From a virus, in the IMG/VR virus record IMGVR_UViG_3300025115_000029, positions 1 through 38,732 of that record: a DNA stretch of 38,732 bases; one strand, given 5' to 3'. Position numbers and translations under genes: made by a program. Numbering within the stretch: position 1 is the first letter of the stretch; each line of letters opens with the position of its first letter. A model generated the notes under the pieces. That model made no database searches, was not told the origin of the DNA, and saw only the letters and a list, made by a program, of their open reading frames with translations. Below are positions 1 through 38,732 of this stretch, piece after piece.

Positions 1-1879
<1,879 letters not shown>

Positions 1880-1883
<4 letters not shown>

Positions 1884-1999
1884 AAAACCTAACTAAATAC
1901 ATTTTAATAATACTAGGTACACTAACGCTACTATACTTTCTTAGGTATCATATACTGTATGTATTTATATTGTTAATCTTTGGAATATTAAGTCTATGA
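1880..1999 (+). CDS. 39-residue membrane microprotein
   Basis: The ATG overlaps the fibre stop codon (ATGA), so translation is probably coupled. The product starts MKNLTKY and is otherwise almost entirely hydrophobic (two stretches of Ile, Leu, Phe and Tyr separated by LRYH), compatible with one long or two short membrane segments. Its own stop overlaps the next start. No family is recognised; it could be a holin-like or membrane-targeting accessory. Confidence 0.55.
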
Positions 2000-2082
2000 G
2001 TGACACAGGTTGGAAAAGTAATGATACTTACGCAAGAGCATTAGCCCCTACCACATTAAGAGAAGTTAATATGATACAATAG
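1996..2082 (+). CDS. 28-residue hypothetical microprotein
   Basis: The ATG overlaps the stop of the membrane microprotein (ATGA), continuing a chain of coupled starts from the fibre gene. The product is short and polar (begins [10 protein letters not shown]). The end of the frame also carries the -10 box of the next gene. It could be chance; the coupling is the main support. Confidence 0.35.
   Translation: MSDTGWKSNDTYARALAPTTLREVNMIQ
2072..2080 (+). promoter_or_regulatory. Extended -10 promoter, predicted leaderless
   Basis: TGATACAAT ends 5 nt before the ATG at 2086, so transcription would start at or beside the start codon. The arrangement matches better -10 boxes at 17447, 28714 and 30843. 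No clear -35 is seen. Confidence 0.5.
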
Positions 2083-2085
2083 AGT

Positions 2086-2955
2086 ATGACAATCGAGGCA
2101 GTGATGATCGTAAAAAACGAGGAGGAGATGTTACCAAGATGTTTGGACTCCCTAAAGGGTATTGATTCTATAGTTATCGTTGATACAGGAAGCGAGGACA
2201 ATACTGTCAAAATAGCCAAGAAGTACACAGATAAGGTATATCACTTTAAGTGGTGTGATTCCTTCTGTAAGGCTAGAAACTTTGCTAATTCTAAGGCAAC
2301 AGGGGATTGGATTCTGGTAGTAGATGCTGATGAATACCTTAACACTCCCTTTAAGAAGTTAAGAGAAACAGTTGAAAACACTAAAGAGGATTTACTCAAT
2401 GTAAAGGTTACAGGAGAAAAGGGTGGCACCCATATGTTTCCTAGACTGTTTAAAAATACTAAAGACATATACTGGAAAGGGGACATACACAATTACCTAA
2501 ACAAAACGGCCACAGTTGATACCGATATGGAGATAATATACGGATATTCTCCTGCTCATAAAAAAGACCCTGACAGGGCATTAAGAATTCTTAAAAAGGT
2601 GGTTAAGAAAAATCCTGAGAGTGTTAGGGAAAGATACTACCTAGCAAGGGAATACTACTATCGAAGACAATGGCAAGAGTGTATTGACGAAATAGACAGG
2701 TATTTAAAAGTGGCTAATTGGAGGAGAGAAATGAATGATGCTTGGTTAATGAGGGCAAGGTGTTTAGCAGAACAAAAGAAGTATGAAGAAGCCTGTGATA
2801 GTGCTTGGCAATCAATTAAATACAATGCCAATTTTAAGGAAGCCTTAGACTTTATTTCAAAACATATGGACCCTGTAAACGCTCAGAGGTGGGGGAATTT
2901 TAGAGACCTAGCAGACAACAGGGATGTATTATTCATTCGTGATATAATTAAATAG
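2086..2955 (+). CDS. Family 2 glycosyltransferase with TPR-like tail
   Basis: This is a GT-A fold family 2 glycosyltransferase. The N-terminus carries the usual KNEEEMLPRCLDSL start, a nucleotide-binding IVDTGSEDNT (31-40) and the metal-binding DAD at 80-82 (VVDADEY). After about residue 180 the sequence becomes helical with repeated YYLAREYYYR and CLAEQKKYEEACD elements typical of TPR repeats, as in SunS-like and other GT2-TPR enzymes that modify proteins. It lies directly after the fibre gene and just before tail genes, so a virion protein is a plausible acceptor; the donor sugar cannot be told. The start follows a -10 box by 5 nt and has no Shine-Dalgarno sequence. Confidence 0.88.
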   Translation: MTIEAVMIVKNEEEMLPRCLDSLKGIDSIVIVDTGSEDNTVKIAKKYTDKVYHFKWCDSFCKARNFANSKATGDWILVVDADEYLNTPFKKLRETVENTKEDLLNVKVTGEKGGTHMFPRLFKNTKDIYWKGDIHNYLNKTATVDTDMEIIYGYSPAHKKDPDRALRILKKVVKKNPESVRERYYLAREYYYRRQWQECIDEIDRYLKVANWRREMNDAWLMRARCLAEQKKYEEACDSAWQSIKYNANFKEALDFISKHMDPVNAQRWGNFRDLADNRDVLFIRDIIK

Positions 2956-2987
2956 GGACTCGAGGAACTAAATTTGACTATTTACTC
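2940..2987 (+). promoter_or_regulatory. Extended -10 promoter with TCGAGG leader
   Basis: TGATATAAT (2940-2948) overlaps the end of the glycosyltransferase. It is followed after 11 nt by TCGAGG (2960-2965) and after another 22 nt by the ATG at 2988. The layout and neighbouring bases match the leader at 36244-36292 closely. TCGAGG is too far from the ATG to act as a ribosome-binding site. Confidence 0.6.
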
Positions 2988-4457
2988 ATGGAAGTACAAA
3001 GAACCTCGAGGGTTAAGACCAAATACAACGACTTTTCAGGTGGTGTACAGGTATATACTTCTCCATTGTGGACTACAGACAATGAAACACCATTTTGTCA
3101 GAATGTTGATATAAGTAGACCAGGAGAACTAAGAAAAGCATTAGGATATACTCAGTTAGGTACAGGAACAGGTGGGGACGCCCCTAGGGGTGCATTTGTG
3201 TTTGACCAAGAAGACGGAACAAGTACTATTTACAAGGTAAGTAATGACGAGTTAACCAAATGGGGTACAAGTTGGACAGAAGTCACAGGATCAGAAACTA
3301 TAGCCTCAGGTACAGATAAGGTAGAAGCAAGGCTAATGTATGTTAATACAGGAACGGGAATAGGTACGGGTGCAGATACCTTTGTGGAAAGAATGTATTT
3401 TACAGTAGGGCTTGACGATGAGGTTAAATACACAGAGGGTTCTAATATAGGCAAAATAGCTGATATTTATGCAAAACATATTGAAGTTTATAAAGGAAGA
3501 ATATATTTAGGGAATGTTAAACAGGGCAGTAATACGCAAGTCACTAGGGTAATCTTTTCAGACGTTTCCGACGATGCCTTTCCAGATGAAAACTATATAG
3601 ACGAACTAGGAGAACCAATTACTGCACTAAAAGAGTATTCTGGTAGTTTATTTATATATTCGGAAAACAAGTTGGCGGCTTATGATGAATACAAATTACA
3701 AATAATACCGGGAAGTTATGGGACAACAAGTTCGGCGACAGTACAGGATGTTATGGGAAGACTTCTTTGGTATAACCGAGGGGGTGTTTATATGTACCAA
3801 GGTGGTGGTTCACCACAAAAAATAAGTAAAAGAGTACAGGATTGGGTTGAGGCAATTACAAATGCTAGGGAAGTTACAGCAGGGGTAGACGAGGAAGACA
3901 GATATAACCTTTATATAGGGGATGTTACGGTTGGTGGAGAGAATTATAGTGATGTAGTGTTACGATATGATGTTACGATAAATGCCTGGGATATACTCCC
4001 AGACAGACCTTTTAAGTATTGGTTAAGAAAGAGAAGTGGTGGTGTGTTTGAAATATATGCTACAGATACTACTCAGAATAGAATGTGGAGAGTAAATAAT
4101 GGAAGATCTCTCAACGAGGCAGACATAGAGAGTATATGGCAGAGTGCTAAACTCGATATGGGACAGCCTGATACTTTAAAGAATTTTTACAAAGCAAACG
4201 TTGTATTTAAACCTCAGGGTGTGAACGAGTACTTTACATTACAGTACAGGCTCGACGGGGAAACAGAATGGAATAATATAGGTAATACAACCAGCAATGT
4301 ATCAGTAAGTGGGAGTGATAATATAGCAGTTAAAAAATTGGAGTTTCCTGGTAATGTACAGGGTAAATTTATACAGTTTAAACTATCACATACTTCTAGT
4401 GGACACGGGTTTAATTTATATGAGTTAAATATTAACAATGACGAACTCAGGTCGTGA
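2988..4457 (+). CDS. Tail/neck beta-propeller-like structural protein
   Basis: A 489-residue beta-rich protein beginning with a FSGGVQVYTSPLW segment and a QNVDISRPGELRKALGY segment. This pattern is common in large beta-propeller proteins of podoviral tails (tail tubular protein B or stabilisation-protein type). Repeated short strands with Gly turns (TYISLY-type, GRIYLGNVKQG, YSGSLFIYSENK, GGVYMYQGGG) suit a propeller or tube wall. It heads a block of tightly packed tail genes and has its own promoter-leader. The exact tail component is inferred from type and position. Confidence 0.65.
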   Translation: MEVQRTSRVKTKYNDFSGGVQVYTSPLWTTDNETPFCQNVDISRPGELRKALGYTQLGTGTGGDAPRGAFVFDQEDGTSTIYKVSNDELTKWGTSWTEVTGSETIASGTDKVEARLMYVNTGTGIGTGADTFVERMYFTVGLDDEVKYTEGSNIGKIADIYAKHIEVYKGRIYLGNVKQGSNTQVTRVIFSDVSDDAFPDENYIDELGEPITALKEYSGSLFIYSENKLAAYDEYKLQIIPGSYGTTSSATVQDVMGRLLWYNRGGVYMYQGGGSPQKISKRVQDWVEAITNAREVTAGVDEEDRYNLYIGDVTVGGENYSDVVLRYDVTINAWDILPDRPFKYWLRKRSGGVFEIYATDTTQNRMWRVNNGRSLNEADIESIWQSAKLDMGQPDTLKNFYKANVVFKPQGVNEYFTLQYRLDGETEWNNIGNTTSNVSVSGSDNIAVKKLEFPGNVQGKFIQFKLSHTSSGHGFNLYELNINNDELRS

Positions 4458-4644
4458 AGAACTTAATGAGTATTTAGAAAAACCTCTTGAATTGGAGGAT
4501 AATCAACTTAGTACAGCTGTTAGTTTATCGGCTACCAGTTTAAGTAGTGGTGGTATTGATGGGTTATTGCTTATTAAAAAGAATGGAAAAATAGTTGTAA
4601 ATGATGGTACAAACGACAGGGTTTTAATTGGGAATCTTAAATAA
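4438..4644 (+). CDS. Small virion-associated hypothetical protein
   Basis: This 68-residue product starts 20 nt before the previous gene ends and its stop overlaps the next ATG (TAATG), so it sits inside a coupled tail operon. It has an acidic N-terminal helix (REELNEYLEKPLELED), a Ser-rich linker and a short beta segment (LLLIKKNGKIVVNDGT). No family is recognised; a small tail or fibre-attachment protein is likely from context. Confidence 0.6.
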   Translation: MTNSGREELNEYLEKPLELEDNQLSTAVSLSATSLSSGGIDGLLLIKKNGKIVVNDGTNDRVLIGNLK

Positions 4645-5381
4645 TGCACGGTATAAAGGTTAGTAGACAGGGTTTTGATGTTAAAACAGCCAGTGATAAA
4701 CAACTAGCCTTTAGTTCTGAATGGCCACTACTTCCTATAGAGGCCGAGGGTACTTTTAACATGACCATAGGTAATAGTTATAATGAGGTATTGTATACCC
4801 ATAACTTAGGTTATCAACCAGTATTTATGGCATGGTATGAAATATCTGGACAGAAGTATGCAATTTCTAAACTCTTAGTTTATAACGTTTATTCAACCAC
4901 TACAACCTTACACATAAACGATTTTGCATTAGACACAGGAGTTCTACATTGGAAGGTATTTAGAAGACCATTACTTACTGCTTATGACGCAGGGAATATT
5001 GTTTCTACAGACGCAACGGAAAAAGACAGTGGGGATTTGGGTATAGTAGTAAGCCTCCCCGGTAAAGACATAAGTTCTACAGACAAAAGAGATTTTGGGG
5101 TGAGAAGCGATGTGAGGCAACTTATGATTCACAAAACCGGGTATTTTGATAACAGTACAAATGGTGCTAATATAGCCCACAACTTAGGCTATCAGCCGAT
5201 GTATTGGTTTTACACAGAAAATATTAACAGAAATCCCGCTGGTGCATACTCTTTTCAAATGCAAACAGATGATTTTGTTATATCGGCAAATAATACGACA
5301 CTAACCTATACTTTTTTTGGTTTTCCATTTTTAAGACACGCTTATTTAATCTTTAAGGACCCAGTGAACCTGGAAGGATAA
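4644..5381 (+). CDS. Tail protein with two HNLGYQP modules
   Basis: The 245-residue product contains two copies of a module. Each starts with a VS(R/L)xGxD strand followed by an S/T-rich turn and ends in an HNLGYQP motif (around residues 53-59 and 177-183), followed by an aromatic strand. A third copy is in the next gene. HNLGYxP motifs occur in phage tail and fibre-associated beta domains. Start and stop overlap the flanking genes by one base, implying coupled translation and fixed stoichiometry. Function beyond tail structure is inferred. Confidence 0.65.
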   Translation: MHGIKVSRQGFDVKTASDKQLAFSSEWPLLPIEAEGTFNMTIGNSYNEVLYTHNLGYQPVFMAWYEISGQKYAISKLLVYNVYSTTTTLHINDFALDTGVLHWKVFRRPLLTAYDAGNIVSTDATEKDSGDLGIVVSLPGKDISSTDKRDFGVRSDVRQLMIHKTGYFDNSTNGANIAHNLGYQPMYWFYTENINRNPAGAYSFQMQTDDFVISANNTTLTYTFFGFPFLRHAYLIFKDPVNLEG

Positions 5382-5812
5382 TGGCAAAGATAAGTGACGA
5401 AAATGATAGAGTGTTCAGAGTGAGCCTTCCAGGAGAGGATGGAAACAGTTCTGAACCTGAAAAGTACGCGGTACATAGTGGGTTTGACTATCCCAAGATA
5501 GAGGAATCATTAACGGGGATTGTAAATTATACAGTACCAAGTAGCCTTTCGATTCAGGATTATACAATAGCAACCGTAACACATAACCTTGGGTATTCCC
5601 CCTGTGCATTTTGCTTTGTACAAGACATAGACGGGGTTGGTCCAACACAGTTCGCAAGTCTTCCTTTTCCAGATTCGGTAATGGGGGAAAATTATTTCTT
5701 TGCTTATACAACCAGTACCCAGTTTGTAATTAAAATGAGGGTTGGTAATACCACATCTATTTGGACGGGGGCAGACTTTAGGTTTAAGTATCAGATTTGG
5801 GTCAATGATTGA
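5381..5812 (+). CDS. Tail protein with one HNLGYSP module
   Basis: This is a 143-residue homologue of one module of the preceding protein. It has VSLPGEDG near residue 14, HNLGYSP near residues 68-74, then an aromatic strand (CAFCFVQD). The start overlaps the previous stop (TAATG). It probably arose by duplication and assembles with the two-module protein. The next promoter overlaps its stop codon. Confidence 0.65.
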   Translation: MAKISDENDRVFRVSLPGEDGNSSEPEKYAVHSGFDYPKIEESLTGIVNYTVPSSLSIQDYTIATVTHNLGYSPCAFCFVQDIDGVGPTQFASLPFPDSVMGENYFFAYTTSTQFVIKMRVGNTTSIWTGADFRFKYQIWVND

Positions 5813-5814
5813 TG

Positions 5815-5865
5815 TGGTATAATTATATAAGACTATCGAGGGCAATTAGTTATTATTGTTAATAA
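5815..5865 (+). promoter_or_regulatory. Extended -10 promoter with TCGAGG leader
   Basis: TGGTATAAT (5815-5823), a 12-nt spacer, TCGAGG (5836-5841), and 24 nt to the ATG at 5866. The same order and spacing occur at 2940 and 36244. Confidence 0.65.
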
Positions 5866-6552
5866 ATGACATATACAGTTAAGCCTGGCGATACATTAAG
5901 TGGTATTCTCAAGAAGTTAGGAGTGTCAAGTTATGCAAGTCCTCAAACATGGGCTTTAATTAAAACCAGGTCCGGAAAGCCTGGTCTAATATACTCGGGG
6001 GAGGTTTTAGACCTATCAAGAGTACCAGGTTTGGCTTCAACGTCGGCTACCACCTCAACATCGGCCACAACACAAGCGGACAGAGCAGCAACAGAAGGAA
6101 AAGCAGCAACAGAAGGGACTCCCACATTAGACTTTAAGAAGGATGTTATGCCCTGGGAGAGTTTTTTTGATGAGAATCTTGCTTTAAGTTCAGCAGCACA
6201 AAGGGCAGGTGGTTATTATACGCCCTTGTTACAAAGGGGTAGAGAAGACGTAGAGAGTGATTTTGCCTCTAGGGGACTTACTAGGAGTGGAATAAGGGGT
6301 AGGAGTGTTATGGATTTATACAAAGATTTTGCAGAAAAAGAACAGACTATGAGAGATCAGTTGTATGGACAAAGGGAGAGTGAGGCTAAGGAAGACTACG
6401 GTTACCAACAGGGCCTTTACGAACAGGACCCAAGAGGATATAAGGCGACTCCTTACAGTACTAATAAGTACGATTATGATTATCCTGTAGAAGCCCCACA
6501 AAAATACGGGCAGGGCTATAGGGGTTGGTTGAGGAGTACATATAAGATTTAA
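5866..6552 (+). CDS. LysM-domain virion protein
   Basis: Residues 3-55 form a LysM domain (YTVKPGDTLSGILKKLG at the start), which binds peptidoglycan or chitin-type N-acetylglucosamine chains. A low-complexity Ala/Thr linker follows. The rest is helical and charged, with a Tyr/Gly-rich tail (YGYQQGLYEQDPRGYK). No catalytic domain is present, so it probably anchors the injection machinery to the wall and is not itself a lysin. It is first in a block of internal virion genes under the promoter at 5815. Confidence 0.7.
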   Translation: MTYTVKPGDTLSGILKKLGVSSYASPQTWALIKTRSGKPGLIYSGEVLDLSRVPGLASTSATTSTSATTQADRAATEGKAATEGTPTLDFKKDVMPWESFFDENLALSSAAQRAGGYYTPLLQRGREDVESDFASRGLTRSGIRGRSVMDLYKDFAEKEQTMRDQLYGQRESEAKEDYGYQQGLYEQDPRGYKATPYSTNKYDYDYPVEAPQKYGQGYRGWLRSTYKI

Positions 6553-6562
6553 TTAAAAGACC

Positions 6563-7348
6563 ATGACAAGCACCGAGCGATTAAAACAATATGAGGAGAT
6601 TTTTAACAGAAGCCAACAGTACGATCCCGCAGCATACCAACGGGGTTTCGAAAAAGCCTATGGAGAAGCAACTAACTACAATGCTGATTTAATAAATCAG
6701 AGAAGTGAGGCAATAGGACAGGCCCAGGCACTTCCAAATCAATTAAGAGAACAGTATGCTTCAAGTGCAATAAGAAATCCTTTAGCACAAGAGGCCTTGA
6801 TAGCAACAAGAAGGGGTAATTTAACTTCTGATATATCAAGACTTACAGACTTATTAGGAGCAAGACAATCAAGATACCAGGATGTTTTAGGTAAGTATTT
6901 AGCAGGGTATCAATCTGATATGCAAAGAGAGCAAACAGCAGCAGAAAATGCTTGGAGATTATATCAGGACGTATTAGCACAGGAGGAGGCAGAAAAGGCA
7001 AGGAGAGCAGCGGCTGCAAATGCTTTTGATTTGAGTAAACTCTTTGATACGGCAGGTGGTGCAAATGAAACCAATGGTGGGGGACCAAGGGTCTTTGAAA
7101 TCCCAGATAATACAAGACCTCAAAACATAACAAACACAATACAGGACTTAATGGCAAGTGGGGTTACAAACTACAGAAACACAGAAGGATTTCTACCTAA
7201 ATACTTAGAATTATTAAAAGGTTCTGCAGTAAGTTCTTTGGGTGGAATCCCTGGAATAACTGCATATACAACTTCCGTTGCACCGGATGTGTGGAGTGAT
7301 ATAAAGAGTGGTGCTACAAGTTTGTGGAATAAATTAGTAAGAAAATAA
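6563..7348 (+). CDS. Helical internal virion protein
   Basis: A 261-residue, Ala/Gln/Arg-rich, mostly helical protein with long amphipathic stretches (SDMQREQTAAENAWRLYQ, LAQEEAEKARRAAAANAF). It lies between the LysM protein and the two large ejection proteins, separated by only a few bases, which is where podoviruses keep internal core proteins. No specific family is recognised. The start has no clear Shine-Dalgarno sequence. Confidence 0.6.
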   Translation: MTSTERLKQYEEIFNRSQQYDPAAYQRGFEKAYGEATNYNADLINQRSEAIGQAQALPNQLREQYASSAIRNPLAQEALIATRRGNLTSDISRLTDLLGARQSRYQDVLGKYLAGYQSDMQREQTAAENAWRLYQDVLAQEEAEKARRAAAANAFDLSKLFDTAGGANETNGGGPRVFEIPDNTRPQNITNTIQDLMASGVTNYRNTEGFLPKYLELLKGSAVSSLGGIPGITAYTTSVAPDVWSDIKSGATSLWNKLVRK

Positions 7349-7349
7349 A

Positions 7350-9356
7350 ATGGCATATAAAAGGGTAACAGAAGAAGAATTTAGAAAATGGGCAGCACAA
7401 AATCCCGGTGCAGTTGCCAGAATAAACGGACAGGAGACCCAGGTTCCTATGCCCCAAGCACAAGACCTTGGGTTTTTTGGCAACCTTGCAAGAGGAGTGA
7501 CTAAACCTTTAAGGGCTGTTGCGGCAATGCCGGAGTATTTAGTACAAGCCCTAAGTGCTGCAAACAGAGGAGAAACAGGACTGAAGCCAGGAGAGTTTAA
7601 GAGTATTTTCTTAACGCCAGAGGAAGAAATTAAATGGGCAAGAGACCCAATTAAAGAGGGCTTGAAATCCTCGGTAGGTCTCGGTGCTTATTTAGTTCCC
7701 GGTGGAGGAGGTGGTGCAGGGACTGCAGTAGGGAGAATAGGAACTGCAGCAGGTAGGGGTGCTATATCAGGTTCTATGTCGGGACTAGCATACAGTGATG
7801 ACGATCAGGAGTTAAGAGGGGCCTTAACAGGAGGTGCTCTCGGTGGTGTTTTAGGAGGTGCTTTCCAAGGGATAGGAGAGGGTGCTAGGGCCATACAGGC
7901 TAAACAACAGGCGGCACAAGAAGCAGCCCGGGAGGGTTCTCAAAGAATTGTTGATACTATGGATGTGGACCAAATAGCAGCGTTGCCAGACAGAACTAAA
8001 GAAGGTCTTCTTAAACAGGCTCGTAGTGCGGGGTTTACAGACACGGGGGTTTCAGACAGTCAGAATATTAAAAATTATTTAGTCCATAGGAAACTTGCGG
8101 GGAAGACCCCAGCGGAGACCTTGGAGAATATGACACAAGAGTTTCACAGGGCTACAAAACTTAAAAAGGATGGCTTAAAGGAGATAGGGGGTTTATCAAA
8201 TGAATACATAGAACAGATTAAAAACCAGATAGACGATGCTGTCCAGTACTCGGGCCTTGGAGCGACAGACACAAACGCAGTTCAAAGAATGAAGGATGTC
8301 TTGGATATAATACCACGGGACGCAAAAACCTTGGACAAGGTGGCTCAGGATTGGTATAAAATGGGTCTTACAAGAGCAGGAGAGCAGAAAATGACCCAGT
8401 CAGGGTTGTATAAAGAGGGGGCGAGTGCAATAAGGGATGCTCTGAAAACAGCGAACCAGGGGGGAAGTTATACGGAGGGGATGAGTATATTAAGTCGGAT
8501 ACTGGGGTTACAAGATGAAGGTCTAGTTGCAAAGACCGCCTCAGAAGCAGCAAGGGCTGGTTTTGATATGCCATTATTTGCGGGGGCAGGTTTCCACGGA
8601 GCAGACATAAAGACACCATTTATTAGTGACATTATAAACAAGACAAGGGCAGCACAGGGTGCGGCCATGGAGTCTGGGGTTGGAGTAGGGAGTAACCTTT
8701 TATCAGGGGTTGCAGGAATAGCAGAGCCTGTAGCAGGGGTGGCACAAAGAGCTATTCCGGGAATGGTAGGTACAACACAAGCTGTGCCACAAAGACAGCA
8801 ACAACCACAATTAGAAGGTTTGGGTGGTATGTTACCACAACAGGCACCGCAACTTAACCAAATGGCTTTAATACAGGCAGTATTGAACGGGCAGATAAGT
8901 ACTACAGAGGCTAACTGGTTAATGGAGATGTTGGAACCCCAGGAAGAAGAATCAAACACACTAGAGATAGCTATCAACGAACTGGAAAGATTATATGGCG
9001 CAGGAACAGACCAGTCTCTGTCCAGGGGAACAAAGAGTACTGGAATAGGCGGACTTGTAAGCGGGGGAGTAGTAAGGGGAAAAACACTGTTTAACCAAGA
9101 TTTTGCAGATAGGAAAGCAGCTTATGACCAACAGAGAGCGATCGCAGTGGGTATAATCAATAAGGCCAGAGAGGCAGGGGTTCTTAATGAGGGGGAGTAC
9201 GAGGTTATGGTAAAGAATATGCCAAATGAGTTTACAACAGAGAAGGTTGCTCAGGATTGGTTTAAGAATGTAAGAAGAATGTTGGTTAATAAAGGGCAAT
9301 CAGCCACAGAGAGTAGTGAATCGGTTGTCCTAAAATTATTACAGGGAACATTGTAA
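7350..9356 (+). CDS. Large internal virion (ejection) protein with glycine-rich membrane-like region
   Basis: A 668-residue protein. Residues ~88-175 hold LTPEEE, then LKSSVGLGAYLVP, then a long Gly/Ala-rich hydrophobic stretch with GxxxG spacing, then YSDDDQELRGALTGG. The equivalent region of the protein at 9646 aligns at the same residue position, so the two share an N-terminal domain. Glycine-zipper segments of this kind occur in phage pilot proteins that insert into membranes. The middle is helical and Gln-rich; the C-terminus (after ~550) is basic and helical. No enzymatic domain is recognised. The role in DNA ejection is inferred from size, composition and order. Confidence 0.65.
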   Translation: MAYKRVTEEEFRKWAAQNPGAVARINGQETQVPMPQAQDLGFFGNLARGVTKPLRAVAAMPEYLVQALSAANRGETGLKPGEFKSIFLTPEEEIKWARDPIKEGLKSSVGLGAYLVPGGGGGAGTAVGRIGTAAGRGAISGSMSGLAYSDDDQELRGALTGGALGGVLGGAFQGIGEGARAIQAKQQAAQEAAREGSQRIVDTMDVDQIAALPDRTKEGLLKQARSAGFTDTGVSDSQNIKNYLVHRKLAGKTPAETLENMTQEFHRATKLKKDGLKEIGGLSNEYIEQIKNQIDDAVQYSGLGATDTNAVQRMKDVLDIIPRDAKTLDKVAQDWYKMGLTRAGEQKMTQSGLYKEGASAIRDALKTANQGGSYTEGMSILSRILGLQDEGLVAKTASEAARAGFDMPLFAGAGFHGADIKTPFISDIINKTRAAQGAAMESGVGVGSNLLSGVAGIAEPVAGVAQRAIPGMVGTTQAVPQRQQQPQLEGLGGMLPQQAPQLNQMALIQAVLNGQISTTEANWLMEMLEPQEEESNTLEIAINELERLYGAGTDQSLSRGTKSTGIGGLVSGGVVRGKTLFNQDFADRKAAYDQQRAIAVGIINKAREAGVLNEGEYEVMVKNMPNEFTTEKVAQDWFKNVRRMLVNKGQSATESSESVVLKLLQGTL

Positions 9357-9374
9357 GTTTAAAATTTATTTAAA

Positions 9375-9644
9375 ATGAACAGTCCAGAGACTAAAATTAC
9401 AGTACTAGAACACCAAATGAAGGAGATTAAGACGGAGGTAACAGAGCTTCGACTAGAGACAAAGGAAGGGTTTAAAAATTTAGAAAAGAAGCTCGATTGT
9501 TATGTTCCTAAAGTTCAGTACGAATCGGATATAAAATTTATATACGAGAAATTAACCAAGACCAATAGTAATTGGGATTGGGTTATTAAAACGGTAATGG
9601 GATTGGTTATAGGAGCCCTTATAACTAAATTATTAGTGGGCTAA
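9375..9644 (+). CDS. Coiled-coil protein with C-terminal membrane anchor (XhlA/holin-like)
   Basis: An 89-residue protein with an N-terminal coiled coil (LEHQMKEIKTEVTELRLET), a polar middle and one C-terminal hydrophobic helix (WVIKTVMGLVIGALITKLLVG). This plan fits haemolysin XhlA-like holin accessory proteins. It sits between two ejection proteins and far from the endolysin, so it could instead be a small virion membrane protein. The start follows an A/T-only leader with no Shine-Dalgarno sequence. Confidence 0.55.
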   Translation: MNSPETKITVLEHQMKEIKTEVTELRLETKEGFKNLEKKLDCYVPKVQYESDIKFIYEKLTKTNSNWDWVIKTVMGLVIGALITKLLVG

Positions 9645-9645
9645 A

Positions 9646-11259
9646 ATGGGTAAATTTTCAGACGCATTACAATTTTGGACTAAACCACTTACAAGAGGGG
9701 GACGGGCTATTACCGGAAATCTTGATGAAAACGAACAGGATCAGTTAAGAAAAGAACAGGAAAATCTTTACCAAAGTATTTTAAGGACCACACAGCCTTA
9801 CAGAATGGGTGCTAATGTGTTTGTCCAAAACTATGCCCCAGCAATAAGGGCGTTAGCAGGTGGAGACCCTCTTGAGAGAGGAAGACTAGAGGAATGGACA
9901 GCGGGGGCGCTAACCCCAGAAGAACAAGATTACCTAGAAAGAAAACCTTATATGGCTGCGTTAAAAAGTAGTGCAGGTATGACGTCTTCTTTAATGCCTT
10001 TTACAAGTAGAGCAGTACCAGCAGCCACTTTGGGTGCTAGAACTGCTCAGATAGCGGGTAGGGGGCTTCTGGAGGGTGTTTTGGGTGGTTTTGGGTATAG
10101 TAGAGAGGGAAAGGAATTACAAGACACAGCGATTGGTGGTGGAATAGGTATGGGTGGTGAGTTGTTAGGAAATTATGTTTTTGACCCAAGTTATAGAGAC
10201 TTAGTAAACCAAGGAGTAGTGAATATGAACACAGGTAAGTATCAGGCAGCAGTTAATCCAGGTGTAAATATAGACACATTAAGGACAAGGGCATACGATG
10301 CGGCTGGATTAAATCCAGATGATTCTTCACTAATGGGGCAAGGTATGGGTATTTCTCATAAAAATAAATATATTACTGATATTGAGTATCTTCAGAGGGG
10401 AAATAAAAGCCCAGAGGTAGGTGAATATTTATTAGAACTAAGAGAACAAGGGTTGGTAGACCCTGGTCAAGTTGATATGTTACTTAAACTCGACTATGGA
10501 ATACAACCACAAGGAATTATGAGTGATAAGGTATTTGAGGAGGGTGGCCTAGACCCTATTGAGGGTAATTATGGTACAAAATTAAAAGAGAAAAATCTAG
10601 ACAGTTATATAAAAATTTTAACTGGAGAGGAGGGAGATAAAAGCCAGATATATAACATAAGTGTTGAAACAAGTAAAAAAGATCCTGGAAGGTTGGCAGA
10701 AAAGCCGAAAGGAGAGTGGATAGAAAGGGGTGGAGTTAAAACAAGAAACACAAGTGCAAATGATTTTAGGGACGAATTTAAACAGGTTACGGATAAAATA
10801 TTAGACGACAAAGGAAATCTAAAACCCGACCTAGATTCTAAACTATTACAAGAGGCTAAGAAATATAAAAACCCAGATGAGTTTTTGAAAGCGAAAAAAC
10901 CCCTGTATCACAGGACTGACGTAAAATTTGACAAATTTAATACCTCGTTAGACCCCGATGAGATGGGTACTTGGTTTGCAAAAGGGAAGGACATGTTGAC
11001 TGAAGATGCCAGGGACTTTCCTATTTTAATGGAAAGGATACCGAGCAAGAAGCTTAGGCTAATTACAGAAAAAGCGTTTAGCGGATTAGAGAACACAAAT
11101 GAATATCTCGATAGCCCTATGATGCCAGGGCCATATTTAGAGAACCTGGGATACGATGGTATTGATTATGGTCATAGTGTACTATTATTCAATCCTAACG
11201 AGGCGACACTAACCAAATCCCAACTCACCGACATCTGGAATAAAGCCTGGGGGGGATAA
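9646..11259 (+). CDS. Ejection protein carrying a C-terminal ADP-ribosyltransferase-like domain
   Basis: The N-terminal ~180 residues mirror the 7350 protein: LTPEEQ near 89, LKSSAGMTSSLMP, a Gly/Ala hydrophobic stretch and YSREGKELQD, suggesting a common ejection domain. The C-terminal ~119 residues differ: LYHRT (420-424), MGTWFAK (440-446), GYDGIDYG (502-509) and LLFNPNEATLTKSQL near 514. The order YH-x-T, G-x-(W/Y)F, GYDGI and FNPxE matches the ART-PolyVal type of ADP-ribosyltransferase seen in injected phage proteins. Activity is inferred; T4 Alt is the known precedent for an injected ADP-ribosyltransferase. The stop is followed at once by the promoter of the glycan cassette. Confidence 0.7.
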   Translation: MGKFSDALQFWTKPLTRGGRAITGNLDENEQDQLRKEQENLYQSILRTTQPYRMGANVFVQNYAPAIRALAGGDPLERGRLEEWTAGALTPEEQDYLERKPYMAALKSSAGMTSSLMPFTSRAVPAATLGARTAQIAGRGLLEGVLGGFGYSREGKELQDTAIGGGIGMGGELLGNYVFDPSYRDLVNQGVVNMNTGKYQAAVNPGVNIDTLRTRAYDAAGLNPDDSSLMGQGMGISHKNKYITDIEYLQRGNKSPEVGEYLLELREQGLVDPGQVDMLLKLDYGIQPQGIMSDKVFEEGGLDPIEGNYGTKLKEKNLDSYIKILTGEEGDKSQIYNISVETSKKDPGRLAEKPKGEWIERGGVKTRNTSANDFRDEFKQVTDKILDDKGNLKPDLDSKLLQEAKKYKNPDEFLKAKKPLYHRTDVKFDKFNTSLDPDEMGTWFAKGKDMLTEDARDFPILMERIPSKKLRLITEKAFSGLENTNEYLDSPMMPGPYLENLGYDGIDYGHSVLLFNPNEATLTKSQLTDIWNKAWGG

Positions 11260-11294
11260 TGGTATAATATAGTATTATTTAAAGTTCGAGGATT
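11260..11294 (+). promoter_or_regulatory. Extended -10 promoter of the glycan cassette
   Basis: TGGTATAAT (11260-11268) directly follows the stop at 11259. TCGAGG is at 11286-11291, only 3 nt before the ATG at 11295, which is shorter than a normal Shine-Dalgarno gap. This promoter would drive the run of glycan genes to 14907. Confidence 0.6.
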
Positions 11295-11945
11295 ATGAGG
11301 CCAATAGTTTACACAAGTGTTTATGGGAACTATGACAACCTTAAATCTCAACCTGATATCGGTGCTGATTATATTTGCTTTACTGACAATCCTAACCTCA
11401 AGAGTGAGACCTGGGATATAAGATACGAGCCAATATACGAACACCTACACCCAAGACTAAGAGCTAAGTTTCATAAACTCATATGTCCCTTTGACACACT
11501 CTCACTTTACATAGACGGTAGTATTGAAATAGTAAACCCTAATATCATTGACGAACTTTCTAACTTTTTACACAATGGTTGGGCTACTTATATACACCCT
11601 TCAGGGAGGGATTGTATTAAAAGCGAACTTGCAGAGTCACTACCTATGGAAAAATACCAAGACCAACCTATTAAAGAACAGGTGGACTATTACTTTTCAC
11701 AGGGTTTTCCAGAACACTATGGATTATGGGCTTGTGGAGTTATGTTAAGGGACGGTAAGTTTGACGATTTTGGAAGTAAATGGATGTTGGAAAATTTGGC
11801 ATGGACTTACCAGGATCAGATTTCTCTACCCTATCTTTTATGGAAGGAGAACTTTAAAATGGACAGTATAATTCTTGACCAATACGCTTGTTTTAATGGT
11901 GGGGATGTATTATTTAACATATTAGGACACAATCATAATGGCTAA
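11295..11945 (+). CDS. DUF616/TOD1-like glycosyltransferase
   Basis: The 216-residue protein begins with an IVYTSVYGNYD strand and turn, then YICFTDNPN and later LSLYIDGSIEI, where the acidic residue replaces the usual DXD. It ends with ILDQYACFNGG. This series fits DUF616 (TOD1/MUCI70-like) hexosyltransferases that act on cell-surface polysaccharides. It is the first gene after the promoter and overlaps the next start by 8 nt. Donor and acceptor are unknown; the cassette suggests a ribitol-phosphate-containing glycan. Confidence 0.65.
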   Translation: MRPIVYTSVYGNYDNLKSQPDIGADYICFTDNPNLKSETWDIRYEPIYEHLHPRLRAKFHKLICPFDTLSLYIDGSIEIVNPNIIDELSNFLHNGWATYIHPSGRDCIKSELAESLPMEKYQDQPIKEQVDYYFSQGFPEHYGLWACGVMLRDGKFDDFGSKWMLENLAWTYQDQISLPYLLWKENFKMDSIILDQYACFNGGDVLFNILGHNHNG

Positions 11946-12642
11946 GGTGGCAATATGTATGGCAACTTATAATGTGGGGGACTATTTAAAAGAAATGCTT
12001 TGGAGTATAGAAAACCAGACCTTTGAGGATTACAAGGTATATGTATTCAATGATGGAAGTGAAGATAACACTATGGAAGTTTTAAGGGAGTATAAAAACA
12101 GAATACCAATGGAAGTTAAGAACAGCGAGGGTATACACAATATAGGTACAGTTAAGAATATGGTTGTTAATATGGCGCTAAAGGATAATCCTGAATATAT
12201 ACAAATGGTAGACTCAGATGATTTACTAGAACCTAACATGATTGAGAGAATGGTAGAGGAGATAGAAAAGGGTTATGATTTTGTTATATGTGACGGGAGA
12301 ACCTTTGGCGAAACCGGAGACAAAGGTATTAAAAATGATTTAAATTTGGAGATAGACCCTGAAACAATAGGGTTATTTATAGAAAGAGAAAATCCTCTCT
12401 TCAGTTGGTCTATGTTTAAATCGGAAGTATTAAGAGAACAAAACTTTAGGGTTGGAATGAAACACTTTGAAGACTGGGATTTATACCTAAGGTTGTTTAA
12501 AACAGGAAAGAGGTTGTCTATAATCAGGGAGGAATTATACAATTACAGGACTCACGCAGGACAATTTCATAAGGTAACTGATAAGAATTTTGATAAGCAC
12601 AAAAAGTATATGTGGGAGGTAAATAATATAACTACTGATTAA
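11938..12642 (+). CDS. Family 2 glycosyltransferase
   Basis: Clear GT-A family 2 enzyme of 234 residues: VAICMATYNVGDYL at the N-terminus, VFNDGSEDNT at 36-45, the metal-binding DSD at 92-94 (MVDSDDLLEP), and a C-terminal acceptor region with FEDWDLYLRLF. No membrane segment is seen, so it is cytoplasmic. It overlaps the preceding gene by 8 nt and ends one base before the LicD-like gene, so the three are probably made together. The sugar transferred cannot be told. Confidence 0.88.
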   Translation: MAKVAICMATYNVGDYLKEMLWSIENQTFEDYKVYVFNDGSEDNTMEVLREYKNRIPMEVKNSEGIHNIGTVKNMVVNMALKDNPEYIQMVDSDDLLEPNMIERMVEEIEKGYDFVICDGRTFGETGDKGIKNDLNLEIDPETIGLFIERENPLFSWSMFKSEVLREQNFRVGMKHFEDWDLYLRLFKTGKRLSIIREELYNYRTHAGQFHKVTDKNFDKHKKYMWEVNNITTD

Positions 12643-12643
12643 A

Positions 12644-13189
12644 ATGCCTCTTAAAAGACAGGCAACTAAAAATTTATTAGACATAAAGACTATTCTAGAT
12701 GAATTAAAGATTGTTTTCTGGCTCGACGCAGGAACTTTATTAGGAGCATATAGGGACAAGGATTTTTGTGATGGGGACGAGGATGATATAGATTTGTGTA
12801 CTTGGGAAAATTACCTACCCCTACTAGACGAGATAATAATAAGGGCTGAGGATTTAGGGTTTAATCTTCTGCACCGTTGGGAACTTGAAATATGTATAGA
12901 GAGGGGAGGGTCTCGTATAGACCTGTTCTTTAACAGGAAGAATGGGATGGAAGCGTATACCCATATTTACGCAGAGGACATTATACACAAGTACGTTGTT
13001 ATACCGGTTAGGTATTATGAGGTTTTAGAACCAATAACATTTAAGGGTGGAAGTTTCCTTACCCCAAGTCCTGTTGAAGATTTCTTGACGTTAAAGTATG
13101 GGGATTGGCAGACACCTATTCACAGAAGCGTTTACAGGTGTGACAATGCAGAACAAAATAAGTTAATAAGGGACGATTATGCTTTATAA
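12644..13189 (+). CDS. licD-like: LicD/FKRP-like phospho-polyol transferase
   Basis: The 181-residue protein has the LicD family signature: FWLDAGTLLGAYRD (25-38) followed by DGDEDDIDL (43-51), the acidic metal and nucleotide site of this nucleotidyltransferase-fold family. LicD proteins transfer phosphocholine from CDP-choline; animal fukutin/FKRP, of the same family, transfer ribitol phosphate from CDP-ribitol. The next gene encodes a probable CDP-ribitol synthase and overlaps it by 11 nt, so ribitol phosphate is the likeliest cargo. It is shorter than many LicD proteins (~260 residues) but keeps the catalytic part. Acceptor unknown. Confidence 0.8.
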   Translation: MPLKRQATKNLLDIKTILDELKIVFWLDAGTLLGAYRDKDFCDGDEDDIDLCTWENYLPLLDEIIIRAEDLGFNLLHRWELEICIERGGSRIDLFFNRKNGMEAYTHIYAEDIIHKYVVIPVRYYEVLEPITFKGGSFLTPSPVEDFLTLKYGDWQTPIHRSVYRCDNAEQNKLIRDDYAL

Positions 13190-14390
13190 GCCAACCTTTA
13201 GTGCTGTTATTTTGGCCGGTGGTAAAGGGGAGAGGTTTGGTTCTTCAATACCTAAACCCTTTATGAGTCTTAATGGGAAGCCCGTTATTCAATATTCCTT
13301 AGATGTATTTGAGGGTTTAGTTGATGAGATAATTATAGTCAGTAACAGGCAGTATAAAGACTACAGGTGCGTTGAGGCGGGGAAAACTAGAAGTGAGAGT
13401 GCGTTTAATGGTGTTTCTGCGTGTAGTAATCCGAACTTTGTTATTATTCATGACGGAGCAAGACCATTTATAAGGAAGGGGTTGGTTGAGTTAATAAAAA
13501 CCCAGTTATTAGCAGGGTATGATTGTGTTGATACAGTGTCCTCAATAGTGGACGGGTATGTAGAAAATGGTATTTCTTTGAGTAAAACAGGTAAATATTT
13601 AGGATTAACCCCAGAAGGGTTCTACTACAAGATGTTAATGTTGGCGTTCAAGGGAACAGACAGGAGAGATTGGCAAGATGAAGTGGAAATGTACCAAGAG
13701 GTGGTTGGGTTGCAGGACTGCTGCATAGTAGGGGGGGAAGTCTTTAATTCTAAAATAACTTACAAACAAGACTTAGCCTATGCAGAAGGTATTATGAAGT
13801 TTTGGAACAGACCAATAGACACCAAACCGGACCTTGGTATTCCAACCCTACTGTTTGGTGGGAGTGGTGGTATAGGAAAGGCTTGTGTTAAAAAACTAAA
13901 GGATGTTGATTGTCCTACTAGGAGGGAGGTCGACTTAAGAGAGAAACTTGACGTTGACCTAGGTAAATATAGGGCTATAATACACAGTGCAGGGGAATAT
14001 TTTGATGAGGGTCAGATTATGAGAGTGAACTTTGAAAGTTGTGTGGAATTGATTAACTTAGCAGAGGATCAGGAATGGAAGGGGAATATTGTGTTTTTAT
14101 CCTCAACAGCCGCAACCTATGGTAGAAAAGGAATACCTATATATAGTGCTTCCAAGTCTGCACTAAACGCCTATATTGAAGCAAGGCATGAGGAATTAGC
14201 CCAAAAGGGTATATATATAAATGCTATAGCACCTGCCAAGGTAGATACTAGACTTCAAGAGACTATAAACCCAGATACCCCAAAGAGTGAGATGATGACA
14301 CCAGAGTTTGTGGCGGATTATGTACTAAGATATACAGACACAAAGACACATGGTCATATAATTTTTTTAAGGAAGGGTTTTGATGAATGA
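13179..14390 (+). CDS. bcs1-like: Bifunctional CDP-ribitol synthase (cytidylyltransferase-reductase fusion)
   Basis: A two-domain protein. Residues 8-205 are an IspD/TarI-like cytidylyltransferase: ILAGGKGERFGSSIPKPF (11-28) for CTP binding and HDGARPF (91-97). Residues ~220-400 are a short-chain dehydrogenase: GGSGGIG (227-233), HSAGE, and the Ser309, Tyr322, Lys326 triad (LSST, YSASK). This order is that of Haemophilus Bcs1, which reduces ribulose 5-phosphate and activates the product as CDP-ribitol; Gram-positive bacteria use separate TarI and TarJ, and TarJ is a different dehydrogenase type. At 403 residues it is somewhat compact. The last codons overlap the methyltransferase start. Motifs are intact, so activity is plausible. 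Confidence 0.85.
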   Translation: MLYKPTFSAVILAGGKGERFGSSIPKPFMSLNGKPVIQYSLDVFEGLVDEIIIVSNRQYKDYRCVEAGKTRSESAFNGVSACSNPNFVIIHDGARPFIRKGLVELIKTQLLAGYDCVDTVSSIVDGYVENGISLSKTGKYLGLTPEGFYYKMLMLAFKGTDRRDWQDEVEMYQEVVGLQDCCIVGGEVFNSKITYKQDLAYAEGIMKFWNRPIDTKPDLGIPTLLFGGSGGIGKACVKKLKDVDCPTRREVDLREKLDVDLGKYRAIIHSAGEYFDEGQIMRVNFESCVELINLAEDQEWKGNIVFLSSTAATYGRKGIPIYSASKSALNAYIEARHEELAQKGIYINAIAPAKVDTRLQETINPDTPKSEMMTPEFVADYVLRYTDTKTHGHIIFLRKGFDE

Positions 14391-14907
14391 GAGGCAGTTA
14401 GAATTTGAATACTTACTAAAGTGGAAACCAAATCCCTGTACCCTGGCCCTTGATTTAGGTTGCGGAGAATCCAAGGTATCTCCTGAATTTGTCGGTGTAG
14501 ACAGGGTTAGAGGGGAAACAGCCAGACCTGATGGGTCGATATTTACAGCCAACCCTGATTTATTATGTGATGTAAACAGTTTACCCTATGAAAATGGCAC
14601 GGTTGACTTTATAGTGTCAAGTCATACCTTAGAACACATGACTAATCCTGTTGGGTCTTTAAGTTACTGGATTGATAAGTTAAGGGTAGGAGGAAGACTA
14701 GCAATTATAGTCCCGGATTGGAGATACACTTGGAGTTGTGAAAACGACGAGAGTAGGTATAGTCCAGACGGACACAAACACGATTTTACCCCAAAAGAAC
14801 TTGAAAGAGTTTTTTGTACAGTACGACAATGTGAGAAAATTAAGATATTAGATGTGTCTACCCCGACACATAACTGGTCAATAGGAGGGGCTATTGAGGT
14901 GGTATAA
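14383..14907 (+). CDS. SAM-dependent methyltransferase (class I)
   Basis: Rossmann-type methyltransferase of 174 residues: ALDLGCGESKVS is motif I, FVGVDR the acidic loop, PDLLCDVNSLPYENGTVDFI motif II/III, HTLEHMTNPVGSL motif IV, then KLRVGGRLAIIVPD. It resembles small-molecule or glycan methyltransferases and not DNA methylases. The ATG at 14383 follows AAGGAAGG by a suitable gap and overlaps the synthase stop; an upstream TTG is less likely. As the last gene in the cassette it may methylate the added sugar, a common chain-capping step; that is inference. Confidence 0.8.
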   Translation: MNERQLEFEYLLKWKPNPCTLALDLGCGESKVSPEFVGVDRVRGETARPDGSIFTANPDLLCDVNSLPYENGTVDFIVSSHTLEHMTNPVGSLSYWIDKLRVGGRLAIIVPDWRYTWSCENDESRYSPDGHKHDFTPKELERVFCTVRQCEKIKILDVSTPTHNWSIGGAIEVV

Positions 14908-14937
14908 TGTATAGAGGTTAAATTAAAATCAAGTTAA
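14900..14937 (+). promoter_or_regulatory. Extended -10 promoter of the lysis module
   Basis: TGGTATAAT (14900-14908) overlaps the methyltransferase stop and stands 29 nt before the endolysin ATG. The leader has AGAGG in place of TCGAGG. Confidence 0.6.
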
Positions 14938-15978
14938 ATGGCAAAGTTTAGAAGCCCGTTTAATACGAACACGTTATCTCTCACACAGACTTACCATCCC
15001 GGTTCTAATAATACAGCTATTGACTTGTCGGCTACCGCAGACACCCCGGTGTATGCAATAGCGGATGGGCCAGTTACATACAGAAGTTCACTGGCGGGGA
15101 GTTATTGTATTCAACAAATAGACAATTCTGACTTAAAGGTTTACTACGTACACACTTATAAGTGGGTGGGGGCTAATACCTATGTTAAAAAGGGGCAAAT
15201 TATTTGCTATATAGCACCAACATCCTTAAACGGTGGTTATCCTACACATTTACACCTTGGACTACCGACCGGTAAAGGAATAATGGATTATTTCGATAGA
15301 AGCCTAGTCTTTACAACATCATTTAATGATATAAAAGCAATATGGTTTAAAAATAATTCGCTAAATTGGGCGTTATTTAAGGATTTAAGTTATGAATCTA
15401 CTACAATGAAAATAGGGGATAAGGTTGAGTTGACAGCCGATACTAATTTAAGGGTTGGGAGCGGTACTAGTTACAATATAAAAACGGTAGTACCCAAGGG
15501 TTCGGTTGGTGAAATTATAGGAGGACCAAGAAACGCAGACAGTTATGAATGGTGGGATATACGATTTTTAAATGATCAGGGATGGATGGCAAACCCATTA
15601 GGAACTAGACTTGTTAAAACCACCAAGGAAATTACCCAAACAGATGGAAATTTACCAACACCCCCTGTAGAGCCCCCACAGCCCTCACCGTGCGAGGAGT
15701 ATCAAAAACTAATAACTACCCTAAATCAAAGAATAAGTGCCTTAGAATTAATCTCAGGGCTTCAGGAGGCAGAATTAGAGGAGACTAGGGACTCGTTACA
15801 GAAATTACAACTTATGTTTGATGGACTGCAAGGAAGTTATAATATTTTAGAACAAGAGAAGCTGGATTTACAGGAGGATTTAAGTAGGTGTAAGTTAGAA
15901 TTACAGGAAGGTAAAACAAATTTTATTAAGAAGATATTAGACGCTATTAAAAAGTGGTTGGATAGTACCATGGGGTAA
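14938..15978 (+). CDS. Endolysin-like protein: M23-type domain, SH3 domain, coiled coil
   Basis: The 346-residue protein starts with an M23/LytM-like metallopeptidase domain (about 5-130): AIDLSA with Asp29, VHTY with His72 and HLH at 104-106. The first zinc ligand, normally His four residues before the Asp, is Asn25, so the site may be weakened or inactive. A bacterial SH3 wall-binding domain follows (about 155-230: TNLRVGSGTSYN, EWWDIRF, GWMANPLG), then a Pro-rich linker and a long coiled coil (LQEAELEETRDSLQKLQ). No signal peptide. It precedes two membrane proteins, as expected for a lysis cassette. The coiled coil could also mean a virion-associated lysin. Confidence 0.7.
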   Translation: MAKFRSPFNTNTLSLTQTYHPGSNNTAIDLSATADTPVYAIADGPVTYRSSLAGSYCIQQIDNSDLKVYYVHTYKWVGANTYVKKGQIICYIAPTSLNGGYPTHLHLGLPTGKGIMDYFDRSLVFTTSFNDIKAIWFKNNSLNWALFKDLSYESTTMKIGDKVELTADTNLRVGSGTSYNIKTVVPKGSVGEIIGGPRNADSYEWWDIRFLNDQGWMANPLGTRLVKTTKEITQTDGNLPTPPVEPPQPSPCEEYQKLITTLNQRISALELISGLQEAELEETRDSLQKLQLMFDGLQGSYNILEQEKLDLQEDLSRCKLELQEGKTNFIKKILDAIKKWLDSTMG

Positions 15979-16021
15979 TCCTTAAATTGTTTTATATAGA
16001 AACATTAGACCTTTTAAAGAA

Positions 16022-16126
16022 GTGCGATACATACTGAAAGAAAAACAAAGGAAAGAAAGAATAGAAATCTTGGGTTTTATATTTTTTGTCTTTCTTATGT
16101 TATTTATTTTATTTTTAATACAATGA
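16022..16126 (+). CDS. 34-residue single-span membrane microprotein
   Basis: Starts at GTG (no ATG is available in frame after the upstream stop at 15983). It has a basic N-terminus (RYILKEKQRKERIE) followed by one strongly hydrophobic helix rich in Phe and Leu. Its stop overlaps the holin-like ATG (ATGA). Basic end plus a single span next to an endolysin suggests a holin partner or antiholin. The unusual start lowers confidence. Confidence 0.5.
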   Translation: MRYILKEKQRKERIEILGFIFFVFLMLFILFLIQ

Positions 16127-16371
16127 AGGAAAAAATAAACCACCTTATAGACGCTTTCGTGTGGAGGTTTCTTAACACAATGAAGGCTAGTCTATTTCCC
16201 GCAATACTCGGGGTTTTACTTGTAGAACTTGAGAGGGTTGGGGACCTAAGTTGTTTAGCAGATCCCGCAACGTGGGAGAAAATGGCATATGCAGGATTAG
16301 TTGCTGTGTTAACTTCAGTACTAGCAGGGTTAGACAAGGTTCAGAGAGAGAATATAAGATTAGAAGAATAA
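16123..16371 (+). CDS. Putative holin
   Basis: An 82-residue protein with two hydrophobic segments (about 24-37, SLFPAILGVLLVELE, and 53-68, MAYAGLVAVLTSVLAGL), a charged N-terminus and a charged C-terminal end (DKVQRENIRLEE). Size, topology and position after the endolysin fit a small phage holin. The start is coupled to the preceding microprotein by ATGA. Confidence 0.65.
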   Translation: MKEKINHLIDAFVWRFLNTMKASLFPAILGVLLVELERVGDLSCLADPATWEKMAYAGLVAVLTSVLAGLDKVQRENIRLEE

Positions 16372-16387
16372 GTTTAATTGCCCTAAA

Positions 16388-17416
16388 ATGAGGAAAAAAC
16401 GAGGAAGACCACGAGGAAGTAAAAATAAACCACGAGGACCAGTAGTTAAAATTAGAACACCTAAAAAGATGGACAAAGATGGTATATACACCTCGGCGAG
16501 TGAAGAAAGTTATAAGAGTAAACAGGATATTCAGTTGAAGAAAATGTATGAAGGGGAAGTTAGTGTCAATTACCCTGATAGGTATATTACGGAACTTACC
16601 TTTGACGAACTTAATGACGAGATGATCCGCAGGAGTCAGTTAAGACAGAAGGTTGAACTTAAAGAGTACGAAACAACCATTGAAATACAGACAGACAGAC
16701 CAATAGGTTTGGTATGGTGGGCTGACCAACACGTGGGGGGGCAGTTTGTGGACTACGAGAGGCTTAAATGGGAAGCGGATGAGATAAAGGATAATCCTTA
16801 CCTTAAAGTTGCACTTGGTGGAGATTTTAGTGATAGTTTCGTGTGGCTACCAGCGGCTTTTGATGACGTTGCAAATCTAACAGAACAGAATTTGTATTTG
16901 TATAGGCTTATGGAATATGTAGGTTGGGACAAGATACTTTTTTGTGTTATTGGAAACCACCAAAAATGGAGTCGTAGAAGTGGACTAGACGGGTATGACG
17001 AGATGAGAAGGAGAATACCAGTATTTGAAGGTATAGGCACAGTAGACCTAAATATAAACGGTATATCTTATGTTGGAGGAATCATACATAAGGCTAAAGG
17101 AAGTTCCTACCTTGACCCAAATTTCGGAGGTAAGAGATTTATAAGAGAAAATGACGGTTATGACTTTGTAATGACAGCACATAATCACGAAGGAGGAGTT
17201 CAGACTCTTAACCGAAAAGATACCAAAGGAGAAAGAGAGGTTGTAGTGGTAGCTGGAAAGACATTTAAAGAAACAGACGACTTTCATGATACGGAGGGAT
17301 TTAAGAGGAAAAGGGGTGTGGGTATTGGTAGTAATGGGATAATATTTGACAACGAGAGTAAGTCAATGTTACCCGTGAGTTCTATGTCTAAAATGTTAAG
17401 ATACCTAGAAAGGTAA
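16388..17416 (+). CDS. Calcineurin-like metallophosphoesterase with AT-hook-like N-terminus
   Basis: Residues 4-20 contain KRGRPRGSKNK, an AT-hook-like minor-groove binding sequence followed by a second basic RGP. The catalytic domain has the metallophosphoesterase series ADQH (112-115), GGDFSDS (144-150), GNH (189-191) and TAHNHEGG near 255. Such domains hydrolyse phosphodiesters; many phage members are nucleases of the SbcD/Mre11 group or cyclic-nucleotide phosphodiesterases. The DNA-binding tail favours a DNA substrate here, which is inference. It stands between the holin and an HNH gene, with an SD-less start. Confidence 0.75.
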   Translation: MRKKRGRPRGSKNKPRGPVVKIRTPKKMDKDGIYTSASEESYKSKQDIQLKKMYEGEVSVNYPDRYITELTFDELNDEMIRRSQLRQKVELKEYETTIEIQTDRPIGLVWWADQHVGGQFVDYERLKWEADEIKDNPYLKVALGGDFSDSFVWLPAAFDDVANLTEQNLYLYRLMEYVGWDKILFCVIGNHQKWSRRSGLDGYDEMRRRIPVFEGIGTVDLNINGISYVGGIIHKAKGSSYLDPNFGGKRFIRENDGYDFVMTAHNHEGGVQTLNRKDTKGEREVVVVAGKTFKETDDFHDTEGFKRKRGVGIGSNGIIFDNESKSMLPVSSMSKMLRYLER

Positions 17417-17446
17417 CCATAGTTCAGGATTGGAGAAGAAGTAATA

Positions 17447-17455
17447 TGATATAAT
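17447..17455 (+). promoter_or_regulatory. Extended -10 promoter, predicted leaderless
   Basis: TGATATAAT ends 5 nt before the ATG at 17461, placing the expected RNA start at the start codon. No Shine-Dalgarno sequence is possible in so short a leader. Confidence 0.6.
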
Positions 17456-17460
17456 TTAAT

Positions 17461-18144
17461 ATGCCATATGATAGTAAAGAAAAACAAAAAGATTGGTACT
17501 TGAAAAATAGGAAAAAAATACTTACTAAAGCCAAAGAGAGGTATGAACTTAAGAAGGAAGAAATTAAAAAGCAAAACAGGGAGAGGTATTATGCAAAAAA
17601 GGATCAGATACTAAAACAGTGTAAAGAATATAGGGACAGCCACAAGAAAGAGTGTTTAGAGAGAGCCAAGAGGTGGGCAAAAGAAAATCCGGAAAAGAGA
17701 AAAGCCATTGTTAGAAGACATTATGAAAAAAAGATGAAGGAGGACCCAGAATGGGGTAACAAAAGGGCCAGGAAATACTACCATAGAGATGTAGAGAAAT
17801 CCCGCAAAAAACTAAGAGAATACAGAAAGGAAAACCCTATTAAGACTAGGTATTGGAAATACAAAAGGAGAGTTAGGTGTGATTTTACTAGCGTGGACAA
17901 AGAACATATAACGGAGGATTTTAAGAAGGGGGTTTTAAAGATTCTCAAGGAACAGGATTATAAATGTCTGTATTGTGGAAAAGATGTCTCGGAAGATTAT
18001 TCTTTAGACCACAGGATTCCGCTTTCAAGAGGAGGGGATAATGCGGTGGAAAATATAGATATTGTTTGTAAGGACTGTAATACTAGAAAGTCCGCAAGAA
18101 CGAAAGAGGAATATTTAGAAATTATGGGGAGTATGACTCCCTAA
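17461..18144 (+). CDS. Free-standing HNH endonuclease
   Basis: The 227-residue protein has a long, very basic coiled-coil-like N-terminal part (Lys/Arg/Glu-rich to about residue 150), then a compact HNH nuclease: CLYCGKD, SLDHRIPLSRGG, NIDIVCKDCNTRKS, with two CxxC zinc knuckles and the DH catalytic pair. It is typical of phage homing endonucleases that sit next to conserved genes. It has its own leaderless-type promoter, like the HNH gene at 28729. The neighbouring NrdD fragment could be the remnant of its target. Confidence 0.85.
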   Translation: MPYDSKEKQKDWYLKNRKKILTKAKERYELKKEEIKKQNRERYYAKKDQILKQCKEYRDSHKKECLERAKRWAKENPEKRKAIVRRHYEKKMKEDPEWGNKRARKYYHRDVEKSRKKLREYRKENPIKTRYWKYKRRVRCDFTSVDKEHITEDFKKGVLKILKEQDYKCLYCGKDVSEDYSLDHRIPLSRGGDNAVENIDIVCKDCNTRKSARTKEEYLEIMGSMTP

Positions 18145-18192
18145 AATAACCCTATTTGGGGGATTGTAAACTAATTGTAAAGATAATTGACA

Positions 18193-18345
18193 ATGAAAAA
18201 GATTAAAAGACAACCTTGCGAGGTGTATAGTAGAATTGTGGGATATATTAGACCAATATCTCAATGGAATATTGGAAAGCAAAATGAGTTTAAGGACAGG
18301 AAAGTGTTTCGATTACATACGGAAAAGCGTATGATAGAGAAATAA
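18193..18345 (+). CDS. nrdD-like: Stand-alone NrdD-type glycyl-radical domain (50 aa)
   Basis: The product starts MKKIKRQPC and carries EVYSRIVGYIRP, SQWNIGKQNEFKDRKVF, matching the extreme C-terminus of class III anaerobic ribonucleotide reductase. Gly17 in RIVGY corresponds to the residue that carries the glycyl radical; Cys9 is the last cysteine of the usual zinc site. The rest of NrdD (ATP-cone, catalytic barrel) and the activase NrdG are absent from the window. Either it is a spare-part radical domain analogous to GrcA/YfiD for pyruvate formate-lyase, able to restore oxygen-cleaved host enzyme, or the 3' remnant of a lost nrdD gene. An own ATG and Lys-rich start favour a functional small protein. 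Confidence 0.72.
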   Translation: MKKIKRQPCEVYSRIVGYIRPISQWNIGKQNEFKDRKVFRLHTEKRMIEK

Positions 18346-18360
18346 AAGAGGTGTTTAAGA

Positions 18361-18745
18361 AATAATACATTTTTGTATTACTAGCTAAATAGCTCATTAA
18401 AAGGGGTGGCAGAGTTATTGCACAGCCTCAATGCTACGCCCAATAGGGCAGGGTGTACCCCTTGCTGGAATGTAGGGGGACACTCTTGTAGACAGCTGGT
18501 TGCGTGAGATATGGTATGGATTAGCTATCCGAGAAAACCTAATCGCTAACAGGTTGAAATCCTGTCCCCAACTGTACGAAAAAATCGTACGGCTGATTTA
18601 TAGGGAATTACACGATGACTACTATCGTAAAAGTGGTTGCTCAGGTGGATGGCGACCACCTGTAAGAAAACAAGGGTTGAAAGTCCCTTTTGGTGGAAAG
18701 TAGAAGTTAGCCACTACCAACCCACGAAACTTGTAGTTCCCTATG
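18361..18745 (+). ncRNA. Large structured non-coding RNA (RNA-1)
   Basis: About 500 bases without a credible gene but dense in base-paired helices. AAGGGGT (18401) pairs with ACCCCTT (18457) around a GCCC-AATA-GGGC hairpin. GATTAG (18519) pairs with CTAATC (18539). ACAGG-TTGAAAT-CCTGT (18549-18565) has a tRNA-like 7-nt T-loop. GTACGA (18574) pairs with TCGTAC. A 10-bp helix AGGGAATTAC (18602-18611) with GTAGTTCCCT (18733-18742) closes a domain holding ACGAT/ATCGT, CAGGTGG/CCACCTG and AAGGG/CCCTT hairpins. Size, phage context and T-loops recall ROOL/GOLLD-type ornate RNAs, but identity is not shown. The + strand is assumed. It is not a tRNA: no 7-bp acceptor stem fits. Confidence 0.65.
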
Positions 18746-18840
18746 AGTTATATCTTGTAGTAATTTTTCGTTGATTTAATATTTTAAATGTGTAATATAT
18801 AGTTAGTAAAGACCATAGCTCTTTACAACTAGGAGGCGAA

Positions 18841-19023
18841 ATGTTTACCGTATGTGAAGGATGTTTGGAAGGTGCAAGTATTGACTGCCCTTTGTATGTT
18901 TGTCAAACAAAGGATGGCTTCATATTCATTGGCTGTATTGTGTTTGCCTTTGAATTAGATGCATATATAAAAGGGAAGGTCGTGTTTGACTTAGGAGAAG
19001 ATAATGAAGTGTCAGATTTGTAA
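18841..19023 (+). CDS. Cys-rich hypothetical protein
   Basis: Has a strong ribosome-binding site (AGGAGG, 5 nt before the ATG), one of the best in the window. The 60-residue product has clustered Cys (VCEGCLEG, DCPLYVCQ), suggesting metal binding, then a hydrophobic beta-like part and an acidic end. The next gene starts 20 nt before its stop. No family recognised. Confidence 0.6.
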   Translation: MFTVCEGCLEGASIDCPLYVCQTKDGFIFIGCIVFAFELDAYIKGKVVFDLGEDNEVSDL

Positions 19024-19219
19024 GAGAGAAAGGTTGGTATTCTACTGTCTAACAGTAGCGAGATCACACATAATTGCCTGTATTAACTGTGCAGTAGTGT
19101 GTGGTTTGGAGATTATTGAGGAGGTACTACTAGAAAAAGAGGTGAGGGATGAGGGACTGGAAACAGGTAGTTCACGAAAGGGACAAGGTTTGCCAGATTT
19201 GCGGGACACAGGGAAGTAA
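19004..19219 (+). CDS. Small zinc-ribbon-like protein
   Basis: The start follows TAGGAGA at a proper distance and overlaps the preceding gene. MKCQICKRERL and ACINCAVVCG give two CxxC pairs, compatible with one zinc ribbon. The last third overlaps the HNH gene by 71 nt in another frame and looks like out-of-frame translation, so the conserved part is probably residues 1-50. Function unknown. Confidence 0.5.
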   Translation: MKCQICKRERLVFYCLTVARSHIIACINCAVVCGLEIIEEVLLEKEVRDEGLETGSSRKGQGLPDLRDTGK

Positions 19220-19385
19220 AAACAATCCATTAACAGTACATCATATTAAACCAAAATGCCAAGGAGGACCTAACACTCCAGAGAATGGTATTTTGTACTG
19301 TAAGAATTGTCATCACGACTACCACAAACAACAAGGCTTTCCAAGCAGAAGTAAAAGAAAGAAAAGTAAACATCGCAGACGCTAG
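19149..19385 (+). CDS. Compact HNH endonuclease
   Basis: A 78-residue minimal HNH nuclease: DKVCQICGT, LTVHHIKPKCQGG, NGILYCKNCHHDYH, with both CxxC zinc pairs and the catalytic HH/N/H residues, then a very basic tail (RSKRKKSKHRRR). A bare HNH of this kind may be a homing enzyme or a packaging/nicking accessory, though terminase lies 8 kb away. It precedes a terminator. Confidence 0.82.
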   Translation: MRDWKQVVHERDKVCQICGTQGSKNNPLTVHHIKPKCQGGPNTPENGILYCKNCHHDYHKQQGFPSRSKRKKSKHRRR

Positions 19386-19386
19386 T

Positions 19387-19443
19387 AAAAGAGAGGGGGC
19401 ATTAAAAATGTCTTTATATAAGCATAAATACCCCCTCTTTTAA
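19387..19443 (+). terminator. Rho-independent terminator
   Basis: GAGGGGG (19393-19399) pairs with CCCCCTC (19431-19437), extended by AAAAGA against TCTTTT, with an A/T-rich 31-nt loop and a following T-rich run. It separates the RNA-1/HNH segment from the replication segment. Confidence 0.7.
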
Positions 19444-19468
19444 TCTTATAATAAAATACTAGGTACAG

Positions 19469-19495
19469 TTGACCTGTGTTCTTATTTGATATAAA
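19469..19495 (+). promoter_or_regulatory. Sigma70-type promoter for the replication segment
   Basis: TTGACC (19469-19474), 15-nt spacer, TGATATAAA ending at 19495. It is the only promoter between the terminator and the gene at 19527. Confidence 0.5.
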
Positions 19496-19526
19496 TTAGT
19501 AATATATAAATTATTAAACAATACCT

Positions 19527-19742
19527 ATGGATAAAACGCTAGAATTATTCAAAGTGTTCCACTACTTAAAAGAGATTACAACAAAGTCTTATTCTCTTAA
19601 GAAGCTTCAGGATCTCATTGAAGCAAGAATTGACAAAAACACAACAGTAGGGGAGGGGGAATATAATGAATTTGCGAAGGAGTTGAAGGAAATCTCAGAT
19701 AAATTGGTCAGGTCTATTAAGGATATAGAAGAAATAGTTTAA
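19527..19742 (+). CDS. Small helical hypothetical protein
   Basis: A 71-residue protein predicted to be nearly all helical, with heptad-like spacing (LFKVFHYLKEI, FAKELKEISDKLVRSIKDIEEIV). Acidic and Lys-rich. It is first in the segment that encodes the replisome-organizer-like protein, 16 nt upstream of it. No family recognised; a small regulator or partner protein is possible. Confidence 0.55.
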   Translation: MDKTLELFKVFHYLKEITTKSYSLKKLQDLIEARIDKNTTVGEGEYNEFAKELKEISDKLVRSIKDIEEIV

Positions 19743-19758
19743 TTTATTACTTATTACT

Positions 19759-20247
19759 ATGAAAGGTTGGATAACATTACATAGGAAACTTTTAAAGAAC
19801 CCTATCTGTAGAAAATCAGATTATCTTTCAGTATGGGTTCATCTTCTACTTATGGCGAACCACGAGGAAACAAACTTCATTTGGAATAATAAAAAACAAG
19901 TTCTCAAGAAAGGGCAACTCTTAACGGGTAGAAAGAAATTAGCAAAATTAACTGGTGTAACAGAGTCTCAGGTATATAAAATCCTAGAATACCTCGAAAT
20001 AGAACAACAAATAGAACAACAAAAAACAACAAAATATACCATAATAACAATAAAAAACTGGTGTAAGTACCAAGAAAAGAACAACAAAAGTAACAACAGA
20101 GTAACAACAACGCAACAACAGAGTAACACATACAACAATGTTAATAACAATATTAATAAACAAGAGGAGATTTTTTTAAAGAAAAAAGAGAAAGAGAGAA
20201 AACAGAGAGAGTACGAAAAGACACTTAAACTTATAAGTAAAAAATAA
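19759..20247 (+). CDS. Replisome-organizer-like winged-helix protein
   Basis: Residues 1-105 match the DNA-binding domain of phage replisome organizers and DnaD-type proteins: GWITLHRKLLKNPI at the start, LSVWVHLLLMAN, KKGQLLTGRKKLAKLTGVTESQVYKILEYLE (the winged helix) and YTIITIKNWCKYQ. These proteins bind the phage origin and help load the host helicase. The second half is low complexity (Asn, Gln, Thr), then a basic coiled coil (FLKKKEKERKQREYEK). The low-complexity DNA may itself be the origin. No helicase or primase is encoded, so it probably recruits the host set. Confidence 0.72.
   Translation: MKGWITLHRKLLKNPICRKSDYLSVWVHLLLMANHEETNFIWNNKKQVLKKGQLLTGRKKLAKLTGVTESQVYKILEYLEIEQQIEQQKTTKYTIITIKNWCKYQEKNNKSNNRVTTTQQQSNTYNNVNNNINKQEEIFLKKKEKERKQREYEKTLKLISKK
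19995..20160. other. A/C-rich repeated tract, candidate replication origin
   Basis: Inside the organizer gene the + strand is nearly G-free and full of AACAAC/ACAACA units (for example around 20003, 20025, 20086, 20100 and 20113), ending in an A/T-rich stretch near 20140-20160. Several phages, including lambda, carry the origin as repeats within the initiator gene. No fixed iteron length is evident, so this is a candidate only. Confidence 0.4.
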
Positions 20248-20268
20248 TTTAATTTTTATATAAATAAA

Positions 20269-20583
20269 ATGTTTCAATCATTAACAAGTCGGGGTATAGA
20301 TAAGAAGTACCATGTGAGAGTTTATAAGAACTTTCCATTTAAGAAAGATAGTGACAAGGTAGTGAGGATCTTTGATAAGCAGGACGAGGCTATGGCAGAG
20401 AGTATTTTTATGAACGAGTATGATACTGAAGGAAAAAAATATTATGCTATGGACTACCCTCACGAGTGGGTTGTAGCAGATGAAAGTGTGGAGAAGGAAT
20501 ATAAAGAAAAACTAGATGTTGTTATTAATTACTTAGACAATAAAGAGGAGAACAGGGTTAGGGCAGTATATGGAAGTAAATAA
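20269..20583 (+). CDS. Hypothetical protein, 104 aa
   Basis: A charged protein with mixed helix/strand pattern (YHVRVYKNFPF, VVRIFDKQDEAMAES, YYAMDYPHEWVV). It overlaps the following nuclease-like gene by 14 nt. No recognised domain. Co-transcription with the organizer and the nuclease suggests a role in DNA metabolism, which is weak inference. Confidence 0.6.
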   Translation: MFQSLTSRGIDKKYHVRVYKNFPFKKDSDKVVRIFDKQDEAMAESIFMNEYDTEGKKYYAMDYPHEWVVADESVEKEYKEKLDVVINYLDNKEENRVRAVYGSK

Positions 20584-21112
20584 AATTATTCAAATGTTCG
20601 AGGATATGAATAAAGAGTTCACACCATACACAAAACAATTTAGTATTGAACTAACTCCTGCTAAGAGGGCAGAGCAGTGGGTGAAGAAAACTCTTACCAA
20701 AGACTTTGGAGAAATTTTAGAAGCGGATGATCACGAGATACACTACGATTTGCTTATAAGAAAGACAGGAAAAAAAGTGGAGGTTAAGTATGATAAGGGA
20801 AGTAAAAATTCGGGGAGGGTGGCAATAGAAACAGAGAGTTACGGAAAATATAAGGGAATATTAAGAAGTAAGTCAGACTTTTATGCAATAGTATGTTATG
20901 ACAGAGATTGGAGTGAGATAGTAGAAGGAATTAAAAAGAAGGGATCTTGGTTATGTATTATTATAAACACAAATTATCTAAGAGAAATGGTAACCACCAA
21001 GCCATATAAAGAGATATTGGGTGGGGATAATAAAGAGACCAAGATGTACCTAGTACCAGTAGAAGATGTAAGGGAAGCAAGTGTTAAAGTATATCCTATA
21101 AGTAAATACTAA
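20570..21112 (+). CDS. PD-(D/E)XK-like nuclease
   Basis: The 180-residue protein has HYDLLIRKTGKKVEVKYDKG (about 58-77): an Asp followed ~11 residues later by EVK on the next strand, the core of PD-(D/E)XK nucleases. A Gln/Glu-rich helix follows (RVAIETESYG). Such phage proteins act as Holliday-junction resolvases or recombination nucleases. It lies between the replisome-organizer segment and a likely DNA-binding protein. The fold is inferred from this motif alone. Confidence 0.55.
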   Translation: MEVNKIIQMFEDMNKEFTPYTKQFSIELTPAKRAEQWVKKTLTKDFGEILEADDHEIHYDLLIRKTGKKVEVKYDKGSKNSGRVAIETESYGKYKGILRSKSDFYAIVCYDRDWSEIVEGIKKKGSWLCIIINTNYLREMVTTKPYKEILGGDNKETKMYLVPVEDVREASVKVYPISKY

Positions 21113-21128
21113 AACCTTAAAATAATAT

Positions 21129-21156
21129 TTGACATCTTTGGTATATACTGTATAAT
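21129..21156 (+). promoter_or_regulatory. Consensus sigma70 promoter
   Basis: TTGACA (21129-21134), 16-nt spacer, TATAAT (21151-21156): both hexamers are perfect. It drives a run of small genes from 21191. The -10 and downstream leader are duplicated 296 bp further on. Confidence 0.8.
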
Positions 21157-21184
21157 TGTAATTAATATATTAAATTATTATATA
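21151..21184 (+). repeat. Duplicated -10/leader element, copy 1
   Basis: A 34-bp AT-rich element that includes the TATAAT box and an imperfect palindrome (TAATTAATATATTAAATTA). It recurs at 21447-21480 with one mismatch and lies 6 nt before an ATG, as does copy 2 (7 nt). It may bind a regulator. Confidence 0.75.
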
Positions 21185-21190
21185 AAAAAT

Positions 21191-21295
21191 ATGAAATACA
21201 AAAAATTAGAAAAAGAGTTAAGTGAGTATTTTGGGGGCATCAAGTTTGTAGATGTAGATGAGGTTATGAATATTATTAAGAAATGCTTAAATTAA
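21191..21295 (+). CDS. 34-residue hypothetical microprotein
   Basis: The first ATG after the consensus promoter. The product is a short amphipathic, Lys/Glu-rich helix (KKLEKELSEYF) followed by DVDEVMNIIKKCL. No family recognised. Position directly behind a strong promoter suggests early, high expression. Confidence 0.5.
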   Translation: MKYKKLEKELSEYFGGIKFVDVDEVMNIIKKCLN

Positions 21296-21309
21296 AAAGG
21301 GGAACTACA

Positions 21310-21483
21310 ATGCAAAAACTGTTAAACAAAGAACATCACAAAATGATAGTCACCTCAAAGACAGACGAGGTATCCATGATTAGTTGGGTTTCTAGCGGTC
21401 CCGCAAGGGATAAGTTCATCACTGGGATAAGGACAGAGTTATTTATTATGATTGTAATTAATATATTAAATTATTATATATAA
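21310..21483 (+). CDS. 57-residue hypothetical protein
   Basis: I choose the ATG at 21310 because AAGGGG stands 8 nt before it; an in-frame ATG at 21283 overlaps the previous gene and has no ribosome-binding site. The first 40 residues are polar; the last 11 (hydrophobic, Ile/Tyr-rich) are encoded by the second copy of the duplicated leader element, suggesting the frame was extended by that duplication. No function is evident. Confidence 0.5.
   Translation: MQKLLNKEHHKMIVTSKTDEVSMISWVSSGPARDKFITGIRTELFIMIVINILNYYI
21447..21480 (+). repeat. Duplicated -10/leader element, copy 2
   Basis: Same 34 bp as 21151-21184 except TATGAT replaces TATAAT. It overlaps the end of the preceding gene and stands 7 nt before the ATG at 21488. 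No good -35 is seen, so it may be a weak promoter or an operator. Confidence 0.75.
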
Positions 21484-21487
21484 ATAT

Positions 21488-21664
21488 ATGCAAATAACAC
21501 AGGTCAAACTTCAATTAATGGAGGATCTCTTAGGAGATGGTGAGTGGTTGGCATTACAGTCAGATAGAAAAATATCATTCTTTCTATCATTAGTAAGTTC
21601 AATGAATCTAACACAGGATAACTGGAGTAATTTTTGGAGAGTTATTAATTTATTAAAACAATAA
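21488..21664 (+). CDS. 58-residue hypothetical protein
   Basis: The ATG follows the second leader copy. The product is mostly helical with several Trp (GDGEWLALQSDRKISFFLSL, NWSNFWRVINLLK). No family recognised. It ends two bases before the next gene. Confidence 0.5.
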   Translation: MQITQVKLQLMEDLLGDGEWLALQSDRKISFFLSLVSSMNLTQDNWSNFWRVINLLKQ

Positions 21665-21666
21665 AC

Positions 21667-21996
21667 ATGAATATACCAAAAGAGTTCATACAGAATATAC
21701 AGGGGAAAGAGTTTGTTAAGTACGAGGGTTTACTAAACTTATTCCATACTAATGGAGGACAGTCAATAACTACAGAGTTGATAAGTTCTGAGTTAAAAGG
21801 CGAGACGTTCTTCATATTTAAAGCAACAGTGTCTGGAGAGAAGGGTTTATATGAAGGACACGGAGACGCTTGTAAGGGTAATGTTAGCTCAAATATCGTT
21901 AAACATATGATGAGAATGGCAGAGACTAGAGCTAAAGCTAGGGCATTAAGAGATTATAACAATATTGGTATGTGTTCAGTAGAGGAGTTAGATTAA
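21667..21996 (+). CDS. Conserved phage ssDNA-annealing/recombination-associated protein (tentative)
   Basis: The 109-residue protein has the pattern KEFVKYEGLLNLFH, ITTELI, FKATVSGEKGLYEGHGDA and MMRMAETRAKARALRDYNNIG. The AETRAKARALRD element recurs in small phage proteins related to DUF1071/Rad52-type annealing modules and other DNA-metabolism genes. The full Rad52 fold is not present at this length. I am confident of a conserved family but not of its activity; position beside replication genes supports a DNA role. Confidence 0.5.
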   Translation: MNIPKEFIQNIQGKEFVKYEGLLNLFHTNGGQSITTELISSELKGETFFIFKATVSGEKGLYEGHGDACKGNVSSNIVKHMMRMAETRAKARALRDYNNIGMCSVEELD

Positions 21997-22000
21997 TTAA

Positions 22001-22017
22001 TATAATCGAGGAATAAG
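22001..22017 (+). promoter_or_regulatory. TATAAT fused to TCGAGG before 22018
   Basis: TATAAT (22001-22006) shares its last T with TCGAGG (22006-22011), leaving 6 nt to the ATG. Here TCGAGG is spaced like a ribosome-binding site, unlike at the virion genes. Confidence 0.45.
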
Positions 22018-22203
22018 ATGAAAACTATAAAACAACAAATACAGAATGAGATAAACAAGATACATTCTGCATACGGGTACGATCAGAAGTTAAGAGATGA
22101 AATAAAAGCAAAACAAAGACAGATAGAAAAATGGGAGTTAGAGGACGCAATAGCAGACTTTAAAAATAAATTTAATCCTTATACAAATGAAGAATATCTT
22201 TAG
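22018..22203 (+). CDS. 61-residue basic helical protein
   Basis: A Lys/Gln-rich helical protein (KTIKQQIQNEINKIH, DEIKAKQRQIEKWELEDAIADFKNKF) with coiled-coil character. GAGG is 6 nt before the ATG. It overlaps the following gene by 17 nt. No family recognised. Confidence 0.55.
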   Translation: MKTIKQQIQNEINKIHSAYGYDQKLRDEIKAKQRQIEKWELEDAIADFKNKFNPYTNEEYL

Positions 22204-22843
22204 AGATAGTTTAGGAAAGTTTAGGTCATTAAAGATAAATCTGTTGGATGGACAGAGGAGGGGCGAGATAGTGTTTAGAAGGGTGTTTTTGTTGGTGATC
22301 ATATATGTTCTAATAGTCTTGATTAGTAAGTTAATTACTAACAAACCTCAGGAGGTCTACGAGGTAGAGGAGGTAGATGCAGGTCACATATATACACAGG
22401 AGGAATACCCGGAATTGTATGAAATACCAGAAAAAGAAGTAGTAGAAGTAGTAGAAACAGGAGGTAAGGGATTGGTTGTAGAACAAAAGGATAGTGTAAG
22501 GGAATATATTAAGAGTTATGGAGGGAAGATAGACGATGACTACCTTGCACTTTTAAGAAAGTATTGTGACGAGGAGACATTAAAGGTAGTCGTTGCTATC
22601 TCGGTTGCAGAGTCTAGTATGGGTAAAAATACAAATAAGCAGAGTAATTACTTCGGATGGTTTAAGGGAGGTAACAGAAGGTACGATCCTATTAGAGAAG
22701 AAATGGCACAGGAGATATGTAGGGGTGTAGGAACATACTACAGAAACATAGGGTTTGATAGAAATTTAACAATGAGATACACAGGAGGGGATAGGGTAGA
22801 GACTTGGACAGGCAACTTTATGAGCGCTATTGAGAGTATGTAG
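22187..22843 (+). CDS. Membrane-anchored muramidase/transglycosylase-like protein
   Basis: The 218-residue protein has a basic start, one membrane helix (about 32-50, VFLLVIIYVLIVLISKLI), a Glu/Val-rich linker and a lysozyme-like domain from ~105. It has VVAISVAESSMGKNTNKQSNYFGWFKGG, where Glu in AESSMG is the expected catalytic acid, and TMRYTGGDRVETW near the end. This fits soluble lytic transglycosylase or glucosaminidase-type folds. The signal-anchor would hold it outside the membrane. It lies 6 kb from the lysis cassette, so it may be a virion entry enzyme, a SAR-like lysin or a superinfection factor. Confidence 0.65.
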   Translation: MKNIFRDSLGKFRSLKINLLDGQRRGEIVFRRVFLLVIIYVLIVLISKLITNKPQEVYEVEEVDAGHIYTQEEYPELYEIPEKEVVEVVETGGKGLVVEQKDSVREYIKSYGGKIDDDYLALLRKYCDEETLKVVVAISVAESSMGKNTNKQSNYFGWFKGGNRRYDPIREEMAQEICRGVGTYYRNIGFDRNLTMRYTGGDRVETWTGNFMSAIESM

Positions 22844-22858
22844 TTCTTTTAAAAAATA

Positions 22859-23203
22859 GGGGTAGTTGCAAGTGAAGGTTCACAAGTTTATTGTGAGCCC
22901 TGGGGAAACCCAAGCTACCCTTATGACAGGCTCACCACACAAACACAGGTTAAGGCAGTTTCCTGTAGTGGTGGGTCTATCCGATAATTTAGGCTACTGT
23001 TTAAACTTGTCTTTGACAGTTAGGTAGCGTGAGTTATCGTATAGGCCCTGTAAAATGACCAAGTAGCTCTTTAATTGAATATTGTGTGGGTGAGAGTGGT
23101 GTGGAAACCTGTTGCTTAGAAAGGTTTGAAGAAGTACAAGTCTGGTTCGATTCCAGTAAATTGGGTCTTGTATGGCAACGTATACCAAGTACCTCTTACC
23201 CAC
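22859..23203 (+). ncRNA. Large structured non-coding RNA (RNA-2)
   Basis: A gene-free stretch of about 390 bases with strong helices. GGGTAG (22860) pairs with CTACCC (22915) around GGTTCAC/GTGAGCC and a GNRA hairpin TGGG-GAAA-CCCA (22901-22912). CTCACCAC (22931) pairs with GTGGTGGG (22968) around ACAGG/CCTGT. GGTCTATCCGATAA (22974) pairs with TTATCGTATAGGCC (23034) around GCTAC/GTAGC. GTGGGTGAG (23086) pairs with CTTACCCAC (23195) around AAACCT/AGGTTT and a T-arm-like CTGG-TTCGATT-CCAG (23142-23156). The T-arm has no acceptor stem beside it, so it is not a tRNA. It shares a 22-nt motif with RNA-1. Strand assumed from gene direction. Confidence 0.65.
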
Positions 23204-23231
23204 TTAGTATTTAATTTAACTAAATAGAGTT

Positions 23232-23585
23232 ATGGAACAAAATAAAAGAGAGATTAAATTTCGGGCGTGGAGTGATAAGGACAGTAAAATGACATACTTT
23301 GATTTGCATTCTCTTACTGGGATTTATAGTGATATATGGGATTATATAAATCCAGAAAAGATACAACAATATACAGGACTAAAAGACAAGAATGGAAAGG
23401 AGATATATGAGGGTGATATTGTAATTACCTCGGGATATAAGACTGTAGTTCATTATGAAGCACCAAGGTTTACCTGTAGGTACGGGCTAGGAAATGAGGA
23501 GGAAATGGAGTTTGATGTGTTCCGTAATATAGAAGTAATCGGCAACATCTACGAGAATCCTAATTTATTATCAGAGAAAGAATAA
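23232..23585 (+). CDS. YopX-family protein
   Basis: The 117-residue protein has the YopX order: REIKFRAWSDKDSKMTYFD, QYTGLKDKNGKEIYEGDIV, IEVIGNIYENPNLL. YopX proteins are small beta proteins common in phages of Gram-positive bacteria; their role is not established. Its stop overlaps the next start (TAATG), opening a chain of coupled small genes. Confidence 0.88.
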   Translation: MEQNKREIKFRAWSDKDSKMTYFDLHSLTGIYSDIWDYINPEKIQQYTGLKDKNGKEIYEGDIVITSGYKTVVHYEAPRFTCRYGLGNEEEMEFDVFRNIEVIGNIYENPNLLSEKE

Positions 23586-23971
23586 TGAAGGGAAAGAATA
23601 AGACAAAATATAAATTAGTAGTGCCAATATACGATATTGCTGTAGAGATTTATCTTTGCAAATATGAGGAGTTACCATCTTTCATAAAGGAAGATGATGA
23701 AGCAAATGTAAATGGATACTCTGGTTTTACGATAATAGCAGAGAAAAGGGGCGTATCCTCTAAAATATGTATATGGTTAGACAAATTTAAGTGGACCTCT
23801 AAAGACATGGCAACGATGGTTCATGAGTTATCTCACGCAACAGATAGGATTGCAGACTATAAAGGTACTACTTTAGATACAGAGTCTAGGGCTTACCTAC
23901 TAGATTATATGGTAGAAAAATTCTTTTATATGATAGGTAGGGATTTTAACTTAAAGTCAGAAAAAGAATGA
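23585..23971 (+). CDS. Small zincin-like metallopeptidase
   Basis: The 128-residue protein contains MATMVHELSHATDRIADYKG, with HELSH (HExxH) as zinc-binding and catalytic motif, and a later Glu (DTESRAYLLDYM) suitable as third ligand. It resembles small phage zincins and the peptidase half of ImmA-like proteins. Substrate unknown; anti-host or repressor-cleaving roles are possible. Coupled to YopX upstream and overlaps the next gene by 4 nt. Confidence 0.7.
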   Translation: MKGKNKTKYKLVVPIYDIAVEIYLCKYEELPSFIKEDDEANVNGYSGFTIIAEKRGVSSKICIWLDKFKWTSKDMATMVHELSHATDRIADYKGTTLDTESRAYLLDYMVEKFFYMIGRDFNLKSEKE

Positions 23972-24213
23972 AACAAAATAAAGTTACAAGATGGTTTAGT
24001 AAAATAATGGCTAAAAATATGTATAAAAGGGTGATATTAAAATACTCCAACAAAAAAGAGTTGAAGTTTCCAAAAAGGTGGAAGTATAACTTTGACCTAA
24101 GGTCTTGGTATTCTGAGGATTATGTTTATAGGAAGTTAGGGACAAGAGAGTTTGCTGGATATATTTATATGCCAGATGAATTTTTGGTTAAATTACAATC
24201 AAAGGAGGAATAA
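23968..24213 (+). CDS. Hypothetical protein, 81 aa
   Basis: A very basic, aromatic-rich protein (KVTRWFSKIMAKNMYKRV, LKFPKRWKYNFDLRSWYSEDYVYRK). It starts within the zincin stop (ATGA), so it is probably translated with it. No family recognised. Confidence 0.6.
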   Translation: MKQNKVTRWFSKIMAKNMYKRVILKYSNKKELKFPKRWKYNFDLRSWYSEDYVYRKLGTREFAGYIYMPDEFLVKLQSKEE

Positions 24214-24217
24214 AGAT

Positions 24218-24334
24218 ATGAAGAAGTTTGACCCAATAAAAGAAGAAACTAAGTACCTGATCCTTTTCATACTAGCAATTACTCTACCTATATTGGCAAG
24301 TGTAATTATGTTTATTTTAGCAACAAGGATATGA
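24218..24334 (+). CDS. 38-residue membrane microprotein
   Basis: Has a strong ribosome-binding site (AAAGGAGG, 11 nt before the ATG). A charged start (KKFDPIKEETK) is followed by one membrane helix (LILFILAITLPILASVIMFI). The stop overlaps the next ATG. Confidence 0.6.
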   Translation: MKKFDPIKEETKYLILFILAITLPILASVIMFILATRI

Positions 24335-24723
24335 AAGTAATACAAGGAGAATTAAAGGGATATAATAGAAGACAAGATGAAGTAGTGAGTTTCAAGGTAG
24401 ATTCTTTAATAGAACTTTCTAGTAAGGATGTAGGAGAGATTGATAGTTATAGAGGGACGGTAGCCTTTGTAGTATTAACAGATTCTTTAGTAGGAAATGA
24501 GGTTAAAGTTGACATAGACGATATACTCAAGAACTTACCGGAAAATGACGCTATAGACAACTACAAGAGTCCTAGTAAAAGATTTAGGGATATACTTTGG
24601 AGATTACTCGAACAGGATCTGGGTAGACAACCTAGTAAGGAAGAATTTGCAGATTATTACAAGAGGGAGTATGAGAAAATCTGCACACACTACAAGGATA
24701 AATTCAACGAGGAATTAGAATGA
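24331..24723 (+). CDS. Hypothetical protein, 130 aa
   Basis: An acidic, soluble protein with a beta-rich first half (VIQGELKGYNRRQDEVVSFK, GTVAFVVLTD) and a helical second half (KRFRDILWRLLEQDL, KEEFADYYKREYEKICTHY). It overlaps both neighbours by 4 nt. No family recognised. Confidence 0.6.
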   Translation: MKVIQGELKGYNRRQDEVVSFKVDSLIELSSKDVGEIDSYRGTVAFVVLTDSLVGNEVKVDIDDILKNLPENDAIDNYKSPSKRFRDILWRLLEQDLGRQPSKEEFADYYKREYEKICTHYKDKFNEELE

Positions 24724-24830
24724 TAATAACACTACTAATAGTTTGGTTACTAAGTGCGATATTTGGCATACCATTTTGGACAATGCTACTTATAACAATA
24801 ATTATTTTAATTTTATTTAATAAGGGATAA
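24720..24830 (+). CDS. 36-residue membrane microprotein
   Basis: ATGA overlap with the preceding gene and TAATG overlap with the next. The product is almost wholly hydrophobic, with two short spans separated by GIPFW and a final NKG. It is coupled in a series of small genes, two of which are membrane proteins. Function unknown. Confidence 0.5.
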   Translation: MIITLLIVWLLSAIFGIPFWTMLLITIIILILFNKG

Positions 24831-25057
24831 TGATAAAAATAAACGGAGAAGAATACTACAGCCTAAATGAAGTAAGTCACATAACTGGTACTCATCTAAT
24901 GACTGTATATAGGAGAGCAAGACAAAGAGATGTGGACGTTATAACTCATGAGGGTAAAAAACTTCTGAACAAAAAGTCTTTTGATATAATAAAGGAAGTG
25001 GGAAAGCCCGGAAGACCTGAAAAGCAGGACATTGACAAGGCGGTTGATATGGGCTAG
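24830..25057 (+). CDS. Small MerR/excisionase-like HTH protein
   Basis: A 75-residue protein with YYSLNEVSHITGTHLMTVYRRARQRDV: a winged HTH of the MerR/excisionase type, where the helix-turn-helix recognises DNA (residues ~10-35). A basic tail contains KPGRPEK, resembling a short AT-hook. With no integrase in the genome, it is more likely a transcriptional regulator than an excisionase. Confidence 0.65.
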   Translation: MIKINGEEYYSLNEVSHITGTHLMTVYRRARQRDVDVITHEGKKLLNKKSFDIIKEVGKPGRPEKQDIDKAVDMG

Positions 25058-25086
25058 ACTAGTTAATAATGTTTTAGTAAACAGAA

Positions 25087-25452
25087 ATGCCCCGAAAACT
25101 TAGTAAAAAAACACTGAGAAATAAACTAGACAAGGCTTGGAGTAGGGCAATATTATCCAAAGGCAAGTGCGAAATATGTGGTAAAAAAGAGTCGTTGAAC
25201 GCTCACCATATAGTAGGTAGAAGGAACCTAGTTCTGAGGTGGGATTTGAAAAACGGTGTGTGTCTTTGTGCAGGATGCCACACCTTTAAAACACTGTCAG
25301 CACATCAAAACCCTGAATTTTTCCATTTTTGGCTCGAAGAACACAGATGGGAGGATCTTAGGGATGTTAACTGTATTATGTATAACATTAGGAAATGGTC
25401 TCTTGAGGAAATGCAAGGGCACCTTGAGTTTTTAAATAATTTTAACAGTTAG
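25087..25452 (+). CDS. NinG/Rap-like HNH recombination nuclease
   Basis: The 121-residue protein has KCEICGKKESLNAHHIVGRRNLVLRWDLKNGVCLCAGCHTF, an HNH nuclease with two CxxC pairs and the catalytic HH, in the context used by NinG (Rap) junction endonucleases and related phage HNH proteins. Length is shorter than lambda NinG (~200). It may act in recombination or replication rather than homing. Confidence 0.7.
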   Translation: MPRKLSKKTLRNKLDKAWSRAILSKGKCEICGKKESLNAHHIVGRRNLVLRWDLKNGVCLCAGCHTFKTLSAHQNPEFFHFWLEEHRWEDLRDVNCIMYNIRKWSLEEMQGHLEFLNNFNS

Positions 25453-25456
25453 TTAA

Positions 25457-26458
25457 ATGACAAGATTTTTAATTACAGGAGCAGCGGGATTTGTAGGGTC
25501 TCACTTGGTTGAGCATACTATGAAAAACACTGATTGGGATATTATAGCTTTAACTAAGATGGACAGGGCAGGAGACTTAAATAGGCTACAAGAGATTATA
25601 GAAGACCACCCGGAATGGAAGGGGAGAATTAAGATAGTAAGGCACGATTTGAATGACTCTTTGGTTGCTGTACATAAACACATAGGAGAGGTTGACTATA
25701 TAGCACACCTAGCGGCTTGTTCACATGTAGACACGTCTATAAAGGAACCTGTAGAAGTGTTTTGTAACAATGCGAGAAGTACAGTTCAAATATTTGAGTA
25801 TGCTAGGACACTACAACCCAATCTTAAGAAGCTGTTGTATTTTTCAACAGACGAGGTTTATGGACCAGCACCAGAGGGCTACGACTTTACAGAGGAAGAT
25901 AAACTATACCCCAGTAACCCATACAGTGCGGGAAAGGCGGCAGGGGAAATGATAGCCATGGCTTATGGTGTCACATATGGAACACCGTACCTAATAACAA
26001 ACACAATGAATATATTTGGAGAAAGACAGGATCCCGAGAAACTTATACCGAGGTGTATGCAATTTATACAGGACGGTAAACCAATGACTATACACGGTAC
26101 ACCGGGGAACATTGGTAAAAGACACTGGTTACACGCAAGGAACGCAGCAGACGCGGTTGTGTTTCTTTTACAGAATCCTATCGTAAAGGATAAAGTTCAT
26201 ATTGTAGGAGACGTAGAAATGGACAATTTACAGATGTTTAAGTTAGTTGCTAAATATATGGGTAAAGAGATTATAGAGGAGGGGAAAGATTTTGTATTTG
26301 TAGATTTCCATTCTACTAGACCTGGGCACGATTCTCGATATGCTATGTCCGGTAAAAAACTAGCAGACTTAGGGTGGGTAGCACCAGTACAATTTAAGTC
26401 TAGTTTAGAAAAGACAGTTAAATGGACCTTAGAAAGACCTAACTGGGTATCAAAATAA
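25457..26458 (+). CDS. rmlB-like: NAD-dependent sugar-nucleotide 4,6-dehydratase (RmlB-like)
   Basis: The 333-residue extended SDR has GAAGFVG (8-14) for NAD binding, STDEVYG (130-136) with the Thr-Asp-Glu characteristic of 4,6-dehydratases, and YSAGK (156-160) as the Tyr-x-x-x-Lys pair. NTMNIFGERQDPEKLIPR resembles the RmlB segment that binds the dTDP-sugar. It would form a 4-keto-6-deoxy sugar nucleotide, the entry to rhamnose and related sugars. Other rhamnose genes are absent, so it must feed host enzymes or a phage transferase. It stands 10 kb from the glycan cassette, beside packaging genes. Confidence 0.85.
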   Translation: MTRFLITGAAGFVGSHLVEHTMKNTDWDIIALTKMDRAGDLNRLQEIIEDHPEWKGRIKIVRHDLNDSLVAVHKHIGEVDYIAHLAACSHVDTSIKEPVEVFCNNARSTVQIFEYARTLQPNLKKLLYFSTDEVYGPAPEGYDFTEEDKLYPSNPYSAGKAAGEMIAMAYGVTYGTPYLITNTMNIFGERQDPEKLIPRCMQFIQDGKPMTIHGTPGNIGKRHWLHARNAADAVVFLLQNPIVKDKVHIVGDVEMDNLQMFKLVAKYMGKEIIEEGKDFVFVDFHSTRPGHDSRYAMSGKKLADLGWVAPVQFKSSLEKTVKWTLERPNWVSK

Positions 26459-26475
26459 TTTAGTATTCTGCCCTT

Positions 26476-26820
26476 ATGAGTGGAGAAGCAAGGTTTTATA
26501 CAGGTAGCGAGGGAATGGCATCATTTTTACTATGGCACTCTGTGTACCCTGATAAATTTGCAGAGTTTTCCTCCGGTCCAGTATTGTTGTTTTTTAAGGA
26601 TAAGGACTATGAGGGTATAATATACAACTACTGGAAGGGACATGCTATTCCAATATGTGAACTCTCTGAATGTTTAGTGGTAGTTAAGAGAATCTTTAAA
26701 GAGGAGAGAATAGACAACGAATGGTTCTTTGATATGTGGGACGAGATATACGACATAAGGGGGGACTATAAGGACCATGGCAATTTAAGTTTATTAGAGG
26801 AAGACGATGGGAGTGAGTAA
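26476..26820 (+). CDS. Hypothetical protein, 114 aa
   Basis: An acidic, aromatic-rich protein (ASFLLWHSVYPDKFAEF, VLLFFKDKDYEGIIYNYW, NEWFFDMWDEIYDIRGDY). No family recognised. It overlaps the Lys-tailed microprotein by 14 nt and precedes the terminase promoter. Confidence 0.6.
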   Translation: MSGEARFYTGSEGMASFLLWHSVYPDKFAEFSSGPVLLFFKDKDYEGIIYNYWKGHAIPICELSECLVVVKRIFKEERIDNEWFFDMWDEIYDIRGDYKDHGNLSLLEEDDGSE

Positions 26821-26926
26821 AGCACACACAATAGACATCTATGATAAAGAAAGGATAAGAAAATATCAGGAAAACTACGAGAGGATCTTCGGTAAGAAAG
26901 GAAAAAAGAAGAAGAAAAAGAAGTAA
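26807..26926 (+). CDS. 39-residue Lys-tailed microprotein
   Basis: A short protein with an acidic/basic helix (DKERIRKYQENYERIF) and a poly-Lys end. It starts within the preceding gene and its stop touches the next promoter. Poly-Lys tails suggest nucleic-acid binding. Real coding is likely but unproven. Confidence 0.45.
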   Translation: MGVSKAHTIDIYDKERIRKYQENYERIFGKKGKKKKKKK

Positions 26927-26935
26927 TGGTATAAT
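26927..26935 (+). promoter_or_regulatory. Extended -10 promoter of the packaging genes
   Basis: TGGTATAAT directly follows the stop of the microprotein and stands 37 nt before the ATG at 26973. The leader contains two GTAAC copies. Confidence 0.55.
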
Positions 26936-26972
26936 ATATCAGTGAACCTATAACCCGTAACATTTTCGTAAC

Positions 26973-27305
26973 ATGGTAAAAACAAAAACATTACAAGTTA
27001 GGGATAGTGAAAACAACCTGTACAGTACTAAAATAGACAGGGATTTCTTTAGGTTATATTGTGAGGAGAATGGGGAGTTGCAAAAGAGTATGGATGACTT
27101 AATAAGACTAAGAGACACGAGTGAGGATGATAGAATAAGGGTAGACATTAACAAATGGATTATAGAGCAGTTAATAGGAAGACCCTCACAGAGTACGGAT
27201 ATTACAAGTAAGGGGGAGTCAATAGCGGCGGGTATATTTATAGAGGGACTAGACGATGATAAAGAGGTACAAGCCTCACAAATACCAGAGGCAATTTTAC
27301 AATAG
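26973..27305 (+). CDS. Putative terminase small subunit
   Basis: A 110-residue, helical, charged protein immediately before and overlapping (50 nt) the large terminase. Helical segments (IDRDFFRLYCEENGELQKSMDDL, split by turns) and an acidic tail suit a small-subunit oligomerisation role. No HTH is obvious. The call rests on position and size. Confidence 0.5.
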   Translation: MVKTKTLQVRDSENNLYSTKIDRDFFRLYCEENGELQKSMDDLIRLRDTSEDDRIRVDINKWIIEQLIGRPSQSTDITSKGESIAAGIFIEGLDDDKEVQASQIPEAILQ

Positions 27306-28623
27306 TAATGCAAGATTTAGAACCCTTATTGCAGGAAGGCGTGGGGGAAAGAGTATTGCAGGAACTATAGAGGCATTAAAATTTACGGACTTAAAGGCAC
27401 AAGAACTTAAACGTCCTACAAAGGGAATGATAATAGCTCCGACGTATCCTATGTTGAAAGATGTTAATATCCCTATGTTTCTCGATTGGTGTCCAACTCA
27501 TACAATAAAGTCTTGGAACAAACAGGATTATAAGTTACAGTTAATTAATAAAAGTGAGGTTACATTTAGAAGTGGGGATAATCCTGATCGTTTAAGAGGG
27601 GTAGGGTTAGACTGGGTATGGATGGACGAGGCCTCTTTTATGGACAGGGAGGTATGGGAGGTGGTATATCCTTCTTTAACAGATAGGGGAGGTTATGCCT
27701 GGATTACAACTACTCCACAGGGTTACGATTGGGTGTATGAGCAATTCTATAAACCGGCTATAGACAAAAAGGAGGACTACGAGGCTTGGAGATATACCAC
27801 TGAAGACAATCCATACATTGACAAACTACTTATTGAAAAGGCAAGACAAGATTTAAGTGAAGTAATGTTTAGGCAGGAGTACCTAGCGTCCTTTGAGAAA
27901 TTTGAAGGGTTAATATATCCGGACTTTGAGGAAGAAGTACACGTTAAAGAACCTTCTGATAAACACCCTACAGATATATTCTTTGTGTCTTTAGACGTTG
28001 GTTGGAATCATCCTACTGCAATGATACTAGCCAAAGAGGATGTTAACCATAATCTTTACATAATAGACGAAGTAAGAGAGCAGTATTTAGACACTAAAGG
28101 AATAAGCAAACAGTTAAGTGGGTTACTAATGAGAAATGGATTGGAAAGGCATGAAGTGAGTGCATTTATAATTGACCCTGCAAGTAAAGGAACACAACAG
28201 ACTTCTGGAATGAGTATGTATGATCAGTTGGTAGAAGAAGGTTGGGGTTTTATTCCAGGGAATAACGATGTCATGGCGGGTATAAACAGGGTTACAAGAT
28301 TGTTAAGAGAAAGAAAAGTGTTTATTTCTAAGAGGTGCGAAAAGGTTAGAGAGGAGATTAGGAGTTACCATTGGAGAAAGTGGAAGGAGAATAGCGATGT
28401 TGATAGGGCTAGGCCATTTAAATTAGGAGAAGACCTTATGGACGCTTTGAGGTACTTGGTAATGAGTAGACCAGACTGGTTTGAGCACCCTAGAATGGAC
28501 AGTTATGGTAGGGTCATTGATGATAGCGAAGATATTACGTACCAAAACCCCAATGAGGAGGATATTATTGATATAATGGACAGTGGAGGAGATTTAATTG
28601 AGGATGGAGGGGAAATATACTAA
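27256..28623 (+). CDS. terL: Terminase large subunit
   Basis: The 455-residue packaging motor. ATPase: AGRRGGKS (Walker A, 26-33) and VWMDEA (Walker B, Asp124-Glu125), plus the coupling TTTPQG. Nuclease: SLDVGW (Asp247), FIIDPAS (Asp307) and GEDLMDALRYL near the end supply the acidic metal residues. It cuts and pumps the genome into the prohead through the portal encoded at 31108. The start at 27256 is needed to keep the YQRQFY adenine-binding segment. Complete. Confidence 0.95.
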   Translation: MIKRYKPHKYQRQFYNSNARFRTLIAGRRGGKSIAGTIEALKFTDLKAQELKRPTKGMIIAPTYPMLKDVNIPMFLDWCPTHTIKSWNKQDYKLQLINKSEVTFRSGDNPDRLRGVGLDWVWMDEASFMDREVWEVVYPSLTDRGGYAWITTTPQGYDWVYEQFYKPAIDKKEDYEAWRYTTEDNPYIDKLLIEKARQDLSEVMFRQEYLASFEKFEGLIYPDFEEEVHVKEPSDKHPTDIFFVSLDVGWNHPTAMILAKEDVNHNLYIIDEVREQYLDTKGISKQLSGLLMRNGLERHEVSAFIIDPASKGTQQTSGMSMYDQLVEEGWGFIPGNNDVMAGINRVTRLLRERKVFISKRCEKVREEIRSYHWRKWKENSDVDRARPFKLGEDLMDALRYLVMSRPDWFEHPRMDSYGRVIDDSEDITYQNPNEEDIIDIMDSGGDLIEDGGEIY

Positions 28624-28697
28624 TGAACCTAATATATGGAGATTGTTTAGAAAAACTAAAAGAACTAGAAAGTGAGAGTATAGATGCTATTGTTTGA
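28623..28697 (+). pseudogene. Severed 5' end of a DNA methyltransferase gene
   Basis: A 24-codon frame starting on the terminase stop (TAATG): MNLIYGDCLEKLKELESESI then DAIV and a stop. It matches the methyltransferase start [22 protein letters not shown] found 600 bp downstream and breaks exactly before the TDPP motif. It is therefore the original start of the gene, cut off by the inserted HNH segment. Confidence 0.8.
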
Positions 28698-28722
28698 CAT
28701 TGATTTATGGGTATGATATAAT
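28694..28722 (+). promoter_or_regulatory. Perfect sigma70 promoter on the HNH insert
   Basis: TTGACA (28694-28699), 17-nt spacer, TATAAT (28717-28722) with an extended TG. The -10 ends 6 nt before the ATG at 28729, so the mRNA should be leaderless. It begins exactly at the insertion point in the methyltransferase. Confidence 0.85.
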
Positions 28723-28728
28723 TGATTT

Positions 28729-29268
28729 ATGGAAAAACATATCTGCCCAATTTGTAAAAAAGAATTTGAAAAGCGTGTTTATAAAAAATGCCACGCCGTT
28801 TATTGTTCGCAAGAATGTGCTTATAGGGGTAGGGGTTTAGGATATTCAAAAAGAATAATCAAAATACCTTATAATTGTAAAAGAAAAGAGCCAAAGAATT
28901 GCGAAGTCTGTCAGAAAGAGTTTATTTATAGGACAAAAAAACAAAAGTATTGTTCACGCAAATGCTTTGAAATAGCACACAAACAAAATATGTCTGGTAA
29001 AAATAACCCAGCATATAGAAATGGTAATAGTTATAATAAAAGGAGTTTCAGAGGCGATGATTGGGAAACGCTACGAAAAGAAATTTACAAAAGAGATAAT
29101 TTTATATGTCAAGACTGCGGAATAAAATGTGAGAGCAAATCAAGCTATAAAAAGTCTCACAATATAATTCAGTGCCACCACGTAGAGGATTATAAAGAAA
29201 ATAAAAATAACAATAAGACTAACTTAATAACATTATGCTTGAAATGCCATCTAATCAGACACGCATAA
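28729..29268 (+). CDS. HNH homing endonuclease inserted in methyltransferase gene (copy 1)
   Basis: The 179-residue protein has an N-terminal treble-clef-like zinc part ([32 protein letters not shown]), then an HNH domain: [38 protein letters not shown]. It separates the short 5' methyltransferase fragment from the rest of that gene and has its own promoter. Its last 34 nt overlap the new methyltransferase start. The local sequence uses CGN arginine codons more than the neighbouring AGA/AGG-rich virion genes. Confidence 0.85.
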
Positions 29269-30845
29269 TACAAGGCGATGCTTTGATTGAATTGAAGAAA
29301 TTTCAGGATGATTCTGTTGACGCTGTTATAACTGACCCACCAGCAGGAATTTCTTTTATGGGGAAGTCTTGGGATGATGATAAAGGCGGTAGAGACTACT
29401 GGATAGCCTGGATGCAAGAAATTATGACGGAATGCAATAGGGTTTTAAAACCAGGTGGACACGCACTTGTCTGGGCTTTACCACGAACATCACATTGGAC
29501 AGCAAGAGCAATAGAAGATTCTGGTTTTGAAATAAGGGATGTTTTGAATCACATTTTTGCATCAGGATTTCCGAAATCGCTCAATGTGCATAAGCAATTA
29601 TTAAAGCAAAATCACCCAGACGCAGACAAATACAAAGGAATGGGGACTGCTCTAAAACCTTCTTATGAGCACTGGATTCTAGCAAGGAATCCATTGTCTG
29701 AGTCGACCATAGTTAAGAATTTTCTTAAACACGGAACGGGTGCGATTGATATTGATGGGTGTAGGATACCGACAAGAGAAGAAAAGGTGATGGTTCATAA
29801 TGCTGGTAGTTCTGGGAGTAAAACATATAACTGGAATAGTGATGAGCAAAAAGAAAGTTCAAAAGAATATAGAGAGGTTCAAGGTCGTTTTCCAGCTAAT
29901 CTAGTAGTTACAGATGATGCTTTGAATGATGGGGTGATGACTAAGAGTGTGGCAGGTGGAAAATCAACAGGTAGAAACTTTGGTGGTGCATCTGAAAAAG
30001 ATATGGACAGAACTGGACATAACGACTCTGGCTCAAAATCCCGATATTTCGATATAGATGTATGGGGAGAGAAGCACGGGCTACTCCAATTCCCAAAGGC
30101 GTCAAAAGCTGAACGAAACAAAGGGCTTGACAAGTTAGTGATAATTGATATAATGGAAGTATTAAATAATAATACTACATTATGCGACACAAGTTTAACA
30201 GGTTCGGTAAAGTTAGCACAGCTCCTGGTGGGTATGGAAGCATCTCAAATCACGGTCACCGCAGAGTCTGGTGCACGAAACAAAAGCGTTATAGAATGGA
30301 GCACCACTTGGTTTGGGAACAATTTAATGGAGAAATACCAAGAGGTATGCAAATCCACCATATTGACAGAAACCCAATCAATAACAGTATCAGCAATTTA
30401 CAACTGGTTGACACACTTACTCACAAAAGAATACACAGCGGATGTGAATTTAGAGATGGGGAGTGGTGGAAACCCTGCTGTAAATGCGGAGAAATTAAAA
30501 GAATTGACAATTACTATAAGCGAAAAGATGGCATTAGCCCTTGGTGTAAAGAATGCTGTAAACGGAACGCAACTGAAAATAAGCGTAAAAGAAGGGCACT
30601 GCTTTCATCCGACTTGTAAACCAGTCCACCTTATGTCTTGGCTTGTAAGATTAGTAAGTAAAGAGGGTGATGTAGTCCTTGACCCATTTATGGGAAGTGG
30701 TACAACAGGAGTAGCTTGTAAATTACAGGGTAGAGATTTTATAGGAATAGAATTGAATGAGGAGTACATTGAAATAGCAAGGGCTAGGATAGAGGGTTGG
30801 GAGGTACCTGGAGTAGAGGGTAAGGATCAGCTAAAGTTGGTGTGA
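29235..30845 (+). CDS. DNA methyltransferase (N4/N6 type) containing a nested HNH insertion
   Basis: An N4-cytosine/N6-adenine DNA methyltransferase of the beta-like order. Motif IV TDPPAG is at 33-38, a recognition region follows, and near the C-terminus come HPTCKP (458-463), [13 protein letters not shown] (SAM-binding motif I) and [14 protein letters not shown]. Between residues ~300 and ~455 the conserved protein is broken by a low-complexity stretch that is the out-of-frame reading of another HNH gene; the frame stays open to the stop. The starting codons lie inside the upstream HNH gene; ATG 29244 is an alternative start. Activity is doubtful unless the insert is tolerated. Confidence 0.8.
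30127..30154 (+). promoter_or_regulatory. Perfect sigma70 promoter before the nested HNH gene
   Basis: TTGACA (30127-30132), 16-nt spacer, TATAAT (30149-30154) with extended TG. TTGACA coincides with methyltransferase codons for Leu-Asp, so the -35 may be donated by the recipient gene. Confidence 0.8.
30182..30619 (+). CDS. HNH homing endonuclease nested in the methyltransferase (copy 2)
   Basis: The 145-residue product has [33 protein letters not shown] and THKRIHSG, the HNH_3 pattern of phage homing endonucleases, followed by a zinc finger ([18 protein letters not shown]). It lies in a different frame from the methyltransferase that surrounds it, and its stop falls in the HPTCKP codons. 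It inserts between two conserved methyltransferase blocks, as homing enzymes often do. Confidence 0.85.
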
Positions 30846-30851
30846 TATAAT
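30843..30851 (+). promoter_or_regulatory. Extended -10 promoter, predicted leaderless
   Basis: TGATATAAT overlaps the methyltransferase stop and ends 6 nt before the ATG at 30858. It restores transcription after the invaded methyltransferase. Confidence 0.6.
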
Positions 30852-30857
30852 TAATAT

Positions 30858-31091
30858 ATGGAACTAATGTTGGCAATCATAGCAGCTATTGCAGTAATAG
30901 GCTTAATAGTAATGGGACTAGTTATTGTTATTACTTCGAGAGCAGAGAGAGAGAGTTTACATCAGTTGATAAAGAGTAGAAACCTAACAGAATATATTTC
31001 AGTAACAGAGGAACCAGAACAAGAAGAAGAAGAAAAAGAGGTGGAAATTGATATTACAGACATACCGGTATTAACAGAATCGAGGGAATAA
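30858..31091 (+). CDS. Small membrane protein before portal
   Basis: A 77-residue protein with one N-terminal membrane helix (MLAIIAAIAVIGLIVMGLVI), a short basic turn (TSRAERESLHQLIKSR) and a strongly acidic tail (EEPEQEEEEKEVEIDI). Type and position do not match a known head protein; it may be membrane-associated during assembly. Leaderless-type start. Confidence 0.6.
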   Translation: MELMLAIIAAIAVIGLIVMGLVIVITSRAERESLHQLIKSRNLTEYISVTEEPEQEEEEKEVEIDITDIPVLTESRE

Positions 31092-31107
31092 CTTAATGTA
31101 AAGTACA
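31080..31107 (+). promoter_or_regulatory. TCGAGG leader of the portal gene
   Basis: TCGAGG (31080-31085) lies 22 nt before the portal ATG, the spacing seen at other virion genes. It overlaps the end of the previous gene. No clear -10 stands at the expected distance. Confidence 0.45.
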
Positions 31108-32805
31108 ATGGCATTAAAAGACACTGTAAAGGGCTTAATAGGAAAGCCTGAGAGGGAAAGTCAAGAACAGTATGACGAAACCTATTGGTTAGAATATGTA
31201 AACGCCAAGTTTGAGGAGAGTAAAAATTTCAGAAGTAGTAACATAGAAAGGCAGTGGTTTATTAATGACGCTTATTACAGGGGTTGGCATAATGTTAAGT
31301 ATAATAAAGAGACTGGAAAATTAAGTTGGGGTAGTAAAGACCCATTGGACTTTCAAATTAACCAGATATATTCAATTTGTAGGGCAATAAGGGGTGCAAT
31401 AACCAGAACACAACCTACTTGGGATGTGGACGCATTGCCTTATGCTACTGTAGACCCACAGGCCTCAAGGGTACTAGGCGAATACCTGGCCTTTGTTTAT
31501 GATAAACTACATATGAAGCACCTTGTTAAGAAGGCTGTTTTATTTGGATTATTGTACGGACAGGGAATATTTCAGTACGGTTATGATGCGGAAGAAGACG
31601 ATGGGGAAGGATTGCCCTGGATTCAGGTACTTGACCCATTTGATACATACATTGACCCTTATGCAAGGAGTGTTGACGACGCAAGGTATTTTATAAAGGT
31701 TATATCAAGACCAAAGGAAATAGTAGAAAAGAATCCTAATTACGATCAGAATGTTGTAAAGGAAATATCGACAACCTCAAAGACCTCTGAGAGTATGTAT
31801 AAGGAGTTAATCAATACAAACACGAATGATACAACAGCGACTGGTAACAACCTACTACTTCACGAGGCGTGGTGCGTTACAGAGGAGGGAATCAGGGTTA
31901 TAACTACTTGTGAGGGTAAAATACTGAGGAACGAAATAACAGAGTTTAAGAAACTACCTTTTGAAATATACTTCCCAGACGTGAATATGAATGAAATATA
32001 CGGTGAAGGTTGGGTTAAGAATCTTGTACCATTGAATAAGGCGCTTAATTACTTGGAGAGGGCGGTATTGGAGTACAATATTCTCTTTAGTAAGGGTAAG
32101 TATAAAACTGATGCAAATAGTGGAATAAAGATAATTAATAATAAAAATGGTCAGATATTAAGACACAAGCCAGGACACGACATACAACAAATGGACATGA
32201 AACCAATGAGTTCGACTCCTTTTAACCAGATAAGTAACATAAAGGATTATATGCAGAACATTGGTGCAGCACACGAGGCATTTATGGGTAAAGCACCTCA
32301 AGGAGTAACAGCAGGAACAGCCTTTGAGACTTTGGTTGCTAATGCTTATACTAACATTATAGACTTAATAGACAACCTTGCAGACACACTAGGAAGATTA
32401 GGTGAGGATATACTAGACTTAGGATACCAACACCAGTTAATAAGTAAACCATTTAGAACAGAAGGTGGAGATGTCTTCTCAGTTATTAGTGGTGCGGTAG
32501 AAGGACCTCCAGTTGATGCAATTCCAATACCTAAAAACCCAGAAGTGAAGGTTAAAATAACCAGTGGTATAAGTCATACTAAAGAAGGTAAGAGAGAAAT
32601 ACTAACAATGTTAAGAGGAGGCGGTGATATAAGTAGAAAGACATTACTACAGAATTTTGATATTGACCCAGAAGAAGAAACCCAGAGACTAATGGAAGAA
32701 AAAATGGAAATGGTAGAAATGGCACAAGCACAGGAGGCTATGATGGTCCCACCAGCACCGGAGGGTGTTGCACTAGAACAGCAAGTGCCAGAAGTACCTA
32801 TGTAA
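31108..32805 (+). CDS. Portal protein
   Basis: A 565-residue portal, the dodecameric ring at the packaging vertex. Features include a helical N-terminus, INQIYSICRAIRGAITRTQPTWDV, FGLLYGQGIFQYGYD, WIQVLDPFDTYIDPYA and a long central helix region (LERAVLEYNILFSKGKYK), then an acidic Met/Glu/Gln-rich tail. This series is usual in podoviral and related portals. It follows terminase (after the invaded methyltransferase) and precedes scaffold and capsid. Confidence 0.85.
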   Translation: MALKDTVKGLIGKPERESQEQYDETYWLEYVNAKFEESKNFRSSNIERQWFINDAYYRGWHNVKYNKETGKLSWGSKDPLDFQINQIYSICRAIRGAITRTQPTWDVDALPYATVDPQASRVLGEYLAFVYDKLHMKHLVKKAVLFGLLYGQGIFQYGYDAEEDDGEGLPWIQVLDPFDTYIDPYARSVDDARYFIKVISRPKEIVEKNPNYDQNVVKEISTTSKTSESMYKELINTNTNDTTATGNNLLLHEAWCVTEEGIRVITTCEGKILRNEITEFKKLPFEIYFPDVNMNEIYGEGWVKNLVPLNKALNYLERAVLEYNILFSKGKYKTDANSGIKIINNKNGQILRHKPGHDIQQMDMKPMSSTPFNQISNIKDYMQNIGAAHEAFMGKAPQGVTAGTAFETLVANAYTNIIDLIDNLADTLGRLGEDILDLGYQHQLISKPFRTEGGDVFSVISGAVEGPPVDAIPIPKNPEVKVKITSGISHTKEGKREILTMLRGGGDISRKTLLQNFDIDPEEETQRLMEEKMEMVEMAQAQEAMMVPPAPEGVALEQQVPEVPM

Positions 32806-32808
32806 AAA

Positions 32809-32854
32809 CTTGTGATTTTTGCGGAGGGGGTCTTCCTCGAACCCCCTTCACAAG
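32809..32854 (+). terminator. Two-part hairpin after the portal gene
   Basis: CTTGTGA (32809-32815) pairs with TCACAAG (32848-32854), and inside it AGGGGGT (32825-32831) pairs with ACCCCCT (32841-32847). There is no T-run after the stem, so it may be a processing or stability element rather than a true terminator. Confidence 0.55.
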
Positions 32855-32869
32855 GCTCATAAGTGCCTA

Positions 32870-32968
32870 TGCTATAATATAGTAGAGGTCACAAGCCTAT
32901 CGAGGAGGTTCTTTATATAATTTTATCCACCTAATCGACACTGAAGTCGTTAAAATGTAGGTATATTT
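32870..32968 (+). promoter_or_regulatory. Extended -10 promoter and long leader of the head genes
   Basis: TGCTATAAT (32870-32878), TCGAGG at 32900-32905, then a 63-nt stretch with a small CGAC/GTCG hairpin before the ATG at 32969. This is the longest leader in the window and precedes the genes needed in highest amount. Confidence 0.55.
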
Positions 32969-33721
32969 ATGGATAACGAGGTAAATGATGTAAACACAGT
33001 AGAGCAAACTACTGACTCCTCATCAGGGTTAGAACAAACAGCACCGGATACTAATATCTCTGCTGGAGGGCAGTCAAACACTCAAGTATCACAAGGTGAT
33101 GAAAATGTCGCGGATTCTTTAGAGGAAAAGAAGATTCCTTATGACAGGTTTCAAGAGAAGGTCACAGAGCTTAATCAAATGAAAGAGCAAATGGCCGAAC
33201 TCAAGGCTAAGGCAGAAATAGCGGATAGACTTAGTCAAGCTGTTAACCCTCAGGTAATTTCTCCTGAGCAACAAGCAAGACAAAGGCAATTAGACGCAGC
33301 CAGAAAAGAGCTTGAGCAAATGGGATATGTTGACAGGAGTACTGTTGACAGTTTAGTAGAGGAAAAGCTAAATGCGTACAAATGGCAAGAAAGGTTTGTC
33401 TCACAGATGGACCAACTTGGTAAAAAGTACACAGGTAAAGATGGGGGTCCTAAATTTGAAGCCGAGGAGGTTGCAAAGTTTATGGACGAGCAAATGCAAA
33501 AGGGAAATCAGATAACTGATCCCGAACTGGCATTTAAGCTAATGAATCTTGACCAGATAGCAGAGTCTAAAGCTAAAGCCCAGAAGTCAAGTACTTACAG
33601 TGAGGCCCCTGGAAAGCCGATTCATTCGGAAACAGACCAGAGGAAAGCTGATTTGGAAGCCGCAGCCAAGACTGGAAAAATGTCAGACTTCCTAAAGAAG
33701 TATGTGAATATTCCAGAGTAA
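32969..33721 (+). CDS. Scaffolding protein (head assembly)
   Basis: A 250-residue acidic protein: disordered Ser/Gln/Asn-rich N-terminus, central coiled coil (VTELNQMKEQMAELKAKA, QRQLDAARKELEQM) and a basic C-terminal helix (SDFLKKYVNI). It is placed directly before the major capsid gene. These are the usual features of phage scaffolds, which fold the capsid shell and are then lost. Confidence 0.75.
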   Translation: MDNEVNDVNTVEQTTDSSSGLEQTAPDTNISAGGQSNTQVSQGDENVADSLEEKKIPYDRFQEKVTELNQMKEQMAELKAKAEIADRLSQAVNPQVISPEQQARQRQLDAARKELEQMGYVDRSTVDSLVEEKLNAYKWQERFVSQMDQLGKKYTGKDGGPKFEAEEVAKFMDEQMQKGNQITDPELAFKLMNLDQIAESKAKAQKSSTYSEAPGKPIHSETDQRKADLEAAAKTGKMSDFLKKYVNIPE

Positions 33722-33750
33722 TCGAGGTTTTAATTTGATTTTTGGTAAAA
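33722..33750 (+). promoter_or_regulatory. TCGAGG leader of the major capsid gene
   Basis: TCGAGG (33722-33727) stands 23 nt before the ATG at 33751 and overlaps the scaffold stop. The sequence between is T/A-rich and contains no other ribosome-binding site. Confidence 0.5.
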
Positions 33751-34629
33751 ATGGCAAACTACACATCTTACAATGCCTTGGTAAACCATGAAGACCTAAC
33801 CGATGTCTTAGTAACAATGGGACAGATGAAGAACCCTATGTTCTCTAATCTTCCTAAAGTTAAGGCAAAGAATACACTTCATGAATGGCCAATAGACTCC
33901 TATGCATCAGCTGCAGACAATGCACAAATCGAAGGATTTACATATTCCTTTGCAGCACTAACCTCTCCAACAAGAGGTCAGAACTACACACAAATATTTG
34001 CTAAGGACGGTAAAGTCTCCAAAACTCAGAGAGCAGTTGACCCAGCAGGATACAAAGACGAGTATGCCTACCAGGTAGAGAAAGCTCTTAAAGAGATTGG
34101 TAGAGACATCGAAAAAGCACTTATTAACGGTAGTGCAGCAGGAAGCGGTGCAACAGGAACAGCAAGAACATTAAAAGGAATCCTAGCTTGGATAACCGAC
34201 AATGTTTCAACTGGAACTGGCACAGGCAGAGACATCACAGAAGCGGAATTTAACAGTCTTTTGGCTGATATTTATGCTGACGGTGGTGATCCTGACACAA
34301 TCTTACTTGCTCCTAAACAGAGAAATAAGATGGGAGACCTATTTGAGAACTCAAGGCAGTTCATAGACAATGTGAAGACCTTTACCTCTGCAATCGCAGT
34401 ATATGAATCAAACTTTGGTATGTTACAAGTTGTAAATGATATTCAAATGCCTAACTCACAGATTGCTGTGTTAGATACAAGCACTTGGAAGATTCCACAA
34501 CTTAGACCTGTAGCAAAGGATGAGACAGCTAAGGTTTCAGATGGTGATGGATTTGTTATTACTGGTGAGCTTACATTATCTTCTCACGCTGAGAAATATA
34601 ATGGTAAAATCACAGGATTAGCAAGTTAA
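33751..34629 (+). CDS. Major capsid protein (SU10/DUF5309-like)
   Basis: A 292-residue HK97-fold-type capsid protein matching the SU10-like group: NPMFSNLPKVKAKNTLHEWP, an EGFTYSFAALTSPTRGQNYTQIF segment (split by turns), KVSKTQRAVD, GRDIEKALINGSA and a C-terminal beta part (WKIPQLRP, GELTLSSHAEKYNG). I start at ATG 33751; an upstream in-frame TTG at 33742 is less likely. It is followed by a GC-rich UUCG hairpin. Confidence 0.88.
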   Translation: MANYTSYNALVNHEDLTDVLVTMGQMKNPMFSNLPKVKAKNTLHEWPIDSYASAADNAQIEGFTYSFAALTSPTRGQNYTQIFAKDGKVSKTQRAVDPAGYKDEYAYQVEKALKEIGRDIEKALINGSAAGSGATGTARTLKGILAWITDNVSTGTGTGRDITEAEFNSLLADIYADGGDPDTILLAPKQRNKMGDLFENSRQFIDNVKTFTSAIAVYESNFGMLQVVNDIQMPNSQIAVLDTSTWKIPQLRPVAKDETAKVSDGDGFVITGELTLSSHAEKYNGKITGLAS

Positions 34630-34641
34630 GTCTAGCAACAA

Positions 34642-34659
34642 GGGGGGCTTCGGCCCCCT
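34642..34659 (+). terminator. UUCG hairpin after the major capsid gene
   Basis: GGGGGGC-TTCG-GCCCCCT: a 7-bp stem with a UUCG tetraloop, 12 nt after the capsid stop. The T-run after it is short, so it may terminate only partly or protect the capsid mRNA end. Confidence 0.7.
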
Positions 34660-34683
34660 CTGTCTTAATTAAGAGGAAATATA

Positions 34684-35034
34684 ATGAGAAGAACCGAGGA
34701 TATACTAGAAACAATAGCTCCTAAAAACGAAAAGGAGCGTTTAATTTTCAGAGAAGCTATCAGTAATATACTTAGAAAGATTAATTCTCGTAATCTTATA
34801 GACGAGAATACTTTATTGTTTAAGGAAAATTATAAACAAAGAAAGTATGGTGGTGATGGGTTCTCTAATGATAGGGAAATGAGATTAGTTGCACTAATAC
34901 CTACAGAAATGGCAGAAATAGCCAAAAAGATATACGGAGATGATGTGATAATAAATAAAAAGAAGTTTAGGGAAGCGTTTGTTAAGGATGAACAGGGACA
35001 ATACTGTTTAACGGTAGACCCAAAGAGTATATAA
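34684..35034 (+). CDS. Hypothetical protein, 116 aa
   Basis: A helical, charged protein (EKERLIFREAISNILRKI, MRLVALIPTEMAEIAKKIYG). AGAGGA is 8 nt before the ATG. It stands between the capsid gene and a glycosyltransferase. No family recognised. Confidence 0.65.
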   Translation: MRRTEDILETIAPKNEKERLIFREAISNILRKINSRNLIDENTLLFKENYKQRKYGGDGFSNDREMRLVALIPTEMAEIAKKIYGDDVIINKKKFREAFVKDEQGQYCLTVDPKSI

Positions 35035-35051
35035 ATTAATCGAGGAAAATC

Positions 35052-36251
35052 ATGGAAAAGAGACTACTTAGAGTGTTATGGCTACCTGCTGATGATGGCG
35101 GTTGTGGTCATCATAGGATTAGGATGTTTGATGAAGCATTTAACAGGCTTAAACTGGCAGACAGTACACTACTTGACCCTAGAGAAGATGAAAAAGACGT
35201 TAGGGCGGCCATAGAGTATGCAGACGTAGTGGTTGGAAGACTTAATACTACCGAGTATATACGATTAATTAAACAAAACTGGCCTAATAAAGTGGTAGTT
35301 TTTGACCACGATGACAATACCCTAGAGCTTAAACCCACTAATCCTTCATACAAAGACTTTGGTACAGAGGATGTATGGGTTCCTATGGCTAATGTAAAAG
35401 AGACAGACTTCTACAAGAAAGCGTCAGTGGCGGTTAAACTTAAAATAGAGGAGAAACAGGCTATTCCATTGTGGGTTACAGGCATAACAGACGGGTTTAA
35501 CAGGTATGTTAATGTACAACAGCATATGAACCTATTGTTTGATTTGGCAGTGTGTACACTTGCAACCTCCCCAGTACAAAAATTAACAGAGTTGTGGGGT
35601 ATGTATGCTTCTAAGGTAGCAGTGATACCTAACTGTATTGATTTTAGGTACTATCCTGATGTTGAAGTTAAAAAGAAAAGAGAAAAAGGAGAGATTAGAA
35701 TAGGTTGGAACGGTGGAAGTAGCCATAGTGCGGACCTAAAAACTATAATTCCCTCAATTAAAAGACTTAAAGAGAAGCACAAGGGACTTAAATTAGTTAT
35801 ATGTGGTAGTTACTTCCCTGAATTGTTTGATAGTATGAAGGACATAGTAGAGTATCATCCTTGGACTAAATGGGAGGCAGCACCCTTTAGAATGAAGTTA
35901 CTTGATTTGGACATGGGGATAATACCCCTGGCTGATGATGAACACTTTAACGAATACAAGAGTGAACTTAAAATGATAGAGTTTGGGGCATTAAGAATCC
36001 CAATGATAGTCAAGGATCAGTTACCATACTCTCCATATATTAAGAAGGGAGAGAACTGTTTGGCTTACAAGACCCCAGAGGAGTTTGAAAAGTGTGTAGA
36101 ATTAATGATAGAAAAGAAAAATAAGCAGTCGATAATAGACAGTGCTTACGAATGGGTACTAAACCACAGGAATATTGACAAGATAGCCCCAGATGTAGTT
36201 AAAGTATACAAGGATTTACTTCCAGAGAAAACACAAAATCTCGTGGTATAA
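35052..36251 (+). CDS. GT-B fold glycosyltransferase (family 4-like)
   Basis: A 399-residue two-domain enzyme. The N-terminal half contains WLPADDGGCGHHRIRMFDEA, a family 4-like opening. The C-terminal half has IRIGWNGGSSHSADLKTI, LVICGSYFP, PFRMKLLDLDMGIIPLAD and the EX7E-type ending YKSELKMIEFGALRIPMI. GT4 enzymes use nucleotide sugars. Being placed inside the head-to-tail gene block, a capsid or tail protein is a plausible acceptor; a host glycan is the alternative. Gap to TCGAGG is 6 nt here. Confidence 0.85.
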   Translation: MEKRLLRVLWLPADDGGCGHHRIRMFDEAFNRLKLADSTLLDPREDEKDVRAAIEYADVVVGRLNTTEYIRLIKQNWPNKVVVFDHDDNTLELKPTNPSYKDFGTEDVWVPMANVKETDFYKKASVAVKLKIEEKQAIPLWVTGITDGFNRYVNVQQHMNLLFDLAVCTLATSPVQKLTELWGMYASKVAVIPNCIDFRYYPDVEVKKKREKGEIRIGWNGGSSHSADLKTIIPSIKRLKEKHKGLKLVICGSYFPELFDSMKDIVEYHPWTKWEAAPFRMKLLDLDMGIIPLADDEHFNEYKSELKMIEFGALRIPMIVKDQLPYSPYIKKGENCLAYKTPEEFEKCVELMIEKKNKQSIIDSAYEWVLNHRNIDKIAPDVVKVYKDLLPEKTQNLVV

Positions 36252-36292
36252 TTAAATAAGGAATCGAGGAACTTAATTTAGAATGTACTATA
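36244..36292 (+). promoter_or_regulatory. Extended -10 promoter with TCGAGG leader
   Basis: TGGTATAAT (36244-36252), 11 nt, TCGAGG (36264-36269), 23 nt, ATG 36293. It is homologous base by base over much of its length to the leader at 2940. Confidence 0.65.
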
Positions 36293-36952
36293 ATGACGTT
36301 TCTCGAAATGCAGACCAGGGTTGGCGAACTTATAAACCAGGATGTAACAACCGACAACCTCACAGTTACCAAAACAGAAATCAAGGCCAATCTTAATAGG
36401 GGTTATCAAAAGGTGGTTAATCGTATTGCCTCTTTGGCTCAGGATTATTATGTGAGACTTTCTAAGGCTAACCTAGCTGCTAATCAGAGCCTCTACGGGC
36501 TTCCTAATGACTTCAGGCGTATGATAAGAGTAGAGATAGGTCCAGAGTCCTCTGACACAAGGTATAAGGCTTTTAGGGTTGATACAAATGCTTATGGAGA
36601 CCCTGTTGACGAATATATAGACCCAACGAATCCACAATACAGTATTAGGGGAAAGAATATAGAACTTAAACCGACTCCGGCAACTGCGGTAACGAACGGG
36701 TTGTGGATGTATTATGTTGAAACAGTTAATGATTTAAGTGATAACGATGATATACCTAATTTACCACCAGAGTTTAGTGATTTACCGGTAGAATATGCGG
36801 TAGCCAAGGCTAAGGCAAGGCTTGGGTTAATGGATGAGGCACAAATGCACTTGGCCGAATTTTATAGGGAATTGGAAGAAATGACGGGGGTTTTGGTGAA
36901 TAGTAACAGTGATGATCCTGAACAGGTGGTTGTGAGAGATACTTATTTTTAA
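36293..36952 (+). CDS. Head-tail adaptor (connector) protein
   Basis: A 219-residue protein with a helical start (FLEMQTRVGELINQD, IKANLNRGYQKVVNRIASL), a beta-rich middle and a helical end (FSDLPVEYAVAKAKARLGL, ELEEMTGVLV). This plan is typical of adaptors that join portal and tail in podoviruses and related phages (P22 gp4-like). It follows the head genes and leads the tail genes under its own promoter. Confidence 0.7.
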   Translation: MTFLEMQTRVGELINQDVTTDNLTVTKTEIKANLNRGYQKVVNRIASLAQDYYVRLSKANLAANQSLYGLPNDFRRMIRVEIGPESSDTRYKAFRVDTNAYGDPVDEYIDPTNPQYSIRGKNIELKPTPATAVTNGLWMYYVETVNDLSDNDDIPNLPPEFSDLPVEYAVAKAKARLGLMDEAQMHLAEFYRELEEMTGVLVNSNSDDPEQVVVRDTYF

Positions 36953-36962
36953 TGTTCTTTAA

Positions 36963-37286
36963 ATGACAAACTGGACAGAGGTTGAAGATGTTAAAACAAA
37001 CTGGGGCAGTGGTCAAAGGGGGTATAGGCTAACCACGTTGGATGGTAGGATTTTAACAACACAAGACGAAAGGTATTTAACAAGAGAGGGTGTTACTACT
37101 GATTTTAGTGAAGTGGGAGACTCAACTGAAAGATATATTCCGTTTGGTGTAGGGTTAAAAATAGCAACAGAAGAGTTTAACTGGATTTTAACGGAGGATA
37201 AACAGGTTAGAATGGTACACAGTAGGACTAATTATAGTGAAGTCGAGGACGTAATTACAGATTATATTAAAGTAGAAGACGCATGA
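36963..37286 (+). CDS. Small tail-associated protein with internal repeats
   Basis: A 107-residue protein with repeated (T/S)EVEDV segments (WTEVEDVKTNW near the start, YSEVEDVITDYIKVEDA at the end) and a related DFSEVGDS. The final codons overlap the next fibre gene. Tail structure is inferred from position. Confidence 0.6.
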   Translation: MTNWTEVEDVKTNWGSGQRGYRLTTLDGRILTTQDERYLTREGVTTDFSEVGDSTERYIPFGVGLKIATEEFNWILTEDKQVRMVHSRTNYSEVEDVITDYIKVEDA

Positions 37287-37993
37287 GTGAATTAGAAACA
37301 ACATTATTAGAATTAACAACAGCCACGGCAGTTAGTGAAACCGAGGATTATATTCCTATGGTGGATGTAAGTGATACAACTGAGAGTGCAGACGGGACTA
37401 CTAAAAAGGCTACAGTTAGAAAGATATTAAAAGACAAGGCTCTACCAAGTGGGGATATAGTAGGAACAAGTGATGAACAGACTTTAAGTAATAAGATCTT
37501 GGATGATAGCAATAATGTAGTAGAGGTACTCAAAAAGGTTTACCCAATAGGTTGTATTTATACTTCTACTATAAGCACTAACCCAAATACATTGTTTGGT
37601 TTTGGTACTTGGAGTGCATTTGGAAGTGGTAGAACATTGGTGGGGGTCGATACTGGGGATGGAGATTTTGACAGTGTGGAAGAAACAGGTGGTGCAAAGA
37701 CACACACCTTAACAGAAGGGGAAATGCCAGAACATACCCATATTCAAAATGCACATACCCACACACAAAATGCACACAACCATCAAATTACAGTTAGGAG
37801 TGGGGTATCAGCGGGTAACGATTACCCACAGGGAACATCAAGTGGAACAGGGTCTAACAGTATAAGTGCAAACAGTGCGGCTACGGCAGTTAACCAAAAC
37901 ACTACCGCAGTTAACCAAAACACGGGTGGTGGAGAGGCACATAACAACCTCCAACCCTATATAACGGTTTATTTCTATAAGCGTCAAAATTGA
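37283..37993 (+). CDS. Short tail fibre with His-rich tip
   Basis: A 236-residue protein. Residues 1-50 share the docking domain of the collagen-like fibre. The C-terminal part has YPIGCIYTS, FGFGTWSAFGSGRTLVGVD and EMPEHTHIQNAHTHTQNAHNHQ, the HxH series that binds metal ions inside trimeric fibre tips (as in T4 long-fibre-type proteins and tail-collar domains), ending in LQPYITVYFYKR. It would be a second receptor-binding fibre beside the collagen-like one. Confidence 0.8.
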   Translation: MSELETTLLELTTATAVSETEDYIPMVDVSDTTESADGTTKKATVRKILKDKALPSGDIVGTSDEQTLSNKILDDSNNVVEVLKKVYPIGCIYTSTISTNPNTLFGFGTWSAFGSGRTLVGVDTGDGDFDSVEETGGAKTHTLTEGEMPEHTHIQNAHTHTQNAHNHQITVRSGVSAGNDYPQGTSSGTGSNSISANSAATAVNQNTTAVNQNTGGGEAHNNLQPYITVYFYKRQN

Positions 37994-38037
37994 TGAAATA
38001 TTGTAAAATATGTAAAAAAGAATTTAACTTTCTATAA
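37993..38037 (+). other. 14-codon CxxC fragment between the two fibre genes
   Basis: The frame MKYCKICKKEFNFL starts on the preceding stop (TGATG). CKICKKEF resembles the start of the HNH protein at 28729 (CPICKKEF). It may be the remnant of an HNH gene once inserted between the fibres, or chance. Confidence 0.25.
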
Positions 38038-38046
38038 AAGAACAGC

Positions 38047-38732
38047 ATGAGTAGAGAAGAAAAAACAATAACAGAATTAGAATTAAATCCTACAGTTAGT
38101 GTAGACAGAGACAACGACCTGATAATGATGGTGGATGTTGATGATACTTCTATGAGTGAGTATGGAACTTCTAAGAAAGTTAAAGTAGAAGCATTTATAG
38201 GTGATAAGGGAGATATTGGAAGTACTGGACCAACCGGACCGACCGGTGTAACTGGACCCCAAGGTTTACAAGGTGATAAGGGAAGTACAGGAGCCACAGG
38301 TCCTACAGGAAGTCAAGGTATACAGGGAAACACAGGACCAACTGGAAATACTGGGCCAACTGGTGCAGACTCTACGGTGGCAGGGCCAACAGGTCCCACT
38401 GGTAGCCAAGGAAATACGGGTTCAACTGGACCAACGGGTCCAACTGGTGCAGATTCTACAGTTGAGGGTCCTACGGGCCCCACAGGGCCTCAGGGAGCAC
38501 AAGGAGAGGTAGGTGTAACAGGACCAACTGGAAATCAGGGAACCCAGGGTGCCACGGGTAGTACTGGACCAACGGGGCCAATTGGACCTACTGGAAGTCA
38601 AGGAGAACAAGGTATAACAGGGCCCACTGGTGCTAAAGGAGACCAGGGAGATACTGGAGCCACCGGTTCTCAGGGTATTCAAGGACCTACCGGTGCTAAA
38701 GGAGATACTGGTTCTACAGGTCCCACAGGGGC
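38047..38732 (+). CDS. Collagen-like tail fibre, N-terminal part (continues at base 3)
   Basis: Start ATG at 38047 follows an A-rich spacer after the preceding fibre gene. Residues 1-50 form a non-collagen head ([26 protein letters not shown]) that aligns with the N-terminus of the neighbouring fibre at 37283 (TLLELTTA, MVDVSDTTE, GTTKKATVR); this is probably the domain docking fibres on the tail. Collagen-like Gly-X-Y repeats begin near residue 52 and run through the end of the window into base 1. The window end is an assembly break and not a real truncation: the last 127 bases recur at the start in the matching frame. Confidence 0.9.
38606..38732. repeat. Terminal direct repeat, right copy (assembly overlap)
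   Basis: This is the exact second copy of bases 1-127. Removing one copy gives a 38,605 bp circle. The biological ends of the packaged DNA are not visible here. Confidence 0.9.

Follow-up and report, generated by a model that had tools for sequence, protein, structure and literature searches.

What does an SU10-like phage make with a gene cassette in which a cytidylyltransferase-reductase fusion stands beside a LicD-type phosphotransferase, and to what would the product be attached? The attachment of polyol phosphate via a CDP-polyol is known from bacterial capsules and from a human muscle protein. The cassette studied here lies in virus record IMGVR_UViG_3300025115_000029, which was analysed whole (38,732 nt, hereafter the window). 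A 127-bp direct repeat is present at both record ends, as in a circular assembly, and the genome is therefore probably complete at 38,605 bp. It encodes an SU10 major capsid protein (PF17236, E 4e-77) and adaptor (PF24175, E 3e-16), which place it among the SU10-like podoviruses, together with a terminase and a portal protein. The joint explanation that we consider best, with a probability of roughly 0.55, is that the cassette would be a late module for CDP-polyol synthesis, LicD-mediated transfer and a methyl step, acting on a virion protein.

The cassette occupies positions 11295-14907 of the + strand and encodes, in order, a DUF616-like glycosyltransferase, a GT2 glycosyltransferase, a LicD protein, the cytidylyltransferase-SDR fusion and a SAM-dependent methyltransferase. 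These five ORFs had been recognised in a preliminary description made from the letters alone, and they hold up, with matches to Pfam profiles far beyond chance. So does the single promoter placed ahead of them, an exact pattern match to the extended -10 motif TGGTATAAT (11260..11268, +): five exact copies occur in the window against 0.83 expected, all on the + strand and all upstream of genes. The next copy is found only at 14900..14908 (+), before the gene for an M23-SH3 endolysin (14938-15978), and so the five genes can form one transcription unit, as judged from this spacing. They had also been described as overlapping, which is true of three of the four junctions (8-11 bp), while 1 bp lies between GT2 and LicD. 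At the head of the methyltransferase gene (ORF 14383-14907), a TTG at 14380 is immediately succeeded by an ATG.

Central to the cassette is the fusion (13179..14390, +), in which one chain carries a cytidylyltransferase (residues 1-207; IspD, PF01128, E 3e-27) and an SDR reductase (residues 216-403; adh_short, PF00106, E 1e-19). The CTP-binding residues R19, K26, D92, R95 and K192 are intact, as is the SDR set Asn284-Ser309-Tyr322-Lys326, the roles of both being assigned from what is generally known of IspD and SDR enzymes. The structure predicted for the chain with AlphaFold2 is of moderate quality (mean pLDDT 81.2, pTM 0.60). Among solved structures, a profile of the fusion family comes closest to TarI ribitol-5-phosphate cytidylyltransferases; the phage fusion alone has an IspD as its top match. 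Reductase and CDP-ribitol activity are known to reside in one chain in many species (Gerin et al., PMC4873967).

The polyol pocket is less conventional. Compared with all 19 aligned bacterial fusions, in which the positions concerned are near-invariant, the phage protein carries the changes T126G, R136K, Q143L, Q146E and TDD to QDE. The same changes are found in the 65% identical homologue of viral contig L131, and all six members of the viral clade described below are distinguished by TPE in place of TPQ. Because the changes recur in L131, we read them as a putative alteration or relaxation of specificity and not as decay. They could also mean that the product is not CDP-ribitol but another CDP-polyol, such as CDP-arabinitol or a CDP-hexitol, and that LicD transfers the corresponding polyol phosphate; we regard this as rather unlikely, given that the overall architecture and the partners are of the CDP-ribitol type. 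Synthesis of a CDP-polyol by the fusion and transfer of a polyol phosphate by LicD are well supported as predictions from domain content and partnership, as had been proposed at the outset. Ribitol itself had been proposed as well; with the pocket altered it is only the best guess.

The partner of the fusion is a LicD/FKRP-type phosphotransferase of 181 aa (12644..13189, +), which matches PF04991 with 26.1 bits (E 1e-5; cut-off 22.6), so that profile searches confirm the LicD, IspD and SDR families alike. Its AlphaFold2 model (mean pLDDT 85.5) has the catalytic domain of FKRP as best solved structure (Z 17.8, 157 of 181 residues, 2.4 A), bearing out the expected kinship; FKRP, including its CDP-ribitol complex 6kam, is far ahead of the next matches, nucleotidyltransferases at Z 12.7 and below. 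Residues D45, D48, D50 and D93 are invariant in the 17 LicD proteins aligned and are likely counterparts of the FKRP aspartates D360, D362, D364 and D416, which are essential (PMC6965139). LicD proteins use several CDP donors, for example CDP-choline in mf1 (PMC11982090), and the best NCBIfam match of the phage protein is indeed the mf1 cholinephosphotransferase, though far under its cut-off. It might then transfer phosphocholine or phosphoethanolamine from a host pool while the fusion serves another purpose, such as the making of isoprenoid precursors. This we consider very improbable: the MEP step makes no use of an SDR domain such as the one fused here, the fusion falls below the cut-off of the IspD equivalog TIGR00453 (110 against 181.3 bits), other MEP, choline or phosphonate genes were not seen among the proteins scanned, and the fusion is paired with CDP-polyol users in a conserved manner.

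This pairing is evident in bacteria. A genome scan returned about 56 cytidylyltransferase-SDR fusions, 21 of which have LicD within 3 kb and mostly in contact. By comparison, the same set holds 37 IspD-like genes that are not fused; LicD is near five of them, and four of these five share their locus with a fusion. At other fusion loci the neighbours include 19 PF04464 (TagF-like) proteins and five CDP-alcohol phosphatidyltransferases (CDP-OH_P_transf), and the fusion therefore travels with CDP-alcohol-using enzymes. In the closest bacterial match, L051, TagF-like, fusion and LicD genes stand in a row, and the Parabacteroides and Proteus fusion clusters, which were read in detail, are O-antigen-like.

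The partnership is also conserved in phages. When viral contigs were scanned with the fusion or LicD as single proteins, nothing was returned, whereas alignment-based scans found relatives, so the empty scans reflect a limit of sensitivity. Among annotated phages, LicD had no matches and the fusion had matches to its cytidylyltransferase half only; in four gut phage records that were examined, LicD was not nearby. The alignment-based scans gave six phage proteins closely related to the fusion (the best 65% identical), with LicD adjoining in four (L131-L134) and a TagF-like PF04464 protein in a fifth (L136), while in L135 the neighbouring gene carries no assignment. A gene of L135 (3882-4862) considered as TagF-like has no PF04464 match. 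The LicD protein is joined to a methyltransferase domain in L131 (64.9 bits) and to a GT2 domain in L133 and L134; LicD did not occur in 36 other viral loci carrying a DUF616 gene. Six of the viral fusions group in a clade apart (98/94). The long branch of the phage fusion beside Neomarinimicrobiota is not taken to mark its source, since the protein joins a viral clade once viral relatives are added. An independent fusion event was also considered, as the cytidylyltransferase half alone scores slightly higher with one unfused protein (114 versus 107 bits), but for the SDR half the L051 fusion is the closest, which makes common ancestry the likelier.

L131 (terminase at 71%, capsid at 56%) is a phage of the same kind. 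Its fusion and LicD genes are located elsewhere in the genome, next to a gene for a DNA methyltransferase; where the window has the cassette, L131 has a DUF616 gene and a methyltransferase-GT2 protein. In the sibling G006, DUF616 and GT2 are in place and LicD, fusion and methyltransferase are absent there. The cassette is thus modular. A G006 gene (5263-6099) taken by eye as TagF-like has no PF04464 match, and the fusion is absent from sibling records G001-G006, several of which are fragments. That G006 lacks the polyol genes shows them to be dispensable, and might suggest that they are recent, non-functional acquisitions from a host. We find this scarcely credible, as the frames are intact, the catalytic residues are kept, the viral fusions form a separate phage clade and the fusion is under purifying selection (dN/dS of about 0.13 against L131, with dS near saturation).

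The remaining cassette enzymes would serve the glycan. The DUF616/TOD1-MUCI70-like protein (216 aa; 11295..11945, +) reaches 16.4 bits against PF04765 (TOD1_MUCI70), under the cut-off of 21.4, so that the DUF616 assignment is weaker than first thought; its nature as a glycosyltransferase is supported by PHROG 26101 (E 4e-16). Two sibling phages have copies at the corresponding position (83% and 71% identical), and the gene has a dN/dS of about 0.09. The GT2 protein (234 aa; 11938..12642, +; PF00535, E 7e-23) is 62% identical in a sibling phage. The methyltransferase (174 aa; 14383..14907, +) matches Methyltransf_11 (PF08241, E 7e-8), and besides the L131 case, where one is joined to LicD, a methyltransferase is also encoded close to LicD or to the fusion in L145 and L135.

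What, then, is the acceptor? The preliminary description named two targets, a host receptor and the virion; either may be the true one, and genomic position leans to the virion. The cassette is flanked by virion-type genes and the endolysin, and no membrane segment above 1.6 (Kyte-Doolittle, 19 residues) was found in the five cassette proteins or in the other sugar genes tested, so that neither the membrane flippase nor the membrane-anchored glycosyltransferase of GtrABC-type receptor conversion is present among them. In L145 and L146, LicD relatives (53% and 33%) belong to glycosyltransferase cassettes within about 3-5 kb downstream of the SU10-type capsid gene. The late-gene position, the soluble enzymes, the lack of a flippase and these LicD-glycosyltransferase cassettes after capsid genes elsewhere together favour virion proteins as acceptor, if only circumstantially. 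The argument from late position is weakened by the placement of the genes beside a DNA methyltransferase gene in L131 and in the replication module of Flandersviridae.

A candidate acceptor is a collagen-like tail fibre, whose gene (+) is read across the record ends (38047..38732, continuing at 1..1883). The fibre (813 aa) contains long runs of Gly-X-Y triplets, 163 in total, of which 100 have Thr at Y and 45 are GPT. Directly after it is a gene for a GT2-TPR glycosyltransferase (2086..2955, +; PF00535, E 2e-20, with TPR; PHROG 13126), a possible partner of the cassette. A second possible partner is a GT1-like gene (35052..36251, +; weak PF13524 and PF00534), which has the gene of the major capsid protein on one side and that of the adaptor on the other and is 75% and 68% identical in siblings.

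Modification of the host wall is a serious rival, even if we hold it to be on the improbable side. The acceptor would then be a surface glycan or a lipid-linked precursor, and the changed receptor would exclude competitors or free progeny from debris. This would agree with the O-antigen or capsule clusters in which the bacterial homologues of fusion and LicD sit, with the proposal that enterococcal LicD proteins attach ribitol phosphate to lipid-linked precursors (PMC7188991), and with superinfection exclusion as proposed for the licD of Flandersviridae (PMC8008677). Against it, the cassette contains no flippase, membrane-bound glycosyltransferase or polymerase; the adjoining lysis genes suggest late expression, with little time for remodelling of the surface; and no integrase was found among the window proteins scanned against PHROGs or Pfam, a scan that covered small ORFs only in part. 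The host is not fixed by searches with the portal protein, which gave no matches in 296 Bacteroidota genomes (the phylum of L104) or 149 Neomarinimicrobiota genomes (the phylum of L051) and only remote ones (20-23%) in four of 299 genomes from the L109 phylum (by title, Firmicutes). Teichoic-acid conversion would presuppose a Gram-positive host.

With a virion protein as the favoured acceptor, the cassette may be pictured as a glycan-decoration module that would be expressed late. The substrate reduced by the SDR half would be a ketose 5-phosphate, D-ribulose 5-phosphate being the likeliest, and the cytidylyltransferase half would activate the reduced product with CTP to a CDP-polyol, most likely CDP-ribitol. 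LicD would then, in the presumed order of steps, move the polyol with its phosphate onto a glycan, which the DUF616-like and GT2 enzymes may start or later extend, and the methyltransferase would probably modify or cap the product. The acceptor, most likely a virion protein such as the capsid or the collagen-like fibre with its many threonines, would be made in the cytoplasm in the same late phase.

If this is true, phages would make and attach a modification of the teichoic-acid or dystroglycan type with a donor independent of the host, and phage ispD-licD pairs, so far taken as isoprenoid and phosphorylcholine genes, would be reinterpreted. Minimal LicD enzymes (181 aa) with a matched donor synthase would become available to biochemistry, and a small phage would provide a testable case of virion glycosylation. 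A wider generalisation, that tailed phages of several lineages use a self-contained pair of CDP-polyol synthase and FKRP-like transferase to decorate their own fibres or capsids with methyl-capped polyol-phosphate glycans, is one that we put forward tentatively and consider doubtful at present. To our knowledge, a teichoic-acid-like coat on a virion has not been described in viruses.

The systems to which the cassette may be compared each resemble a part of it. The bifunctional CDP-ribitol synthases of the Acs1/Bcs1 type have the same order, with an N-terminal IspD/TarI-type domain and a C-terminal SDR, a likeness that rests on full-length homology to bacterial proteins annotated 'bifunctional cytidylyltransferase/SDR family oxidoreductase' and not on the Haemophilus Bcs1 sequence; the phage-encoded protein differs from them in length (about 400 versus about 456 residues), its SDR half being short, and in its altered polyol pocket. 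FKRP, FKTN and bacterial LicD proteins (PF04991) share the NTase fold and the FKRP aspartates, but the phage LicD is a bare catalytic domain, without the stem domain of FKRP, and its use of CDP-ribitol is a prediction. In the decoration of enterococcal EPA, a TarI homologue is accompanied by LicD, which is proposed to transfer ribitol phosphate from CDP-ribitol made by its neighbour (PMC7188991); those genes are chromosomal, the enzymes are separate and the teichoic-acid chains are lipid-linked. For the fibre, the nearest likeness is Clostridioides difficile SgtA, which glycosylates Thr in the GPT repeats of the collagen-like BclA3 and whose gene lies beside that of this GPT-rich protein (PMC7157674), as the GT2-TPR gene lies beside the fibre gene here; SgtA acts at the spore surface with GlcNAc, and no polyol phosphate is known there.

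The closest precedent among phages is found in Flandersviridae, where adjacent ispD and licD genes, accessory within the group as in the siblings of the window, were reported in 2021 and read as isoprenoid and phosphorylcholine genes (PMC8008677). That pair is described as ispD with no SDR fusion mentioned, whereas the fused reductase in the window points to a CDP-polyol and is accompanied by glycosyltransferases and a methyltransferase. The set-up of cytidylyltransferase-SDR and LicD recurs in several unrelated phages. The searches, which covered the open literature, yielded no phage CDP-ribitol synthase-reductase fusion and no such pathway reading. The phage CDP-polyol module is therefore a variant of the known ispD-licD pairing, with a better-supported reading of its pathway.

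In the viral contig L133, one phage protein (11266-13134) carries a GT2 domain behind a pair of LicD domains, and in a second contig, L134, PIG-L deacetylase and WbqC-like genes (7296-9136) lie behind the cytidylyltransferase-SDR fusion and LicD-GT2 as part of a phage glycan cluster. The window itself holds an additional sugar gene, a GDP-mannose dehydratase-like SDR (25457-26458), whose copy in the sibling phage record G002 is 80% identical; a counterpart was sought in the sibling G006 and not found.

The record's ends cut the collagen-like fibre gene in two (38047-38732 and 1-1883), and once joined these parts form a single 813-aa frame. Because the 127-bp end repeat falls inside this gene, and 127 bp is a common assembler k-mer length, the repeat appears to be the mark of a circular assembly more than of a packaged terminal repeat.

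A 536-aa DNA methyltransferase (29235-30845) matches the PHROG 67 profile, the match being interrupted by a long insert, and its gene adjoins that of an HNH endonuclease at 28729. At 17461, 28729 and 30858 (and 2086), just 6-8 nt separate a -10 box resembling TGATATAAT from the start codon. Since most genes also lack a Shine-Dalgarno sequence, several mRNAs look, from sequence, as if they were leaderless.

Upstream of the cassette, a large protein (9646-11259) had no match in Pfam or PHROG. It ends in NLGYDGIDYGHSVLLFNP, a C-terminus whose putative likeness recalls the ADP-ribosyltransferase-like ends of phage polyvalent proteins.
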